Shown here: one piece after another, positions 1-64,000 of the stretch
How positions within the stretch are numbered: the stretch's first letter is position 1
Layout of the letters: each line of letters opens with the position of its first letter
Assembly: GCF_000183425.1 (NCBI RefSeq)
Contig: NC_014759.1
Coordinates: 3,937,001 to 4,001,000 of the forward strand
DNA: 64,000 nt
Direction of reading: 5' to 3'
Origin: Marivirga tractuosa DSM 4126
GTDB lineage: Bacteria > Bacteroidota > Bacteroidia > Cytophagales > Cyclobacteriaceae
Made by a program: the position numbers and the translations under genes
Notes under the pieces: model-generated
The model's input: the letters and a program-made list of their open reading frames with translations, nothing else
Told to the model about the DNA's origin: nothing
Databases searched by the model: none

Positions 1-1
1 T

Positions 2-2677
2 TCTGTTCAAACCATGATGATTGGGATAAGGAACCCTGAAGGAGGAAGTACTATGCCTCAAGATCTATGTATATGGGCAAATGAGTTGAGGGTAACAGAT
101 TTTGATCAAACGAATGGTTGGGCGGCAAATGCAACTTTAAATGCTCAATTAGCAGATTTTGCTAACATAACTTTAGGCACCAGTTACACTACTGTGGGCT
201 TCGGTGGGATTGAACAAAATATTGCCCAAAGAACAAGAGAAACCAGCGAAGCCTATGATGTTTCGGCAAATATTAGCTTAGGTAAATTCTTTAAGGAGGA
301 AACCGGCATAAAAATACCGATGTATTTAGGCTATCAGACTTTTACTGCCACCCCATTTTTTGACCCTAGAGATCCTGATATTCCACTAACAGCTGCTTTA
401 GAAAGTTTTGAAACTGCGGAAGAAGCTGAAAGCTATCGACAATTAGTGATAGATCAAGAAGTAAGAAGAAGTATAAACTTCACAAATGTCCGAAAAGAAA
501 GAAAAGAAACGGACAAGCTAGTGTGGCCAATTGCCATTTCTAATTTCGATTTTACATATGCTTATAGTGACATCTTTCGAAGCAATTTGCAAACAGCAGA
601 ATTTGCTACAAAAAATTATAAAGGGGCTGTTGGATATAACTACGGGTTTCCAAACACAAATATCGCACCTTTAAAGGATGTCGATTTTTTAAGCTCACCT
701 TATTTAAAATTAATTCAGGATATTAACATAAATCCTTTGCCAACCAGTTTTAGTTTGAGGGCTGATTTGGACAGAAGTTATGTGAAAACGCAGTTGAGAA
801 ACGACAGGTTAACGATTGATGGGATTGAGCCGCAATTTCAAAAATCATTTACCCTCAATAGAAATTACAATCTTGACTGGAACTTAACTGAAAATATCAA
901 TATAAACTATACAGCAAGAGCTTTCTCAATCATAGATGAACCAGCTGGAGAAATTAATAGTGAGGTAAAAAGAGATTCTATTATGACCAATCTTCAAAAC
1001 CTTGGAAGGATGAAGAATTTTGATCAAAGTGTAGTAACAGGATATCAATTACCTTTAGGCAAATTCCCATTAACGGATTGGATTTCTGCGGAAGCTCGTT
1101 ATAAGGTTGATTTCAATTGGACGTCTGGCTCTTTAAATCAAATAGATACTTTAGGGCACCTTATTCAAAACAGCAATGAATGGGGACTGAATTCCCGATT
1201 AGATATGAATAAACTTTATAATAAAGTAAAGATTCTCAATAAAATAAATAATCCCCCAAGGTTAAGAGCAAACCAAAAAGATACGACATGGAGTCAACCT
1301 GGAGCACCGATAGTTAAAGGGTTTTTAAAATTATTAATGTCCTTAAAAAATGTAACAGGAAGTTATTCTGAACGAGGTGGTACTATGTTGCCAGGCTTTA
1401 GAAACAGAGCTTATTTATTTGGATTAGACTCATCACTAACAGCCCCTGGTTTACCATTTGTATTTGGTAGTCAAGATCCATCTATTCGATATACTGCTGC
1501 TGAGAATGATTGGTTGGCTAGATCTACTTCCCAATCAAATTTCTATACTCAATCCATTGTAAAAACATTGGATCTAAAGGCTACTCTTGAACCAGCAAAA
1601 GATTTAAGTATTCAACTAGATGTTAATCGAACTGTGAATGAGAATTATAGCGAGTTATTTAGATTTAGCGATGAGTCAAATTCATTTGTAAATCTCACCC
1701 CTTCAAGAAGCGGTAATTATATCATGAGTTATAATATGATAAAAACATCATTTGTCCCTACTGATGATTCATTTTCACCTTTATTTGAACAAGTCAGGGA
1801 AAATAGAGAAAGCATTAGGCAAAGGCTTTCATCCGCTAATACAAGTGGTGGAGAGTATCAAATCAATCATCAGGATGTATTGATTCCATCATTTCTTGCT
1901 GCTTATTCAGGTACTTCAACGGATGAAGTATCAACAAATCCATTCCCTAAATTACCTTTACCAAATTGGCGAGTAGATTATAAAGGCTTAACTAATATTA
2001 AGGCGATTAAAGATGTTTTTCCAAGTGTTAGTTTGAGTCATGCTTATGTATCAACTTTAACCATCAATAATTATATTAATAATGCAGTATACAGTCAAGA
2101 AAGTGAATTAAACTTAAGTAATAGCATAGAAAAGTATCCTTTACCAACAGCTGTTTCTGATAGTGGTTTCTATTTACCCGTATATACAATTGGTCAGGTA
2201 TTGATTTCGGAGCGTTTTTCTCCTTTAATTGGGGTGAGTTTAAGGAGTTCTGGAAGGTTGACGGCTAAATTTGAATACAAAAAGGAGAGAAATGTAGCCT
2301 TGAGTACAGAAACTTCCCAAATAACAGATCAAAAGAGTAATGATATAGTAGTTGATATAGGCTTCACTGACCCTAATTTCACACTACCATTTAAGGTTCA
2401 AGGGCGGACTATCTCGCTAGATAACGATTTAACCATGCAGCTGAGTATTACCGTGAGAGATACTGAGGTTGTGCAAAGGACATTAGATGATGGTAGGAAT
2501 GTTCTTGTAGATGGAACCATCAACTTCCAACTTCGACCAACTGTAAATTATACAGTTAACGAGCGTCTGAATCTTAATTTTTATTATCAAAGAAACTTCA
2601 ACGAACCAAGGGTTCAAAATTCCTTTCCTACAACAAATACGGCCTTTGGAGTACAAATTCGGTTCGGATTGCAATAA
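2..2677 (+). CDS. sprA: SprA/Sov, type IX secretion outer membrane translocon (C-terminal part)
   Basis: This is the C-terminal 891 residues of SprA, the giant outer membrane beta-barrel through which the type IX secretion system exports gliding adhesins and enzymes. The frame is open back to base 2, and SprA is usually well over 2,000 residues, so the start lies upstream of the window. What is visible is long alternating aromatic/polar beta-strand sequence with many N, Y and F, a conserved stretch near the left edge (IGIRNPEGGS, then CIWANELRV) that I recognise from SprA, and an end in a barrel-like strand (FGVQIRFGLQ). gldH at 7.7 kb and a type IX-sorted protein at 47.6 kb fit the system being active. 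I am confident of the family; only the fragment can be judged. Confidence 0.9.
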   Translation, partial: SVQTMMIGIRNPEGGSTMPQDLCIWANELRVTDFDQTNGWAANATLNAQLADFANITLGTSYTTVGFGGIEQNIAQRTRETSEAYDVSANISLGKFFKEETGIKIPMYLGYQTFTATPFFDPRDPDIPLTAALESFETAEEAESYRQLVIDQEVRRSINFTNVRKERKETDKLVWPIAISNFDFTYAYSDIFRSNLQTAEFATKNYKGAVGYNYGFPNTNIAPLKDVDFLSSPYLKLIQDININPLPTSFSLRADLDRSYVKTQLRNDRLTIDGIEPQFQKSFTLNRNYNLDWNLTENININYTARAFSIIDEPAGEINSEVKRDSIMTNLQNLGRMKNFDQSVVTGYQLPLGKFPLTDWISAEARYKVDFNWTSGSLNQIDTLGHLIQNSNEWGLNSRLDMNKLYNKVKILNKINNPPRLRANQKDTTWSQPGAPIVKGFLKLLMSLKNVTGSYSERGGTMLPGFRNRAYLFGLDSSLTAPGLPFVFGSQDPSIRYTAAENDWLARSTSQSNFYTQSIVKTLDLKATLEPAKDLSIQLDVNRTVNENYSELFRFSDESNSFVNLTPSRSGNYIMSYNMIKTSFVPTDDSFSPLFEQVRENRESIRQRLSSANTSGGEYQINHQDVLIPSFLAAYSGTSTDEVSTNPFPKLPLPNWRVDYKGLTNIKAIKDVFPSVSLSHAYVSTLTINNYINNAVYSQESELNLSNSIEKYPLPTAVSDSGFYLPVYTIGQVLISERFSPLIGVSLRSSGRLTAKFEYKKERNVALSTETSQITDQKSNDIVVDIGFTDPNFTLPFKVQGRTISLDNDLTMQLSITVRDTEVVQRTLDDGRNVLVDGTINFQLRPTVNYTVNERLNLNFYYQRNFNEPRVQNSFPTTNTAFGVQIRFGLQ

Positions 2678-2832
2678 TTATTTTTGCATCCAAAAAAAGA
2701 GTGTAATTTTGAGGGATTATTAAATAGTAACTCATGAAATCGAGATTAAAATTCAAATTTGAAATATACACCAATCGAAAATGAATTATAATCAAAGATT
2801 CCATATAACAACTTAAAAACAATTATATACAT

Positions 2833-3213
2833 ATGAATATACCTGCGAATTTAAAATACACTAAAGATCACGAATGGGTGAGGGTTGAGGGTGACGAAGC
2901 TTATATCGGTATAACAGATTTTGCTCAGCGCGAATTAGGTGATATCGTTTATGTTGAAGTTGAATCAATTGATGAAGAACTTGATGAAGGTGAAGTTTTT
3001 GGTACTGTTGAGGCTGTAAAAACGGTTTCTGATTTGTTTATGCCGGTAGGAGGGACAGTTTTGGAATTTAATGAAGATCTTGAAGATGCTCCTGAATCCG
3101 TTAATGAAGATCCATACGAAAAGGGCTGGATGATTAAGTTGAAGCTTTCCGACCCATCTTCTGTCGATAAATTATTATCTGCTGAAGATTACAAAGAATT
3201 GATAGGGGAATAA
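2833..3213 (+). CDS. gcvH: Glycine cleavage system H protein
   Basis: GcvH is the lipoyl carrier that shuttles the aminomethyl group between the P, T and L proteins of glycine cleavage. The 126-residue protein has the family's usual length. It carries the N-terminal YTKDHEWVR signature and the lipoylation site at Lys63 within [12 protein letters not shown]. The end matches the family ([11 protein letters not shown], then the YKELIGE tail). Unusually many acidic residues surround the lipoyl hairpin. The next gene, a VanZ-like protein, begins two bases after the stop, so the two are probably co-transcribed. None of the other glycine cleavage genes is in the window. Confidence 0.97.
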
Positions 3214-3215
3214 GT

Positions 3216-3587
3216 ATGTTTCTCAGGTATAATCTGTTTGGGATTATCTGGTTTTTGCTCATTTTGCTGTTAGGACTAACACCAGGTGAGTCAATGCCTT
3301 TAACCAATGTATGGGACTTCCTAAGTTTTGATAAAATAGCTCATTTTATTGTATTTGCCATACTTTGTTTTTTGCTGGTGCTTGGTTTTTCCAAACAATA
3401 TACCTTTTTGTTTATTCGTTATAATGCTGTACTATTAGCAATTGCCATTAGCTTTGGTTATGGTTTGGCAATTGAATTATTTCAGACCTTAATCCCTGAC
3501 AGAGGTTTAGAATTTGCTGATATCTTGGCAAATTCACTTGGAGTTTTTGCAGGATGGTTTGTATTTTATTTGATTTATAAAATTTAA
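3216..3587 (+). CDS. VanZ-like family membrane protein
   Basis: A 123-residue integral membrane protein of the VanZ-like family. About four hydrophobic helices are visible (near residues 5-22, 43-60, 68-85 and 105-121). The family pattern DKIAHFIVFAIL sits around residues 39-50, and a Gly/Glu-containing helix with AIELFQ follows. VanZ itself gives low-level teicoplanin resistance in enterococci, but most bacterial members have no known role. This one starts two bases after gcvH, an arrangement that suggests joint transcription rather than a functional link. The family call is reliable; the function is unknown. Confidence 0.85.
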   Translation: MFLRYNLFGIIWFLLILLLGLTPGESMPLTNVWDFLSFDKIAHFIVFAILCFLLVLGFSKQYTFLFIRYNAVLLAIAISFGYGLAIELFQTLIPDRGLEFADILANSLGVFAGWFVFYLIYKI

Positions 3588-3673
3588 TTGTATAAAAAAT
3601 CGAAAAGATTGTAAGGATAATTTGAATTTTATTCATTAAATAATAGTTTTACTATCTAAACGATGCTTTAATT

Positions 3674-4351
3674 ATGGAACTTAAAAAGAATCCGAAAGCT
3701 GACATCAATAAAAAGTCGACATTATTCCTAAATATAGGATTAGTGGTGTCTATCTCTTTGGTGTTTTTTGCTTTTGAATACAAATTTTATGATGAGGGAC
3801 CTGCCATGGATTTAGGTCAGGTTAATGATGACATGGAAGAAATCATGGAGATTCCGCCAACGGAGCAACCACCTCCCCCGCCACCAAAAGTGAAGCTTCC
3901 TGAAATTATCGAAATTCCTGATGAAGAAGAAATTGAAGAGGAAATTGAATTGGACTTGGATATGGACATGACGGAAGATGATGCTATTGAAGATATGGTG
4001 TTCGAAGAAGAGACTGAAGAGGAAGTGGACAAAGTTTTCCAAATTGTAGAGCAACAAGCGGAGCCTGCAGGTGGTATTCAAGCTTTCTATGATTACGTGG
4101 CTAATCAATTATCAGATAAATACCCAAGACAAGCTCAAAGGATGGGTATTGAAGGTGTTGTTTATGTGCAGTTCGTAATTGAGAAAGATGGTTCATTAAC
4201 AGATGTGACAGCCGTTAAAGGTATTGGTGGAGGCTGTGATGAAGTTGCTGTTGAAGTAGTGAAGAACTCTCCAAAATGGACTCCAGGTAGACAAAGAGGT
4301 AGAGCAGTACGTTCTCAGAGAGTAATTCCAATTAGATTTGTATTGAACTAA
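3674..4351 (+). CDS. tonB: Energy transducer TonB
   Basis: A TonB-family protein that transmits proton-motive force from ExbB/ExbD to outer membrane receptors. It has one N-terminal membrane anchor (about residues 16-38), then a short proline run (EQPPPPPPK). A very acidic linker rich in Glu and Asp follows, in place of the usual Pro/Lys linker. The C-terminal TonB domain (about residues 135-225) includes YPRQAQRMGIEGVVYVQF and ends in VIPIRFVLN. The acidic linker is common in Bacteroidota homologues. No exbB or exbD is adjacent. It could serve the cobalamin receptor at 53-55 kb, but genomes of this phylum carry several tonB genes. An intrinsic terminator follows directly. Confidence 0.9.
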   Translation: MELKKNPKADINKKSTLFLNIGLVVSISLVFFAFEYKFYDEGPAMDLGQVNDDMEEIMEIPPTEQPPPPPPKVKLPEIIEIPDEEEIEEEIELDLDMDMTEDDAIEDMVFEEETEEEVDKVFQIVEQQAEPAGGIQAFYDYVANQLSDKYPRQAQRMGIEGVVYVQFVIEKDGSLTDVTAVKGIGGGCDEVAVEVVKNSPKWTPGRQRGRAVRSQRVIPIRFVLN

Positions 4352-4373
4352 TATATAATTACATTAAGTGTAT

Positions 4374-4400
4374 AAAAGCCGGTTAATCCGGCTTTTTTTT
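4374..4400 (+). terminator. Rho-independent terminator after tonB
   Basis: A perfect 8-bp stem AAAGCCGG/CCGGCTTT (4375-4382 with 4388-4395) with a 5-nt loop is followed by a run of T to 4400. It lies 23 bases after the tonB stop and separates tonB from rmuC. Confidence 0.9.
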
Positions 4401-4490
4401 GCTCTTTACATTTTACAGTCTTTGTATTAAATCTGTCCTTGCAAATCTTTAATTTTGAAAAATGTTAGATAGTATCATAATAGTAGTTAA

Positions 4491-5819
4491 ATGGAAATAA
4501 TAGCAGTTGTCATTGGTTTAGCAGTTGGGGCAGTCCTTGCTTACTTTATAGTGAAATCTCAGAGCAGAGGTGGGAATGAGATAGAGGCTCTAAAAGAAGA
4601 AAAGCAGCAGTTATTGACTGAACTGAGTGTAATAAAAAGTCAAAAGGAGAACTTAGCTACTGAATTGAAGAACGAAAAAGATACTCATGCTCAAGAGAGA
4701 GAAAAAAATGTTCAACTGAACAGGCAGTTATCAACAGTCGAATCAGATTATAAAAATCTTAAGATTAAGTTAGATGAACATAAATCAGAATTAGCCGAAC
4801 TTCAACAGCAATTTAAGAATGAATTTAAAAATTTAGCTCAAGAAATTTTTGAAGAAAAAAGCAAAAAATTTACCGATCAGAATAAAACTAATATCGGTGA
4901 ACTGCTTAATCCGTTGAGGGAGAAAATTGATAAATTTGAAGAGAAAGTCGAGAAAAGTAATAAAGAGAATCTGATTTGGAACAGTGCTCTAAAGGAACAA
5001 ATCACATCCTTAAAAGAGTTAAACCTTCAAATCACTAAAGAGGCTGAAAATTTAACAAGAGCCCTTAAAGGTGATTCCAAATCTCAGGGAAATTGGGGCG
5101 AAATGCAATTGGAAGCCATATTGGAAAAAGTAGGTCTGCAGAAAGGAGTGCATTATGAGAAGGAGAAAAATTACAAAAATGAAGAAGGAGATAATCAAAG
5201 ATTAGATTATATCATCAAAATGCCTGATGACAAGTATTTAGTTTTAGATTCTAAAGTTTCCTTAACGGCTTACAGCAACTACTTTGATGCCGATGATGAC
5301 GTGAAACGTGCTAGATTTTTGAAGAATCATTTAGATAGTATGTATTCCCACATAAAGACCTTGGGAGACAAAAATTATCAAAATCTTTACGATATTAATC
5401 AACCAGATTATGTTTTAATGTTTATTGCCAACGAACCAGCTTTAACTATTGCCTTAAAAGAAGACCATAGTCTTTATGAAAAGGCATTAGACAAAAACAT
5501 TGTATTGGTGTCCACCACTACTTTGATGGCAACCTTAAGGACTATTTCCTATATCTGGAAGCAAGATTTGCAAAACAGGAATGCGATTGAGATCGCTACA
5601 CAAGCCGGAGCCTTATACGATAAGTTCACCAACTTTACGGATGATTTATTAAAGGTGGGTAATAACTTGAAAACCACTCAAAACAGCTATTCTGATGCTA
5701 TGAAAAAGCTTTATGACGGGAAAGGAAATTTGATCAGAAGAACTGAAATATTACGAGAATTAGGTGCTAAGACTACTAAAAATATAGATAAACGCTTGTT
5801 AGATAGATCAACTGAGTAA
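4491..5819 (+). CDS. rmuC: DNA recombination protein RmuC
   Basis: RmuC family protein, 442 residues. In E. coli, loss of RmuC raises recombination-dependent inversion at short inverted repeats, and the conserved core is related to restriction-type nuclease folds. A single N-terminal membrane helix (residues 3-20) is followed by a long coiled coil (about 27-125). The conserved RmuC domain comes next (about 150-400), with signatures such as GNWGEMQLEAILEKVGL and YLVLDSKVSLTAY. The ATG at 4491 is the natural start because the membrane anchor begins at once. It stands alone between a terminator and the next gene. Confidence 0.95.
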   Translation: MEIIAVVIGLAVGAVLAYFIVKSQSRGGNEIEALKEEKQQLLTELSVIKSQKENLATELKNEKDTHAQEREKNVQLNRQLSTVESDYKNLKIKLDEHKSELAELQQQFKNEFKNLAQEIFEEKSKKFTDQNKTNIGELLNPLREKIDKFEEKVEKSNKENLIWNSALKEQITSLKELNLQITKEAENLTRALKGDSKSQGNWGEMQLEAILEKVGLQKGVHYEKEKNYKNEEGDNQRLDYIIKMPDDKYLVLDSKVSLTAYSNYFDADDDVKRARFLKNHLDSMYSHIKTLGDKNYQNLYDINQPDYVLMFIANEPALTIALKEDHSLYEKALDKNIVLVSTTTLMATLRTISYIWKQDLQNRNAIEIATQAGALYDKFTNFTDDLLKVGNNLKTTQNSYSDAMKKLYDGKGNLIRRTEILRELGAKTTKNIDKRLLDRSTE

Positions 5820-5849
5820 TATTCCATTCTTCAATACGTTTGTTTGTAA

Positions 5850-6629
5850 ATGCGTATTTTATTTACAGGAATATTCATCTTTATAGGGAGTCAGTCAATT
5901 TTAAGCCAAAACCAGTTTGCGGGGTTCATTCTGTCTTCTGAGGATTTTAGCAGTATTGAGGGTGCTCATATTTTGAATGTTTCAAAAGGCAAGTTAGCAT
6001 TTACCAAAAGTAAGGGGGAGTTTCAGATCCCAGCGGATATAGGCGATACTTTAAGCATTTCTTATGTAGGATTTCAATCTAAGCAGATAATAATTGAAAA
6101 TTTCGATTTCAAAGTATTTTCTTTAAAACCAGAAGTAGTAGAACTAAAGGAAGTTCAAGTGACTAGAACTCCAGAAGATGAATACAGATTTAAGAAAAGG
6201 ATTATTAAGCAAGAGATGATTGAAACAGAGCCCTTTATTCCATTTGGAGTTACACCAGGTAAGCCAAAAGGGAAAATTCCTAAACAATATGAACGCAAAA
6301 CGGAGGTTGTATTTGGAGCAGATGAACAGTTCAATCCTTCAGTGACAATTCCAATATCATATTTTACAAAGAAGTACAGTAAAAAACACAAAGCTAAAAG
6401 AGATTACTTTGAATTGAAGGCGTCAAAAGAACAACGGATCTTAAATCAGAAGAAATATAACAAAGAGATGATAACCAGACTAACTGGTTTGAAAAATCGA
6501 CAATTAATGGATTTCATGAGTTTTATGAATCTTAATAAAGATTTTATAAGCGCTGCAACTGATTATGAAATAGTAAAGACGATCTTAGATTCGTATAAAA
6601 AATATCAGGCTAAGATTAGCCTGGAATAA
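5850..6629 (+). CDS. Exported carboxypeptidase-regulatory-like domain protein (copy 1)
   Basis: A 259-residue exported protein. A signal peptide of about 19 residues precedes a carboxypeptidase-D regulatory-like (CarboxypepD_reg-like) beta-sandwich over about residues 22-100, recognisable from GAHILNVSKGKLAFTKSKGE, DTLSISYVGFQSK and LKEVQVTR. This is the domain that opens many SusC-type receptors, but here no plug or barrel follows. The remaining 150 residues are basic and predicted helical, with no family I recognise. The next gene (6702) is a clear paralogue with the same layout, including the PKGKIPK segment and the LTGLK...DF motif near the C terminus. The role is unknown; a periplasmic or surface structural protein is a guess. 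Confidence 0.75.
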   Translation: MRILFTGIFIFIGSQSILSQNQFAGFILSSEDFSSIEGAHILNVSKGKLAFTKSKGEFQIPADIGDTLSISYVGFQSKQIIIENFDFKVFSLKPEVVELKEVQVTRTPEDEYRFKKRIIKQEMIETEPFIPFGVTPGKPKGKIPKQYERKTEVVFGADEQFNPSVTIPISYFTKKYSKKHKAKRDYFELKASKEQRILNQKKYNKEMITRLTGLKNRQLMDFMSFMNLNKDFISAATDYEIVKTILDSYKKYQAKISLE

Positions 6630-6701
6630 TCCTGAGTGCATAATTTGATTTTTGAAAATTTTTAAATATAATAAGTCCTTACTTTAATACGTTTTGCCCA
6701 A

Positions 6702-7466
6702 ATGAAGAAAAGCTTGTTAATATTCTTCCTTGTATCAATGTCAATATCTGCTTTAGGTCAGACACAAGAGCTACAAGGAGAAATTACGTCCAGTGCGGAT
6801 AGCTCACCGATTGAAGGTACCCATATTGTAAACACCACTGCCAATAGAATGGCCATTTCAGATGAAAATGGAAGTTTTTATTTAATTGCTAAGGAGGGAG
6901 ACACTCTAGTAGTTTCAAATGTAAATTATAATACGAAGCAGTTTATAGTTAAAAACTCAAAGTTTTTAACTATTAGCTTGAATCCAGCTAGCATTCAGTT
7001 AGAGGAAGTAAGGGTTAGTAATTTGCCAGAGACCGAAGCAGACTTCAGGAATCGCATTGTAAAAATGGGTGTTCAAGCTGATAATAGCTTTGAGATTGCA
7101 GGTATGCCACCAGCAAAATCAAAAGGCAAAATTCCGAAAAATTATGATCCTGACTATACCAACTCGGTAGGATATGCAATCAATAAACCCATCTCATTTA
7201 TTGTCAAAAAAATAAGTAAAGCCCATAAAAATAAGCTAAAGTATTATCAAACCGTAGCAAATAAAGAATCTACTATATCGAATAGCAAGAAGTATAATCC
7301 TGAAATAGTAAGTGAATTAACAGGATTGAAAGGTGATGAACTAACTGATTTTATCCAATATCTCGACCTAGATCCTGCTTTTGTGAAAAGGTCAAGTGAG
7401 TACGATATTGCTGTTCGGATTTTAAAAGAATTTGATTATTATAAAACTGACTCGCAAAAAGGTTGA
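6702..7466 (+). CDS. Exported carboxypeptidase-regulatory-like domain protein (copy 2)
   Basis: A 254-residue tandem paralogue of the preceding gene. It has a cleavable signal peptide ending near SALGQ (residues 16-20). A CarboxypepD_reg-like sandwich follows, with EGTHIVNTTANRMAISDENG, DTLVVSNVNY and LEEVRVSNLPE. The helical basic tail shares SKGKIPKNYD, the SKAHKNK stretch, KKYNPE and LTGLKGDELTDF with copy 1. The two start codons are preceded by a similar AATACGTTT stretch 8-12 bases upstream. The pair looks like a local duplication that has since diverged. Function unknown. Confidence 0.75.
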   Translation: MKKSLLIFFLVSMSISALGQTQELQGEITSSADSSPIEGTHIVNTTANRMAISDENGSFYLIAKEGDTLVVSNVNYNTKQFIVKNSKFLTISLNPASIQLEEVRVSNLPETEADFRNRIVKMGVQADNSFEIAGMPPAKSKGKIPKNYDPDYTNSVGYAINKPISFIVKKISKAHKNKLKYYQTVANKESTISNSKKYNPEIVSELTGLKGDELTDFIQYLDLDPAFVKRSSEYDIAVRILKEFDYYKTDSQKG

Positions 7467-7662
7467 GTTCAGGCATATCAATTCATTCTTACCGTAATTA
7501 GTACTTTTCTTAGCAAAATTTTCTTAGAAAGAATTGGATTGTGTATTGATGGAGCTGAAGCTAATTATTGATTTAAATATTTCAAATATGAAATTCTATT
7601 CTTTACATGGAAGGAAATGTTTTGGTGTATTATGTTGAAATATTAAAAAATAGACATTGACA

Positions 7663-8130
7663 TTAGTTTTTAATTTGTTCGATTCTAATGCCAGTAGACA
7701 CAATACCCTCTAATTCCATTTCTCTCATATATTGTTTTAGTTCTATTTTGTATTTCCCTTTTTGATGGAAAAACACTGAATCTTGCAGAATCAATTGATG
7801 TGAATATAGGTCACTTTGATGATCTCCGTAAGGTTTTCCAGTTTTGGCTTCGAAAAGTTTTAGGTTTACTAATTTATCTTCCATTAAATTAGTAGAATCT
7901 CTAAGCTGGTAATTAATATAAAGGTTTCGGTATGGATACTCCATGGTATTTCTGACATTCAATTTGATTTGATACGGAATTTCAATGCTATCAATTTCAA
8001 AGTTAAAAACAGCTGATTCCTCCATATTCCAGATTCTATCTTTGAAATCATGGTTGTTTTCATAGTATCTTTCCTCAGTACAAGCAAAGATAAGAAATGC
8101 CATAAATACCGTGCTGTATATTGCCCTCAT
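7663..8130 (-). CDS. gldH: Gliding motility lipoprotein GldH
   Basis: GldH is a lipoprotein needed for gliding motility in Flavobacterium johnsoniae and is tied to the type IX secretion apparatus. The 155-residue product has a lipoprotein signal with the lipobox Cys at position 17 (LIFAC) and the family pattern of a single beta-rich domain (YPYRNLYINYQL, SHQLILQDSVFF). It overlaps the upstream ricT by one base (TAATG), so the two are translationally coupled. The pairing of ricT and gldH is, to my knowledge, common in Bacteroidota. The call rests on recognisable sequence and context. Confidence 0.88.
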   Translation of the reverse strand: MRAIYSTVFMAFLIFACTEERYYENNHDFKDRIWNMEESAVFNFEIDSIEIPYQIKLNVRNTMEYPYRNLYINYQLRDSTNLMEDKLVNLKLFEAKTGKPYGDHQSDLYSHQLILQDSVFFHQKGKYKIELKQYMREMELEGIVSTGIRIEQIKN

Positions 8131-9371
8131 TATTCTTTTTTATTGTTAGGGTTGTTTCTGTTTTTATTAAACCTTTTTTTGTTCTTATGCTTTTTAGTAT
8201 TGCCTTGAGGCTTTTCTTTAGGAGATGAATTAGGCCCTTTCTCAGCTTTGATTTTGTTTGGATTAAACTTACCGCCTTTCTTCTTTTTCTTTTTAGGTTT
8301 AGAAAATTTACGGTCTAATTTAATTAAATCACTATTGATCTGAACCGACTCCTCAATCTCAAGAATATCTTCCATTAAAGTATCCGGTTTTTCACCTTGC
8401 TTATTGAGGGCAATTATTTCTGCCACTCTCTCGACTTTGACAGGATGCCAGATATTATCCTCGGAGTAACTAAACCACATGATTTTACGAAAGATGTCGG
8501 TTTTCTGTAGAGTTAAACTGCCTCTTTTGGTTTGAATCGGTTTTTCAACATCAGGAATACCACTTAAAGCTTCCATATAAGTATCCAATTCATAATTCAG
8601 GCAACATTTTAGTCTGCCGCATTGTCCAGAAAGTTTACTTGGATTTAATGATAGGTTTTGATAACGAGCAGCACTTGTTGATACACTTTTAAAATCTGTA
8701 AGCCAAGTGCTACAGCATAGCTCTCTTCCGCAACTGCCTATTCCTCCAATTCGTCCGGCTTCTTGACGAAGAGAGATTTGACGCATTTCCACCCTGATTT
8801 TAAATTCACCTGCTAGTTTTTTAATCAGTTCCCTGAAATCTACTCTTTCTTCAGCTGAGTAGTAGAAAGTAGCTTTGGAGTTATCTGCTTGAAACTCTAC
8901 ATCTGAAAGTTTCATCTTTAATTTAAGCTCTTGAATTACCTCTCTAGCTCGGTACATGGTCGGCATTTCCCTATTTTGTACCTCATGCCATTTTTCAAGG
9001 TCTTTGTCAGTGGCAATTCTATATACTGCTTTTATTTCATCATCGTTTTTAACCTTCTTCTTTTGCATCTGCAGACGGACCAATTCACCTTGCAGGGAAA
9101 CATATCCGATGTGATGCCCATTTGGTACATCCACGACTACAGCATCTCCTGTAACTAATTCTAGGTTATGAATATTTCTAAAGAATTCTTTTCTGCCGCC
9201 TTTAAATTTGATTTCAACTATATCGAAATTATCGTAATTAGGGAAATCCATATTGGACAACCAGTCGAAAGAATTCATTTTATTGCATCCGCCTGTGCTA
9301 CAACCTCCATTATTCTGGCAACCTGTTGTGGTGCCTTCTTTATTTTTAGTTCCGCATGATGAGCATCCCAT
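8130..9371 (-). CDS. ricT: PSP1/RicT-family regulatory protein
   Basis: A 413-residue PSP1-domain protein of the RicT (YaaT) family. In Bacillus, RicT works with RicA and RicF in an iron-sulfur-containing complex needed for RNase Y-dependent RNA maturation. The core (about residues 45-300) has the hallmark EAGRIGGIGSCGRELCC followed by a second CC motif in CGRLKCCLNYE. Two ends are unusual. The first 29 residues contain five Cys (3, 6, 18, 24, 29), which could bind metal. The last ~80 residues are very Lys/Asn-rich and probably disordered, perhaps RNA-binding. The frame ends one base into gldH. The partners RicA and RicF are not visible here. Confidence 0.85.
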   Translation of the reverse strand: MGCSSCGTKNKEGTTTGCQNNGGCSTGGCNKMNSFDWLSNMDFPNYDNFDIVEIKFKGGRKEFFRNIHNLELVTGDAVVVDVPNGHHIGYVSLQGELVRLQMQKKKVKNDDEIKAVYRIATDKDLEKWHEVQNREMPTMYRAREVIQELKLKMKLSDVEFQADNSKATFYYSAEERVDFRELIKKLAGEFKIRVEMRQISLRQEAGRIGGIGSCGRELCCSTWLTDFKSVSTSAARYQNLSLNPSKLSGQCGRLKCCLNYELDTYMEALSGIPDVEKPIQTKRGSLTLQKTDIFRKIMWFSYSEDNIWHPVKVERVAEIIALNKQGEKPDTLMEDILEIEESVQINSDLIKLDRKFSKPKKKKKKGGKFNPNKIKAEKGPNSSPKEKPQGNTKKHKNKKRFNKNRNNPNNKKE

Positions 9372-9536
9372 AATCTATCTATTTAAAGCTGTGTTTATTC
9401 ACAGCATTCTACATTTAATTAAAACGAATACCAATTCCTCAAAAGAAAAATAGAGGGATATTCATTTGATTACATTAGTGTAAGTTTTTTCTGTCTCCTA
9501 GAAATTTAAGCTTGCATAGAGTTTCCTCAATAGTGG

Positions 9537-10826
9537 TCATTGACCTTGTAAAGCAAGCAAGTCCTGACCAATGTCTTTTCTGTAATATATATCATCCCAA
9601 CAGACTTTATTTGCGCCTGCATAGGCATTTTTTAAAGCAACTTCCAAATTTTCTCCCATTCCTGTAATGGCTAAAACTCTTCCGCCAGCTGTAACTACCT
9701 CGTTATCTTTTTGAGCCGTGCCAGCATGATATACTTTTGCATTCTCCACATCATTCAAGCCCTTTATAACTTTTCCTTTTTCATAACTTTCAGGATAGCC
9801 GCCAGCTACTAATACAATCGAGGAAGCAGTTTGATCGCTTATTTCAAACTCTTCATTTTTTAAGTCTTTGTTTTTCAAGCTCTTGAATATAGATAGCAGA
9901 TCACTCTTCAATCTAGGAAGTACCACCTGAGTTTCAGGATCTCCCATTCTCACATTATATTCAATAACATAAGGTTCTCCTCCAACATTCATTAATCCAA
10001 TAAATATAAAGCCTTGATAGTCTATTTTGTCCTTTTTTAAACCATCAACGGTAGGTTTAATGATTTTTGATTCTACCTTTTCCATGAAGGTAGAATCTGC
10101 AAATTTCACGGGAGAAATGGCTCCCATTCCGCCAGTATTTAAGCCTGTGTCACCTTCTCCAATTCTCTTATAATCTTTAGCAGCAGGCAAAACTTTATAG
10201 TTTTCTCCATCGGTTAAGACAAAAACAGATAGTTCAATGCCTGATAGAAATTCTTCAATGACTACTTTTTCACTTGCAGCTCCGAATTTTTTATCTTTCA
10301 GCATTTCCGTTAAACTTTGCTCTGCAGTCTCAAGGTTTTCACAGATCACTACTCCTTTACCTCCCGCTAGTCCATCTGCTTTTAAAACATAAGGAGGCTT
10401 TAGTGTTTGCAAATAGGAAAGTCCTTCTGATAAAGTGGCTTTATTAAAAGTTGAATAGGCTGCAGTAGGAATACTATGTCTTTGCATAAAGCTTTTAGCA
10501 AACTCTTTGCTTCCTTCTAATTCTGCCCCTGCTTTGCCAGGCCCTACTATTTGAATCTTTTTTAATGTACTATCAGCCTCAAAATAATCCCTGATTCCTG
10601 CAACTAGCGGTGCCTCAGGCCCTACAATAATCATTTCAATAGAATTTTTCGAGCAAAACTCAGCTATTCCCTTAAAGTCTGTAAGGGATAAATCGATGTT
10701 TTTTGCAATTTGTGCAGTCCCTGCATTTCCAGGGGCTACAAATAGTTTATCACAATCATTGCTTGCGGCTATTTTCTCAGTAAAAACGTACTCTCTTCCG
10801 CCAGAGCCTAATATTAATATGTTCAT
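9537..10826 (-). CDS. purD: Phosphoribosylamine--glycine ligase
   Basis: PurD (GARS) joins glycine to 5-phosphoribosylamine using ATP, the second step of purine synthesis. The 429-residue length is typical. It opens with the nucleotide-fold signature MNILILGSGGREYVF, then shows the ATP-grasp core (KADGLAGGKGVVI around residue 149, FLSGIELSVFVLTDG) and the metal/active-site stretch EYNVRMGDPETQ. A C-terminal domain ends near the stop. The gene stands alone: a terminator of recQ lies upstream and 165 bases separate it from ricT. No other purine genes are in the window. Confidence 0.97.
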   Translation of the reverse strand: MNILILGSGGREYVFTEKIAASNDCDKLFVAPGNAGTAQIAKNIDLSLTDFKGIAEFCSKNSIEMIIVGPEAPLVAGIRDYFEADSTLKKIQIVGPGKAGAELEGSKEFAKSFMQRHSIPTAAYSTFNKATLSEGLSYLQTLKPPYVLKADGLAGGKGVVICENLETAEQSLTEMLKDKKFGAASEKVVIEEFLSGIELSVFVLTDGENYKVLPAAKDYKRIGEGDTGLNTGGMGAISPVKFADSTFMEKVESKIIKPTVDGLKKDKIDYQGFIFIGLMNVGGEPYVIEYNVRMGDPETQVVLPRLKSDLLSIFKSLKNKDLKNEEFEISDQTASSIVLVAGGYPESYEKGKVIKGLNDVENAKVYHAGTAQKDNEVVTAGGRVLAITGMGENLEVALKNAYAGANKVCWDDIYYRKDIGQDLLALQGQ

Positions 10827-10890
10827 CTAGTTAGTTCAATTTTTTCGTTTTCCCTTAGGAAAAGTAATGTGTCGACAGTAAAATTAATGA

Positions 10891-10919
10891 AAAAAATGAC
10901 CGCAAATAATGCGGTCATC
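10891..10919 (-). terminator. Rho-independent terminator after recQ
   Basis: An 8-9 bp stem (TGACCGCA at 10898-10905 with TGCGGTCA at 10911-10918) has a 5-nt loop. Read on the minus strand it is followed by seven T (10897-10891). It lies just after the recQ stop and ends the recQ transcript before purD. Confidence 0.88.
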
Positions 10920-10923
10920 AGAA

Positions 10924-13101
10924 TTAGTTTGCGTAAGTAGATAAAAACTTAATACGCATAAGCCTTAAATCCTCTTCACTAAATTCTTCATCAAATTCGT
11001 CCATGGCATCATCAATGCTGTCCGATTCAGCTGAAAGGAAGTATTCCATGATTTCTTCCTGTTTGTCATCATCGATAATTTGATTTAAGTAATAATTTAA
11101 ATTTAAGGTGGTGCCTGAGTAACAGATATGTTCTATTTCATCGATCAACTCTTCAAATGAAATATCTTTCATCTCCGCAATTTCCTCCAGATCTATTTTT
11201 TTATCAACCTGCTGGATGATGAAAATTTTCATTTTTGATTTGTTCACCGATGATTTGACCATTACATCCGCAGCCGTAATGATATCATTTTCATCAACAT
11301 ATTCTTTGATCAACTCCATAAAAGGCTTTCCAAACTTCCGGACTTTTCCTAAACCAACTCCGTTGACAGCTGCCATTTCCTCATTTGTAGTAGGGTAGGT
11401 AGTTGCCATTTCCTCTAATGAAGGATCTTGGAAAATCACATAAGGAGGAAGATTTTTAGATTTAGCAACCTTTTTCCTTAATGCTTTAAGCTGAGTGTAT
11501 AAAGTTTCGTCAAATGCCTTCGCAGAAACAGCGTCCTTCTCAATCTGATCCTCATCACCGTCATCAGTATAGACGTGATTGACAGTAAACTGTATATCCG
11601 TAGGGTTTTTAAGAAAATCTTCACCTGCTTTGTTAATTTTTAGAACTCCGATATTTTCAATATCTTTTTCTAAATAACCATACAGCATGGTTTGTCGAAT
11701 TACTGATTTCCAAAACTCCACATCTTGATCTGCTCCCACACCATGAACGTCAAGTTTGTTATGATCATAGCTTGTAACGTACTGGTCTTTGGAACCTCTA
11801 ATTACATTCACCAAGTGATTGATGCCAAATCTTTGATTAGTTAACTTTACAGTTTTTAAAACTGTAATCATCTCATCTTTTGCATCAAATTTTTCTTTGG
11901 GGTGGCGGCAATTATCACATTTTCCACAATAGTCAGCAAATTCTTCTCCAAAATAATGGAGTAACTGCTTCCTTCTACAGACAGAAGATTCTGCATAAGA
12001 AGACATTTCTTCTAAGAGAAGTTTAGCATTTTCCTTCTCGGTTACAGGCTTGTCTTTATTGAATTTCTCCAGCTTAAGAATGTCATTATAACTGTAGAAC
12101 ATAAGGCAATCACCAACTAGACCATCTCTTCCAGCTCTTCCTGTCTCTTGGTAATACCCTTCTACAGATTTTGGAGTATCATAATGAATTACAAAGCGTA
12201 CATCTGGCTTGTCAATTCCCATTCCGAAGGCAATAGTGGCCACAATGATATCTACATCTTCGTTTAAGAAGTCATCTTGATTTTTCATCCTGGTAGCACC
12301 TTCTAAACCTGCATGGTAGGGAGCTGCATTAAATCCATTTACGTTTAGAAATTCAGCAATTTCTTCAACTTTTTTCCTGCTCAAGCAGTAAATAACACCA
12401 CATTTCCCTTTTCTCTCATTTAAGAATCGGATGAGTTGTTTCTTGGCTTGATTTTTTGGTCGAACCTCATAGTAAAGGTTTTCTCTGTTAAAGGAGGATT
12501 TAAAAACATTGGCTTCCTCCATATTCAGATTTTTCTGAATATCCAACTGAACTTTAGGAGTTGCAGTGGCGGTAAGGGCTATAATCGGGATATTTGAAAT
12601 TTGCTGTAAGATGGATTTGATCCTTCTGTATTCTGGACGAAAATCGTGTCCCCATTCAGATATACAATGGGCTTCATCTATTGCAGCAAATGAGATATTT
12701 GCCTGTTTTAAAAATTCAACATTTTCCTCTTTGGTGAGAGATTCAGGAGCAACATAAAGAAGTTTCAAGTTACCACTCATGACTTCTTTTTTTACCCTTT
12801 TGGTTTCAGTTTTAGTTAATGTTGAATTTAAAAATGCGGCATTGACTCCCAACGCAACCAAAGTATCTACTTGATTTTTCATCAATGCAATCAATGGGGA
12901 CACTACCAATGCAGTTCCTTCTCTAGAAATTGCAGGTAATTGGTAGCAAAGTGATTTCCCAGCCCCTGTAGGCATGATCACAAAGGTGTTTTTGCCGTTA
13001 ATAAGGTTTTGCATGATCAATTCCTGGTTTCCCCTGAATTGATTATATCCAAATACCTCTTTTAATTTTTCTTTTAAAGTAGCTTCTTGCTCTTCTATCA
13101 T
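10924..13101 (-). CDS. recQ: ATP-dependent DNA helicase RecQ
   Basis: RecQ unwinds DNA 3'-5' during recombination and replication-fork repair. The 725-residue protein has Walker A PTGAGKS (residues 44-50), the DEAH box (142-145), motif VI with QETGRAGRDG, and the zinc-binding RecQ-Ct cysteines (CRRKQLLHYFGE, then CGKCDNCRHP). A winged-helix RQC region and an HRDC domain (about 545-620) follow. It is longer than E. coli RecQ (about 610 residues) because of an extra ~100-residue acidic C-terminal segment after the HRDC domain, seen in many Bacteroidota homologues. The transcript ends in a terminator directly after the stop. Confidence 0.96.
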   Translation of the reverse strand: MIEEQEATLKEKLKEVFGYNQFRGNQELIMQNLINGKNTFVIMPTGAGKSLCYQLPAISREGTALVVSPLIALMKNQVDTLVALGVNAAFLNSTLTKTETKRVKKEVMSGNLKLLYVAPESLTKEENVEFLKQANISFAAIDEAHCISEWGHDFRPEYRRIKSILQQISNIPIIALTATATPKVQLDIQKNLNMEEANVFKSSFNRENLYYEVRPKNQAKKQLIRFLNERKGKCGVIYCLSRKKVEEIAEFLNVNGFNAAPYHAGLEGATRMKNQDDFLNEDVDIIVATIAFGMGIDKPDVRFVIHYDTPKSVEGYYQETGRAGRDGLVGDCLMFYSYNDILKLEKFNKDKPVTEKENAKLLLEEMSSYAESSVCRRKQLLHYFGEEFADYCGKCDNCRHPKEKFDAKDEMITVLKTVKLTNQRFGINHLVNVIRGSKDQYVTSYDHNKLDVHGVGADQDVEFWKSVIRQTMLYGYLEKDIENIGVLKINKAGEDFLKNPTDIQFTVNHVYTDDGDEDQIEKDAVSAKAFDETLYTQLKALRKKVAKSKNLPPYVIFQDPSLEEMATTYPTTNEEMAAVNGVGLGKVRKFGKPFMELIKEYVDENDIITAADVMVKSSVNKSKMKIFIIQQVDKKIDLEEIAEMKDISFEELIDEIEHICYSGTTLNLNYYLNQIIDDDKQEEIMEYFLSAESDSIDDAMDEFDEEFSEEDLRLMRIKFLSTYAN

Positions 13102-13500
13102 TTCTTTAGCACAAATTGCTTAATTAATAACTAATTTATTCAATCTCATGTCAAATTTAATCGCTATTCATGAGATACTTTGAATTTAGTAAAAAATATT
13201 AAAAAAATTGACTTAAAATCTTTATTTAATAATGCTTTCAGTGTAAGAATATTATCAATAATGTTCTATTTATCATTAGCATCTAATAACGGTGTTGCTA
13301 TTACAATATTTAGTTAGAGGTTGTATATTCTGTTATGTTTTACAATGCAGTTATTATTTTGCATTTTTGAATTCGAAATTTTTAGAAAATAACATTTGCA
13401 TTGTAAGGGGCGTTAAACGACCTATTAACTGCTACAAGCAAATTAAGGTAGATTTTTTAATTCGGGCTATTTTTCAATTGGTCTGAAACCAATAAAACAT
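13102..13500. other. Divergent intergenic region between recQ and manC
   Basis: About 400 very AT-rich bases between two divergent genes. The longest open frame inside it (13292-13486) has no family signature, poor composition and no initiation context, so I call no gene. A small inverted repeat ATTGGT-ctgaa-ACCAAT (13477-13493) ends seven bases before the manC start and could affect its translation. The promoters for both genes must lie here, but I could not fix their boxes. Confidence 0.5.
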
Positions 13501-14574
13501 ATGAATCAAAATCATTTTGTCATTATAATGGCTGGGGGAACAGGAACACGTCTGTGGCCAGTTAGTACTTCCAGAAAACCCAAACAATTTCATGATTTAT
13601 TAGGAGTGGGCAAAACTTTGCTCCAGATGACTTATGAAAGGTTTTTGGCAAAATTCCCTAAAGAAAATATTTATATAGTAACGAATAAGGAATATGAAGG
13701 GCTAATACATGAACAAATTGAAGGTTTAGGAAGTCAACAGTTGCTCTTGGAGCCCTATAAAAGAAATACCGCTCCTTGTATTGCTTATGCCGCATACAAA
13801 ATAGCAAGTAAAAATCCAGATGCTTCAATGATAATTGCTCCTGCTGACCACCTGATTCTAAAGGAAGATATTTTTCATCAATCAATTGCTGTAGCCTTAG
13901 ATAGTGCTGATAAAAGTGATCAACTGATTACTTTGGGTATGCATCCAAACAGACCCGAAACGGGCTACGGTTATATTCAATATATTCCAGATTCGGCTAC
14001 AATTAAAAAAGTGAAAACTTTTACCGAGAAGCCAGAAATCGGATTAGCTCAAAAATTTATAGAAAGTGGCGATTTTGTATGGAATGCAGGGATTTTTGTT
14101 TGGTCTGCAAAAAGTATCATCAAGGCTTATGAAGATTTTTTACCTGATTTGGCAGAAATTTTTGCCGATGGTAAATCTCAGTATTTCAGTACCAATGAAA
14201 GCTTATTTGTAAATAAAGCTTATACCCAATGTGTTAATATTTCTATTGACTTTGGGATTATGGAAAAAGCTGAGAATGTATTTGTACTATTGACTGATAT
14301 TGGTTGGTCTGATTTGGGTAACTGGGAAAGTTTGCATGAAATTCGTGAAAAGGACGATCAAGACAATGCGGCTCCAAAAAATGTGATGAGTTTTAATTCA
14401 ACTGGAAATATTGTGACGACTGATAAAACGAATTTAGTGGTCATCCAGGATTTGCATGACTTTTTGGTGGCAGAGCAAGATGGAGTCCTTTTGATTTGTA
14501 GAAAAAATGCAGAAAAGGAAATAAAGGAAATTGTAAATTCTGTAAAAATAGAAAAAGGAGATAGCTTTATCTAA
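13501..14574 (+). CDS. manC: Mannose-1-phosphate guanylyltransferase
   Basis: This enzyme makes GDP-mannose from mannose-1-phosphate and GTP, the donor for surface polysaccharide and glycoprotein mannosylation. The 357-residue protein has the pyrophosphorylase signature MAGGTGTRLWPVSTSRKPKQ at residues 11-30. PADH follows near 117, then FTEKPE and the WNAGIFVWS sugar-binding stretch. It lacks the C-terminal phosphomannose isomerase domain of bifunctional ManC/AlgA enzymes. Mannose-type glycosyltransferases at 26.8-30.2 kb could use its product, though they are in a different operon. It converges on the VIT1/CCC1 gene with only 12 bases between stops. Confidence 0.92.
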   Translation: MNQNHFVIIMAGGTGTRLWPVSTSRKPKQFHDLLGVGKTLLQMTYERFLAKFPKENIYIVTNKEYEGLIHEQIEGLGSQQLLLEPYKRNTAPCIAYAAYKIASKNPDASMIIAPADHLILKEDIFHQSIAVALDSADKSDQLITLGMHPNRPETGYGYIQYIPDSATIKKVKTFTEKPEIGLAQKFIESGDFVWNAGIFVWSAKSIIKAYEDFLPDLAEIFADGKSQYFSTNESLFVNKAYTQCVNISIDFGIMEKAENVFVLLTDIGWSDLGNWESLHEIREKDDQDNAAPKNVMSFNSTGNIVTTDKTNLVVIQDLHDFLVAEQDGVLLICRKNAEKEIKEIVNSVKIEKGDSFI

Positions 14575-14586
14575 CCCTCTTTCATT

Positions 14587-15315
14587 TCACCTAATTATTT
14601 GTTCTAAAAAATCACCTACGAAATAGGCAACAACTGCAGCCAAACCGCCTAAAAGGAGCGTTTCTGAGATTCCTTTTATGATGGAATTGTTGGTGACACG
14701 TGATTTCAAAAAGCCTATAATTACAAATGCCGCACCTGTTAAAATGCTTGCCCAAAAGAATTTATTAGTAATCTCGATATTTATATAATCAGCTACAAAA
14801 ACCAATAATGGAATCAAACCAATTATTAGGAACGAGATAAAGGTGAATAAACCGGTTTGGAAGGGTGATTTTTCTTCCTCTACTAGTCCTAATTCATCTT
14901 TCATCATAACATCAACCCATCTGTCTTTATCCTTAGTAATGACTTCTACCACCTGGCTTAAGAGAGGTTCTTCAAATCCCTTTTCGATATAGATATCTCG
15001 GATTTCCTCTTTTTCGGTATCGGGCATATTATCTACTTCCCAATATTCAATAGCTTTCTGTTTTTCAAAGTGTTGCTTTTCAGATTTAGCTGACATATAG
15101 GCTCCTATTGACATTGAAAAGCCATCTGCAAACAAATTTGCAAAGCCCAAAATGATGATCACTGAATTATCTAATCCTGCACCTACAGCACCTGCTACTA
15201 CTGCGAATGTAGTAATACTGCCATCAATACCTCCGTAAACAAATTCAGAAAGGTAATTTTGATGTCTACCAAAAAAACTGCTCCCTTGGTGAATGAATTC
15301 TTCTTTGGATTCCAT
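14587..15315 (-). CDS. VIT1/CCC1 family metal transporter
   Basis: A 242-residue member of the VIT1/CCC1 family, whose eukaryotic members move iron or manganese into vacuoles. It has the typical opening YVYGGIDGSITTFAVVAGA-type helix (here FVYGGIDGSITTFAVVAG, about residues 26-43). A second helix with GFANLFADGFSMSIGAYMSAK follows, then a cytoplasmic acidic loop (about 85-155) rich in Glu that in relatives binds metal, and three C-terminal helices. Bacterial members are thought to export or store Fe(II)/Mn(II); the substrate here is not known. No iron-responsive site was recognised. Confidence 0.88.
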   Translation of the reverse strand: MESKEEFIHQGSSFFGRHQNYLSEFVYGGIDGSITTFAVVAGAVGAGLDNSVIIILGFANLFADGFSMSIGAYMSAKSEKQHFEKQKAIEYWEVDNMPDTEKEEIRDIYIEKGFEEPLLSQVVEVITKDKDRWVDVMMKDELGLVEEEKSPFQTGLFTFISFLIIGLIPLLVFVADYINIEITNKFFWASILTGAAFVIIGFLKSRVTNNSIIKGISETLLLGGLAAVVAYFVGDFLEQIIR

Positions 15316-15382
15316 ATTACTTCAATATAGATTTTTTTTTGGAAAGGAAGGATGAAAGATTGAATTTAATCGTGGATAATTG

Positions 15383-15418
15383 TTAAAATAAAAAGGTGGA
15401 TTAAAGAACCCACCTTTT
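15383..15418 (-). terminator. Terminator after the 39-residue membrane protein gene
   Basis: A 9-bp perfect stem AAAAGGTGG/CCACCTTTT (15391-15399 with 15410-15418) reads on the minus strand into a T-rich tract. It lies seven bases after the small gene at 15425-15544 and supports that gene being a real, separate transcription unit. Confidence 0.75.
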
Positions 15419-15424
15419 AGGAAA

Positions 15425-15544
15425 TTAAGCAAAATTAAGGACTAAGACTATGATGATCATGGTAGCAATAATCCCAATTACCACTGGCCAATTCACTTCT
15501 TCTTCATCGGGTGGAGTGGCAATGTTTTGATTTGTAGTTTTCAT
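15425..15544 (-). CDS. Small single-span membrane protein (39 aa)
   Basis: A short open frame of 39 codons starting at ATG (15544-15542). The N-terminal 19 residues are polar and acidic (PPDEEEVNW at 11-19). One hydrophobic helix follows from Pro20 to about residue 36 (PVVIGIIATMIIIVLVL). The frame ends at TAA just before a convincing terminator. I do not recognise a family. The clean amphipathic layout, the terminator and the absence of any other gene in this 386-base spacer argue that it is expressed. It is on the same strand as the VIT1/CCC1 gene downstream of it. Role unknown. Confidence 0.55.
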   Translation of the reverse strand: MKTTNQNIATPPDEEEVNWPVVIGIIATMIIIVLVLNFA

Positions 15545-15701
15545 TTTATTGTGTTTACAGAAAGTACTGTAACAAGCTCATGTACGGATTATTTTAGGAA
15601 AGGTGAGTGTATTGTAGGTAAATTTTTTAAACTTTTAGAGCACTACAAATATTAGTAAAAACGACAAACTAGGCTTAACTTGCAACAAATATGAAGTTGA
15701 T

Positions 15702-16730
15702 ATGAGAGAAGATTTCCTGACAGGAGATGATGAAAATTTAAACCCCGAAGAGAAAGAGTTTGAAAAAGCCCTTCGCCCGCTCTCTTTTGGTGACTTTACT
15801 GGTCAGCAAAAGACAGTGGATAATATTCAGGTTTTTGTTCAGGCTGCTAAAAAGCGATCAGAACCTCTGGATCATGTATTGTTGCACGGACCTCCAGGCT
15901 TAGGGAAAACTACTCTTTCTCATATCATAGCTAATGAATTGGGCTCTAGTTTGAAAGTCACTTCTGGTCCAGTATTAGATAAACCAGGTGACTTGGCGGG
16001 CTTATTAACTAATCTGGAAGAAGGCGATGTGTTATTTATAGATGAAATCCACCGGCTCAATGCGGTAGTTGAAGAATATCTTTATTCTGCTATGGAGGAT
16101 TTTCGAATAGATATTATGCTCGACAGTGGTCCAAATGCTAGATCAGTTCAAATTAGTTTAAGTCCTTTTACCTTAATTGGTGCTACCACTCGCTCAGGAT
16201 TGTTGACTTCTCCGCTACGAGCTCGCTTTGGTATCAATGCTCGTCTGGAGTATTATGACGCAGAATTATTGAAAAAAATCATCAAACGTTCTGCTGCTAT
16301 ATTAAATACTCCTTTACAAGAAGATGCGGCATTTGAAATTGCCAGAAGAAGTAGAGGAACTCCCAGAATTTCCAATACACTTTTAAGGAGAACCCGTGAT
16401 TTTGCCGAAATAAAAGGAGATGGAACCATTACAAAGGAAATTGCAGAATTTGCCTTAAATGCATTGGATGTAGATCAACATGGGTTAGATGAAATGGATA
16501 ATAGAATTCTATCCACCATTATTGAAAAATTTAATGGAGGACCAGTGGGTTTAGGTACTATTGCTACCGCAGTTGGTGAAGAGGCTGATACTATAGAAGA
16601 AGTCTACGAGCCTTTTTTAATCAAAGAAGGCTATTTAAAAAGAACTGCCAGAGGCCGTCAGGCTACCGAATTGGCTTATAAGCATTTAGGAAGTGTTCCT
16701 CCGGGCAAATTAGGGACTTTGTTTGATTAA
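15702..16730 (+). CDS. ruvB: Holliday junction branch migration ATPase RuvB
   Basis: RuvB is the AAA+ motor that drives Holliday junction migration with RuvA. The 342-residue protein shows the RuvB signature [11 protein letters not shown] near residue 25. Walker A is GPPGLGKTT (63-71) and Walker B is LFIDEIH. The sensor region is [18 protein letters not shown], and the C-terminal winged helix has [17 protein letters not shown]. The end overlaps queG by one base (TAATG), so the two are coupled. ruvA and ruvC are not adjacent, which is usual in this phylum. Confidence 0.98.
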
Positions 16731-17659
16731 TGTCTTTGCCTAAAGAAAAAAATACCAAAATCATCAAATCCATTGCCTCCGATTTGGGCTTTGATTTCTG
16801 TGGTGTGTCCAAAGCAGGGTTTCTAGAAGAGGAGGCACCAAAGCTGGAAGATTGGCTCAAGAAGGGATATCATGGCAAAATGCATTACATGGAAAACCAT
16901 TTTGATAAGCGCCTTGACCCTAGCAAACTGGTCGAAGGTGCTAAATCAGTGGTTTCATTGATGTACAATTACTACCCTGAGCAAGACTTAGCCAAAAGTG
17001 ATTCCTACAAAATTGCTAAATATGCTTATGGTAAAGATTACCATTTCGTCATTAAGGATAAGCTCAAGGATTTCATGACCCGACTCCATGAGAAAATAGG
17101 AGAGGTGGGCGGAAGAGTTTTTGTGGATTCAGCCCCAGTCATGGAAAGGCAATGGGCTGCTAAAAGTGGTTTGGGCTGGTTGGGTAAGAATAGTCTGCTG
17201 CTCAACAAACAAAGAGGAAGCTTCTATTTCCTAGCCGAGCTGATTATTGATTTAGAATTGGAGGAAGATGGTCCTATGCAGGATTATTGTGGTACCTGTA
17301 CCAAATGCATTGATGCTTGCCCAACGGATGCAATCGTGGGAGATGGAATTGTAGATGCTTCTAAATGTATTTCGTATTTGACTATTGAACTGAAAGATGA
17401 CTTACCTACAGAGTTTTCCGATAAAATGGAGGACTGGGTTTTTGGATGTGATATTTGTCAGGATGTTTGCCCCTGGAATCGCTTTTCAAAATCGCATCAA
17501 GAATATTCATTTCAACCTCATCCCGTTTTAGCCGAAATGGACAAAAAGGATTGGGAAGAAATGACTAAAGAAGTCTTTAATGAAGTATTTAGAAAATCCG
17601 CAGTGAAGCGTACAAAATACAGTGGCTTGAAGCGAAACATTAAATATATAAATTCTTGA
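16730..17659 (+). CDS. queG: Epoxyqueuosine reductase QueG
   Basis: QueG carries out the last step of queuosine synthesis in tRNA, reducing epoxyqueuosine; the family enzyme uses cobalamin and two 4Fe-4S clusters. The 309-residue protein has the N-terminal [24 protein letters not shown] stretch and [20 protein letters not shown]. Two ferredoxin-type cluster motifs follow ([15 protein letters not shown], then [11 protein letters not shown]). It is shorter than forms with a C-terminal HEAT-repeat domain. Its start codon shares a base with the ruvB stop. The cobalamin dependence links it to the B12 uptake operon at 50-55 kb. Confidence 0.95.
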
Positions 17660-17661
17660 AA

Positions 17662-18267
17662 TTAAGGCTGAAAAATTGCAGGAATTACATTCTTAATATC
17701 ATCAGAATGCATGGCATATTGTACATAATCTGGTAAATCCTTTAAAGGCATCATTAATAAACCGATTTTTTCACTGCGGGCATATTCATGATAATCGGCT
17801 ACCGAATGAAGATGCAATTTAATGAATCCTAAGGGCTCAAAATATTTCTTAGTTAATAGTACTAATTTTTGTTCTTTTAACCGGTTGTTTTTACTTAGTT
17901 CATAAGGTGATATAATAGTGGCTGGAATAATGGTTTCAGGCAAAAAGGGTTGAATTACGTTAAAAGAATCCTCAAAATTTTCATGTCCCGTAAACTTTAT
18001 TAAGGCTTGTTCTTTTATCAAATGGTTGCGGTGATAGAATAATACAGGTCTCTTAAATTTCGCTAAACTCTTTAAGAAGTTTCCTAAATCAATTTTAAAA
18101 TCAGACTCATTTAATTTCGATAGTGGTAAAACAAGTTGTTTTCGGTCTTCGTGCTTGGCTAGACAACTATTGCAAATTCCATTTTTACAGGAGTAAAATG
18201 ATTTAGCTGGTATCCAATCGTTCGCTTGATTTTGTCCTCCGTGGTTTTTTATTGATTTAGCTTCCAT
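17662..18267 (-). CDS. Uncharacterised protein with ferredoxin-like CX4CX2C motif
   Basis: A 201-residue soluble protein of no family I recognise. Near the N terminus (about residues 27-34) it has C-KNGI-C-NS-C, which has the spacing and central Gly of the CxxxGxCxxC loop of plant-type 2Fe-2S ferredoxins. However, no fourth Cys follows, and the motif sits at the extreme N terminus. The rest is mixed helix and strand with many His and Lys, including LHLHSVADYHEYARSEKIG near residue 155. It converges on queG with two bases between the stops. It could be a metal-binding or degenerate iron-sulfur protein; this is inference only. Confidence 0.55.
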   Translation of the reverse strand: MEAKSIKNHGGQNQANDWIPAKSFYSCKNGICNSCLAKHEDRKQLVLPLSKLNESDFKIDLGNFLKSLAKFKRPVLFYHRNHLIKEQALIKFTGHENFEDSFNVIQPFLPETIIPATIISPYELSKNNRLKEQKLVLLTKKYFEPLGFIKLHLHSVADYHEYARSEKIGLLMMPLKDLPDYVQYAMHSDDIKNVIPAIFQP

Positions 18268-18602
18268 CTTCCCAATTGTTTTTTTACAAAATTGGCATAA
18301 TTGTGCTGGAACTGTACTGAGATTAATAAGGAGGGAATATGATTAATGTCATGGTTTTTGGGTGAGAGTCTAGAATCTAGAGTCAAGACAAAAAATTGAC
18401 AATTGAAATAGACAGTTAACAAAACTTCGGACTTCTTACTTTACACTTTTTGTTTCCAATTTACGGTACCTGCGGTCTGAGCTATAGTACTGACCAAAGC
18501 AGGAAAAAACAAGCATCCATCATCCCTCCTCCCGTAGTATCTAAATTTTAGATTTATCATTGTCAGTACATTAGGATATCGAATAATCATTTAGGTACTG
18601 AC
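18268..18602. repeat. Repeat-rich spacer upstream of the unknown gene and downstream of namZ
   Basis: This 335-base spacer holds no gene I can support. It contains period-7 repeats: TCTAGAA-TCTAGAG (18369-18382) and a decayed series ACTTCGG-ACTTCTT-ACTTTAC-ACTTTTT (18424-18451). The octamer GTACTGAC appears at 18487-18494 and 18595-18602, and inverted at 18562-18569. A small hairpin TTAGGT-actg-ACCTAA (18591-18606) touches the end of the namZ gene. These look like non-coding repeat remnants. Confidence 0.6.
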
Positions 18603-19811
18603 CTAATTTCCCCCTTGGGGATGAAGGGCTTCATATAACAAATACTTTTCCCGCATTACCTTATATTCCTGCAAACCCGCTTGCCAACTCATTTTAATTT
18701 CCTCTTCTGAAAATCCTGCCTCAATTTGCTGACGTAGAGATTCTGTACCAGCTAATTTGGTAAGGAAATTATTGAAATAATCGTCTTTATCAGGAAAAGC
18801 TGTGTAGAAATCTATCAAGTATTTTAAGGAAATCCCTTCTTCAAAATCTTTGGACTCAAAGTCAATTCCGTAACATTTTGCATCTTCAAAAGGTGGGTGG
18901 GCACTGCTTCCTGGCATACTGCCTGGGGTGAATGTATGCTCAAAATCTGTTAAGGAAGGATGGCCAATTTGCTGGAAAGGTTTTTTAGTACCTCGTCCGA
19001 CACTAATTACAGTTCCCTCGAAAAGGCAAAGCGAAGGGTATAGTGCGATACTTAGGTCATTTGGTAAATTAGGGGAAGGTTTGATGGGTAATGAATAAGA
19101 ATCTGCATGGCTGTAATTCCTATTCTTTATAATTTTCAATTCGCATTGCAATTCATTTTTCAGCCATTTTTCACCGTTAATCATTTGTGCCAACTCAGCT
19201 ACAGTTAATCCATGCAAAATCGGTATAGGATGCATGCCTACAAATGACTGGTGTTCAATTTCTAAAATGGGGCCATCCACATACATTCCATTCGGATTGG
19301 GACGGTCTAAAATCAATAGTGGAATATTGTTTTCAGCGCAAGCTTCCATTACATAATGCATAGTGCTGATATAAGTATAGAATCTTGCACCCACATCCTG
19401 AATGTCAAAAATCACCACATCCAAATCTTTCAATTGCTCATTGGTAGGCTTTTTACTTTTCCCATAAAGGGAAATAATAGGTAAACCTGTTTTTTCATCA
19501 ATTCCGGATTTTATTGTAGCTCCTGCATCAGCTTGCCCACGAAATCCATGCTCAGGAGCAAATACCTTCTTTATATTAATGTCATGAGATCTTAAAGTGT
19601 CTACCAAATGGGTCTGCTTGATGGTAGAAGTCTGATTGACTACCATTCCAACCGCTTTTTCTTTCAAATAGGGTAGGTATTCTTCGGTTTGGTATGCAGC
19701 GGGAATGGGCGAATTTTGTTGAGCCACGCAAGCATTTGCCAAAATCATAAAAAATAGACCGCAAAGCGGAATGAGTTTGCCAATGAAATTGTAATTTGCA
19801 GTTCTTATCAT
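18603..19811 (-). CDS. NamZ-like exo-beta-N-acetylmuramidase (DUF1343) lipoprotein
   Basis: A 402-residue DUF1343 protein. The family includes NamZ, which removes N-acetylmuramic acid from the ends of peptidoglycan fragments, so a role in cell-wall recycling is likely. A long N-terminal signal ends in a plausible lipobox (LANAC, Cys28), suggesting a periplasm-facing lipoprotein. Family stretches include MVVNQTSTI, FAPEHGFRG, GLPIISLYG, VVIFDIQDVGARFYTY, LILDRPNP, GPILE and the RGTKKPFQQIG region. It is divergent from the FtsX-type permease with 22 bases between starts. No MurNAc-handling genes are adjacent. Confidence 0.85.
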   Translation of the reverse strand: MIRTANYNFIGKLIPLCGLFFMILANACVAQQNSPIPAAYQTEEYLPYLKEKAVGMVVNQTSTIKQTHLVDTLRSHDINIKKVFAPEHGFRGQADAGATIKSGIDEKTGLPIISLYGKSKKPTNEQLKDLDVVIFDIQDVGARFYTYISTMHYVMEACAENNIPLLILDRPNPNGMYVDGPILEIEHQSFVGMHPIPILHGLTVAELAQMINGEKWLKNELQCELKIIKNRNYSHADSYSLPIKPSPNLPNDLSIALYPSLCLFEGTVISVGRGTKKPFQQIGHPSLTDFEHTFTPGSMPGSSAHPPFEDAKCYGIDFESKDFEEGISLKYLIDFYTAFPDKDDYFNNFLTKLAGTESLRQQIEAGFSEEEIKMSWQAGLQEYKVMREKYLLYEALHPQGGN

Positions 19812-19833
19812 AAACCAAAAATAAAGTTAATTC

Positions 19834-21051
19834 TTGAATCTACCTGATTTTATAGCGAAACGTACAATAAATTCTAAAACTGGTCAATTTTCGGGCAGTA
19901 TTTACAAAATAGCCATTAGTAGTATCGCTATTGGATTGGCAATAATGCTGATCGCACTTTTGATTTTAGGTGGTTTCCAAAAGACCATAAAAGATAAAGT
20001 ATTCAGTTTTGCTGGACATTTGCAAGTCACGAAATATACGCTCAGTAATTCTTTTGATGAGTCACCAATTTCGATAGAAACAGATTTTTTTCAAAATCAT
20101 GAAGATTTAGATTTTATAAGACATGTGCAGGGAGTTGCATATAAAGCGGGTTTGTTGAAAACAGAAGAAGCTGTAGAAGGGGTAGTGATTAAAGGAATCG
20201 GGGCAGACTATGATACTGCAAATTTTGCTTCTAATTTAATACAAGGAAGGTTTCCTAATGTCAATTCTGAAGAATACAGCACTGAGATTATAATCAGTAA
20301 AGAAATAGCTCAATTGCTTCGGTTGGAATTAGGTGAAAAAGTTATTATGTATTTTGTACAAAACCCACCGAGGTACCGACAGCTTGAGATTGTGGGAGTT
20401 TATGAAACAGGCTTGGAGGATTTTGATGAGCGCATGATAATCGGAGATGTCAGAATGATCCAGAGGTTGAATGATTGGACTGCAGATCAAGTGGGGAGTT
20501 TTGAAGTTTTCATTAATGATGATATTGATGAAGAGGAGGCGGAATCTATTGTTTTCGATAAAGTAGAGGCAGATCAGTTTGTTAACTTAACCAGTAAAAA
20601 ATATCCACAATATTTCGAGTGGCTAGAATTACTCAATCAGAACGTTCGTCTGTTTTTGGTACTTATATTATTTGTTGCTTGCTTTAATATGGTAGCCGTA
20701 ATTTTTATTCTAACTATGGAAAGAACCCCGATGATAGGTTTGCTAAAATCAATGGGTGCAAAAAATATACTCATTAGAAATGTATTTTTAATGAGCGGAT
20801 TAAGGTTGACTTTTAAGGGCTTACTTTGGGGTAATATGGTCGCAATCGGAGCCGCTGCCTTACAGTATTATTTTAATCTTATCCCCTTAGATCAAGAGAA
20901 TTATTATATGAGTGCAGTTCCCATTCTCTGGGATTTCAAAATGATTGTTGGCTTGAATTTATTAGTATTGGTGGTGGTATTGATTTCGCTCTTTTTACCG
21001 GTTTGGTTTATTGCTAGAATGAAACCGATTAAGGCGATTCGATTTGATTGA
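19834..21051 (+). CDS. FtsX/LolE-type ABC transporter permease
   Basis: A 405-residue permease of the FtsX/MacB superfamily, resembling the LolC/E proteins that release lipoproteins from the inner membrane. It has an N-terminal helix (about residues 25-48), a large periplasmic domain (about 50-265) and three C-terminal helices (about 270-295, 318-340 and 370-395) carrying the family GLLKSMGAKN loop. The natural start is TTG at 19834 (protein begins MNLPDFIAKR, typical of the family). The next ATG would remove the first membrane helix. No ATPase gene is adjacent, so its partner must be encoded elsewhere. Lipoprotein sorting is the best guess. Confidence 0.82.
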   Translation: MNLPDFIAKRTINSKTGQFSGSIYKIAISSIAIGLAIMLIALLILGGFQKTIKDKVFSFAGHLQVTKYTLSNSFDESPISIETDFFQNHEDLDFIRHVQGVAYKAGLLKTEEAVEGVVIKGIGADYDTANFASNLIQGRFPNVNSEEYSTEIIISKEIAQLLRLELGEKVIMYFVQNPPRYRQLEIVGVYETGLEDFDERMIIGDVRMIQRLNDWTADQVGSFEVFINDDIDEEEAESIVFDKVEADQFVNLTSKKYPQYFEWLELLNQNVRLFLVLILFVACFNMVAVIFILTMERTPMIGLLKSMGAKNILIRNVFLMSGLRLTFKGLLWGNMVAIGAAALQYYFNLIPLDQENYYMSAVPILWDFKMIVGLNLLVLVVVLISLFLPVWFIARMKPIKAIRFD

Positions 21052-21541
21052 TTAGATTTAAATCAATTTTGCTTAAGGTCGTCCCTCTGGGACTTAGGTA
21101 TTTATTTTTGTCTTTTTACTTACCATAAGTTCGTCCTGACAGGACTTTTTGCTCTGTGGGTTTCCATAAAAAAATAAAGATAATGCAACCAAAGGCTGTG
21201 ACTAACCGCAAAGGCGCAAAAACGCAAAGAGAACATATCCATTTCTAGCTTTAAACTTCTCCAACTTGGCAATATTACACTTTAATACTTACAAACATCA
21301 ATACTTCAAAACCAGATAAATATTTATTAATCCTATCATCCAGATATTATACTTCAACTAAAAGGAAAACCAAACATATTCAGGCTCAAACTTCCAACTT
21401 CCCACTGCTAACTTCCAACCTAAACACCTCAATACAGCCATACCCCATCACTTAAGAAAAATCTATTTTTTATCTTCCGATTCTTCATGCCTTTCACTAA
21501 TTTCAAACTCTGAAATTCACCACCTTCTCAGCAACAGTTTT
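21052..21541. repeat. Repeat-bearing spacer between the permease and dnaE
   Basis: A 490-base non-coding stretch with several short repeats. Two palindromes of one style lie 40 bases apart: GTCCC-tct-GGGAC (21081-21093) and GTCCTG-a-CAGGAC (21133-21145). A period-8 series CCGCAAAG-GCGCAAAA-ACGCAAAG spans 21206-21229. A period-7 series AACTTCC-AACTTCC-CACTGCT-AACTTCC spans 21389-21416. None has a gene or transposase next to it. The dnaE promoter must lie near the right end. Confidence 0.6.
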
Positions 21542-24500
21542 ATGTACTTAATTTACGATACCGAGACCACCGGATTACCAAAAAATTATAACGCTCCATT
21601 AAGTGATGCAGACAATTGGCCAAGATGTGTGCAGATTGCATGGCAATTACATGGAGCAAATGGTGAGCTTTTAGATGCCCAAAACCACATCATCAAACCA
21701 GAAGGTTTTGATATTCCCTATAATGCCGAAAAAGTGCATGGAATTTCTACTGAAAGGGCTCAAAAAGAAGGTAAACCATTAATTGAAGTTTTAGAAGCTT
21801 TCAAAACCATTTTGGAGAAAACCGATGTGGTGGTCGGACATAATATTAGCTTTGATATTTCAATTATGGGAGCTGAAATGCTGAGAAAAGAGCTTTCTGA
21901 AACTGTTCTTACCGAAAAACCTATTATAGATACCAAAGAAGCTGGAACGGATTTCTGTAAAATCCCTGGCGGCAGAGGAGGGAAGTACAAATGGCCAACC
22001 TTAACAGAGCTTCATAAAAAGCTATTCGGACAAGATTTTGCCGATGCACATGATGCAGCATACGATGTGGATGCTACAGCAAAGTGTTTCTTTGGTTTGA
22101 TTACTGAAAAAGCAGTAAAGCCATTAGGTGAAACCCCAATTGAGGCAATCAATTATGAGCCACCTAAATTAGATGCAGCCAATTTTGCTACTAGCTCAAA
22201 AAATGAAGAAAAAGCTGCATCTGATGCATTAAAGCAAGCTAAAAATGCTGATATTTCAGAATTAAGTGATACTAATTTTGTGCACCTTCATTGCCATACG
22301 CAATTCTCCATTTTGCAATCTACTACGGAAATCCCCTCTATGGTCAACAAAGCAAAAGAGATGGGAATGCCGGCTATTGCCATGACTGATCATGGTAATA
22401 TGATGGGAGCTTATAATTTCGTGCGGGATGCCAATAAAGCTGGAATTAAACCCATAGTGGGCTGTGAGTATTTCCTGACTCAAGATAGAAATAACAAGAA
22501 AAATAAAGATGATGGTTTTCAGACAGTTCTTTTGGCAAAAAATAAAGCAGGCTATCATAATTTAGCCAAGCTTTCTTCAATTGCATTTGTAGAAGGATTC
22601 TATTATGTGCCTCGAATTGATAGGGAAGCATTAGTTCAATACAAAGAAAATATTATTGCCACCACAGGGGGACTATGGGGAGAAGTCCCATTCCTAATTT
22701 TGAATGCGGGAGAAGCTCAGGCAGAAGAAGCCTTTCTTTGGTGGAAAGAACAGTTTGGTGATGATTTTTATGTAGAATTAAATCAACATGGGGTTCCTGA
22801 AGAGCAAAAAGTAAATGAAGTTTTATTAAAATTTGCCAAAAAGTATGATGTAAAATATTTCGCTGCCAATAATACTTATTATACTAACAAAGAAGATGCT
22901 GAAGCGCAAGATATTTTGCTTTGCGTAAAAGATGGAGAAACTACTGGTGAGCAAGGAAAGCCTAAAAAGTATGTAGGTAAAAGGGGGCGAGAATATCGCT
23001 TTGGCTTACCCAATGATGAATTCTACATCAAGTCTCCCGATGAAATGAAGAAATTGTTTGCTGATTATCCAGAAGCGATTGCTTGCACGGCTGAGATAGC
23101 AGAAAAAATAGAGGGCTTTGAATTAGCTAGGGATGTACTTTTGCCAAAATATGATATTCCCCAAGAATTCATTGACCCTAAGGATGCTGAGAATGGTGGA
23201 AATAGAGGTGAAAATGCTTATTTACGCCATATCACTTATGAAGGAGCAAAAAAACGATATCCTGAAATTACAGCTGAAATAAAAGAGCGATTGGATTTCG
23301 AACTGGAAACCATCGAAAGAACTGGCTATCCAGGTTATTTCTTAATTGTACAGGATTTTACGACAGCAGCTAGGGAAATGGGTGTTTCTGTAGGGCCTGG
23401 AAGGGGTTCAGCTGCTGGTTCAGCAGTAGCCTATTGTACGGCCATTACCAATATTGATCCTATTAAGTATGATCTCCTTTTTGAGCGTTTTTTAAATCCA
23501 GATAGGGTTTCATTGCCCGATATTGATATTGACTTTGATGACCATGGCAGGCAGAAAGTAATTGATTATGTGATTGAAAAATATGGTGCCAATCAGGTTG
23601 CTCAAATTACCACTTATGGTACTATGGCAGCGAAATCAGCCATCAGAGATACAGCTAGAGTGATGGAATTGCCACTGATGGATGCCGATAGGATTGCCAA
23701 ATTAGTACCCGATATTAAACTCAAAGCCTTATTCGATTTGGCTTCTGATAAAAAGAAATTATCGGCTAAGCTGAAAAATAACGGAGAAGCCATTAGTAAA
23801 GCAGAAGAGTTATTGAATCTGGCTAAAGCCAATGATGCTTCTGCTAAAGTAATTAATCAAGCAAGAGTTCTTGAAGGCTCAGTAAGAAATACAGGTATTC
23901 ATGCCTGCGGAGTAATTATCACACCTGACGATATTACCAAATTCGTACCGGTTGCCTTGGCTAAGGACTCGGATATGTACTGCACACAATTTGATAATGC
24001 GGTGGTGGAAAATGCTGGTCTTCTTAAAATGGATTTCCTGGGTTTAAAAACTTTAACGCTGATTAAAGATGCCGTCAGAATTGTGGAGGAAAGGCATGGT
24101 GTTAAACTTGATCCGGATGAATTCCCTATAGACGATCCCAAAACCTATGAACTTTTCCAAAAGGGAGAAACGGTCGGGATATTCCAATATGAATCCCCTG
24201 GTATGCAGAAATATTTAAGGGATTTAAAGCCTACGGAATTCTCGGATTTGATTGCGATGAACGCACTTTATCGGCCAGGTCCCCTGGAATATATTCCGAA
24301 TTTCGTTAAGCGGAAAAATGGTTTAGAAGAGATTAGCTACGATCTTCCAGAAATGGAGGAATACCTGCAGGAAACTTACGGTATTACCGTTTATCAGGAG
24401 CAGGTGATGTTGCTTTCTCAGAAATTGGCAGGATTTACTAAAGGTGAAGCGGATGTTTTGCGTAAAGCCATGGGTAAAAAGATCTTTGCCTTGCTGGAGG

Positions 24501-25843
24501 AGCTGAAACCAAAATTTATTAATCAGGGAGCAGAAAAAGGACATCCAAAAGATGTGTTGGAGAAGATATGGAAGGATTGGGAAGCCTTTGCTGCCTATGC
24601 TTTTAATAAATCACACTCAACTTGCTATGCTTGGGTGGCTTACCAAACGGCCTATTTAAAAGCACACTATCCTGCAGAGTACATGGCTTCTGTGCTGAGT
24701 AATAACATGGGCCAAATCACGGATGTGACCTTCTTTATGGAGGAATGTAAACGTGCTGGTATTGAGGTGTTAGGGCCTGATGTGAATGAATCCAATTCAG
24801 GTTTTACAGTAAATGACAATGGTCAAATCCGATTTGGATTAGCAGCTATAAAAGGAGCAGGTTCTGCGGCAGTAGAAAGTATTATCCAAGAACGAAAATC
24901 TAATGGGCAATATAAAGATATATTTGATTTTGCTGAACGTATTCCATTAAAAAGTGTGAATAAAAAGACCTTTGAATCTCTGGCTATGGCAGGTGGATTT
25001 GATTGTTTTAAAGAATATCACAGAAAGCAATTTTTGGCTTCTGATAATGGAGAGGGTACTTTAATTGAAAAAATTATTAAATATGCTCAGAAACTGCAGC
25101 ATGAAAAAGACAGTGCGCAGACTTCCTTATTTGGAGGAGAAGGAGGAGTAGCTATTCCGCCTCCGAGAGTTGCAGAAATGGAACCCTATTCTGAGCTTGA
25201 GAAACTGAATATTGAAAAGGAAGTGGTAGGACTTTTTATTTCTGGCCACCCATTGGATGAGTACAGATTTGAAATGGAGAGCTTCTGCAATACGCAGGTT
25301 TCGGAGTTAAATGATATTGAAAGTCTTGCATCTAAAAATGAAATAAAAGTAGGCGGGATTGTAACTGCTGTAGCTCACAGGCAAACTAAAACGGGAAAGC
25401 CTTTTGGAACCTTAACTTTGGAAGATTACGGTGGTTCTTTCACCTTCTTTATGTTTGGAGATGATTATCTAGCGAATAAGCAATTTTATGAAAATGGTTG
25501 GTTCATTTTTATTTCAGGAAGAGTGGGTAAAAAGCCATGGGGCGATCAGGCGCTGGAGTTCAAAATAAGTAAAGTAGAATTGCTTTCTGAATTACGGGAT
25601 AAAAGGACAAAGAGTTTGGCTATTATGCTTGATTTAAATGCCATCACGGAAGATTTAATAGTGGAACTGGATAATTTATGCCAAACCTTTAAAGGAGAAT
25701 GTGAAGTAAAGTTGGAATTGCAGGATAAAGTGAATGGCTACAAAGTAGAAACTAAATCCCGAAAATATAAAGTTAATCCAAGCAATGAATTGATAGAAGG
25801 ACTCAATAGAATCCCTGATTTAAATTATAGGATTTTGACTTAA
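21542..25843 (+). CDS. dnaE: DNA polymerase III alpha subunit with N-terminal proofreading exonuclease
   Basis: The replicative polymerase, 1433 residues. Residues 1 to about 200 form a DnaQ-like DEDDh 3'-5' exonuclease: YDTETTGLP with Asp6 and Glu8, VVGHNISFDISIMG near 97, and DAHDAAYDVDATAKCF near 180 supplying the final His and Asp. The PHP domain begins at about 246 (HLHCHTQFS, then TDHGNMMGAYNF). The polymerase catalytic motif LPDIDIDFDD lies around 658-667, with GPGRGSAAGS just before. The C-terminal OB-fold is around 1275-1350. Fusion of epsilon-type exonuclease to a DnaE-type core is not the E. coli layout. A bidirectional terminator follows. Confidence 0.97.
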   Translation: MYLIYDTETTGLPKNYNAPLSDADNWPRCVQIAWQLHGANGELLDAQNHIIKPEGFDIPYNAEKVHGISTERAQKEGKPLIEVLEAFKTILEKTDVVVGHNISFDISIMGAEMLRKELSETVLTEKPIIDTKEAGTDFCKIPGGRGGKYKWPTLTELHKKLFGQDFADAHDAAYDVDATAKCFFGLITEKAVKPLGETPIEAINYEPPKLDAANFATSSKNEEKAASDALKQAKNADISELSDTNFVHLHCHTQFSILQSTTEIPSMVNKAKEMGMPAIAMTDHGNMMGAYNFVRDANKAGIKPIVGCEYFLTQDRNNKKNKDDGFQTVLLAKNKAGYHNLAKLSSIAFVEGFYYVPRIDREALVQYKENIIATTGGLWGEVPFLILNAGEAQAEEAFLWWKEQFGDDFYVELNQHGVPEEQKVNEVLLKFAKKYDVKYFAANNTYYTNKEDAEAQDILLCVKDGETTGEQGKPKKYVGKRGREYRFGLPNDEFYIKSPDEMKKLFADYPEAIACTAEIAEKIEGFELARDVLLPKYDIPQEFIDPKDAENGGNRGENAYLRHITYEGAKKRYPEITAEIKERLDFELETIERTGYPGYFLIVQDFTTAAREMGVSVGPGRGSAAGSAVAYCTAITNIDPIKYDLLFERFLNPDRVSLPDIDIDFDDHGRQKVIDYVIEKYGANQVAQITTYGTMAAKSAIRDTARVMELPLMDADRIAKLVPDIKLKALFDLASDKKKLSAKLKNNGEAISKAEELLNLAKANDASAKVINQARVLEGSVRNTGIHACGVIITPDDITKFVPVALAKDSDMYCTQFDNAVVENAGLLKMDFLGLKTLTLIKDAVRIVEERHGVKLDPDEFPIDDPKTYELFQKGETVGIFQYESPGMQKYLRDLKPTEFSDLIAMNALYRPGPLEYIPNFVKRKNGLEEISYDLPEMEEYLQETYGITVYQEQVMLLSQKLAGFTKGEADVLRKAMGKKIFALLEELKPKFINQGAEKGHPKDVLEKIWKDWEAFAAYAFNKSHSTCYAWVAYQTAYLKAHYPAEYMASVLSNNMGQITDVTFFMEECKRAGIEVLGPDVNESNSGFTVNDNGQIRFGLAAIKGAGSAAVESIIQERKSNGQYKDIFDFAERIPLKSVNKKTFESLAMAGGFDCFKEYHRKQFLASDNGEGTLIEKIIKYAQKLQHEKDSAQTSLFGGEGGVAIPPPRVAEMEPYSELEKLNIEKEVVGLFISGHPLDEYRFEMESFCNTQVSELNDIESLASKNEIKVGGIVTAVAHRQTKTGKPFGTLTLEDYGGSFTFFMFGDDYLANKQFYENGWFIFISGRVGKKPWGDQALEFKISKVELLSELRDKRTKSLAIMLDLNAITEDLIVELDNLCQTFKGECEVKLELQDKVNGYKVETKSRKYKVNPSNELIEGLNRIPDLNYRILT

Positions 25844-25850
25844 GGTAAAT

Positions 25851-25886
25851 AAAAAAATCCTCTCCGAATTCAGGAAGAGGATTTTG
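25851..25886. terminator. Bidirectional terminator between dnaE and the hsp20 gene
   Basis: Stem AATCCTCT (25856-25863) pairs with AGAGGATT (25876-25883). A-run on the left and T-rich bases on the right let it work in both directions. It lies between the convergent dnaE and Hsp20 genes. Confidence 0.8.
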
Positions 25887-25931
25887 TTTGTTCAAGTAAT
25901 TCAATGTAGATAAGCTTATCTACACGCAGGT

Positions 25932-26324
25932 TTATATTTGTTTGATATTAATTTCTTTTTTGCTGCTTGCGCGATTTTTACCTATTGAAACAAATATTTC
26001 CAATCTATTATCATGATGAACAGCTTCTACATCATTAGTGTCTGCGAAAACAGGTAATTGCACTTTTTTATAAAAAAGTGGAATCATTACACCTTGATTT
26101 TCAGCAGGATGATTTATGGTAGCAAATATCTGTAGAGAGTTTTGATCTGAAATTACCTTAAGTTGTTCAGCCTCAATACCTGGAGCATTCACTACTATCA
26201 AAAAGCCATCACTTTGATTTTCTATTGTGAAATCAACTTGAGCAACGCCTCCAGCCAAAGTATTCAATTGGTCACCTTGAAATAATAAGTTTCTTAATAC
26301 GTCTTTATTTTTGAGTAGGTTCAT
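25932..26324 (-). CDS. Hsp20/alpha-crystallin family small heat-shock protein
   Basis: A 130-residue protein resembling small heat-shock proteins, which hold unfolded proteins in an ATP-independent way. The beta-sandwich core runs from about residue 28 (VDFTIENQSDGFLIVVNAPGI) to VEAVHHDNRLEIFVSIGK near 115, matching the alpha-crystallin pattern. The N-terminal arm is short and the C-terminal IxI-like anchor appears as INIKQI at the very end. The usual A-x-x-x-n-GvL motif is degenerate (NRLEIFVS), so this is a divergent member. It reads away from a 450-base spacer shared with the glycosyltransferase operon. Confidence 0.7.
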   Translation of the reverse strand: MNLLKNKDVLRNLLFQGDQLNTLAGGVAQVDFTIENQSDGFLIVVNAPGIEAEQLKVISDQNSLQIFATINHPAENQGVMIPLFYKKVQLPVFADTNDVEAVHHDNRLEIFVSIGKNRASSKKEINIKQI

Positions 26325-26777
26325 ACTTCCTAAATTTTGTTAATTGATGTATTGACATCAAAACATGTTCCAATAAAAAATGTTTACTCAATTAAGACAT
26401 ATTGACACTGTTCAAGAATCTAGTCTGACATATTTACTGTTTCTAGTGAGTTTCTTCAATCCGAGAAACGGGATTGTTTTTGATAATATGACTATCAATT
26501 AATTTTAATTAAAGTTTAAAACCTGTCAAATTTTCAATCGAGGTTTAAATGGTTGGTGGCACACCGACCGGCAGCAAATGTTATGCTTATGAGCTCTAAA
26601 ATACTCACTTGTATTTTAGAGCAAACTGGTTTTCTCTAAAATTAGCTATCTGCAACTCAGTCTGGTGAGAAGGATAATCTATTGAAATAATAGTTGAGTC
26701 AGGATATTTATGAATTTTGTCTATGCTGAGACATATTAAAAGTAGCGAATTCGTACTTTTGCAGTCTAATAAAGCAA
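26325..26777. other. Divergent spacer between hsp20 and the glycosyltransferase operon
   Basis: A 453-base AT-rich region without a supportable gene. It contains a perfect 12-bp inverted repeat GCTCTAAAATAC-tcactt-GTATTTTAGAGC (26593-26622), with no T-run after it in either direction, so it is not an ordinary terminator. The octamer GACATATT occurs three times (near 26394, 26428 and 26730). TACTTTTG at 26754-26761 fits the Bacteroidota -7 box (TAnnTTTG) in front of the glycosyltransferase gene, but no good -33 box is visible. Confidence 0.5.
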
Positions 26778-27467
26778 ATGGATTCAAAAATAATTGTCAT
26801 AATCCCTGCATTTAATGAGGAGAATGCCGTTGGTAAGGTAGTGAAAGCTATTCCAAAAGAGTGGGTTGAGGAAATTGTGGTGGTTAATAATAATTCCACC
26901 GACAAAACCAGAGAAGCTGCTGAGCAGGAAGGAGCATTAGTTTTGGATCAACCCAGCAAAGGATATGGAAATGCTTGTTTGAAGGGAATTGAGTATGTAA
27001 AATCAAAAGATGAAAAGCCTGATGTTATTGTCTTTTTGGATGCTGATTATTCCGATTACCCTGAACAACTACCCGAATTAGTAAAGCCAATTCTGCAAGA
27101 AGAAATGGATATTGTAATTGGTTCAAGGGCCTTAGGCGAAAGAGAAGGAGGTAGTATGACTTTTCCTCAGGTATTTGGAAATTGGTTAGCTACCAGACTG
27201 ATTAGACTTTTTTATGGTTATCGATTTACTGATTTAGGTCCATTCAGAGCAATCCGTTGGGATAAGCTGATGGAGGTAAATATGCAGGATAAAACTTTTG
27301 GCTGGACGGTAGAAATGCAAGTGAAAGCAGCCAAAATGAAAATGAAATGCACGGAAGTACCAATGGCTTATAGGAACCGGATTGGGAAATCTAAAGTTTC
27401 AGGTACAGTATACGGAACTATTATGGCAGGATATAAAATTTTATACACCATTTTTAAATATTTATGA
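26778..27467 (+). CDS. Family 2 glycosyltransferase (polyprenyl-phosphate mannosyltransferase-like)
   Basis: A 229-residue GT2 enzyme of the dolichol-phosphate mannosyltransferase type, which loads a sugar onto a lipid carrier on the cytoplasmic face of the membrane. It opens with IIVIIPAFNEENAVGKVV, then VVVNNNSTDKT and the metal-binding VIVFLDADYSDYPEQ (Asp near 86-88). The later part has GSRALGEREGGSM and LGPFRAIRWDKL. No C-terminal membrane helices are present, as in single-domain DPM1-like enzymes. It overlaps the next gene by four bases (ATGA). A lipid-linked sugar made here could feed the multi-span glycosyltransferase two genes on. Confidence 0.85.
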   Translation: MDSKIIVIIPAFNEENAVGKVVKAIPKEWVEEIVVVNNNSTDKTREAAEQEGALVLDQPSKGYGNACLKGIEYVKSKDEKPDVIVFLDADYSDYPEQLPELVKPILQEEMDIVIGSRALGEREGGSMTFPQVFGNWLATRLIRLFYGYRFTDLGPFRAIRWDKLMEVNMQDKTFGWTVEMQVKAAKMKMKCTEVPMAYRNRIGKSKVSGTVYGTIMAGYKILYTIFKYL

Positions 27468-28945
27468 GCATGACTTGGGAGTGGTTAATTATTGTACTTT
27501 ACGGACTCAGCTTATTGTTCATATTCTTTTTTAGTTTAGGACAGTTGCATCTTACTTTTCATTATTTAAGAGCTAAGAAAAAGCAGAAAAAGAATACTGT
27601 GCGAACGCCTGAAATGAAAGGTGAATACCCTAAGGTTTGTGTGCAATTGCCCATTTTTAATGAAAGATATGTGGTGAATAGATTGGTAGATGCAGTTTGT
27701 GAGTTGGATTACCCAAATGAATTGCTTGAAATTCAATTATTGGATGATTCCACAGATGAAACTACTGAAATGCTGGAATCCAAAGCGCAATATTGGCAAT
27801 CAAAAGGCAAAAATATTAAGCTCATCCGAAGACCAGATAGAATAGATTTTAAAGCTGGAGCTTTGAAATACGGTATGGAAATAACGGATGCTGAATTCAT
27901 TGCAATTTTTGATGCTGATTTTCTTCCGCAGCCACATTTCCTGAAAGCTACGGTTCCACATTTTCAAAATGAAAAAGTTGGAGTTGTCCAAACTCGTTGG
28001 GGGCATGTTAATAAGGATTACTCACTCTTGACTCGTTTACAAGCTTTTGGCTTAGATGCTCATTTTACCATAGAGCAAGTAGGTAGAAACAGTGCGGGTT
28101 CTTTTATCAATTTTAATGGAACTGGTGGTGTTTGGCGTAAAGAAACCATCATAGATGCAGGAGGTTGGTCAGCTGATACTTTAACAGAAGATTTAGACTT
28201 AAGCTATCGTTCTCAGTTAAAGGGCTGGGAATTTTTGTATAAAGAAGATGTAGAATCTCCTGCTGAATTGCCGATTATCATGCCTGCTATAAAATCTCAA
28301 CAATTCAGATGGAACAAAGGGGGAGCAGAAACGGCAAGAAAGAACTTTTTGAATGTGTTGAAATCACCCATTAAGTTTTCCAATAAGCTGCATGCATTTT
28401 TCCATTTATTCAACAGCTCCATTTTCATAGCAATTTTGATCACGGCTGTACTTAGTGTCCCTATGCTGTGGATTAAAAGTATTCATCCAGAGTTGGCGCT
28501 AATGTTCCAAGTTGGAAGCGTATTCCTATTAGGCTTTTTTTCCATTGCTATTTTCTATTGGGTCGCTAATAAACATTTGATGAAAGGCATTAAACATGGT
28601 AAATATTTCTTTAAAACCTTTCCTTTATTCATTACAGTTTCTATGGGCTTATCATTGCATAATGCCTTGGCGGTGGCTGAAGGCTTACTTGGATTTAAGT
28701 CAGCTTTTATTCGTACACCCAAGTTTAATATTTCGGATAAAAACAAAAGTTGGAAGGATAATCAATATATCAAATTGCAGTTCAGTTGGCTAAGTGTTTT
28801 GGAAATCTTGTTAGCTTTTTACTTTGCCTTTGCTATCTTTTTAGGCATTAGCTTGGGTGATTATGGCTTAATCATTTTTCATCTAATGTTGATGCTGGGG
28901 TTTTCAATGGTTTTTTATCATTCCGTAAAACCACAACTCAAATAA
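27464..28945 (+). CDS. Cellulose synthase-like family 2 glycosyltransferase
   Basis: A 493-residue membrane glycosyltransferase related to cellulose synthase/CslA-type processive enzymes. An N-terminal helix (about residues 6-28) anchors a GT2 domain (about 50-310). It has QLPIFNERYVVNRLVDA, LDDSTDETTE, the DxD in FDADFLPQP, the catalytic TEDLDLSYRSQLKGW and QQFRWNKGG, corresponding to D, DxD, TED and QxxRW. Four to five C-terminal helices follow (about 320-490). The linkage and sugar are not predictable. It overlaps the genes on either side or abuts them: four bases with the GT2 gene and one base before the next start. Confidence 0.88.
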   Translation: MSMTWEWLIIVLYGLSLLFIFFFSLGQLHLTFHYLRAKKKQKKNTVRTPEMKGEYPKVCVQLPIFNERYVVNRLVDAVCELDYPNELLEIQLLDDSTDETTEMLESKAQYWQSKGKNIKLIRRPDRIDFKAGALKYGMEITDAEFIAIFDADFLPQPHFLKATVPHFQNEKVGVVQTRWGHVNKDYSLLTRLQAFGLDAHFTIEQVGRNSAGSFINFNGTGGVWRKETIIDAGGWSADTLTEDLDLSYRSQLKGWEFLYKEDVESPAELPIIMPAIKSQQFRWNKGGAETARKNFLNVLKSPIKFSNKLHAFFHLFNSSIFIAILITAVLSVPMLWIKSIHPELALMFQVGSVFLLGFFSIAIFYWVANKHLMKGIKHGKYFFKTFPLFITVSMGLSLHNALAVAEGLLGFKSAFIRTPKFNISDKNKSWKDNQYIKLQFSWLSVLEILLAFYFAFAIFLGISLGDYGLIIFHLMLMLGFSMVFYHSVKPQLK

Positions 28946-28946
28946 A

Positions 28947-30245
28947 TTGAAGTCCGCTGGAAAGTATATGGCTTTGCTGGTGATGAGTGCATTACTCATT
29001 AGCATCAGCTATTTTACTTTTCGATTTGAAAGTGTATTGATCTTAGGACAATTTGTTGCTCTTTTTGCTCTTTATTTGTATCTGGCTTTTCAGAAAAAGA
29101 ATTTTTCCCTTAAGGAAATAATCACTTTGGGAATACTTTTTAGATTGCTCTTATTCCTTTTGACTCCGAATTTATCCGATGATGTTTACCGCTTCCTTTG
29201 GGATGGAAAATTATGGTGGGAAGGAATAGATGCCTACGCTTTTTTGCCTTCTGAAATTGCCAAAGAAAAAATTCTGAGTCCGGAGTTATTTGCTCAACTT
29301 AATTCACCTAATTATTTCAGCATTTATCCTCCACTTAATCAATTGATTTTTGCCGTAGGAGCGGTGTTTGAAAATACGACTTTAGGTGTTATTTCAATTC
29401 GATTATTTATCATTTTGGCTGAAGTTGGGACATTAATTTTGTTACCAAAAGTTTTACTGCAATATGGGAAAGACCCAAAATCCTTGCTTTACTATGCTTT
29501 TAATCCTTTAGTGATCTTAGAGTTGAATGGTAATCTGCATTTTGAAGCCTTTGTGATTTTCTTTTTGCTTTGGGCAATTTATGAATTTGAAAAAAACCGA
29601 TTCAGTAAAAGTGCATTGGCACTAGGCTTGGCTATTAGCTTCAAGCTCCTACCACTCATATTGCTTGCAAGCTTTTTTAGAAAGCTGAATTTAAAGCAAT
29701 ACATGAAGTTTATCCTATTAGCATGTTTAGTGGCAGCTATCACTTTTTTACCATTTTTATTTTCAGAAGCACTGAAAGGAATCTCTACCAGTACTTCTCT
29801 CTATTTTCAGAATTTCGAATTTAATGCAAGCTTGTATTATTTAGTTCGAGAAATTGGTTTTACAATTAAGGGCTATAATATTATTGGCACAGCTGGCCCC
29901 CTAATGGGAATTATTGCATTTTTTGGAATGATAATATTCAATATTTTGGCATCTTCAAAGATGAAACTACCTGAAAGAATGTTATGGACTTATATGATTT
30001 ATTTTATGTTCGCTACTACAGTTCATCCCTGGTATGTTTTACCTATTTTGGTATTGGGAATATTAAGTGATTACAAATTTCCTATTTTATGGAGTTTTAT
30101 GGTTTTCTTTACCTATTGGGGATATTCTCAAACCGGTTATAAAGAACATTTAGGTGTAGTGACAGTTGAATACATCTCATTAGTAGCTTTTATCGTATTT
30201 GAATTAATAGAAAGAACTAAAAATAATAAAAAGCTTTATGCTTAA
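28947..30245 (+). CDS. Multi-span glycosyltransferase (GT87/mannosyltransferase-like)
   Basis: A 432-residue protein with about 11-12 membrane helices, of the GT-C fold type that uses polyprenyl-phosphate sugars. The first extracytoplasmic loop has the conserved acidic motif NLSDDVYRFLWDGKLWWEG (about residues 75-93), as in GT-C enzymes. YFSIYPPLNQLIFA follows near 127. The start given is TTG at 28947, two bases after the previous stop; an ATG seven codons later is an alternative. The operon pairs a lipid-carrier mannosyltransferase-like GT2 with this GT-C enzyme, which suggests a donor-acceptor pair. Substrate unknown. Confidence 0.78.
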   Translation: MKSAGKYMALLVMSALLISISYFTFRFESVLILGQFVALFALYLYLAFQKKNFSLKEIITLGILFRLLLFLLTPNLSDDVYRFLWDGKLWWEGIDAYAFLPSEIAKEKILSPELFAQLNSPNYFSIYPPLNQLIFAVGAVFENTTLGVISIRLFIILAEVGTLILLPKVLLQYGKDPKSLLYYAFNPLVILELNGNLHFEAFVIFFLLWAIYEFEKNRFSKSALALGLAISFKLLPLILLASFFRKLNLKQYMKFILLACLVAAITFLPFLFSEALKGISTSTSLYFQNFEFNASLYYLVREIGFTIKGYNIIGTAGPLMGIIAFFGMIIFNILASSKMKLPERMLWTYMIYFMFATTVHPWYVLPILVLGILSDYKFPILWSFMVFFTYWGYSQTGYKEHLGVVTVEYISLVAFIVFELIERTKNNKKLYA

Positions 30246-30747
30246 AATCTGGCTCAATATCATGTTATTATCATTTCTGCAATCGTTGGTGGCTTGTGGT
30301 CAGCAGACTTACGACCAAAAGCTTCAATCTTTATATAAAAATACTGTTTCGCTGATTCAGCCACAGGAAGTAAAAGCTAAGCTCAACAAGGAGGATGTCG
30401 TGATTTTAGATACTCGCTCTGCCAAAGAATATAGCGTAAGTCATATACCCAATGCTAAATTTATAGGCTATGATCATTTTGACATTTCCCAAGTGAAAGA
30501 TATTCCAAGAGATAAAGAAATCATAGTTTATTGTTCTGTAGGTTATAGAAGTGAGAAAATAGGGGAGAAGCTAAAGGAAGCAGGTTTCAACAATGTAAGT
30601 AATATTTACGGAGGAATATTCCAATGGAAAAATGAGGATTTGGATGTTGTAAACCAGAAAGGAGAAGTTACCGACAGCGTGCATACCTATAATAAACGTT
30701 GGAGCAAATGGTTGGAAGAAGGAAAAGGAATTAAGGTTTATGAATAA
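30238..30747 (+). CDS. Rhodanese-like domain lipoprotein
   Basis: A 169-residue exported protein: a lipoprotein signal with lipobox Cys20 (SLVAC), then one rhodanese domain (about residues 42-140). The sulfur-transfer loop has the catalytic Cys99 in CSVGYRSE, preceded by ILDTRSAKEYSVSHIPNA, the usual substrate-entry stretch. A tail of about 30 residues follows (YNKRWSKWLEEGKGIKVYE region). Rhodaneses move sulfane sulfur, but the role of lipid-anchored ones is not known. It overlaps the upstream glycosyltransferase by eight bases and the next gene by eight bases, so it is part of that operon. Confidence 0.85.
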   Translation: MLKIWLNIMLLSFLQSLVACGQQTYDQKLQSLYKNTVSLIQPQEVKAKLNKEDVVILDTRSAKEYSVSHIPNAKFIGYDHFDISQVKDIPRDKEIIVYCSVGYRSEKIGEKLKEAGFNNVSNIYGGIFQWKNEDLDVVNQKGEVTDSVHTYNKRWSKWLEEGKGIKVYE

Positions 30748-31363
30748 AAAGCGTTTACTGATTATTTTCGTTAAAAATCCCGAACTGGGGAAATGTAAAA
30801 CTCGATTAGCAGCTACCATCGGAGATCAAAAAGCATTAAATTTCTACAAAAATATGCTTATTCGAACCAAAGAAGTGTCTGAAAAAGTAGAGGCTGATAA
30901 AGCGATTTATTATTCTTCCTTTATAGATGATAATGATTTATGGTCCAATGAGCCACCTGTCTACAAATTCCTTCAAAACCAAAATCCTGATTTAGGAATC
31001 AAAATGCAATCTGCCTTTAAGGAAGCTTTTAGTAATAATTATGAGTCAGTATGTGTTATTGGTAGTGATTGTTACGCTTTAGACGAGAAAGTCATTGACC
31101 AGGCTTTCAAATCATTGGGAAGTAAAGATGCTGTTTTAGGGCCAAGCAATGATGGAGGATATTATTTACTGGGCATGAACCAATTACATACTGAGCTTTT
31201 CGAAAATAAGGAATGGAGTACGGATACTGTGGCTTCCGATACTATGCAGGACTTTAAAAACCTAAATTTGGAATTTGAATTATTGAAGGAGTTGACGGAT
31301 ATTGATAATGAGGAGGATTTGAAGAGTATTCCAGAAGCTGAAAAACAGCAACTCTTAACATAA
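30740..31363 (+). CDS. TIGR04282/DUF2064 family glycosyltransferase-like protein
   Basis: A 207-residue protein of the DUF2064/TIGR04282 family, annotated as arsenosugar-biosynthesis glycosyltransferase-like and related to the nucleotidyltransferase/GT-A fold. It shows LLIIFVKNPELGKCKTRLAA near the N terminus, IGSDCYALDEKVIDQAF and VLGPSNDGGYYLLGM, the conserved core. The last gene of the five-gene operon starting at 26778. No arsenic methyltransferase or radical SAM partner is next to it, so arsenosugar synthesis is not supported by context; a sugar-phosphate or lipid-linked sugar role within the operon is an alternative. Confidence 0.8.
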   Translation: MNKKRLLIIFVKNPELGKCKTRLAATIGDQKALNFYKNMLIRTKEVSEKVEADKAIYYSSFIDDNDLWSNEPPVYKFLQNQNPDLGIKMQSAFKEAFSNNYESVCVIGSDCYALDEKVIDQAFKSLGSKDAVLGPSNDGGYYLLGMNQLHTELFENKEWSTDTVASDTMQDFKNLNLEFELLKELTDIDNEEDLKSIPEAEKQQLLT

Positions 31364-31558
31364 CTAGCAATTAATTTTACATCTTTTTTGATAACTGGAA
31401 TTCCCCAGTTTGGGTGTTTTCACCCAAACATTTACTAGAAAGCTCTTGAATTCTCACAGAAATTTGAAGGTAAAAGCACCTTCAAGAGGGGTTAGTTGTT
31501 TGAAAAGTGTTGAGTAATAAATTTTTGTCATTATTGAGATTAACAGGGTGATAGAAGC

Positions 31559-31592
31559 AAAAAAGCCTTTGAATTCATAATCCAAAGGCTTT
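31559..31592 (-). terminator. Terminator of the rplM-rpsI-rpsB-tsf operon
   Basis: A 10-bp perfect stem AAAGCCTTTG/CAAAGGCTTT (31562-31571 with 31583-31592) is followed on the minus strand by six T (31564-31559). It lies about 48 bases after the tsf stop. Confidence 0.88.
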
Positions 31593-31605
31593 CCAATATC
31601 AAAAG

Positions 31606-31633
31606 TCTAGAATCTAGGTTCTAGAATCTTAAA
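31606..31633. repeat. Period-7 repeat of TCTAGAA type
   Basis: Four units in register: TCTAGAA, TCTAGGT, TCTAGAA, TCTTAAA. The same unit recurs at 18369-18382 and 40401-40413. Confidence 0.7.
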
Positions 31634-31639
31634 TCTATT

Positions 31640-32470
31640 TTATCCAATCGCTACTCTCTTAAATTCAGTAACCGTCATTCCTTTGTTAACTGAATCTAAG
31701 TATTGAGCAATAGAAGTTTTGTTGTCTTTTACAAAAGCTTGTGGTAATAAAGTATGCTCTTTGAAGAACTTGTTTAATTTACCAGTAGCGATTTTTTCCA
31801 ACATTTCTTCTGGCTTACCTTCTTGACGAGCAGTATCTTTTCCTATCTCGATTTCTTTTTCGATAACAGAAGCATCAACACCGTCTTTATCAACAGCAAC
31901 TGGATTCATGGCTGCAATTTGCATGGCAACATCTCTACCTGCATCTTTTACATCAACACCACCAGTGTTTTTCAAGGCTACTAATACACCTAATTTAGCT
32001 CCAGCATGAACATAAGAAACTACTTTTTCACCAGTTAAAGTTTCATAATGGCTGATTTCGATTTTTTCACCGATTTTCCCTACCATTTCGATCACTTTCT
32101 CGCCAATAGTAATGTCTTCGTAAGGGATGGCTTTTAAAGCATCCATATCAGCTGGTTTTTCAGCAGCAACTTTACCAATGATTTCTTCACCAAACTTCTG
32201 GAAGTCTTCATTTTTAGAAACGAAATCAGTTTCACAAGTTAAAGAAATTAAGAAAGCCTGAGTTTCATCATCATTGGTTTTGATGAATACATTACCTTCA
32301 GTAGTCTCTCTATCTGCTCTTTTTTCAGATAATTTCTGTCCTTTTTTTCTTAAGAATTCAATGGCTTTGTCGAAATCACCATCAGCTTCAGTTAATGCCT
32401 TTTTGCAATCCATCATGCCGGCACCTGTTATTTCTCTAAGCTTTTTTACTTCTTGTGCTGTAATAGCCAT
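31640..32470 (-). CDS. tsf: Elongation factor Ts
   Basis: EF-Ts recharges EF-Tu by exchanging GDP for GTP. The 276-residue product starts with the UBA-like N-terminal domain, with LREITGAGMMDCKKALTEADGD, and has the core motif TCETDFVSKNEDF that contacts EF-Tu. It ends with SIAQYLDSVNKGMTVTEFKRVAIG-like C-terminal sequence. It is the last gene of the rplM-rpsI-rpsB-tsf operon, 117 bases after rpsB, and is followed by a strong terminator. This gene order is usual. Confidence 0.98.
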   Translation of the reverse strand: MAITAQEVKKLREITGAGMMDCKKALTEADGDFDKAIEFLRKKGQKLSEKRADRETTEGNVFIKTNDDETQAFLISLTCETDFVSKNEDFQKFGEEIIGKVAAEKPADMDALKAIPYEDITIGEKVIEMVGKIGEKIEISHYETLTGEKVVSYVHAGAKLGVLVALKNTGGVDVKDAGRDVAMQIAAMNPVAVDKDGVDASVIEKEIEIGKDTARQEGKPEEMLEKIATGKLNKFFKEHTLLPQAFVKDNKTSIAQYLDSVNKGMTVTEFKRVAIG

Positions 32471-32587
32471 GCTTAATTGATTTTAGTTTTAATAGTATAT
32501 GTTAGAATGGGTTAGAATAAAAAATTGAACACCAAAACGAGTTCGATGTTCAATTGCATATTTATTCAATATTGTTCATTTGAAAAT

Positions 32588-33397
32588 TTATTCAGCAGAT
32601 TTGTCAGAAGTTTCCTCTTTCTTAGGTTCTTCTTTTTTAGATTCCTCTTTAGCATCTACTGCTTTTTTCTCTTCTTCAGCTTGTTTCATTTTAGCATCAT
32701 CTTTCTCTGCTTTTCTTTCCATTAAGCCTTCTTCAATAGCTTTACCGAAAGATTTCAAGATCAAGCTGATTGATTTCCATGCATCATCATTAGCAGGAAT
32801 TGGATAATCAACTTGAGTAGGATCAGAGTTAGTATCCACCATTGCAAAAACAGGGATATTTAATTTCTGAGCTTCTTTGATTGCGATGTGCTCTCTTTTG
32901 ATATCGATTACAAAAAGTGCAGAAGGAAGTCTGTTTAAGTCAGCAATACCGCCTAAAACTCGCTCCATCTTTTCTTTCTCTCTTTGAATCATCAATCTTT
33001 CTCTTTTTGCAAGATTAAGATATGATTCTTCTTTTTGCATCTTATCGATATTAGCCAATTTTTTCAATGACTTTCTGATAGTTGCAAAGTTGGTCATCAT
33101 ACCACCTTGCCATCTATCTACTACATAAGGCATGTTCAATCTTTTTGCCTCTTCCATCACAATGTCTTGTGCTTGTTTTTTTGTAGCAACAAATAAAACT
33201 TTTTTACCAGAACGAACATGGTTCTTGATAGCATGACATGCTTCATCTAAAGCAGCCAAAGTTTTATTAAGGTCAATGATGTGGATGCCATTACGCTCCA
33301 TGAAAATGTAAGGAGCCATTTTTGGATCCCACTTTCTTGTTAAGTGTCCGAAATGGACACCAGCTTCAAGTAAGTCGTTGTACTCAAGCTTAGCCAT
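32588..33397 (-). CDS. rpsB: 30S ribosomal protein S2
   Basis: S2, a late-binding protein of the small subunit that helps hold S1. The 269-residue protein has the family stretches LLEAGVHFGHLTRKWDPKMAPYIF at the N terminus, VDRWQGGMMTNFATI in the middle and FAMVDTNSDPTQVDYPIPANDDA towards the end. A highly charged tail of about 45 residues, rich in Lys, Glu and Asp, makes it longer than the E. coli protein (about 240). Such tails are common in Bacteroidota. It lies 31 bases after rpsI. Confidence 0.98.
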   Translation of the reverse strand: MAKLEYNDLLEAGVHFGHLTRKWDPKMAPYIFMERNGIHIIDLNKTLAALDEACHAIKNHVRSGKKVLFVATKKQAQDIVMEEAKRLNMPYVVDRWQGGMMTNFATIRKSLKKLANIDKMQKEESYLNLAKRERLMIQREKEKMERVLGGIADLNRLPSALFVIDIKREHIAIKEAQKLNIPVFAMVDTNSDPTQVDYPIPANDDAWKSISLILKSFGKAIEEGLMERKAEKDDAKMKQAEEEKKAVDAKEESKKEEPKKEETSDKSAE

Positions 33398-33428
33398 AAG
33401 TGTTTAAATTTATATTGTTTGTAAAAAA

Positions 33429-33815
33429 TTAACGTTTTGAGAACTGGAATGCTCTTCTCGCTTTTCTTCGTCCGTATTTCTTACGTTCAACCATTCTAGG
33501 GTCTCTAGTAAGGAATCCTTCTGCTTTTAATGCTGGCCTGTGCTCAGGATCAAGTTCACAAAGTGCACGAGAAATTGCTAAACGTACAGCTTCTGCTTGA
33601 CCTGCAACACCACCACCATCAACATTCACTTTAAGGTCAAAAGAACCTTCAGTTTTTGTTGTAGCAAATGGTTGGTTAACGATTGCTTGAAGAATTTCAG
33701 TTGGGAAATATTCCTTAACGTCTTTTGTATTAACGGTAATAGCACCTTTGCCTGACTGCATATACAATCTAGCAACAGATGTTTTTCTTCTACCAATGGT
33801 GTTTATGATTTCCAT
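33429..33815 (-). CDS. rpsI: 30S ribosomal protein S9
   Basis: S9, whose C-terminal tail reaches the P-site tRNA. The 128-residue protein has the family opening [18 protein letters not shown], the [19 protein letters not shown] centre and the basic end [21 protein letters not shown] with the final KR expected for contact with tRNA. It lies 11 bases after rplM and is co-transcribed with it. Confidence 0.98.
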
Positions 33816-33826
33816 CTATTGATTTT

Positions 33827-34270
33827 TTAGATTTCTTTAACTTTAGGTTTTTGTGCTTCATGACCGTGTTCTGTTCCTTCATATACATAAAGGTTTCTGA
33901 ACAAGTCTCTGCCCAATCTGTTTTTCGGCAACATGCCTCGTATAGCTCTTTCTACTAATAAAGTAGAAGATTTCGCTTTCAACTGACGAGGGGTGATTTC
34001 ACGCTGACCACCAGGATATCCTGTGTAGTGCTGGTAAACTCTATCATCCCACTTCTTTCCAGTCATAAGGATTTTGTCTGCATTGATAACAATTACGTTA
34101 TCGCCACAGTCCACATTAGGCGTAAAACTTGGTTTGTTTTTACCACGAAGAATTTTGGCTACATCGCTGGCAAATCTACCTAATACTTTTCCTGCAGCAT
34201 CTACTACAACCCAGTCTTTTTCAACTGTGGCTTTGTTTGCCGAGATGGTTTTGTAACTAAGCGTATCCAC
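33827..34270 (-). CDS. rplM: 50S ribosomal protein L13
   Basis: L13, an early assembly protein of the large subunit. The 147-residue product has WVVVDAAGKVLGRFASDVAKILRGK, NVDCGDNVIVINADKI and RAIRGMLPKNRLGRD, all family signatures. It is the first gene of the rplM-rpsI-rpsB-tsf operon, preceded by a well-matched promoter and a leader of roughly 90 bases. Confidence 0.98.
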   Translation of the reverse strand: MDTLSYKTISANKATVEKDWVVVDAAGKVLGRFASDVAKILRGKNKPSFTPNVDCGDNVIVINADKILMTGKKWDDRVYQHYTGYPGGQREITPRQLKAKSSTLLVERAIRGMLPKNRLGRDLFRNLYVYEGTEHGHEAQKPKVKEI

Positions 34271-34366
34271 TATTTTTTCTTTTTGTTAGTTCTTAACTCC
34301 TTATTAATTAGCTTTTTACAGATAGTAAACATTTATGATCGGGCGAACTATCCGCTAAAAGGGACA

Positions 34367-34397
34367 CAAAGATAGAAGCTTATTAATTGAAAAACAA
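34367..34397 (-). promoter_or_regulatory. Bacteroidota-type promoter of the rplM operon
   Basis: On the minus strand TTG (34397-34395) is followed after 20 bases by TATCTTTG (34374-34367). This fits the Bacteroidota consensus of a -33 TTTG-like box and a -7 TAnnTTTG box, although the -33 box here is TTG only. The predicted start near 34360 leaves a leader of about 90 bases before rplM, in which the regulatory elements of ribosomal protein operons could lie. Confidence 0.6.
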
Positions 34398-34482
34398 CAC
34401 CCTACGGAAAAAATCGCATTGATTTCCTGATTGTTTTTGCTGTTTTTCTACCTAAATGTTAAAGACCAGCTATTTTCTGAGA

Positions 34483-35196
34483 TTATCTATTTTTTCTCAA
34501 CTGCTTTAGCGCCACTTCTATATCTTTGGGATATGGGGCTTCTACTGAAACAACTTTACCTTTCAAATCAGTTAAACTTATGCTAACTGCATGTAGGGCA
34601 AACCTTTTTATAATGGGATGTTCTTCTTTTTCTTTACCTCTTACAAAGTTCCTTTTAAAAGAAGATAAATATAAAGGCTGTCCCCCATAAGTTTCATCCC
34701 CTGTTATTGAAGCATTTAGAGAGGCTAAATGTACTCTAATTTGGTGCATCCTACCAGTTTCTGGTCTGCAGGCAACCAAAGTATGTTTTTTAAAAGTTTC
34801 AATAGTATTGAAAATGGTTTTGGCATTCTTTCCTTGCCGATGCGATATTTTGACATAACCTGATGCCGTGGTATGCAAAGGTAAATTCACTTCCTCATCC
34901 TTGAATTGATGTAAACCATCTACAATGGCCGTATAGATTTTTTCTACTTGCCTGTGCTCAAATTGCATGGAGGCATTTCTATAGGCTTCAGGATTTTTTG
35001 CTACTAACAGTACCCCCGATGTTTCTTTATCCAGTCTGTGACATATTTGATAATCATCATTGTATTTTTTCACTAAAGATAAAATGGTCACAGTGTCGTT
35101 TCTATCCGCTAAGGTAGAAACGAAAGGCGGTTTATTTATAAAAATATAATCCTCTGACTCTTCTATAATCAAAGGTTTTAATGATTTGTAATACAT
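34483..35196 (-). CDS. RluA-family RNA pseudouridine synthase
   Basis: A pseudouridine synthase of the RluA/RsuA-like group that isomerises uridines in rRNA or tRNA. The catalytic motif HRLDKETSGVLLVAKN carries the conserved Asp (position 56 counted from the chosen start), followed by the KIYTAIVDG and RMHQIRVHLASL motifs. It has no N-terminal S4 domain, as in RluA-type enzymes. I chose ATG at 35196 over a TTG six bases upstream. The gene is 17 bases after the sensor kinase and in the same direction, so it is likely in the two-component operon. The target base is not predictable. Confidence 0.9.
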   Translation of the reverse strand: MYYKSLKPLIIEESEDYIFINKPPFVSTLADRNDTVTILSLVKKYNDDYQICHRLDKETSGVLLVAKNPEAYRNASMQFEHRQVEKIYTAIVDGLHQFKDEEVNLPLHTTASGYVKISHRQGKNAKTIFNTIETFKKHTLVACRPETGRMHQIRVHLASLNASITGDETYGGQPLYLSSFKRNFVRGKEKEEHPIIKRFALHAVSISLTDLKGKVVSVEAPYPKDIEVALKQLRKNR

Positions 35197-35213
35197 CCTC
35201 AAATTAAAGTTAT

Positions 35214-36293
35214 CTATTCTCCCTCTTCATCTGCTATTGGTACATAAGGCTCAGGCTCTTTTTCCACAGGTAGTTTAAAGCTAAATAAAGAGCCTTTCCC
35301 TACTGTGCTTGTAACGGATACTGAAGAGCCATGCGCTTCTATAATATGCTTCACAATAGCTAAACCTAAGCCTGTACCACCTCTTTCTTTAGATCTACTT
35401 TTATCTATTCGGTAAAATCTTTCAAATATCCGTTTGATGTGTTCAGGCGAAATTCCAGCACCATGATCTTGAATAGCAATGGTGACTTCTTTTTGGTTTA
35501 TTTCAAAACCGACCACAATTTCGGTATTTTCATCGGAATATTTGATGGCATTGGAGATCAAATTTACAATTACTTGATAGATACGCTGATAATCTGCAAT
35601 TACATTTATTGGACCTTCGTAGGATTTATCAAGTTGAAGGCTCATATTTTTTTTGTCTGTTTTTCCCTCAAACTGGTCAAAAACATCTTCTACCAAAGCT
35701 AATAAATCGATTTCCTCAAAATGCATGGTGATTTCTCCTGCTTCTATATGAGAGAGGGTTAATAAATCATTGACTAGCATTTCCAGTCCATCTAAGCTTT
35801 TAGCAGCTTTCTTTAAGAATTTTCCTCTTACTTTTTTGTCTTTCACTGCGCCATCAATAAGGGTGTATACAAAGCCTTGGGCCGCAAAAATAGGGGTTTT
35901 TAATTCGTGAGACACATCCGCTAGAAACTCCCTACGATAGGTTGCCATTCTTTTAAGCTCATCAATTTCTTGTTGCTTATTGGCGGCATAGCTAAAAATT
36001 TCCTGATTGATTTTTCTTAAGGGGTTGAATGATTTTTGTGTTTCTAGATCATTTACGAATGAATAGTCTTTTTCACCAAGCTTATTGAAAACTTCATACA
36101 GCTTATTGATTTCCTTAAAAAATAGAAATTCCAAAACGATGCTAATTAATAAATAGGAGGAAGAGGAAGATAAAATAAAGGTAAGGATCAATGCAGTAGT
36201 TCCGACCCCTTCCAACAAACTAAGGAAAGCAGTGGTAACAATGCCAATTGAAAGTGCTAATAGTATAGAAACTCCTCTGGAATTAAAAAGCAT
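35214..36293 (-). CDS. PhoR-like sensor histidine kinase
   Basis: A 359-residue membrane sensor kinase. Two N-terminal helices (about residues 8-28 and 32-58) with only a very short loop between them mean there is no real extracytoplasmic sensor domain. A HAMP-like/coiled linker (about 60-115) leads to the dimerisation helix with phosphoacceptor His129 in FLADVSHELKTP. The ATPase domain has NLISNAIKYS (N box), DHGAGISPE (G1) and ERGGTGLGLAIVKHI (G2). The response regulator lies directly upstream, nine bases away. The layout resembles the PhoR/PhoB phosphate pair, but no phosphate transport genes are nearby. Confidence 0.92.
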   Translation of the reverse strand: MLFNSRGVSILLALSIGIVTTAFLSLLEGVGTTALILTFILSSSSSYLLISIVLEFLFFKEINKLYEVFNKLGEKDYSFVNDLETQKSFNPLRKINQEIFSYAANKQQEIDELKRMATYRREFLADVSHELKTPIFAAQGFVYTLIDGAVKDKKVRGKFLKKAAKSLDGLEMLVNDLLTLSHIEAGEITMHFEEIDLLALVEDVFDQFEGKTDKKNMSLQLDKSYEGPINVIADYQRIYQVIVNLISNAIKYSDENTEIVVGFEINQKEVTIAIQDHGAGISPEHIKRIFERFYRIDKSRSKERGGTGLGLAIVKHIIEAHGSSVSVTSTVGKGSLFSFKLPVEKEPEPYVPIADEEGE

Positions 36294-36301
36294 AGTTTTT
36301 T

Positions 36302-36991
36302 CTATTCCATATCAAATTTATAACCAACTCCTTTAACAGTAGAAATATAACCATCTCCAACCTTTTCTCTAACTTTACGCACATGAACATCAACTGTTCT
36401 GGCTAATACGTATACATCAGACCCCCAGATGTTTTGCAACAAGTCATCTCTGTTGAAGACTTTATTCGGGTTTTGCGCTAAGAAGTAAAGCAATTCAAAC
36501 TCTTTTTTCGGTAATGATACTTGTTTGCCATCTACAGAAACTGTGTAACTGGTTCTATCGATCGTTAAGCCACCAATTGTAATTTTATTATTGTCTTTTT
36601 GTTTTTTAACATCTCGTCTAAAATAAGCATTAATTCTGCTCATTAAAGCGCGTGGCTTTATGGGTTTGGTAATGTAGTCATCTGCCCCATTTTCAAAAGC
36701 AGCAACTTCGGAATATTCTTCTGAACGAGCGGTCAAGAAAATAATGAATGAATTAGCCGATTCAGGGGTTTCTCTGAGTTGACGGCAGGTTTCCACTCCA
36801 TCTTGATTCGGCATCATGATGTCAAGTAGAATCAATTGAGGTTGAAATTTTTGAGCTTTTTCAACTGCCGTTTTTCCATCTTGAGCTGTTTCTACCTCAT
36901 AGCCTTCTTTTGTGAGGTTATATTCCAATAGCTCTAAAATGTCTGATTCATCATCAACGACAAGCACTTTGTGGCTTTGCTTGTTTCCCAT
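36302..36991 (-). CDS. PhoB/OmpR-family response regulator
   Basis: A 229-residue OmpR/PhoB-type transcription factor. The receiver domain has the acidic pair in VVDDESD, the phosphoacceptor Asp57 in LLDIMMPNQDG, a conserved Thr/Ser in LTARSEE and Lys in ITKPIKP. The winged-helix DNA-binding domain (about residues 135-228) has LPKKEFELLYFLAQNPNKVF and RTVDVHVRKVREKVG. It is the first gene of a regulator-kinase-pseudouridine synthase operon. The target genes are not predictable. Confidence 0.93.
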   Translation of the reverse strand: MGNKQSHKVLVVDDESDILELLEYNLTKEGYEVETAQDGKTAVEKAQKFQPQLILLDIMMPNQDGVETCRQLRETPESANSFIIFLTARSEEYSEVAAFENGADDYITKPIKPRALMSRINAYFRRDVKKQKDNNKITIGGLTIDRTSYTVSVDGKQVSLPKKEFELLYFLAQNPNKVFNRDDLLQNIWGSDVYVLARTVDVHVRKVREKVGDGYISTVKGVGYKFDME

Positions 36992-37102
36992 GGTTATTTG
37001 TATTTTGTTTTAGGCTAAATTCGATAAAAATATTTATAAATTAAGCGATTAAAATGGTAATAACAATTTCTTAATATGGAATTAAACTTAAGGATATATG
37101 CA

Positions 37103-38137
37103 CTATAAAGAATTGAAGTTCTTTTGATAAAATTCCAACATTCTTTTGATATCCCTATCAAATTGTTTTTCAAGTTCTTTTTCGAGTAGTTGCTGATGTC
37201 CAGAATACCGTTTGTATGCAAGTAAATAAGCATTGTTCACATCAATTTCGCTGGTTGAGAATTTTTTATACTTTGGGTTTGTGAACTTTTGATTTTGTAA
37301 ATCCTCCTTAAACTTTTCTATTAAGTAATATTTCTGATTTTCCTTTTCAGTAGTGCTGTAGCCTTCTAGTTCCTGATATAGGCTATCGAATTTTGGCAAG
37401 TAGTTTCTGATGAATTGATTAAGAGCATTTCTGTCTTTAAGCTCAGATATGTATTCTTTATAATCTTGACCATATTCATCCCGATTTTTTTCAAAGAACA
37501 TTTTAGTGAATTCTTGTCCGAAAAAAGAAGCTAGATTCTCATTGAAATCTACACTGTCTTTAATGAATATTTCATCGTGTGTTAATTCATGAAATATTAA
37601 TTCTGCTAATCTTCCATTGCTGTATTGCAATACATTGCTTAATAATGGATCGTTTAGCCAGCCTAAAGTTGACCAGGCGCTTGCAGTTCTTAGCCTAACA
37701 TCGAATCCTTGGTTTTTTAGTTCTTTTTCGAGTTTTAAGGCTTCCTTTTCAATAAAAAAGCCTTTGTAGCTTAATTTTCCTAGCAAAGGAAATTTCCATT
37801 CGTAATTTTCGAGTTTGTAGGGGTAGGCAGCAGTCACTACCCACATCAATTCCTTTCCCTTTTGGTCAAACATTTTCTGGTATTGACTTTCAGAAGAGAA
37901 TCCTATTTCAGATTTGGCAAATGCTTTTACATTTTCAACTAATCTAATTTTAGCTTTTAAGGAATCAGGAAAGGAGGCCTTATTCAAGTACGTATCCAAA
38001 GGCTCAGCATTATACATAATGGAAAACTGGCCTTTAGCTTGTTGCCACCCATATTGTAGTAAATCCCATTTTATGACAACGAACATCATTATGATTGTGA
38101 TTGTCAGCAATAATATTTTGCGAAATATGGACTTCAA
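37103..38137 (-). CDS. Putative aminopeptidase (PF10023-type)
   Basis: A 344-residue predicted metallopeptidase. An N-terminal membrane helix (about residues 5-22) anchors a soluble domain with the zinc motif HELTH near residue 178 (LAELIFHELTHDEIF), followed by NENLASFFGQEF with a likely third ligand. The TASAWSTLGWLNDPLL stretch matches the family. The family is listed as putative aminopeptidases and its substrate is not known. The start overlaps the end of the upstream gene (38134-39264) by four bases, so the two are coupled. Confidence 0.82.
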   Translation of the reverse strand: MKSIFRKILLLTITIIMMFVVIKWDLLQYGWQQAKGQFSIMYNAEPLDTYLNKASFPDSLKAKIRLVENVKAFAKSEIGFSSESQYQKMFDQKGKELMWVVTAAYPYKLENYEWKFPLLGKLSYKGFFIEKEALKLEKELKNQGFDVRLRTASAWSTLGWLNDPLLSNVLQYSNGRLAELIFHELTHDEIFIKDSVDFNENLASFFGQEFTKMFFEKNRDEYGQDYKEYISELKDRNALNQFIRNYLPKFDSLYQELEGYSTTEKENQKYYLIEKFKEDLQNQKFTNPKYKKFSTSEIDVNNAYLLAYKRYSGHQQLLEKELEKQFDRDIKRMLEFYQKNFNSL

Positions 38138-39264
38138 TTATTTTTCTTTATTGGTATAGTTTTAAAAATATTGAAATAAATAGCGTGAGAAAATTCGAAT
38201 ATCCGATTCTTAAAATCCCAATAGGGTTCAAACCTTAGTAGAAGTGTGGAAGATTCACCTATATGAAATTCATTCATTACTCTTAATATTAATAATTTTC
38301 TTTCATCTTCAAAAAATCTTGAATTGGGGTCAGTGCTATAGGACTGATATAATCTGCCGCCTTTATAGGAATAAAAATGATCTCCTTGCCAGTAACTTAG
38401 CATAAAATCACCTATTTCAGTTTCTAAAGTTCCGTTAAGATAATAACCATAACCTTGAGTGTAAGGTAAACGGAATTTCTGACTGTTGTCTATGTAATGT
38501 AAAAAATAGCCTTCCCATTTATGTCCTTTAACAAAACCTGTTTCATATTTTGTATGGTAAGAAGCTCCAAGGGCATTATTGAATCTGGTGACCAATGGTT
38601 CTCCTCGTAAAGCGTCTATTTGCCCTGCACGGTGATACCCTCTGAATTGATAATGAAGACTAGCAGTATTGCCATTCTTTTTCAGAACATCATATTTACT
38701 TACTAGTCCGCCCGAAACTTCTTCCTTAAATGGAGAATCTTGATAGATCATTTTTTCCCAGTTGATCCAGGCATCGAAAAATATTCTTTCGGTATTGTAC
38801 AAATATTGAATGCCATTTTCAGGGGCGTCTATTAATAGTCTTTCAAAATCTTCAAGTGGCTCTAACATGCGATGATGAATTGAACCGTTATAATTCCCAA
38901 ATATTAACTGACTATAATTCCAATCATACAAAACACTAAAGTAAGGTATTGAATAGGTTAGGTTATTGTTCCCAAAATCTTTTTGAAGAAATATACCAGC
39001 TTGAATATTCACTTGTTCGTGAAGTTGATAGCCTATACTTGGTGTAAATCTTGTGCCAAACAAAGTATATCCTTTTACAATTCTATTGAAATATTCATTG
39101 TTTTTATTGAAAGACAGAAATCTTAATGAAAAGCTGAAAGGATCATCTATAGTGCTGTCTTTTTTAATTTTTTGTTCAAAGCCTGTGTTGTCTAATTGAG
39201 CCATCACTGGATTAGCAAAAAAGGCTAAAATAATGATGGAAATACTAATTATTTTGAATTGCAT
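38134..39264 (-). CDS. Exported beta-barrel-like protein of unknown function
   Basis: A 376-residue protein with a clear signal peptide (cleavage near PVMAQ, residues 19-23). The remainder is rich in Tyr, Phe and Asn with alternating strand-like segments, and its final strands (SHAIYFNIFKT) look amphipathic. This suggests an outer membrane beta-barrel, but no known family was recognised. Translational overlap with the aminopeptidase gene suggests they are made together. It could be a porin-like protein; the evidence is composition only. Confidence 0.6.
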   Translation of the reverse strand: MQFKIISISIIILAFFANPVMAQLDNTGFEQKIKKDSTIDDPFSFSLRFLSFNKNNEYFNRIVKGYTLFGTRFTPSIGYQLHEQVNIQAGIFLQKDFGNNNLTYSIPYFSVLYDWNYSQLIFGNYNGSIHHRMLEPLEDFERLLIDAPENGIQYLYNTERIFFDAWINWEKMIYQDSPFKEEVSGGLVSKYDVLKKNGNTASLHYQFRGYHRAGQIDALRGEPLVTRFNNALGASYHTKYETGFVKGHKWEGYFLHYIDNSQKFRLPYTQGYGYYLNGTLETEIGDFMLSYWQGDHFYSYKGGRLYQSYSTDPNSRFFEDERKLLILRVMNEFHIGESSTLLLRFEPYWDFKNRIFEFSHAIYFNIFKTIPIKKNN

Positions 39265-39294
39265 AAAATTTAGTTATAAAGCAAGGCTAAAGCA

Positions 39295-39326
39295 TTTGGC
39301 AATTGTTTCTTTTCCTGCTAAATTCG
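39295..39326 (+). promoter_or_regulatory. Possible promoter of recA
   Basis: TTTG (39295-39298) followed after 20 bases by TAAATTCG (39319-39326), a one-mismatch fit to the Bacteroidota TTTG/TAnnTTTG pattern, 42 bases before the recA start. No LexA/SOS palindrome was recognised. Confidence 0.4.
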
Positions 39327-39367
39327 ATGCAGCAATTTACAAATAAGCCCTATACAAATTATTAAAG

Positions 39368-40399
39368 ATGAGCGAAAAAAGCGAAAAATTAAAAGCATTA
39401 CAACTAACTATTGATAAACTGGACAAAACTTACGGGAAAGGTTCTGTCATGAAGTTGAGTGATGAGAAGGTAGTGGATGTTCCCTCCATTCATACCGGTT
39501 CTTTAGGATTAGACATTGCGTTAGGCATAGGTGGAATTCCAAGAGGAAGAGTAATTGAGGTTTATGGACCTGAATCATCCGGTAAAACCACCTTGGCTAT
39601 GCATTGTATTGCTGAAGCCCAAAAGGCTGGTGGCATGGCTGCGATTATTGATGCTGAGCATGCGTTTGATAAAGCCTATGCTGAGAAATTAGGGATTGAT
39701 ACCGAGAATTTATTGATATCTCAACCTGATAGCGGTGAGCAAGCTTTGGAAATAGCTGAACATTTAATTCGCTCAGGAGCTTTAGATATAGTAGTGATTG
39801 ATTCCGTTGCGGCTTTAGTTCCTAAAGGAGAACTGGAAGGCGAAATGGGGGATAGCAAAATGGGGCTTCAAGCCAGACTAATGTCTCAGGCATTAAGGAA
39901 ATTGACTGGAGCCATAAGCAAAACTGGTTGTTCTTGTATTTTCATTAACCAATTAAGAGAAAAGATTGGTGTGATGTTCGGTAATCCTGAAACAACTACA
40001 GGTGGTAACGCTCTCAAATTTTATGCTTCTGTTCGTTTAGATATCAGAAGAATAGGTAGCATTAAAGAGGGACCTGATAACATCACAGGTAACAGAGTGA
40101 AGGTTAAAGTCGTGAAAAATAAGATGGCACCTCCGTTCAAAGTAGTAGAATTTGACATCATGTATGGGGAAGGAATTTCTAAAGTTGGCGAAATCATTGA
40201 CTTAGGAGTGGAGTTAGAGGTGATAAAGAAAGCAGGTTCTTGGTTCTCTTATATGGACAATAAACTGGGTCAAGGAAGAGATTCTGTGAAATCCTTGATT
40301 TTGGATAATCCGGAACTGATGGAAGAATTGGAAACGAAAATTAGAGCCAAAATTAACGGAGAGGATTTGGAAGAGCAAACTGAAAAAGCTAAAAAGTAG
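39368..40399 (+). CDS. recA: Recombinase RecA
   Basis: RecA forms filaments on single-stranded DNA and drives strand exchange and the SOS response. The 343-residue protein has Walker [10 protein letters not shown] (residues 67-75), [19 protein letters not shown] (Walker B), the loop 2 stretch [26 protein letters not shown] region and a C-terminal domain with many acidic residues. Length and sequence are typical. It is monocistronic with its own terminator 26 bases downstream. Confidence 0.99.
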
Positions 40400-40400
40400 A

Positions 40401-40413
40401 CTTAGAATCTAGT
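40401..40413. repeat. Short period-7 repeat of TCTAGAA type
   Basis: CTTAGAA-TCTAGT directly after the recA stop, resembling the units at 18369 and 31606. Confidence 0.5.
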
Positions 40414-40424
40414 AAATAATGATA

Positions 40425-40460
40425 TAAAAAAACAGCTTCTTAAAGGTAGCTGTTTTTTTA
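40425..40460 (+). terminator. Rho-independent terminator after recA
   Basis: A 12-bp stem of seven A plus ACAGCT-type arm (40426-40437) pairs with AGCTG and a T-run (40448-40459). It ends the recA transcript. Confidence 0.92.
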
Positions 40461-40542
40461 TATCCACCTGCATGTAAAATTCATTAAAGCTTAACACAAT
40501 CTGTTAATCTAAAGACTTGTTTTCACGTACATTTATGTGAGA

Positions 40543-41160
40543 ATGAGTCCAGAGCTTTTAAAAAATAAAAATCACTACAAAAATGTGCTGTCCATCATGG
40601 ATAGCACTGAATGGCTGCTGTTTATATCCACTTTTATCAGACGGAAAAATCTCATCACTATAATTTACTGGACATATCTCTTCATCGGATTAGTGGGGGG
40701 TGTTTTTATTCTTTTCGATTACAATTTAGTAACTGTTGAATCCAGGTTTTGGATTATTGGCATAACAGGAGGTTTATTAATCTCCCTATTAGTGAGTCCT
40801 GTTTTGCATGAGCTAATTCAGGTAATATTTTTTAAACTCTATGGTGCGAAGCATGTCAAATTCAAATGGAATTGGAGTCTTTTTCGATTTAATGTGCAAG
40901 CGAATGATTTTACGCTAAGTAAATGGAGATATTACGGAATTTGCTTAGTTACCTTTTCTCTTTTCTCAATTCTACCGTTTCTGTTGGCCTTCTATGCTGA
41001 TGGAGCTATACTTTTCACTTTACTTTCTTTATCCTTTTTTCATGCACTCTATGCCATGAAAGATTTAGCAGTTTGTAGCTATTTATATAAGTTTCCAAAT
41101 TGTTATATTTACAGTTCTGAACAGGATAAGACAGTTTTTTACAAAACATTGCCTAAGTAA
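40543..41160 (+). CDS. DUF3267-like membrane protein with an altered HExxH
   Basis: A 205-residue protein with about four membrane helices, similar to DUF3267 proteins, which are thought to be membrane metalloproteases. The family HExxH motif appears as HELIQ in SPVLHELIQVIFFKLYGAKH (about residue 85), so the second His is replaced by Gln. A His later in the same helix (GAKH) might compensate, or the protein may be inactive. An upstream GTG at 40537 would add two residues; I prefer the ATG at 40543. It is between the recA terminator and a small lipoprotein gene. Confidence 0.7.
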   Translation: MSPELLKNKNHYKNVLSIMDSTEWLLFISTFIRRKNLITIIYWTYLFIGLVGGVFILFDYNLVTVESRFWIIGITGGLLISLLVSPVLHELIQVIFFKLYGAKHVKFKWNWSLFRFNVQANDFTLSKWRYYGICLVTFSLFSILPFLLAFYADGAILFTLLSLSFFHALYAMKDLAVCSYLYKFPNCYIYSSEQDKTVFYKTLPK

Positions 41161-41215
41161 TCGGAACCAGTCTGTACTATTGTCGTTTTCAAGAATAAAT
41201 CTTTATAAAATTGAA

Positions 41216-41617
41216 ATGAAAAATATTTTAAAATTAAGTTTTTTTCTTGTTGCTATCCTATTGGTTAGTTGTACATCAAAAGAGAAGGATATTGAAAAAT
41301 TGAAGTCTGAGACTATTGCTATTCATGATGAAGTAATGCCTAAAATGGATGATATCATGAAATTAAAAAAGGCTTTAAAAGCTAAGAAGGATACTTCTGA
41401 GGACGTTAAGCCAAATCAAGTTCAAGATCTGATATTAGCCTTGGAAGAAGCAGATGAAGCTATGATGAATTGGATGCGAAATTATGATCCCAGAATGGAA
41501 GCTATGTCTGATGAAGAAAAAATAGCGTATTTAAAAAGGCAAAAAAAATCTATTGAAGAGGTAAGCGAGAAAATGAAATTTAGTATTTCAGAAGCTGAAG
41601 CTTTCTTGAATCAGTAA
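41216..41617 (+). CDS. Small coiled-coil lipoprotein
   Basis: A 133-residue lipoprotein: the signal peptide ends at Cys19 (LLVSC), then a highly charged, helical protein rich in Lys, Glu and Met with coiled-coil character. The upstream TTG at 41180 would place 12 extra residues before the signal peptide, so the ATG at 41216 is the start. Similar small proteins next to cytochrome c/SCO genes are known to me in Bacteroidota, but without function. The stop is four bases from the convergent cytochrome c gene. Confidence 0.65.
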   Translation: MKNILKLSFFLVAILLVSCTSKEKDIEKLKSETIAIHDEVMPKMDDIMKLKKALKAKKDTSEDVKPNQVQDLILALEEADEAMMNWMRNYDPRMEAMSDEEKIAYLKRQKKSIEEVSEKMKFSISEAEAFLNQ

Positions 41618-41620
41618 AAT

Positions 41621-42079
41621 TTATTGACAGTTGGAGAGTGATTCTTCAACTGTCTCTATTTCAATCATTCCCTTTTCATTTCCCCAGCTGTTGTAAATGT
41701 ATGTTGAGATTTCAGCTATTTCCAGATTGGTGAGTCTATCTAAGGCAGGCATAGCTTGATTGTAGCTTTTTCCATTTACTGTAATTTCACCTATCATTCC
41801 GTTTTTAATCCCACAAATGCTTCTCGGAATATCCGCTAACATATAATCAGATTTAGCCAGTGGAGGAAATAATTTACCTAGTCCATCTCCCTGCTCTTGA
41901 TGGCAATTGCTACAATGTGTAGTGTAGAGCTGTTTGCCTTGTATCATATACTTAGCAAATTTCTGCATTTTGACATCAGAATAATTTTCAGTTGCAGAGT
42001 TTTTAAATTCTTCATATCTGCCACAAGAAAAGAGCACAAGACTGAAAATTAAAAAAGACAAGAAAACTGAATTATTTCT
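41621..42079 (-). CDS. Monohaem cytochrome c lipoprotein
   Basis: A 152-residue cytochrome c with a lipoprotein signal (lipobox Cys20 in LVLFSC). Haem is attached at C57-S-N-C60-H61, and the axial Met is likely in NQAMPALDRL near residue 120. The last part (EIAEISTYIYNSWGN) is typical of class I c-type domains. I chose the ATG at 42079, which leaves an 8-base overlap with the SCO gene, over an earlier ATG at 42103. The neighbouring SCO protein and HemJ suggest a role with a terminal oxidase, but no oxidase subunit gene is in the window. Confidence 0.85.
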   Translation of the reverse strand, partial: RNNSVFLSFLIFSLVLFSCGRYEEFKNSATENYSDVKMQKFAKYMIQGKQLYTTHCSNCHQEQGDGLGKLFPPLAKSDYMLADIPRSICGIKNGMIGEITVNGKSYNQAMPALDRLTNLEIAEISTYIYNSWGNEKGMIEIETVEESLSNCQ

Positions 42080-42734
42080 CATAAGTAGCCAAAAGTAATT
42101 CAATATCAGTAATTAATTTATCTACTTCCTCAGCACGGGTGCCATCGTAAACACCTCTGATTTTTCTTTCCTTATCTACTAAGACAAATGCTCCGCTATG
42201 TAGATAACCGCCTTCTTCATTTTCATCTTCCATAGCAGTAACCATATATCCTTTTTGACCTAGTTCATAAATGGCTTCTTTTTCTCCTGTCACAAAATTC
42301 CATTTTGGTGCCTTTACTTCTAGTCTTTCAGCAAAATCCTTCAGTAAAGCAACAGTATCATATTCAGGGTCTATGGTGTGGGAAATAATACCAACTTGAT
42401 CATTGTCTTTATAAGCTTGATATACCCTCAACATTTGTTTTTTCATTGTAGGGCAAATAGTTGGACATGAAGTGAAAAAGAAATCGGCTACATATACTTT
42501 TCCTTCAAATGTTCTTGGAGTTACCCAATTACTATCTTGATTCACTAATTTAAAGTCTGGAATTGTATGGTCAACAGTATCGGTTACAGTCTTTCCGTCT
42601 ACCACTTTCTCAATATATTGTTTTCTTCCTAGTACAGGGAACTCTGTCTTTTTATTTTTCTGATTCTCCAGTCCACACGCAGCTAGCGTAAGGGCGATTA
42701 AAGTGAAAAGAAAAGTTGATTTTAAAATCTTCAT
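42072..42734 (-). CDS. SCO1/SenC family protein
   Basis: A SCO-family thioredoxin-fold lipoprotein, 220 residues. SCO proteins insert copper into cytochrome oxidase CuA centres or act as thiol reductants. The lipobox Cys is at position 20 (LTLAAC), and the copper ligands are Cys90 and Cys94 in CPTIC together with His179 in GGYLHSGAF. The gene is translationally linked to the cytochrome c gene (eight-base overlap). Its 5' flank, within 8 bases of the start codon, is a perfect ten-unit heptamer repeat that extends up to the HemJ stop codon. Confidence 0.92.
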   Translation of the reverse strand: MKILKSTFLFTLIALTLAACGLENQKNKKTEFPVLGRKQYIEKVVDGKTVTDTVDHTIPDFKLVNQDSNWVTPRTFEGKVYVADFFFTSCPTICPTMKKQMLRVYQAYKDNDQVGIISHTIDPEYDTVALLKDFAERLEVKAPKWNFVTGEKEAIYELGQKGYMVTAMEDENEEGGYLHSGAFVLVDKERKIRGVYDGTRAEEVDKLITDIELLLATYEK

Positions 42735-42742
42735 TTATAAAA

Positions 42743-42812
42743 GAATTATGAATTATGAATTATGAATTATGAATTATGAATTATGAATTATGAATTATGA
42801 ATTATGAATTAT
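42743..42812. repeat. Perfect heptamer tandem repeat (GAATTAT)10
   Basis: Seventy bases made of ten identical GAATTAT units (ATAATTC on the coding strand of the flanking genes). The final unit supplies the stop codon of the hemJ-like gene (TTA at 42809-42811, read as TAA). The array ends eight bases before the ATG of the SCO gene, so it occupies the whole 5' region between the two. There are no spacers, so it is not a CRISPR. A change in unit number would change the distance between any promoter or ribosome site and the SCO start. Confidence 0.97.
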
Positions 42813-43342
42813 CTTTTTTCTCTAAGTGCTTTATAGATTTTAATAGCTGCCATAAGCAGTATTCCAAAACTTATGAAGCCAAGGGTTCCCCAAATCCAGT
42901 TGAGTTCATTTTTAAGTACTATTAAGAATACTACGGCAACCAGAAAAAGAGTTGCTACTTCATTCCAAATTCTTAACTGAGTAGAACTATATTTGATTTC
43001 TCCTTTTTGAAGCTTTTTATAAATGTAATGACAAGAGAAGTGGTATAGGTAAAGAAAAAAAACGAAAGTTAGCTTGATGTGCATAAATGGCTGCTGCAAC
43101 CAGAAGGGTTGGAGGATCAATAAACTACTAGCTAAAATCAACGTAATAATAGCCGAAGGCCATGTAATGACTTTCCATAAAAGTCTGGCCATTTTGCTGA
43201 GCTGATTATGTAAAATCGATTTTTCTGGCTCCGTTTTTTGAAGTGCCTCTGTCTGATAAATAAAAAGTCTGACAATATAAAATAATCCTGCAAACCATGT
43301 GACTACAAAAATAATATGCAAAGATTTAAGGTATAAATACAT
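42809..43342 (-). CDS. hemJ: HemJ-like protoporphyrinogen oxidase
   Basis: A 177-residue four- to five-helix membrane protein of the HemJ family, which oxidises protoporphyrinogen IX in haem synthesis and is unrelated to HemG and HemY. It has the opening YLKSLHIIFVVTWFAGLFYI with a conserved His (position 9), RLLWKVITWPSAIITLI, HIKL in the third helix and LRIWNEVATLFLVAVVFLIVL near the end. The length is typical. It stands upstream of SCO and cytochrome c genes, a respiratory context that fits haem supply. Confidence 0.8.
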   Translation of the reverse strand: MYLYLKSLHIIFVVTWFAGLFYIVRLFIYQTEALQKTEPEKSILHNQLSKMARLLWKVITWPSAIITLILASSLLILQPFWLQQPFMHIKLTFVFFLYLYHFSCHYIYKKLQKGEIKYSSTQLRIWNEVATLFLVAVVFLIVLKNELNWIWGTLGFISFGILLMAAIKIYKALREKR

Positions 43343-43436
43343 ATTTTGATATTTCGAATTTCAGCTTTTATTGAATATGGGAACATAATTTCCTAATGCA
43401 AAAGTAATCAAAATGAACTTAAATTTGTTTAGTTCC

Positions 43437-43455
43437 GTAAAGTATAACACTTTAC
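43437..43455. promoter_or_regulatory. Palindrome in front of the Crp/Fnr-family gene
   Basis: A perfect inverted repeat GTAAAGT-ataac-ACTTTAC, 7-bp arms with a 5-base spacer, 39 bases before the start codon of the Crp/Fnr-family regulator. The size and symmetry suit a dimeric regulator, so autoregulation is plausible. It is not the standard CRP half-site TGTGA. Confidence 0.5.
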
Positions 43456-43494
43456 TAACTAACATTATCTAATTAAGCTTTAATTAAAAAACCG

Positions 43495-44175
43495 ATGTCA
43501 GATTCCTCGCAATTATGGTATTTCGAAAATGTTGATCTGTTCAATGTGCTTTGTCCTCACAAAATTAAGGGTCTTGAAGATGATCATCCAATGACTAAAT
43601 TCAAGAAGGATGAATTTGTGTATTTTCCTGAGCAGGTATCAAATCATATTTATATGATAGCAGAGGGGAGAATTAAGATCGGATCGTATTTGGAAGATGG
43701 CAAGGAATCGGTGAAAGCTATTTTAAGTAAAGGGGAGATTTTTGGTGAGCTAGCTTTAACGGGTGAGGAAAAAAGACAAGACTTTGCGCAAGCTATGGAT
43801 AGTGAGACGATTATATGTCCTATGACACTTGATGATATGAAGAATTTAATGGCTAATAACCAGCCCTTAAGTTTTAAAATGATGAAACTAATTGGCTTGC
43901 GATTACGCAAAACTGAAAGAAGATTAGAGTCCTTAGTGTTCAAGGATGCACGAACTAGAATAATAGAGTTCCTTAGGGATGAAGCCAATGAGAAAGGAAA
44001 GAAAATAGGCTTTGAAATGATGATTCCTAGTCATCTCACTCATAAAGATATAGCTGCTTTAACGGGAACATCACGCCAAACCGTCACAACGATTTTGAAT
44101 GAGTTAAGAGAGAAAAATATCATCAATTTTGACAGACGGAAAATTCTAATCCGTGATATGGAACTATTGGCATAA
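43495..44175 (+). CDS. Crp/Fnr family transcription regulator
   Basis: A 226-residue regulator with a cyclic-nucleotide-binding-type sensor domain (about residues 18-140, with VYFPEQVSNHIYMIAEGRIKIG and ILSKGEIFGELALTG) and a C-terminal winged helix-turn-helix (LTHKDIAALTGTSRQTVTTILNELR). The sensor domain lacks the Arg/Ser pair typical of cAMP binding, so the ligand is not clear, and no Fnr-type N-terminal Cys cluster is present. A palindrome upstream is a candidate operator. It is divergent from hemJ and the cytochrome cluster, which it might control. Confidence 0.88.
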   Translation: MSDSSQLWYFENVDLFNVLCPHKIKGLEDDHPMTKFKKDEFVYFPEQVSNHIYMIAEGRIKIGSYLEDGKESVKAILSKGEIFGELALTGEEKRQDFAQAMDSETIICPMTLDDMKNLMANNQPLSFKMMKLIGLRLRKTERRLESLVFKDARTRIIEFLRDEANEKGKKIGFEMMIPSHLTHKDIAALTGTSRQTVTTILNELREKNIINFDRRKILIRDMELLA

Positions 44176-44203
44176 AAAAAGGAAGCACTTTTCAGGCTCC
44201 CTT
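44174..44203 (-). terminator. Terminator of the CHASE2/FecR-like operon
   Basis: On the minus strand AAGGGAGC (44203-44196) pairs with GCTTCCTT (44186-44179) with one G-U pair, followed by a T-run (44178-44174). It overlaps the stop codon of the convergent Crp/Fnr-family gene. Minus-strand genes upstream end at 44229. Confidence 0.7.
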
Positions 44204-44228
44204 CTTTAGTTTAGTTTTGGTTATAATG

Positions 44229-45155
44229 TTAGTTAGTAAAACCATTTCTGATTAAGAAATCTTCATAGGCTTTTTCGAATACGGGAACATCTGGTGCTTT
44301 TTGAATAGCTTGTTCATATGCTGTTAATGCATCTAATAGCAAATCATTGTCCTCATAAAAAGCAGCCATCACTAATTTATCCATAGCTGACTCTCCTTCA
44401 ATTTCGCTTTTCAACTCTTCTAAAGTAGCTTTTATTTCAGCTGTTTCGTCCTCAGGTTTGATAGTTATAGCATAATCATCAGATTTCAAATCTTTACCTT
44501 TAACTTGCACCTTTACTTTAATAAAGGATTGATCTTTGAATGGTTTTTCACTTCTATTTAACAAATAAGAAGTTTTGTCAACTGTTTCTGTTTTGATAGT
44601 TTCATCAAATAAGTTGCTAAATACCAATTCATATTGTAATTCCTCGATTTCACCTTCCTGTTGAGGTTCATTCCATCTAAGAATAACTTCATCATTGATG
44701 ATTTCACTTGAACTTAATGCCATAATTTTGATTGAAGCTCCACTTGCTAGAGCTCTATCAACTGCTCCAGTAGCACCAATACTTTTTCTATAATCATCAC
44801 TTCCTTCGTCATCACTCATTTTGTTCATTACGAAATCAGCATATTTACTGGCTACGCTAGTGTTTTTACTTTTTAAATTAGCAGCTAATCCCGATACTGT
44901 ATGAGGACCAGGAGTTTTAACCTCCAAGGTTTTACCTGAACTATGCATTAAGCCTAAGTATGCTTCATCTGACAATTTTAATTCATCGCCTGAATTTAAG
45001 GATTGTCCTGTTTTCAATGGGCTCCAATCTGCTCCTTCTATTTTTACAGAATTATCGCCTTTGTTTGCTAGTACCTTAAATACGTAATTTTGTGCATTAG
45101 CTGCGTAATTACCGAGCCATAATGCCACAACTAAAATTTTGATTAAAGATTTCAT
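44229..45155 (-). CDS. Exported FecR-like/TPR-like protein
   Basis: A 308-residue exported protein. A signal peptide (cleavage near NAQN, residues 20-23) precedes a FecR-like beta-domain (about 27-100; GDNSVKIEGADWSPLKTGQSLNSG region), resembling proteins that carry 'gvvrvrrgdgtw'-like modules. A linker and a fibronectin-like segment follow, and a short helical end with TPR-like features comes last (LLLDALTAYEQAIQKAPDVPVFEKAYEDFL region). It lies ten bases after the CHASE2 gene in the same direction, so the two are co-transcribed. Function unknown; the pairing implies a membrane/periplasm complex. Confidence 0.65.
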   Translation of the reverse strand: MKSLIKILVVALWLGNYAANAQNYVFKVLANKGDNSVKIEGADWSPLKTGQSLNSGDELKLSDEAYLGLMHSSGKTLEVKTPGPHTVSGLAANLKSKNTSVASKYADFVMNKMSDDEGSDDYRKSIGATGAVDRALASGASIKIMALSSSEIINDEVILRWNEPQQEGEIEELQYELVFSNLFDETIKTETVDKTSYLLNRSEKPFKDQSFIKVKVQVKGKDLKSDDYAITIKPEDETAEIKATLEELKSEIEGESAMDKLVMAAFYEDNDLLLDALTAYEQAIQKAPDVPVFEKAYEDFLIRNGFTN

Positions 45156-45165
45156 AATTCTTGAT

Positions 45166-46446
45166 TTAATTGATTTCTACTTTGTCTTGTTCTCTTTTAT
45201 TAACACTAAATAATTCTCTTCTACCTTCTTTGGTAAACATATTTTTCACTACTCCATTATAAACTTCTAAGGAGTCACCCACTACCGCCACAACACCCAT
45301 TGCGAGTGTTAATTCTAAATTAATATTGAATAAATGATAACTATAAATAATTGCCCCTAATATAAGCAATAACTCAATCAACTGAACTACTTTAGTTATT
45401 CCATCATACCAATTCTTTAGTGCGTAATAAACCCACATAAAGGCTACAACATTTAAATAGCATAATAAAACAGCTATTATTATTTGAAAATGTTCTTCCA
45501 ATTTATAAACATAATCTTCGTCCATTACCATGGAAATAACATTTGCATGAATTACAGCACCATACATGTCGGGAGCACCTCTACCAGCATACTTTTTATT
45601 TAATGGAGTATAGTACTTATCTTCCACATTATATGGGTCTCCAAAGTATTCACCCAACATACCAAAAATAACAATTTTATCTTCAATTAATTCCGGTACA
45701 AAATTTTCATTGAAAACATCAGGAATATCCAATGCAAAGAAAGTAGGCGCAAAATTACTCGCACTTCCCATCGCATTGCCTTTATAGTTTATATATTCTA
45801 ATTTATTATCACGCTCTAAAAATCTTTCTACCTTGTCAGGTGCTAAATATTGTGCCAATTTTAATGCAAAAAACAAATGAGTACTATCCTTGCTGTGCAA
45901 ATACTCCTTTGTAAGAAATGAACGGCAGGTTTTTACGTCTTCCTGACCCACACCTTCACCAACAAATAGATTTGCAAACCCAAAATCTTCTGCATGAACT
46001 CTAAATTTTTCAGCTGATAGTTTCAAAGAATCCACTACATTTTCGCTTGACCATCTTTCTAACTTTGTAGCCATCACTAAATTATCTACCTCACTTAGCG
46101 CATTTACTAGTGCTGAGTCTTGGGCTTCTCCTTTAGAAAAAGGAAAAAATGTATCCAAACCTATTACTTTAGGATTGTATTTGTTTATGATTCTGATTTG
46201 CTCTGCTATTAAATGCCTGGGCAATCTTCCAATATTGACCAAAACTATATTGTCATCAGCAGGAGGGTCTTCCCTTAGAGTAGAATATACAATATCATTA
46301 AACTCCACATCTTCCAGAGCTTCCCCAACAGGATCAATAGCATCAAAGACATTTATTAAGGAGAATAATCCAAAGATTACAACGAAAATAAATGCCGTTG
46401 CTAAAATTGAATCAACCCATATGTTCTTAAAGATACTTTTCTTCAT
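45166..46446 (-). CDS. CHASE2-domain membrane sensor without output domain
   Basis: A 426-residue protein: one N-terminal helix (about residues 13-31), a large extracytoplasmic CHASE2 sensor domain (about 35-315; IRIINKYNPKVIGLDTFFP, the ALKLAQYL region and KIVIFGMLGEYFGD are typical) and three C-terminal helices (about 325-395). CHASE2 usually precedes a cyclase, kinase or diguanylate domain, but here the protein stops at a short cytoplasmic tail (about 395-426). The output must therefore pass to a partner, perhaps through the FecR-like protein encoded just after it. Confidence 0.82.
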   Translation of the reverse strand: MKKSIFKNIWVDSILATAFIFVVIFGLFSLINVFDAIDPVGEALEDVEFNDIVYSTLREDPPADDNIVLVNIGRLPRHLIAEQIRIINKYNPKVIGLDTFFPFSKGEAQDSALVNALSEVDNLVMATKLERWSSENVVDSLKLSAEKFRVHAEDFGFANLFVGEGVGQEDVKTCRSFLTKEYLHSKDSTHLFFALKLAQYLAPDKVERFLERDNKLEYINYKGNAMGSASNFAPTFFALDIPDVFNENFVPELIEDKIVIFGMLGEYFGDPYNVEDKYYTPLNKKYAGRGAPDMYGAVIHANVISMVMDEDYVYKLEEHFQIIIAVLLCYLNVVAFMWVYYALKNWYDGITKVVQLIELLLILGAIIYSYHLFNINLELTLAMGVVAVVGDSLEVYNGVVKNMFTKEGRRELFSVNKREQDKVEIN

Positions 46447-46576
46447 CCTATATTAAAATAATACATTTTTTTAATTGAATAGTAAAATTAATTGAATTTA
46501 TTGAATATAACAATTATATGTATAAAAAATTGCATTTTAATCATTTAGCATCTTAACTTTTGATTTTAAATATAAA

Positions 46577-47581
46577 ATGAGCTTGAGAAAGAAGAACAGA
46601 TTATCAATTGAAGAATATAAAGCAGGGGTGCTTTCTGGAGATAGAATTGCATTAAGTAGAGCTATAACTTTAGTAGAGAGTACCTTAGATGAAGATAATG
46701 AGTTGGGAGCCCGTCTAATAGATGAGTTATTTCAATATACAGGTAATTCATTTAGGGTAGGAATTACAGGAGTACCAGGAGTTGGGAAAAGCACCTTTAT
46801 TGAGTCTTTTGGAAGTCATATTCTTGATGAAGGTAAAAAATTGGCCGTTTTAACAATTGACCCTTCAAGTCAAAAAACAGGAGGGAGTATTTTGGGTGAT
46901 AAAACCCGGATGGAAAAACTGAGTCAATCGAAAAATGCTTTTATCCGTCCGTCTCCTTCTGGAGATGCCTTGGGTGGGGTGGCACAAAAGACCAGAGAGA
47001 GTATGTTACTGTGTGAAGCTGCTGGTTTTGATGTCATTTTTGTGGAAACAGTAGGTGTAGGGCAGTCAGAAACGGCTGTAAAAAACATGGTGGACTTTTT
47101 CCTGCTGTTAATGTTGTCTGGTGCTGGAGATGAATTGCAGGGGATTAAAAAAGGTATAATGGAAATGGCTGACGCCATTGCAATTAATAAAGCAGATGGA
47201 AATAATATTGAAGCAGCCAAAAAAGCCAAGAAGGAATATCAGAATGCTTTACATTTGTTTCCTGCCAATGAAAATGGTTGGATCCCTAAAGTCGGAATTT
47301 GTTCAGCATTGGAAAATAGTGGGTTGTCAGATATTTGGGACTTACTCAAGGAATTTCAAGCTCAGCAAAAAGAGAGCGGGTATTTTGACCACAACAGAAA
47401 AGAGCAGTCCATCCATTGGATGCATCAAACCATTCATCATTATTTGAAGAGAAACTTCTACAAAAGTCCAGAAATTAAAGAGAATTTGCTGAAATTTGAA
47501 GATGCTGTAAGACAAGGGGATAAACACTCTGTGCAGGCAGCAAGATTATTACTAGAGAACTATTTTAATAAACTATCATGA
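46577..47581 (+). CDS. meaB: MeaB/ArgK methylmalonyl-CoA mutase-associated GTPase
   Basis: MeaB loads and protects the adenosylcobalamin cofactor of methylmalonyl-CoA mutase. The 334-residue G3E-type GTPase has Walker A GVPGVGKST (about residues 60-68). LTIDPSSQKTGGSILGDKTRM and VETVGVGQSETAV follow, then the guanine-binding NKADG. The mutase genes are not in the window. Its product belongs to a cobalamin-dependent pathway, consistent with the B12 uptake operon a few kilobases downstream. The stop overlaps the start of the next gene by four bases (ATGA). Confidence 0.93.
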   Translation: MSLRKKNRLSIEEYKAGVLSGDRIALSRAITLVESTLDEDNELGARLIDELFQYTGNSFRVGITGVPGVGKSTFIESFGSHILDEGKKLAVLTIDPSSQKTGGSILGDKTRMEKLSQSKNAFIRPSPSGDALGGVAQKTRESMLLCEAAGFDVIFVETVGVGQSETAVKNMVDFFLLLMLSGAGDELQGIKKGIMEMADAIAINKADGNNIEAAKKAKKEYQNALHLFPANENGWIPKVGICSALENSGLSDIWDLLKEFQAQQKESGYFDHNRKEQSIHWMHQTIHHYLKRNFYKSPEIKENLLKFEDAVRQGDKHSVQAARLLLENYFNKLS

Positions 47582-49788
47582 CTAAAAATTACCTTTTTTT
47601 ACTAGTTTTTATACTAACTATCAATTTTGCATTTTCGCAAACAGCTTGTGAAAATGGTACAGTGAATGGCTTTGATTGCAATCAAGTAGATTTTTATGCC
47701 AATATCAATAATTCCAATTTATCTGGAAGCTCGGGAGTGGCAGGTGCCGATATTTGGGGATGGACTGATCCACAAAGTGGCATTGAATACGCCTTGATGT
47801 GCCAAACTAATGGTGTTGTATTTGTAAGTATTGAAAATCCTAGCGATCCTATAATCATAGGTCGTTTAGAAAGTCAAACGGGTAATGCAAGTTCATGGCG
47901 AGACATCAAAGTTTACAATGACCACGCTTTTGTAGTGGCAGATAATAATTCAGGACATGGAATGCAAGTTTTCGATTTGAAAAGACTTCGTGATTATTCT
48001 GGTAGTATTTTAGATTTCAATGCTGATGCAGTGTATAATGGAGTTTCCAGTGCTCATAATGTTGTTATAAATGAAGCCTCTGGATTTGCCTATATTGTGG
48101 GTGCCAGAGGGGCAAGTAATAATTGTGGTGCGGGAGGTTTGCACATTGTTGATATCAGGGATCCCAAAAATCCTAAATATGCCGGATGCTTTGATGCAGA
48201 TGGATACACGCACGATGCACAATGTGTGATTTACAACGGCCCTGATTCTGATTATCAAGGACAAGAGATTTGCTTTAATGCTAATGAAAATACAGTTACT
48301 ATAGCTAATGTAGAAAACAAGGGCAATACTTCATTGATAGCAAAATCAGGCTTTCCTCAATCTGCTTATTCCCACCAAGGGTGGTTAACTGAAGATCACC
48401 AATATTTTATTTCAAATGATGAGTTGGATGAGCAAGGGAATGGTTTTAATACACGAACTTTAATTTGGGATGTGAGGGATTTAGATAACCCTGTGCTAAT
48501 AAACCAACATTACAGTGAAAAGTCATCTATTGATCATAACTTATATATAAAAAACAATAAAATTTATCAGTCGAACTATACCAGCGGTTTAGTTATTTTG
48601 GATGCCAATAAAGTCAATGAGGGTGAAATAAGAGAGCGAGCATTTTTTGATACATATCCCAATTCGAACAATAATTCATTTAATGGTAGCTGGAGCAATT
48701 TTCCTTTTTTTGAAAGTGGAGTTGTTGTGGTCAGTGATATAAATAATGGTTTGTTTGTTTTACAGCCTAATTTGAAGGAATATATTGATTCACATCCTAT
48801 TTTTGAAGGTTGTGGTATTGACAATACTTTATCAGTTGGTATCACTGAAGGTCTAGATGTTCAGTCTTATCAATGGCAGCTAATTCAGGATGGTGGCTCA
48901 ATAAACATACAAAATAGCAATAACTTTTCCGGAGTTAATACAGCGGAGTTGACTATTAACTTAGAGCAAGAAGGAGTGGAGGAGATGAAGTTTAGATGTA
49001 AAGTAGTATTTGAAAATGGTGAAATTGCTTATAGTTATAATTCGAATAGCAATAGTGGAGTTCCTTCTGCTAGCTTTAATGCTGAATTAAATAATTTGGA
49101 AGTCTCCTTTGTTAATTATACCTCAGCTGCTGATAGTTTCGAATGGGATTTCGGGGATGGTTCAGAAATTTCAACTGAAGAAAATCCTGTTCATATTTAC
49201 GATGAGGTGGGTACATATGAGGTGGTGCTGACGGTCAGTAATGATTGTGGTACTGACTCTTACAACTATGCAGTAGATTTATCTGCATGTATCCCAGCGG
49301 CCGATTTTTCATATCATACGGAGGATGGGCAATTTAATTTTTATTCGTCTTCTGATCCTGCCAACGAATTTGAATGGGACTTTGGCGATGGTTCACCAAT
49401 TTCAACTGAAATTAACCCAAGTCATACATATGCTGAGGAAGATAATTACACCGTGACGCTGGTTGTAAGAAATGAGTGTGGGGAAAGTACATATTCTGAA
49501 ACTTTAGATGTTGAAAAAATTCTAAGTAATGACAAGGAGCTAAGAAAAGAATTTAAGGTGTTTCCAAACCCTTTTCAAAACAACTTAAATGTTAAAAATT
49601 TGAATATAAATGCTCTTGAGCGTTTAGAAATCATTGACCAAGGTGGACGTAAATTGATAGATATAAAACATTTTAGTGATACTTCTGACTTAAGTTTTCG
49701 TACAGATTATTGGAATAAGGGTATGTATTACTTAGTGATAACGAAGAAAAATGGTCAAAGGGAAGTCAGTAAGATTTTAAAGCATTAG
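47578..49788 (+). CDS. Choice-of-anchor-B protein with two PKD domains and type IX sorting domain
   Basis: A 736-residue secreted protein. After a signal peptide (cleavage near FAFSQ, residues 17-21) comes a choice-of-anchor-B domain (about 22-400) with LVIvD-type repeats. Two PKD domains follow (EWDFGDGSEISTEENP near 525 and EWDFGDGSPISTEINP near 600), and the C-terminal end (about 660-736; VFPNPFQNN and KGMYYLVITKKNG) is a type A type IX sorting domain. The product is thus exported through the SprA system and probably anchored at the surface. The function of the family is unknown. The stop overlaps that of the convergent Dph6-like gene by four bases. Confidence 0.85.
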   Translation: MTKNYLFLLVFILTINFAFSQTACENGTVNGFDCNQVDFYANINNSNLSGSSGVAGADIWGWTDPQSGIEYALMCQTNGVVFVSIENPSDPIIIGRLESQTGNASSWRDIKVYNDHAFVVADNNSGHGMQVFDLKRLRDYSGSILDFNADAVYNGVSSAHNVVINEASGFAYIVGARGASNNCGAGGLHIVDIRDPKNPKYAGCFDADGYTHDAQCVIYNGPDSDYQGQEICFNANENTVTIANVENKGNTSLIAKSGFPQSAYSHQGWLTEDHQYFISNDELDEQGNGFNTRTLIWDVRDLDNPVLINQHYSEKSSIDHNLYIKNNKIYQSNYTSGLVILDANKVNEGEIRERAFFDTYPNSNNNSFNGSWSNFPFFESGVVVVSDINNGLFVLQPNLKEYIDSHPIFEGCGIDNTLSVGITEGLDVQSYQWQLIQDGGSINIQNSNNFSGVNTAELTINLEQEGVEEMKFRCKVVFENGEIAYSYNSNSNSGVPSASFNAELNNLEVSFVNYTSAADSFEWDFGDGSEISTEENPVHIYDEVGTYEVVLTVSNDCGTDSYNYAVDLSACIPAADFSYHTEDGQFNFYSSSDPANEFEWDFGDGSPISTEINPSHTYAEEDNYTVTLVVRNECGESTYSETLDVEKILSNDKELRKEFKVFPNPFQNNLNVKNLNINALERLEIIDQGGRKLIDIKHFSDTSDLSFRTDYWNKGMYYLVITKKNGQREVSKILKH

Positions 49789-50516
49789 GAATTATTTGGA
49801 TGATTAGTGAATTCTAGTTCTGCAAAATAGAATTCACTTTTCACTTTTTTTAGTTCTTCACCTTCCTCGATCTGATATTCATAAAAATGAGATTGAGTTG
49901 AGTTTGAATTAATTTTAACAGCTTTTTGGAAAATCGGGCCGTCATAAACAAAGGTGTGGAATTCTCCATTTTCTCCACAAGGATCTACATTTGCGGGTAA
50001 TTTTCGTAGAAGCTCATGTGTGATACTTTTGCCAATTAAGTCCTTCCTTATTTTTGCAGCATCACCAGCGCAAATTTTGGTTTTGTAGCCCAATTCTAGG
50101 AATTGATTTATTACTTCTGCTGTATCTTTTTTCCATAATGGAAATAAACATTCCATGTCAACCTCTGCCATTTTTTCTTCTCTGTAGTTCTTTAAATCTT
50201 CCAAGAAAATATCTCCAAAGGCAATAGTAGTAATGTTTTTGGATTTACAGTAACTAGCATATTCTAGCATCACCTGCTCATAAGAGATATTACTTTTATC
50301 CGAAGGTAAGTAGCTAATCTTGAGAGGAATGCCTAATGCTGCTGCTTGAGCATCAATTAATTCTTTTTTGATGCCATGCATGCCCACTCTGTTTGTCTCC
50401 CCGCCAATTACAGTGTGCAAATGATCTATTTCATATTCATTGGAATTCATTAAATAGTGCAGTGCCAAACATGCATCTTTTCCTCCACTCCAACTTAAGG
50501 CAATTTTATTAGACAT
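49785..50516 (-). CDS. Dph6-like ATP pyrophosphatase (COG2102-type)
   Basis: A 243-residue N-type ATP pyrophosphatase of the diphthine-ammonia ligase (Dph6) family. The PP-loop SWSGGKDACLALH is at the N terminus (about residues 8-20), and GGETNRVGMHGI, IAFGDIFLEDLKNYREEKM and DPCGENGEFHTFVYDGP are family signatures. I chose ATG at 50516, which follows the DUF3667 stop directly, over an ATG 45 bases upstream that would add 15 residues. Bacteria lack diphthamide, so the substrate must be something else; it is the last gene of a B12-riboswitch operon, which hints at a role connected with cobalamin. Confidence 0.85.
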   Translation of the reverse strand: MSNKIALSWSGGKDACLALHYLMNSNEYEIDHLHTVIGGETNRVGMHGIKKELIDAQAAALGIPLKISYLPSDKSNISYEQVMLEYASYCKSKNITTIAFGDIFLEDLKNYREEKMAEVDMECLFPLWKKDTAEVINQFLELGYKTKICAGDAAKIRKDLIGKSITHELLRKLPANVDPCGENGEFHTFVYDGPIFQKAVKINSNSTQSHFYEYQIEEGEELKKVKSEFYFAELEFTNHPNNS

Positions 50517-50517
50517 A

Positions 50518-51501
50518 TTAAATGGTAATAAATGAAATGTAAAGTTCAAAAAGGAAACCAAAAACTAAGAGACTGAAGTAAAAGAATCCTAATATGAAAA
50601 ACTTCATTACAGATTTTCCCCAACCATTCTGGTAGAGTCTCTTAATCGAGAAAAGTGTATAGATGCTTACCCATGTAAAACTCAAAAAGATAATCCATCC
50701 TGTTGCAACTGAAAATAGACTTAATAGCAATATAGCTAAGCCATAAATAAAATAGGCAAATGCATGGAGATGTAATCCGTGAATTAGATGTTCTACGTAA
50801 TATCTTTTTTTCATAAATAGAAGGTAAAGGATAAAAGCAAAAATGGGGAGGAAGAAAAACATCATCAAAGGCAAATTTCTGATGGCCTGATAAGTAAACA
50901 TTGAAGAATTTAATAGAAATGATCTTTTATAAGCAGGTGAAATGAGGTCTAAATCTAATCCTATCCCCTGAAGATTAGCTTCAAATTCTTCATCTGATAA
51001 ATTTTCATCTGAAGCCCAATATTTTAGTGTGCTCCATTTATTAAGTGAATCTTTCTGTTCTACTGCTTTATTTTCCTCTGCAATTTGAATTAGTTGATCT
51101 ACTCGTACACTGTCTAGCCCGTTAAGTTTGGCAGAATCCAAAACTTCTTTTCGATTGACGAAAGACTTAAGGCCTTTATCAATCAGATCTTTAGGGACTG
51201 TAAGACTTATCATGAAGAAATAGAAAAGAGAGAATATCAAATACATCCGAATAGGATTGATATATCGTCTTCTTTTGCCTTCATTAAATGCTTTGCTAAG
51301 CCTGCCAGGTCTGAAAATAAAAGGATTTAAAGTTTTGAATAGGATGGTGTCAAAACTTAAATAATTAGAAAAGAAATCTTTTATAAAAGCTCCTAATGGT
51401 AGTTTTTTATCAGAGTTTTCTTGTCCGCAATTTGGACAAAAATTTTCATTTGAATCTAATTGCTCTCCACAATTAAGGCAGTTCGTAGTCTTGTTTTTCA
51501 A
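50518..51501 (-). CDS. DUF3667 zinc-ribbon membrane protein
   Basis: A 327-residue membrane protein. The N terminus has a zinc ribbon with two CxxC pairs (CLNCGEQ at about residues 8-14 and CPNCGQE at 22-28). The DUF3667 core follows (NPFIFRPGRLSKAFNEGKRR near 58-77), then about five helices (near 88-105, 205-230, 240-262, 268-290 and 300-320). The loop between helices 1 and 2 is long and hydrophilic. The function of the family is unknown. It sits within the B12-riboswitch operon, and its stop is only one base from the Dph6-like start. Confidence 0.85.
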   Translation of the reverse strand: MKNKTTNCLNCGEQLDSNENFCPNCGQENSDKKLPLGAFIKDFFSNYLSFDTILFKTLNPFIFRPGRLSKAFNEGKRRRYINPIRMYLIFSLFYFFMISLTVPKDLIDKGLKSFVNRKEVLDSAKLNGLDSVRVDQLIQIAEENKAVEQKDSLNKWSTLKYWASDENLSDEEFEANLQGIGLDLDLISPAYKRSFLLNSSMFTYQAIRNLPLMMFFFLPIFAFILYLLFMKKRYYVEHLIHGLHLHAFAYFIYGLAILLLSLFSVATGWIIFLSFTWVSIYTLFSIKRLYQNGWGKSVMKFFILGFFYFSLLVFGFLFELYISFITI

Positions 51502-51554
51502 TCTTCTGTTCAGTTAGCTAGCTACGAAAGTAAAAAATAAATTGAATGTTTTCG

Positions 51555-51713
51555 TTATTTTTTTGCCTTCACATTTTTAAAATCATAAGGGCAATGTCGG
51601 CACCTGTTTCCACAGCAATACCCTCTTTTTAGATGATATTTTTCAGTGAAAACGAAAAAACCATTTTCCATGTAAAAATCTCCCTCTTCTATTTTGATGT
51701 TTTTAGCACTCAT
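51555..51713 (-). CDS. DUF5522-like Cys-rich microprotein (52 aa)
   Basis: A 52-residue protein in the gap between the thioesterase and DUF3667 genes. It has the pattern of the DUF5522 family: YMENGFFVFTEKYHLKRG followed by a Cys cluster CCGNRCRHCPY (residues 33-43), with four Cys and a His that could bind a metal. The ATG at 51713 overlaps the thioesterase stop in the coupled form ATGA, which supports translation. The function is unknown. It is co-transcribed in the cobalamin riboswitch operon. Confidence 0.8.
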   Translation of the reverse strand: MSAKNIKIEEGDFYMENGFFVFTEKYHLKRGYCCGNRCRHCPYDFKNVKAKK

Positions 51714-52099
51714 GTGATTAAAATCGGTTTCTTATGTTCATCAATTGCTACCATAGTAAACCGGCCTGAGATTGATTTTTCTCGGTGATCAGAATACATT
51801 TCTTCGGTAAAAACATCCACTCTGACCTCTAAACTAGTATTTCCGACTTTTTCTATTTGACCAACTAATTCTACTATTGTTCCAGCAGGAATGGCTTTAT
51901 TGAAATCAATTTTATCACTGCTTACCGTTACCATTTTCTGCCTGGAATAGCGCGTGGCGGTTATAAAAGCCACCTCGTCCATCCATTGGAGGGCAGTTCC
52001 TCCAAATAGCGTATCATAATGATTAGTTGTATTGGGAAAAACTGCCTTGGTTACTTTTGTAATGGCGTTATCTGCCTTATTTCCTTTAGTTACAATCAT
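51710..52099 (-). CDS. Hotdog-fold acyl-CoA thioesterase
   Basis: A 129-residue thioesterase of the YciA-like acyl-CoA hydrolase group. The hotdog active-site segment LFGGTALQWMDEVAFITATRYSR (residues about 31-53) contains the conserved Asp, followed by a hotdog core with strands carrying VELVGQIEKVGNTSLEVRVDVF. Acyl-CoA substrates are not predictable. The start overlaps the upstream BtuG-like gene by four bases and its stop overlaps the microprotein gene, so the operon is continuous. Confidence 0.88.
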   Translation of the reverse strand: MIVTKGNKADNAITKVTKAVFPNTTNHYDTLFGGTALQWMDEVAFITATRYSRQKMVTVSSDKIDFNKAIPAGTIVELVGQIEKVGNTSLEVRVDVFTEEMYSDHREKSISGRFTMVAIDEHKKPILIT

Positions 52100-53145
52100 C
52101 TATCTCTTTCGATGTTAAAAGAAAATTGAGTAGGAGCAATGCCAGATTCAAATGTATCCAGCAGTTCTCCCTCTGCATCATATCGAATTACCAGGCCTTC
52201 ACTAGAGAAATCCAGTGCGTCTCCTAGATAAAAGTCGCCTGAAACCGGATCAACAGCAAAAGCATAGGGAGTTTGTATTTCCACTTCAATACCTGTTGAG
52301 CTAATACTGTTATCTGAAATATTTAAAAACAAAATTTCACTATTTGAATAAAAATAGATGGCATCTTCATGTGAATCAATATCACCTAATACTGAATTGT
52401 CCAGTTCTATTTGGTTTGCGATGCCTGTTAAAGATGTATTTAATTGCAGCAAATTCCCACTAGTACAAATCACCCAAACATTACCGTTATCGTCTTCTAT
52501 TATTTCCTGTGGCCCGCTTGGAACCTCAAGAGTTTCTTCTATTTGTAAATTATCAAGGTTGATAATGGATATTTCGCTAATACTTCCATCAAAAGATGCG
52601 TGGCTTACTACAAGTTTATTGTTTTTGATAAAAAGATGTTCAGGGTACTCCTGAGTTTCAATTCGATCTATTAATTTGTTTGTGGTTAAATTCACAACGA
52701 AAATTTCACTATTTGTCAAAGCAAAATTTTGTTTGTAAGGTCCCCAGTTTGCAATAAAGGCGATATCACCCAGTACGGCAATATCTCTTGGTTTATCCAA
52801 TTCAGCGAAGCTGATTTTAGCTTCAGATTTCAAATTTGTAGTCATTAAATCAATCGAATTACTTCCATTTAGCACACTGTAGATTCTATCATTACTATTA
52901 TCTACCAAAATGTTTTGTTGCACATCCCCAATGAAGTTACTGTTTTGCCCCCTGTAAAGTGACGGATTATAATCATAGGATTCAGGATCATAATTGCCAA
53001 TGGTAGCATTATTACTGCCAAATCCTCCTTCATGGTAGATGTAGACACCCGCTGTTTTTAGTGCTACATCTTCAGTTTCTTCACAGGATGAGAAAATAAA
53101 CAATGCAAGAATAAAGTTGATTAAAATTGAATAGTTCTTTGTCAT
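52096..53145 (-). CDS. BtuG-like beta-propeller surface lipoprotein (DUF5074/YncE-like)
   Basis: A 349-residue lipoprotein (lipobox Cys21 in IFSSC, followed by EETED) with repeated beta-propeller blades of YncE/DUF5074 type (YSVLNGSNSIDLM, IAVLGDIAFIANWG and EIFVVNLTTNKLIDRI). Position and type match BtuG of Bacteroides, a B12-binding seven-bladed propeller lipoprotein that sits on top of BtuB. It is encoded one base after the BtuB-like receptor in the same riboswitch-controlled operon. Assignment as BtuG is inferred from fold, anchoring and neighbours, not from a sequence comparison. Confidence 0.75.
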   Translation of the reverse strand: MTKNYSILINFILALFIFSSCEETEDVALKTAGVYIYHEGGFGSNNATIGNYDPESYDYNPSLYRGQNSNFIGDVQQNILVDNSNDRIYSVLNGSNSIDLMTTNLKSEAKISFAELDKPRDIAVLGDIAFIANWGPYKQNFALTNSEIFVVNLTTNKLIDRIETQEYPEHLFIKNNKLVVSHASFDGSISEISIINLDNLQIEETLEVPSGPQEIIEDDNGNVWVICTSGNLLQLNTSLTGIANQIELDNSVLGDIDSHEDAIYFYSNSEILFLNISDNSISSTGIEVEIQTPYAFAVDPVSGDFYLGDALDFSSEGLVIRYDAEGELLDTFESGIAPTQFSFNIERDR

Positions 53146-53146
53146 G

Positions 53147-55033
53147 TTATTTGAATTTAAATTTTCGGGTTATACTGATTTGATAATTTCTACCGGGCAT
53201 TGCATAGCCAGAATAGAGGAAGTATTCTGTGTTAAAAGTATTCTTGGCTTTAGCTGATAAATGCCATGAAGTCGATTTCCAACTCAATCCTATATCAGAT
53301 AGTAAAAATGAATCAAGAGCAAATAGCTCGGAGTTGCTATTGGTGGTATAAACTTTACCTGTCCACTGGTGGAAAGAGTTTAATGAAAATTTCTTCCAGG
53401 AAAGAGAAGCTGTGGCATTTGCTTTATGCAATGGAGTGTAGATAAGTTGCTTCCCTATTTCACGGGAATTTTTTTCTGAATCTAAAACTGTCGATTGAGT
53501 GTAGCTATATTGGAAATTAGTTTGAATTTTGAAATAATTAAAGACAGGAAATTCAACTCCCATCTGAGTTTCAACACCCTTTGCCAGCACTTCTTTGATG
53601 TTTCGAGGTCTCCATTGATTATTTTCATCAGGCACCCACTGAATCCAATTGACTACATCATTGTGGTAAGCAGTGATGGAAAAATCTGTTTTAACATCAA
53701 GCCACTGATGCGAAGACTGTAAAGTCATCTCCTTATTCCAAGCGGTTTCTGAATTTAGTTCCGGGTTACCTGCTTCATTCCAAAATCGGTCATTTAAGGT
53801 TGGAAGTCTATAGTTAAAAGAAGAGTTGAGTTTAAGCTTAAGTTTGTGATTTCCATGTTGAATTAATTGATACGAAATGCCCGCATAAGGCGAAACGGGT
53901 ATATTCACTCCTGGGACTAATTGCTGCCTCAAATGTAAAGCATAATCAATTCCTTCAATGATTTGGCCCTTAAATAATGCACCGAGGCTGTATCTTTGTT
54001 CAATAGCACTCCCTGATTCATAACTTTGGTTGTTGGCCTCAATATAATTGTGACGAGTTGAAAGTTTGACTTCATGATTTTTGGAGAAATGATGTTTATA
54101 AGTAGCAAAACTTTCCCATCTGTTCACTTTATTGTAGGAAATTGCCTGGTTCAATTGATAATCCATCTCATCCATGAAATAACCACTCCCAATAGATAGA
54201 AGGCCATTTTTCACTTTCTTATCGAAATTAAGATGTGTCCTTAAATTATGATCCTCTTGCTCATTTATATCTCTGGTAGACCCTATTGGTGGTTGAATTT
54301 CTCGGAAGTTGTCATTATACCAAATCGCTAATTTTATTTTTTCAGTATTACTAATTTTATAGCCAATGCTTTGGTTTATCCCCCATCTTTCAAAGCTTGC
54401 GTTGTCCTGCTTTTCGCCAGTTTGTAAAATCTCAAAATCATTTTCGGCTTTCCCCCAATATAAACGAGTATCATAAGCCCATTTGCCGTTGCTGCCAGTT
54501 GCATTTACATTACTATTTAGCAACCCAAAACTGCCGATTTGCTGACCAATTGATAACGTATTCTCTGTTTTGAAGGAGAGAGGATTTTCTAATAAAACGG
54601 CACCACCAAAAGCACCACTTCCGCCCATAGTGCTTCCACTTCCCGGAATGATGGATATTTCAGAAATGGCTTGAGAGGGTAATAAAGAAAAATCTGTTTG
54701 TCCTAAGGTGAAGCTATTGATATTGAAATTGTCCCAAAGCACTGCAGTTTGGCTAGCATTTGTACCACGAAATGCAATGGTTGTGAGCATTCCATTTCCA
54801 TATTCTTTGAAATAGATACTGCTGTTCTGCTTTAAAATTTCGCTAATATTAGCGCCATCATAAAACTCCAGTGTTTTGGCTTTGGGCAAAATAATAGTAT
54901 TGCCTGGCAGAAATTGTTTTTCAAAATTGCCATGCACATATACTTCCTCTAACACAGAAATGCTGTCCTGATGGTTTTGTGCCCATAGTCCATTGGAGAA
55001 CCATAGCAATAAAAATAAGATACCTAATCGCAT
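53147..55033 (-). CDS. btuB: TonB-dependent receptor, BtuB-like (cobalamin uptake)
   Basis: A 628-residue TonB-dependent receptor. A signal peptide (cleavage near GLWAQ, residues 15-19) is followed by a plug domain (about 28-150: VYVHGNF, EILKQNSSIYFKEYGNGMLT, RGTNASQTAVLWDNFN and GGSGAFGGAVLLENP). The 22-strand barrel ends in FKFK. A carboxypeptidase-like N-terminal domain is absent, as in BtuB-type rather than SusC-type receptors. The cobalamin riboswitch about 110 bases upstream strongly supports B12 as the substrate. TonB is encoded at 3674-4351 in this window, though which TonB it uses is unknown. Confidence 0.9.
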   Translation of the reverse strand: MRLGILFLLLWFSNGLWAQNHQDSISVLEEVYVHGNFEKQFLPGNTIILPKAKTLEFYDGANISEILKQNSSIYFKEYGNGMLTTIAFRGTNASQTAVLWDNFNINSFTLGQTDFSLLPSQAISEISIIPGSGSTMGGSGAFGGAVLLENPLSFKTENTLSIGQQIGSFGLLNSNVNATGSNGKWAYDTRLYWGKAENDFEILQTGEKQDNASFERWGINQSIGYKISNTEKIKLAIWYNDNFREIQPPIGSTRDINEQEDHNLRTHLNFDKKVKNGLLSIGSGYFMDEMDYQLNQAISYNKVNRWESFATYKHHFSKNHEVKLSTRHNYIEANNQSYESGSAIEQRYSLGALFKGQIIEGIDYALHLRQQLVPGVNIPVSPYAGISYQLIQHGNHKLKLKLNSSFNYRLPTLNDRFWNEAGNPELNSETAWNKEMTLQSSHQWLDVKTDFSITAYHNDVVNWIQWVPDENNQWRPRNIKEVLAKGVETQMGVEFPVFNYFKIQTNFQYSYTQSTVLDSEKNSREIGKQLIYTPLHKANATASLSWKKFSLNSFHQWTGKVYTTNSNSELFALDSFLLSDIGLSWKSTSWHLSAKAKNTFNTEYFLYSGYAMPGRNYQISITRKFKFK

Positions 55034-55140
55034 AAAATATTGTTTAATGCGACCACGGTCAAAATCAGATGTAAAAAAGTTAGCTTATAGCTTTCGTACA
55101 TTCCTGACCTTTCACCCGAAAGTCGAAAATAATTATGAGC

Positions 55141-55340
55141 TATGGCAGGTCTCCTGACTCGTCCGTTGAAGTTGCGGCCTTCCCATCAGCCGGTAGGCTA
55201 ACAGTGGCAAGGATAGTGCATTTCAATCTAAAAATGGACTTACAGTTGCGGGGACAGTTTCGGACTATTGATCTAAAAATACAATCAAGCACCGAATTCC
55301 CTTTTAATTCTGAAGGATTGCTTTCCAACAGAAACCATAA
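55141..55340 (-). ncRNA. Cobalamin riboswitch
   Basis: On the minus strand the classical elements appear in order: GGTGCTTG after GGGAATTC, then CCCCGCAACTGTAAGTCC. The B12 box GCCACTG follows at 55208-55202, then GGGAAGGCCGC and finally GACGAGTCAGGAGACCTGCC. The outer P1 helix is seen as TATGG/CCATA (55339-55335 with 55145-55141). The element faces the BtuB-like receptor gene, with about 107 bases between. It should shut the operon down when adenosylcobalamin-type ligands are abundant. A T-run near 55079-55073 may belong to the expression platform, but no clear terminator was seen. Confidence 0.95.
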
Positions 55341-55542
55341 TTCTGTTGCAAATGTAGGCGAATGAAATCTGAAATCAAATTTTAATGTTTTAATTCTATA
55401 AATAAGAATGTTTCCGTAGTGAATATAGTATCGGTGTATCCAGTTAAGTTGCTTTTTGATATTGTTCAGTCAAAAAATGGGGATATGACTGCCAATGAGT
55501 TTTTAGATTAATGCATTATAAAATATACCAACAATACATTTA
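55341..55542. other. Spacer between the riboswitch and the LysR gene
   Basis: About 200 AT-rich bases between the riboswitch 5' end and the stop of the LysR gene. It should contain the promoter for the B12 operon; no gene or other clear element was recognised. Together with the riboswitch and leader, the gene-free stretch runs from 55034 to 55542. Confidence 0.5.
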
Positions 55543-56439
55543 TTATTTGTATTCCTGATACCATTTAAATTTCTCTTCAAGAATTTCATTTTTCTTAAGT
55601 TGAATAAAGTCCAGATAGGCCTTGGCAACAGGAGACATTCTTTTTCCTTTTAGCCAAATCAACCTCCATTTAGTAGTTACAGGCAAATCTTCAATAGGTA
55701 AAATATATAGTTGCTTTTCTATTAGTTCGTTTTTGATTCCAATTAAAGGCATGATGGAGTTTCCCAAACCTGCAATAACAGCTTGTTTCACGGCCTCGTT
55801 GGAGGTGAGCTCTAATCTCTTTCTAGCCTTGGAATTATGGGTGCCGTAATAATGTTCCATTGCACTTCTTGTGGCAGAGCCTTCTTCTCTGTAGATCAAA
55901 GGCATTTGTTCATTTGGTTGTGGTTCACTGCTGATCAAATATAATTTATTGTCAATGAGAAGTTCTTCTTCAACATCTAATAAATCAGGAACCACACTTA
56001 CAAGGGCGAAATCTATTTCATTATTTTTTAAGCTTTGAACTACTTTAGTTTTATTCGTTACGTCTAGGACCAAGTCAATTCCAGCGTTATTTGATAGGAA
56101 TTCTTCAAGAAAAAATGGGATCACATATTTTCCTGTTGATGCAGAGGAGATTTTCAGTTTCCCTGTCAGCATGCCCTTATAGGCTTCGGTTTTGTAGTTT
56201 ATAGTATTTAATTCTTCAATAACCCTTTCGGCTATTAGGGCAATTTCTTTTCCGAAATCGGTGATATGCAATTTCCGTCCTATTATCTCATAAAGCGATA
56301 TGTCAAACTGATCCTGAAAATTTTTTAACTGGATAGAGACAGCAGGTTGAGTCATGAAAAGCTCCTCAGAAGCTTTAGTGATACTTTGCTTTTGTACCAC
56401 CTTTAAAAATATCTGTAGCTGATGTATAGTATAGTTCAT
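55543..56439 (-). CDS. LysR-family regulator (CbbR-like) of the dab genes
   Basis: A 298-residue LysR-type transcription factor. The N-terminal winged helix has LQIFLKVVQKQSITKASEELFMTQPAVSIQL, with QPAVSIQL as the recognition helix, and the effector domain spans about residues 90-290. It is divergent from the small gene and dabBA with 106 bases between starts. This arrangement resembles that of CbbR-type regulators next to carbon-uptake genes. An AT-rich pair of short palindromes in the spacer (56450-56487) is a candidate site. The effector and target are inferred from position. Confidence 0.85.
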   Translation of the reverse strand: MNYTIHQLQIFLKVVQKQSITKASEELFMTQPAVSIQLKNFQDQFDISLYEIIGRKLHITDFGKEIALIAERVIEELNTINYKTEAYKGMLTGKLKISSASTGKYVIPFFLEEFLSNNAGIDLVLDVTNKTKVVQSLKNNEIDFALVSVVPDLLDVEEELLIDNKLYLISSEPQPNEQMPLIYREEGSATRSAMEHYYGTHNSKARKRLELTSNEAVKQAVIAGLGNSIMPLIGIKNELIEKQLYILPIEDLPVTTKWRLIWLKGKRMSPVAKAYLDFIQLKKNEILEEKFKWYQEYK

Positions 56440-56449
56440 AATAATAGTT

Positions 56450-56487
56450 TATGTTATTCATTAAACATATAAATAAAAATATATGAA
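56450..56487. promoter_or_regulatory. Candidate LysR operator between the regulator and dab genes
   Basis: Two overlapping inverted repeats: TATGTT-attcatta-AACATA (56450-56469) and TTCAT (56457-56461) with ATGAA (56483-56487). LysR proteins bind AT-rich interrupted palindromes in exactly such divergent spacers. The sequence is very AT-rich, so chance symmetry is possible. Confidence 0.4.
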
Positions 56488-56545
56488 CAATGTTTGCCAA
56501 ATTTGTGTAAATAATTTGAAAAACCATTAAACAATTTTAAAAGTT

Positions 56546-56833
56546 ATGGAAAAAGTATTAGTGAATAAGCAAACAGAAGACCTTGTAAGAGGAGAGTATT
56601 CAGCAGTAGAAGCAAGAGAAATTGTCTCTAATTTGATTAGTCAAAAAATCAACTTTCATAATTTGAGAGATTTCAGTTCTTATGAAAGATATGGAAAACC
56701 AGATGAAAACTCTAGAACAAGAATAGCTGAATTAAAAGCAAGTAGGAAATCTATATTGGAAATTATTGATGCTGCCAAAGAAGAGGGTAAAACAGTGAAA
56801 ATCAATTCAAATATCACAATTGAATTAATCTAA
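56546..56833 (+). CDS. Uncharacterised 95-residue protein preceding dabB
   Basis: A soluble, 95-residue protein of no recognised family. It is predicted mostly helical with one beta-like end (KTVKINSNITIELI). Residues 1-33 hold a helix with EDLVRGEYSAVEAREIVSNL, the middle has INFHNLRDFSSYERYGKPD, and a second helix carries ELKASRKSILEIIDAAKEEG. No Cys, no signal peptide and no membrane helix are present. It lies 11 bases before dabB on the same strand, and is the first gene transcribed from the shared divergent spacer, so it is likely part of the same operon. Its role in inorganic-carbon uptake is inferred from this position only. Confidence 0.7.
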   Translation: MEKVLVNKQTEDLVRGEYSAVEAREIVSNLISQKINFHNLRDFSSYERYGKPDENSRTRIAELKASRKSILEIIDAAKEEGKTVKINSNITIELI

Positions 56834-56844
56834 AACTGTAAGAG

Positions 56845-58446
56845 ATGACCAAAGAATTAATCATAGGCATTGTTTTTCTATCACCCCTGTTTTTTACAGT
56901 TATAGCCATTTTGTCTTGGTTTATGAAGGGCTTAAGGCCAAGGAAATTGATAGGGGTTAGTAGAATATCAATTTATTCATCTATTCTAATCGCCCTATTT
57001 TCTGCTCTGATGGTATATCAAAGTGGATTAATAGAGAGTAATAGTTTAGCTTTCAATGGTCTAGGAATATCCATTAGGTTAGATGCTTTGAGTGTTTTGA
57101 TATTCACCATGATTAATCTCATCTCTTTTGTAGTGATGAGATTTAGTTTTAATTATATGGATGGCGACAAGAGGCAGGGAGTCTTTATCGGAAGATTGGC
57201 TGCGACTATTGCTTCTGTTCAGTTATTAGTGCTGTCAGGAAATGTAGGCTTGTTGTGGATTTCTTGGGTATTGACAAGTATTTCTTTACATCGATTACTT
57301 GTTTTTTATTCTGAAAGACGCAGATCTAAATTGGCTGCCAGGAAGAAATTTATAGCAGCACGACTGAGTGATTTGTTTTTGCTGGGAGCAGTTTTATTAA
57401 CCTTCAATCGTTTTGGTACGGGAAATTTAGAAGTGGTATTTACTGAGATGAAAAATTTTTCCGGTATTCTACCGCTAGAAATAGAATTGGCAAGTATTTG
57501 TATTGTGCTAGCCGCAATTCTGAAATCTGCTTTATTTCCTACTCATGCCTGGTTGGTAGAAGTAATGGAAACGCCCACACCGGTTTCTGCATTACTCCAT
57601 GCCGGTTTATTGAACGCAGGGCCATTCTTAGTAGCTAGAATGTCTTTCATGGTAGGAGAGACGACATATGCTCCGATTGTCCTGATTATTTTTGGCGGAT
57701 TCACTGCATTATTTGGATCCATTGCCTATATGACTCAATCTTCTGTGAAGACTGCTTTGGGCTATTCCAGTATTTCCCATATGGGCTTTAGTTTGTTACT
57801 ATGCGGATTTGGTATTTATGCTGCGGCTATGCTACACTTGGTAGCACATTCGTTCTACAAAGCGCATGCATTTCTTTCTTCTGGCAGTTTTATTGACGTT
57901 AAAAAAGCATCAAAAATAGAGCTTCCAGAGAGAAAGGCTAATCTGCTTGTCCTTGTAATAAGCATAGGGCTTGCTTTCACAATTTTTGGATTTATGGCCT
58001 ATGCCTGGGGCATCAACCCCATAGAAGAATTATCATTATTGGTGATCAGTTGCATTATCGTCATGGGATTGTCTTTATTAATAGCTACTGCTTTAGATTC
58101 TTATGGAAGTAAAAGGTTGATTCCAAAGGTGGTATTGATGGCCGCCCTTGTTGCTTTGGCATTTTTCAGCTTGGAAACATTGATGGGTACTATTTTGAAA
58201 TCACAAATTCCAGTGATTATGCAACCCTCTACAGCGGTGGTGATTTTATTATTCTTTTGGTTGATAGTTTTCGCAGGAATAGTGCTTATTCAAATCTTTT
58301 CGCCCTTCATCAAAGATTCCAGCTTCTGGAGGAAATGGTCCATTCATTTCAGAAATGGGCTTTATGCGAATGTGGTTTATGACCGTGTGGTAGGGGCCTT
58401 GTATGTAAAAGATTCTAAACCTGATTTCATAAAAAAATATGAATGA
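56845..58446 (+). CDS. dabB: DabB, proton-antiporter-like subunit of the DAB inorganic-carbon transporter
   Basis: A 533-residue member of the NuoL/MrpA antiporter-like family. About 13-14 membrane helices are visible. Family motifs include the ISLHRLLVFYSERR-like region near residue 145, TPVSALLHAGLLNAGPFLVARM near 247, the YSSISHMGFSLLLCGFG region near 310 and VAHSFYKAHAFLSSGSF near 332. Followed by dabA, it forms the DAB2-type system, in which a proton-coupled membrane subunit is thought to drive DabA to hydrate CO2 vectorially. No other complex I genes are adjacent, so it is not part of a Nuo operon. Confidence 0.9.
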   Translation: MTKELIIGIVFLSPLFFTVIAILSWFMKGLRPRKLIGVSRISIYSSILIALFSALMVYQSGLIESNSLAFNGLGISIRLDALSVLIFTMINLISFVVMRFSFNYMDGDKRQGVFIGRLAATIASVQLLVLSGNVGLLWISWVLTSISLHRLLVFYSERRRSKLAARKKFIAARLSDLFLLGAVLLTFNRFGTGNLEVVFTEMKNFSGILPLEIELASICIVLAAILKSALFPTHAWLVEVMETPTPVSALLHAGLLNAGPFLVARMSFMVGETTYAPIVLIIFGGFTALFGSIAYMTQSSVKTALGYSSISHMGFSLLLCGFGIYAAAMLHLVAHSFYKAHAFLSSGSFIDVKKASKIELPERKANLLVLVISIGLAFTIFGFMAYAWGINPIEELSLLVISCIIVMGLSLLIATALDSYGSKRLIPKVVLMAALVALAFFSLETLMGTILKSQIPVIMQPSTAVVILLFFWLIVFAGIVLIQIFSPFIKDSSFWRKWSIHFRNGLYANVVYDRVVGALYVKDSKPDFIKKYE

Positions 58447-58505
58447 GGAAAGAAGTTTCTTAATGACTTATTTAAAAGCAATTTAGTGTATTTAAACAAA
58501 TTAAA

Positions 58506-61031
58506 ATGTTAAATAAAATCAAGGATTCTGAAATCAATTTAATGAATGTTTCAATAGGTAAGGCTCTTCTTGATGCTTCAAAGAAAATAGCGCCTTTATG
58601 GCCATTAGAAAATTTTGTTGCTGTAAACCCCTATTTAGGGCTAAGCGATCACTCCTTTGAATCAGCTGCTCAAAGATTATCTTATGCAGCAGGAATCCAC
58701 ACTACGATGTCTGCAAACTATTATCTAAATGCTTTAGAGCAAGGTAATATATTGATGGAAGATTTGGAAACTGCAGTGAATGAAAAATATCGAGACAATA
58801 AAATTAGTGCGAAATCCTTTTTAGAAACACTTAAAAAGAAGGAATTCAAAAATGCACATACTACTCAAATACATACAGTTGCTGAGTTGGCGAAGAAGAT
58901 CAGCACGGCAAACTGGCCTGATTTCATGCTAGATTGTATTTCTTCCTGGGCGGCTTCTTATTTTGACGAGGCGCAAAGTCAATGGAAAAAGGAGGGGCAA
59001 GAATTAAGTTTGTTTTCTGCATGGAAAATTGAAGCAGAAACCAACAGATCACCATCATTGATTGGGATGAAGGGATTTCATAAGCTGATAAAAGAGTTAC
59101 CAGATAATCATATTGAAGCAGCAGCTATTGCACTTCATGAGCTTGAGCTGGAGGAGAAAGTTCTACCAATTTATTTACATAGTTTGTTGCTAAGGGTAGG
59201 TGGTTGGTCTTCCTACATTGCTCATTTTGATTGGGATGCTAAGCGATACGGCCGTGAAGAGAAAAAATTAAGTGAATTCTTAAGCGTATTAATTTGCTGG
59301 GAATATGGTGTTTATAAAGCTTTGAAAACCCCAGTTTTGGAAAGCCAATGGAAGAAAGCGAAGTTGGAGATGCTTAAATATGATGCGGCTGATACCAATT
59401 TGTCGGATTTGATTGTATTACAAAACGCATATGATTTAACTGCTCAAAGACGATTAATTAAAAAATTTAAGAGGAAGGATTCTTCTAAGCAAAAAGCATC
59501 TAAACCGAAAGTACAAGCTGTTTTCTGTATCGATGTCAGATCTGAGGTTTATCGTAGGAATCTGGAATCTGTAGCACCAGAGGTTGGTACATTAGGTTTC
59601 GCAGGCTTCTTCGGTTTTCCAATTAATTTTGTAAAAATTGGTCATGACAAGGGATATGACCAATGTCCTGCATTAATACCTTCAAGCTACACCGTGAGGG
59701 AGAAAATTCTTAATAAAGATCAGAATGGGAAAGTAGTTTTAAGAAGAAAACTCAATAGAGTCTTCAATTTTTCGTGGAAGTCTTTTAAATCAAGTGCAAT
59801 CAGTTCCTTTGGTTTTGTGAGCCCTATTGGATTGTCTTTGTTACCTAAACTATTCACTGATTCCTTTGGGATGACTAGGCCTGTTCCACATCCGCAAAAA
59901 AACGGCTTGAGGAAGGAAGAAATCGAGAATTTATCGGTTGAACTTGAGAGCAGTAATAGTGAACTGACTCTAGGAATTCCATTGGAGGCAAGGGTGAATA
60001 TGGCAAAAGGAGCTCTTCAGGCAATGTCACTTACTGAAGATTTTGCCCGCGTGGTGATGATAGTAGGACATGGATCTACCTCTGTCAATAATCCTCATGC
60101 CTCCGGCTTGGATTGTGGTGCTTGTGCTGGGCAGTCAGGTGAGGCTAATGCAAAAGTGGCATCCATTATCTTAAATGATAAAGAGGTGAGGAAGCAGCTC
60201 GCCAGTGATAAAATTGTCATTCCTGATTCAACCTATTTCCTGGCATGTCTGCATGATACTAGTACCGATGAGATTTCACTTTTTAATGCGAATTTAGTTC
60301 CCTCTTCTCATCAAGCAGATCTGGAAAATATAAGAAAGCGAATTGCACAAGCAGGAAGCGCTACTCGTTCAGAAAGAGTTTTAAGGATGAATATAGAAGA
60401 CGGAAAAGATGTTGATTCATTCATGAAAATAAGAGCTAAGGATTGGTCGCAAGTACGACCGGAGTGGGGGCTTGCAGGTTGTTCTTCTTTTGTAGTTGCA
60501 CCAAGAACCATTACTAGAGGAGTCGATTTGAAAGGCCGGTCTTTTTTACATTCCTATAGTTGGAGAGAAGACCGAGGATTTAAAGTTTTAGAAACTATTA
60601 TGACTGCACCTATGGTAGTGACAAGTTGGATCAACCTCCAATATTATGGATCCACAGTAGATAACAAGCATTTTGGTTCTGGTAATAAAACTTTGCACAA
60701 TGTCACTTCAGGAATTGGAGTGTTAGAAGGATTTGCTGGAGATTTAAGATCTGGCCTGCCGATGCAATCGATTCACGATGGGGTAAACTATCAACATGAA
60801 CCATTACGATTAAGTGTCGTGATTAATGCGCCCAAAGAAGCCATGATTAAGGTTTTGGAAAAGCATGATTCGGTAAGGCAGCTTGTTGATAACCAATGGA
60901 TTTTCTTGATGGCAATGAATGATGAAGGAGAAATTACTGACATTTATGATGGAGATTTAAGATGGAGGAAGTTGATTGCAGAGCAAGTTGTTTATGAACC
61001 AAATGAAAAAATGGTAGAAGAGTTAGTTTAG
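58506..61031 (+). CDS. dabA: DabA, carbonic-anhydrase-like subunit (DUF2309/UPF0753)
   Basis: An 841-residue DabA (DUF2309) protein. The four ligands of the zinc site are present: Cys341 and Asp343 in VFCIDVRSE, His522 in IVGHGSTS and Cys537 in GLDCGACAG, a beta-carbonic-anhydrase-like arrangement. N-terminal signatures include IAPLWPLENFVAVNPYLGL. The gene follows dabB by 59 bases. DabAB takes up inorganic carbon in chemoautotrophs and also occurs in heterotrophs, where it may supply bicarbonate to carboxylases at low CO2. A hairpin follows the stop. Confidence 0.93.
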   Translation: MLNKIKDSEINLMNVSIGKALLDASKKIAPLWPLENFVAVNPYLGLSDHSFESAAQRLSYAAGIHTTMSANYYLNALEQGNILMEDLETAVNEKYRDNKISAKSFLETLKKKEFKNAHTTQIHTVAELAKKISTANWPDFMLDCISSWAASYFDEAQSQWKKEGQELSLFSAWKIEAETNRSPSLIGMKGFHKLIKELPDNHIEAAAIALHELELEEKVLPIYLHSLLLRVGGWSSYIAHFDWDAKRYGREEKKLSEFLSVLICWEYGVYKALKTPVLESQWKKAKLEMLKYDAADTNLSDLIVLQNAYDLTAQRRLIKKFKRKDSSKQKASKPKVQAVFCIDVRSEVYRRNLESVAPEVGTLGFAGFFGFPINFVKIGHDKGYDQCPALIPSSYTVREKILNKDQNGKVVLRRKLNRVFNFSWKSFKSSAISSFGFVSPIGLSLLPKLFTDSFGMTRPVPHPQKNGLRKEEIENLSVELESSNSELTLGIPLEARVNMAKGALQAMSLTEDFARVVMIVGHGSTSVNNPHASGLDCGACAGQSGEANAKVASIILNDKEVRKQLASDKIVIPDSTYFLACLHDTSTDEISLFNANLVPSSHQADLENIRKRIAQAGSATRSERVLRMNIEDGKDVDSFMKIRAKDWSQVRPEWGLAGCSSFVVAPRTITRGVDLKGRSFLHSYSWREDRGFKVLETIMTAPMVVTSWINLQYYGSTVDNKHFGSGNKTLHNVTSGIGVLEGFAGDLRSGLPMQSIHDGVNYQHEPLRLSVVINAPKEAMIKVLEKHDSVRQLVDNQWIFLMAMNDEGEITDIYDGDLRWRKLIAEQVVYEPNEKMVEELV

Positions 61032-61052
61032 GATGCTTTTAACTAGCATGAT

Positions 61053-61087
61053 CCCAGAATGGTTAGTGAAAACTATTTCATTCTGGG
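61053..61087. terminator. Hairpin between dabA and the convergent MFS gene
   Basis: A 9-bp stem CCCAGAATG/CATTCTGGG (61053-61061 with 61079-61087) with an inner TAGT-GAAA-ACTA stem-loop. It lies between the convergent dabA and MFS transporter genes. T-runs are weak on both sides, so bidirectional termination is likely but not certain. Confidence 0.6.
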
Positions 61088-61090
61088 TAA

Positions 61091-62329
61091 TTATTTCCTG
61101 ACTGTTTTGATATTAACCGGCATCCTAAATTTAATGATCAAAGACGACATTATGGTTAAACTTGCAATTGTTAAGATAGCGTATTCAACTCCAAATATAT
61201 CAGCAGTTACGCCCGAAATTATGGCGCCAAAAGCATAACCCAAATCTCTCCAAAGCCTGAATGTCCCTATACTTTCAGCTCTTTGTTGCGGACTTGTGGC
61301 TTGAGCTATGGTGGCGAGAAAGGTAGGGTAAACGAGTGCGGTTCCTAAACCTAAAATAGCTGATAATCCAGCTAGAACGGCAAATTCACTGCTATATGGA
61401 ATAAATAATATGGCAATTCCTTGCATTAACATTCCCCAAAATAGCATTCCTTTTTTGGAATAATGGTCGGACATTTTGCCTGTGAAAAGCTGTCCAATTC
61501 CCCACACTGCGGGATAAATAGCCGTAATAATGCCTATATTTTCATTATCAAAATTTAAGGAAAACAGAACCATAGGTAGAAGTCCCCAAATCATCCCATC
61601 ATTCAAATTATTGATTAAACCGGCTTGCGTAACTGAACTTAGGGTTTTGTTTTTGAAAGTGGTCTCTAAAAATACATTTTTGAGCTCAACCGTTTTATTG
61701 TTTTTGCCTTCTTTTTTGACAAAATCTCGAGTGTCTTTCACCCAAAATAAAGTCAATAGAAATCCAACAATGGATAGAAAAACACCGATATAAAATGGAT
61801 AGGGCGTAATACCATAACTATTGGCCACATAACCTGTGATAAAAGCCACTATTCCGACAGCAAAGTAGCCGGCAAATTCATTTAATCCCATAGCAAAGCC
61901 ACGGTCTTTTTCGCCCACAAGATCAATTTTCATGACTACCGTGCTACTCCAGGTCAGTCCCTGACTGAGTCCTAATAAAATATTGGCGATTATGACGAAT
62001 GTCCAGCTTGGCGCATAAATCAGCATAAAAGGTACAGGTATAGCCAATAGCCATCCAAAGAGTAGGAGAGTTCTTCTGCCAAATTTATTGGCTAATTTAC
62101 CTGTATAATAATTAGCTACTGCCTTACTAATACCGAAAGCGGTGATAAATGCTAAAATGGCCGTTTTGGAAGCTACTCCGAATTCTACTTCAGCAAATTG
62201 TGGGAATATACTTCTTTCCATCCCCACCATACCGCCAACAAAACCGTTGACGATCACCAATAATGCAAACTGTTTCCAGTTTTCTTTAAGTCCTAGCTTT
62301 ACGCTGTCCATTGATATGTCATTTTTCAA
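61091..62329 (-). CDS. Major facilitator superfamily transporter
   Basis: A 412-residue MFS transporter with 12 predicted helices. The conserved loop motif between helices 2 and 3 appears as YYTGKLANKFGRRTLLLFG (about residues 75-93), and its counterpart in the second half as LFTGKMSDHYSKKGMLFWG (about 286-304). The central loop (near 195-220) is basic. The substrate is not predictable. It ends next to dabA on the opposite strand, and 196 bases separate it from the flavodoxin-like gene upstream, so a functional link to the DAB operon is not supported. Confidence 0.85.
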   Translation of the reverse strand: MKNDISMDSVKLGLKENWKQFALLVIVNGFVGGMVGMERSIFPQFAEVEFGVASKTAILAFITAFGISKAVANYYTGKLANKFGRRTLLLFGWLLAIPVPFMLIYAPSWTFVIIANILLGLSQGLTWSSTVVMKIDLVGEKDRGFAMGLNEFAGYFAVGIVAFITGYVANSYGITPYPFYIGVFLSIVGFLLTLFWVKDTRDFVKKEGKNNKTVELKNVFLETTFKNKTLSSVTQAGLINNLNDGMIWGLLPMVLFSLNFDNENIGIITAIYPAVWGIGQLFTGKMSDHYSKKGMLFWGMLMQGIAILFIPYSSEFAVLAGLSAILGLGTALVYPTFLATIAQATSPQQRAESIGTFRLWRDLGYAFGAIISGVTADIFGVEYAILTIASLTIMSSLIIKFRMPVNIKTVRK

Positions 62330-62525
62330 GATGCAAATGTCGAAAATTTTCAGGAGTGCTATGTATCAATTGTTATATAGCGGAATATTTATGATCAAAA
62401 GCTTTAGTGTATTCCTTCTGTTTTACGTTTTCTTTAATAGCATTGTCTGATTGTCTTCAACTACTTTTCATCGTGATGAACATGTAAAATATAAATAAGT
62501 ATCTCTATATGGCTCATTTTTCGAT

Positions 62526-63272
62526 TTACCGATATTCTGGATTCGGGTTGTCCTTATGATTTGAATTATCCCATTCTGTTCTTTGGTTTCCGTGTGCTGG
62601 AATACCATCATTGTCTTTAAGCATTTTTGCCATATGCATTAAATTCCAAGTCATGAAAGTGGTATTTCTATTGGTAAAATCATTCTCAGGGCCACCGCTT
62701 CCTTCATCCATATAAGATGCACCAGGACCGGCTTCACCTATCCAGCCAGCATCTGCTTGAGGAGGAATCGTGTATCCTAAATGCTGTAAACTATACAAAA
62801 CATTCATTCCTACATGCTTAATACCATCCTCATTTCCGGTAACCAGACAGCCACCCACTCTACCGTAGTAAGCATATTGTCCATGCTCATTAGTTTCTCC
62901 TGAAAAGCCATATAATCTTTCTATAACCTGAGTAGCCACTGAGGACTTTTCTCCCAACCAAATTGGCGTTCCAATGACTAAAATGTTGGCATCCATTACT
63001 TTTTTTTGAATGGTCGGCCAGTCATCTTTATCCCAGCCATGCTCGGTCATATCAGGGTAAACCCCAAAAGCAATATTATGATCTACCGCCCTGATGATAT
63101 CCACATGTATGCCATTATCTTCCATGATTTGGGCCGACATGCTAATCAAACCTGAGGTATGCGATTTTTCTGGCGATTTCTTTAAAGTACAATTGATGAA
63201 AACAGCTGTGAGCTGACTGAAATCAGTCTTGTTCTCCTTATTGAGTTTTTCTTGGAAGCTATTTAGTTTCAT
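62526..63272 (-). CDS. Flavodoxin-like NAD(P)H-dependent reductase
   Basis: A 248-residue flavodoxin-fold enzyme of the NADPH-dependent FMN reductase family. The FMN phosphate-binding stretch near the N terminus is LKKSPEKSHTSGLIS (about residues 31-45), and ANILVIGTPIWLGEKSS lies near residue 97. The YYGRVGGCLVTGNEDGIKHVG region (about 136-156) forms the flavin pocket. The substrate may be quinones or FMN; it is not determinable. It is not closely linked to neighbours. Confidence 0.85.
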   Translation of the reverse strand: MKLNSFQEKLNKENKTDFSQLTAVFINCTLKKSPEKSHTSGLISMSAQIMEDNGIHVDIIRAVDHNIAFGVYPDMTEHGWDKDDWPTIQKKVMDANILVIGTPIWLGEKSSVATQVIERLYGFSGETNEHGQYAYYGRVGGCLVTGNEDGIKHVGMNVLYSLQHLGYTIPPQADAGWIGEAGPGASYMDEGSGGPENDFTNRNTTFMTWNLMHMAKMLKDNDGIPAHGNQRTEWDNSNHKDNPNPEYR

Positions 63273-63601
63273 AGGTTATGATTTTAACAGATTTTAATAA
63301 CAAGAAATTGAAGTTGGTATAGAGTGTAGCAACTGTTCATTGCATCAATATACTATCGACTTAATTTTTAAGTAAGAGTAGGTTTTATTTAGCTAACTTC
63401 TGATTGATAATTGAAGTATACGACCTATCCTTAAGACTGTTTTTTTAGAATTTATTTTTCAAAATAAAAATAGGTATTAGCATTTTTAAATTCGCTCAAG
63501 GTGTGGCCTTTTTATATTTAAAACTTTGTCATCAATAATGACACAATAATTTTTACAATCTGATGGTTTAATTTACATTCGTTTTGCTGTAAACTAAATT
63601 C
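63273..63601. other. Divergent spacer before the last gene
   Basis: A 329-base AT-rich stretch between the flavodoxin-like gene and the outer membrane protein gene. It should hold the promoters of both. I see no gene, repeat or clear promoter box in it. Confidence 0.5.
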
Positions 63602-64000
63602 ATGAAATCATTTATATTCATTGTCTTTTATTTATGTTCAGTAGGTTTTGTGTACTCCCAAAAGAATAGCGAGGAAAACAAAAGCTATAACCTAAGTGCC
63701 AAATTTGGAATAGGTATAACCAAATTTGCTGTAGTAGGATTTGAAACAGAAGATTACCCTGCAATGGCTACTCGCTTAGGATTTGCAATTTCAAAAACGG
63801 TTATTGGTAATAGGATTCTAGTTGAGTCTGGATTGAATTTCTATTATAGGGCAAAAAGTAAATCCCCACTTGTAGATGAAATATATTGGTATGGAAAAGG
63901 AGCACTATTCCCAACTTTAGATGACACAGCAACGCAAAGGCATTTTGCCTTTGAAGTTCCTATTATAATTAAGTATTTATTAACTGGAAACAAGTCTATA
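63602..64000 (+). CDS. Outer membrane beta-barrel protein (N-terminal part)
   Basis: The first 133 codons of a gene that runs off the right edge. A signal peptide (residues 1-19, cleavage near FVYSQ) is followed by alternating strand-like sequence: YNLSAKFGIGITKFAVVG, MATRLGFAISKTVIG and ILVESGLNFYYRAKS. This is the pattern of PorT-like/porin family outer membrane proteins of Bacteroidota. The start ATG is the first in the frame. The end and function are outside the window. Confidence 0.65.
   Translation, partial: MKSFIFIVFYLCSVGFVYSQKNSEENKSYNLSAKFGIGITKFAVVGFETEDYPAMATRLGFAISKTVIGNRILVESGLNFYYRAKSKSPLVDEIYWYGKGALFPTLDDTATQRHFAFEVPIIIKYLLTGNKSI

Follow-up and report, generated by a model that had tools for sequence, protein, structure and literature searches.

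The locus raises the question of why a cobalamin riboswitch in Marivirga tractuosa should precede, behind the uptake genes btuB and btuG, four further genes coding for a 4HBT thioesterase, a DUF5522 microprotein, a DUF3667 protein and a DUF71 (COG2102) enzyme. In many microbial communities B12 is shared and in limited supply, and the way in which auxotrophs handle its shortage therefore matters. The reading we prefer, with a probability of about 0.5, is that of a cobalamin-scarcity operon, which would combine uptake with CoA relief by the thioesterase and corrinoid work by DUF71-B12, with DUF5522 as a partner and DUF3667 as a passenger.

Layout of the operon and its riboswitch

The features found in the window, i.e. 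the whole stretch of 64,000 nucleotides that was analysed, are listed in Table 1. The riboswitch and all six genes named in the initial annotation are present, on the minus strand.

Table 1. Features of the operon and its surroundings (positions in the window).
Feature	Position	Strand	Evidence or remark
Candidate Bacteroidota-type promoter, TTTG-N19-TACATTTG	55349..55379	-	At aptamer start; read from sequence
Cobalamin riboswitch aptamer, RF00174	55127..55354	-	Rfam 101.1 bits, E 4.1e-24
Expression platform	55034..55126	-	Predicted hairpin over btuB start codon, RNA fold z -2.25
btuB, TonB-dependent B12 receptor	53147..55033	-	Plug and barrel domains
btuG-like surface lipoprotein, beta-propeller	52096..53145	-	DUF5074
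4HBT hotdog acyl-CoA thioesterase (predicted), cobalamin-riboswitch-linked group	51710..52099	-	PF03061
DUF5522 microprotein, 52 aa	51555..51713	-	PF17653 E 2.9e-23, CCxxxCxHCP motif
53-base gap with TACTTTCG box at 51532-51525	51502..51554	-	Possible internal promoter, weak
DUF3667 protein with zinc ribbon	50518..51501	-	PF12412 and Zn_Ribbon_1
DUF71-B12 (COG2102) PP-loop ATP pyrophosphatase	49785..50516	-	PF01902 E 9.4e-37, motif ENGEFHT
MeaB, methylmalonyl-CoA mutase chaperone GTPase	46577..47581	+	PF03308 E 9.3e-103

The aptamer match covers model positions 1-189 of 189 (gathering cut-off 31.5 bits), with its B12 box at 55144-55159, and is the sole one in a search of the whole genome, which bears out the earlier claim of a full-length riboswitch ahead of btuB. 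Between the end of the Rfam match and codon 9 of btuB there is one base change relative to the genus mate (G349), and a scan of the leader reported no terminator-like site. The operon would be expressed when B12 is low. The candidate promoter was recognised by the TTTG/TAnnTTTG pattern, which we take to be the Bacteroidota consensus, with TAnnTTTG as its -7 element. The five junctions between the genes are, in order, a 1-base gap, two 4-base ATGA overlaps, a gap of 53 bases and another 1-base gap; the gaps are those described before, while the ATGA couplings number two, not three. The COG2102 gene starts at an ATG, the listed ORF (49785-50561) beginning at an upstream TTG. We infer that the operon is one transcript.

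The best PDB matches of BtuB are the BtuB chains of Bacteroides BtuBG complexes (E 1.8e-49), and those of the lipoprotein are 8p97 chain B (E 1.2e-18) and 3dsm (E 9.6e-16); in the sequence search both proteins thus resemble the solved BtuBG chains of 8p97/8p98. The lipoprotein is assigned as a putative BtuG, a protein that binds cobalamin and caps BtuB, on its similarity to solved BtuG and its adjacency to btuB. Bacteroides BtuBG uptake loci are known from PMC10404256 and PMC6143338, and share with the present one, as described there, a btuB gene beside a BtuG beta-propeller lipoprotein, whereas the downstream cargo here is 4HBT-DUF5522-DUF3667-DUF71.

Riboswitch linkage in related genomes

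Linkage was surveyed in 78 genomes of the family, a gene being counted as riboswitch-linked when it lies on the same strand and at most 9 kb downstream of a cobalamin riboswitch. By this measure DUF71 is linked in 24 of 42 carriers (0.06 expected), DUF5522 in 17 of 58 (0.08 genomes expected by chance) and close orthologues of the 4HBT protein at 15 of 20 places (0.04 expected). The distant 4HBT paralogues, which served as a negative control, are linked at 0 of 118 (Fisher 3.6e-16 for close versus distant, a P value that ignores relatedness). The recurrence of riboswitch linkage is well supported for these three, so the operon is more than a chance grouping. The unlinked genes (DUF5522 in 41 of 58 carriers, DUF71 in 18 of 42, close 4HBT at 5 of 20 places) are explained only in part by the strict filters of the riboswitch search and by genes at contig ends. 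For DUF5522, with most carriers having it apart from B12 genes, this is literally the outcome which the initial annotation had said would count against it; even so, linkage is far more frequent than the 0.08 genomes expected. Conserved B12 linkage, the check suggested there, holds for the 4HBT, DUF5522 and COG2102 genes, and fails for DUF3667 in the loci examined.

The 4HBT protein is predicted to be an acyl-CoA hydrolase by its fold family (PDB matches 2gvh, 2eis and acyl-CoA hydrolases), sequence being no guide to the specificity of hotdog enzymes. It shares the 4HBT domain with YciA and other acyl-CoA hydrolase hotdog thioesterases, but scores 41.5 bits against an NCBIfam YciA cut-off of 162 bits, and forms part of a distinct set of close relatives linked to cobalamin riboswitches. 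Of the 15 linked places, those in btuB operons are in M. tractuosa, its genus mate, G330, G368 and G321 (there behind DUF4465). The other ten lie outside btuB operons, six of them behind metE, with the order riboswitch-metE-PAS-4HBT in G341, G364, G337, G333 and, together with a CWC protein, G319, and riboswitch-metE-4HBT in G304; G297 has riboswitch-4HBT and G332 riboswitch-DUF5522-4HBT-cobW. The gene for the B12-independent methionine synthase, metE, spares B12 and is likewise controlled by such a riboswitch. Its operons in six family genomes hold the same 4HBT group, whereas here the 4HBT gene is in a btuB operon and the window has no metE. No mention of this group under a cobalamin riboswitch was found in open-licence PMC, the thioesterase in a figure legend of PMC8620254 being, from the available text, a different one.

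The DUF5522 protein scores 82.1 bits with PF17653 (gathering cut-off 25 bits), and its cysteines C33, C34, C38 and C41 are invariant in 26 aligned proteins. The domain, to which C1orf53 may be related, is in some cases fused to a Cys_rich_CWC domain, and in several loci DUF5522 and DUF71 lie among cobU, cobT, cobS and cobC-like genes. On the domain tree, which has 40 columns and many unresolved forks, the B12 label clusters (14 changes versus a shuffle mean of 28.8, 0 of 500 as low), with nine rows labelled B12 by context, by hand from locus maps. One spacing trait is found in 26 of 32 B12-linked copies and 18 of 92 others; of the six linked copies that lack it, L141 and L229 do so only through the start position of the pattern. 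Neither tree nor trait gives a single clade of B12-linked DUF5522. In open-licence PMC no paper naming DUF5522 was found.

The DUF3667 protein, to judge by its sequence, is probably membrane-bound. In a scan of the ORFs of two sets of loci, to which 80 further named loci did not belong, with an HMM of three DUF3667 sequences that divergent members would escape, the gene was found to follow a B12 box in no genomes but those of M. tractuosa and its genus mate. The other two matches (L043, and L044, which is weak and partial) lie roughly 5 kb away from a DUF71 gene without riboswitch linkage, in one other genus. DUF3667 was therefore rejected as a member of the B12 regulon, none of the loci scanned showing it linked to a riboswitch in another genus, and is probably a genus-restricted, lineage-specific passenger.

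The DUF71-B12 enzyme and the B12 economy of the family

The purpose of the last gene had been called unknown, but its subfamily, with the motif ENGEF/YH, has been tied to B12 salvage since 2012 (PMC3541065). The protein (PDB match 3rjz) carries ENGEFHT and the SGGKD PP-loop of DUF71-B12, and of the 66 ORFs in the DUF71 cluster, 65 have E[N/Y/H/R]GE[F/Y]H, the remaining one being a fragment. That members of the subfamily lie near genes for B12 uptake and salvage was described in 2012, and is seen here as well, both in the 24 linked carriers and at the locus itself. The PP-loop fold family is that of Dph6, with ENGEF/YH replacing EGGE/DxE. Since the EGGE/DxE188 motif is absent, the score (85.2 bits) is below the NCBIfam equivalog cut-off (197.3 bits) and bacteria lack diphthamide (PMC3541065), a role as diphthine-ammonia ligase was dropped. 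A role as adenosyltransferase is not needed, as a PduO-type enzyme is found in 75 of the 78 genomes, including this one. PMC3541065 stresses btuCDF and cbiB as neighbours, and the word riboswitch is absent from its main text; here the gene is behind btuB-btuG in a genome without matches to CbiB, CobS or CbiZ. In the available text of PMC8305020 and PMC5481537, COG2102/DUF71 terms occur in the reference lists only.

The genome of M. tractuosa, rated 100% complete, has no match to CbiB, CobS or CbiZ and has the PduO-type adenosyltransferase, and the organism therefore looks like a pure B12 scavenger. CobS is found in 15 of 42 DUF71 carriers and 3 of 36 non-carriers (Fisher P 0.006, ignoring relatedness), an excess which suits a role in lower-ligand or cobinamide metabolism as well as one in repair. 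Neither CbiB nor CobS is found in 27 of the 42 carriers, M. tractuosa among them, or in 24 of the 38 rated at least 90% complete (hand count).

Alternative readings

That the last genes are bystanders sharing the btuB transcript by chance is very unlikely. It would suit DUF3667, with its B12-box linkage confined to one genus in the loci examined, and DUF5522 has a common non-B12 place in Flavobacteriaceae, close to genes of the ACC-deaminase-like and DUF4136 kinds. The other three of the four genes, DUF5522 included, contradict it, since they are linked to cobalamin riboswitches again and again, across many genera and in varied gene orders, while the distant 4HBT paralogues show no such linkage. 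Less easily set aside, if still on the doubtful side, is a division into two transcription units, riboswitch-btuB-btuG-4HBT-DUF5522 and DUF3667-DUF71, the latter starting in the 53-base gap, at which the tight spacing of the genes stops. Possibly a second promoter lies there, in which case both genes would be uncoupled in this genome and DUF71 would escape B12 control. The TACTTTCG box in the gap is one base off the Bacteroidota consensus TAnnTTTG and is retained in the genus mate, but the two genomes are 91% identical across this stretch regardless, so its conservation is not decisive, and no -33 TTTG element is seen upstream. Against this division, 26 of 35 loci with DUF71 after a B12 box have btuB, btuG, cobU or cobC-like just before DUF71 (counted by hand from locus maps).

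As to function, given its association with metE, the 4HBT protein might have its role, when B12 is limiting, in methionine or one-carbon metabolism instead of in acyl-CoA relief; six riboswitch operons combine it with a full-length metE ORF (called by Pfam in one, by BLAST cluster in the others). We consider this unlikely, as riboswitch-linked 4HBT also occurs without metE in the locus (G297, G332 and the btuB operons), and stays linked in G339 and G370, where metE seems by eye to be a remnant. Slightly less probable still is the suggestion made by de Crecy-Lagard et al. in 2012 (PMC3541065) that DUF71-B12 is a CbiZ-like amidohydrolase, converting pseudo-B12 or other cobamides to cobyric acid for rebuilding by CbiB. 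The anticorrelation with CbiZ and co-occurrence with CbiB reported there for bacteria speak for it, as do the absence of CbiZ matches from all 78 genomes, which gives no contrast between carriers and other genomes, and the change of Dph6 E188 to His, described for DUF71-B12 in that paper and present in the window protein. The family data nevertheless match it poorly: CbiB is found in 4 of 42 carriers, the other 38 having no match, and does not co-vary with DUF71 (Fisher P 1.0, ignoring relatedness). Without CbiB, cobyric acid would be a dead end, and, as a reviewer of PMC3541065 remarked, ligation is the usual activity of PP-loop enzymes. The standing hypothesis for this orphan family is weakened by the occurrence of DUF71-B12 in organisms that have no CbiB and are probably pure scavengers.

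Proposed function of the operon

For the cobalamin-scarcity operon, the substrates and reactions of the 4HBT, DUF5522 and DUF71-B12 proteins that we infer are as follows. At low B12 the riboswitch would permit expression of the mRNA, and BtuB and BtuG would raise uptake. Methylmalonyl-CoA mutase without its cofactor would let acyl-CoAs accumulate, from which, most likely from propionyl- or methylmalonyl-CoA, the 4HBT enzyme would free CoA. DUF71-B12 would act with ATP on scavenged corrinoid, in our preferred view by amide ligation to a side-chain acid (repair or upgrading); DUF5522 would be a small cysteine-rich partner, perhaps handling metal or corrinoid, and DUF3667 would come along as a lineage-specific passenger. 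A broader version, which we put forward tentatively and think rather improbable as a whole, is an undescribed Bacteroidota B12-scarcity module under cobalamin riboswitches, made up of a dedicated thioesterase for acyl-CoA relief while methylmalonyl-CoA mutase is idle, a CWC/DUF5522 corrinoid or cobalt handler and a DUF71-B12 amide ligase, the last repairing deamidated or truncated cobamides instead of supplying cobyric acid for CbiB. The linked genes point to undescribed steps in the response to B12 shortage, and the cobalamin regulon of these bacteria gains two families, DUF5522 (alone or with CWC) and the 4HBT group. In favour of the scarcity reading, the gene for MeaB, on the opposite strand and outside the operon, is close by here and in several relatives.

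Structure of the operon and its leader

Apart from the riboswitch listed in the table, the genome of M. tractuosa has no RF00174 match. This riboswitch is followed, in this order, by btuB, btuG, a hotdog thioesterase gene (4HBT), genes for a 52-aa DUF5522 protein and a DUF3667 protein, and a PF01902 (COG2102, here DUF71) gene. All the features of the six-gene operon described in the initial annotation (RF00174, gene domains and spacing) are present; of its three ATGA couplings one is too many, the five junctions being, in order, +1, -4, -4, +53 and +1 bases. In sequence, BtuB and BtuG match chains of the solved BtuBG complexes from Bacteroides, and the nearest named relative of the DUF5522 protein is from a Marivirga sp. 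(88%). The candidate promoter resembles the Bacteroidota-type promoter consensus. The genus mate G349 differs by 1 base between the end of the Rfam match and btuB codon 9. Since the predicted fold of the leader places the btuB start codon inside a hairpin, and no terminator-like site was listed there, the riboswitch is likelier to act on translation than on termination.

Features of the operon and of related loci (G, genomes of the family set; L, gene-neighbourhood loci, with coordinates within the locus)
Feature	Location	Coordinates	Strand	Remarks
Cobalamin riboswitch	window	55354-55127	minus	RF00174 full length, 101.1 bits
Candidate promoter	window	start of aptamer		TTTG-N19-TACATTTG, promoter-like by sequence
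Probable ATG start of DUF71 gene	window	50516
Riboswitch-metE-PAS-4HBT	G341, G364, G337, G333, G319			additional CWC protein in G319
Riboswitch-metE-4HBT	G304
Riboswitch-4HBT	G297
Riboswitch-DUF5522-4HBT-cobW	G332
4HBT behind apparent metE remnants	G339, G370			by eye
4HBT in btuB operons	window genome, G349, G330, G368, G321			behind DUF4465 in G321
PAS protein between metE and 4HBT	L215; L217; L220; L221; L213	5364-5855; 5397-5879; 4609-5178; 5104-5673; 6105-6602		about 160-210 aa
PAS protein after riboswitch	L019	11302-11925		no intact metE
Short ORF like MetE N-terminus	L216; L222; L019	3521-3868; 5177-5671; 11302-11925		by eye, after riboswitch
CobW-type GTPase	L219 (G332)	3494-4468		PF02492 and PF07683
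DUF6580 gene	L012	9355-9945
LysR-type regulator to DabA	window	55543-61031		adjoins B12 operon
Choice-of-anchor B gene	window	47578-49788

Linkage to cobalamin riboswitches

Under strict filters, RF00174 was located at 114 places in 73 of 78 genomes of the family, and a gene was counted as linked when it lay on the same strand and at most 9 kb downstream. By this rule DUF71 is linked in 24 of its 42 genomes (45 places) and DUF5522 in 17 of its 58 (58 places), where the sizes of the genomes and their numbers of riboswitches would predict 0.06 and 0.08; the genomes being related, the P values are indicative only. Two DUF71 copies that count as unlinked (loci L129 and L101) are located at a contig end, where they adjoin btuG or a binding protein. 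A broader sample from the phylum, 80 genomes hand-picked from 296 and mostly with a riboswitch listed, contains DUF71 in 31 genomes and DUF5522 in 43. On the maps, at least 14 of these 31 genomes, from five families, have DUF71 3' of a B12 box that lies on its strand; the box pattern used recovers 20/20 loci with a listed RF00174. Of the last four genes, DUF71, DUF5522 and close 4HBT homologs show conserved linkage to B12 genes, and DUF3667 does not. According to an HMM search over the ORFs of the examined loci, the latter lies 3' of a B12 box only in M. tractuosa and G349; the other matches, in two genomes from a single further genus (L043 and, with a weak score, L044), are about 5 kb upstream of a DUF71 gene without a B12 box. 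DUF3667 also follows the operon's only large gap (53 bases), and is best regarded as a passenger.

Besides btuB and btuG, the riboswitch loci contain cobU, cobT, cobS, a cobC-like histidine phosphatase, binding proteins, DUF6580 and SIR2 genes (Pfam on one member per cluster). DUF71 and DUF5522 sit within such runs, as in L119 (btuB-btuG-SBP-cobU-4HBT-DUF5522-cobT-cobS-cobC-DUF71). In B12 loci DUF5522 is either standalone or fused C-terminal to a Cys_rich_CWC domain (PF14375), the latter in L104, L098 (score 21.9, cut-off 24) and L016; L108 gave no CWC match. Among the best 80 of 588 named loci nearest to the window DUF5522, 6 have an upstream B12 box (Fulvivirga sediminis and Fulvivirga sp. 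M361 among them) and another 6 have a B12-type gene at most 5 kb away, L155 counting by a distant TonB receptor only and L159 by DUF6580 only. The gene adjoins cobU or cobT, with the box farther away, in Flavobacterium frigoritolerans and F. yafengii, and DUF71, without a box, in Cytophaga aurantiaca; in many of the remaining loci the copy is from Flavobacteriaceae, with ACC-deaminase-like and DUF4136 genes nearby. In several families DUF6580 genes are located 3' of cobalamin riboswitches, either as the first gene or after btuB (L012, on which the Pfam assignment was made; cluster c9 in L002, L005, L007, L008, L010, L031 and L095; L228), and are candidates for another B12 gene.

Subgroup and possible role of DUF71

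The last gene had been called of unknown purpose; its context is known. Within COG2102/DUF71, De Crecy-Lagard et al. 2012 (PMC3541065) distinguish Dph6 from a DUF71-B12 subgroup, in which ENGEF/YH replaces EGGE/DxE. The window protein carries ENGEFHT and, at 85 bits, falls far short of the archaeal Dph6 cut-off of 197; E[N/Y/H/R]GE[F/Y]H is found in 65 of 66 cluster members, the remaining one being a fragment. There are two subtypes, of about 240 and about 215-225 aa, which differ in several motifs, such as GDIFLEDL versus GDIDxxxHRxWEEKV (L098, L131, L004, L014, L108), and occur together in one locus in G304 and G351.

The rival explanations of the operon are not mutually exclusive, which is why their odds do not total one. 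De Crecy-Lagard et al. propose that DUF71-B12 fills the role of CbiZ in bacteria, either by the same reaction, which would supply CbiB with cobyric acid, or by a different way of salvaging pseudo-B12 (PMC3541065). CbiZ was found in 0 of the 78 family genomes, CbiB in 7, CobS in 18 and a PduO-type adenosyltransferase in 75. Among the 42 DUF71 carriers, CbiB is found in 4, CobS in 15 and neither in 27 (24 of the 38 rated at least 90% complete, by hand count); neither was found in M. tractuosa, rated 100% complete. Because 22 of the 24 riboswitch-linked carriers lack CbiB, and 14 lack both, the cobyric-acid route would be a dead end there unless an unrecognised enzyme stands in for CbiB, and is probably not the role of DUF71-B12. 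A pure repair role is counted against by CobS being commoner in DUF71 carriers (15/42) than in non-carriers (3/36). ATP-dependent amide formation is the chemistry of this class of PP-loop enzymes (Dph6, for example), which makes amide ligation on a corrinoid acid our first, if tentative, choice for the reaction.

The thioesterase and its neighbours

Searching the 78 genomes with the window 4HBT gave 20 close places (63-100% identity), of which 15 are linked to a riboswitch, against 0 of 118 distant ones (at most 44%; Fisher 3.6e-16, a P value that ignores relatedness). Ten of the 15 lie outside btuB operons; the positions of small genes missed in ORF picking (G341, G337, G333; DUF5522 in G332) were taken from sequence searches. 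As MetE is the B12-independent methionine synthase, the thioesterase keeps the company of B12-sparing genes, and for this reason we propose that it frees CoA from esters (the presumed substrates) stalled when methylmalonyl-CoA mutase is without AdoCbl. The gene of the mutase chaperone, meaB, lies on the opposite strand, 2.2 kb past the operon.

The small PAS protein (assigned by Pfam on L220 and L019) may be a further regulon member. The short ORFs resembling the MetE N-terminus look, by eye, as if metE had decayed and the downstream thioesterase been kept under the riboswitch. In G332, a CobW-type GTPase follows riboswitch-DUF5522-4HBT.

Next to the operon, a LysR-type regulator is divergent from a 95-aa ORF, a proton-antiporter subunit (PF00361) and DabA (PF10070), likely a DAB inorganic-carbon transporter operon. 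On the other side, the choice-of-anchor B protein has PKD domains and, as its tail, a type IX secretion sorting signal; its gene starts 4 bases before meaB ends and, at its own end, shares 4 bases with the end of the DUF71 gene.
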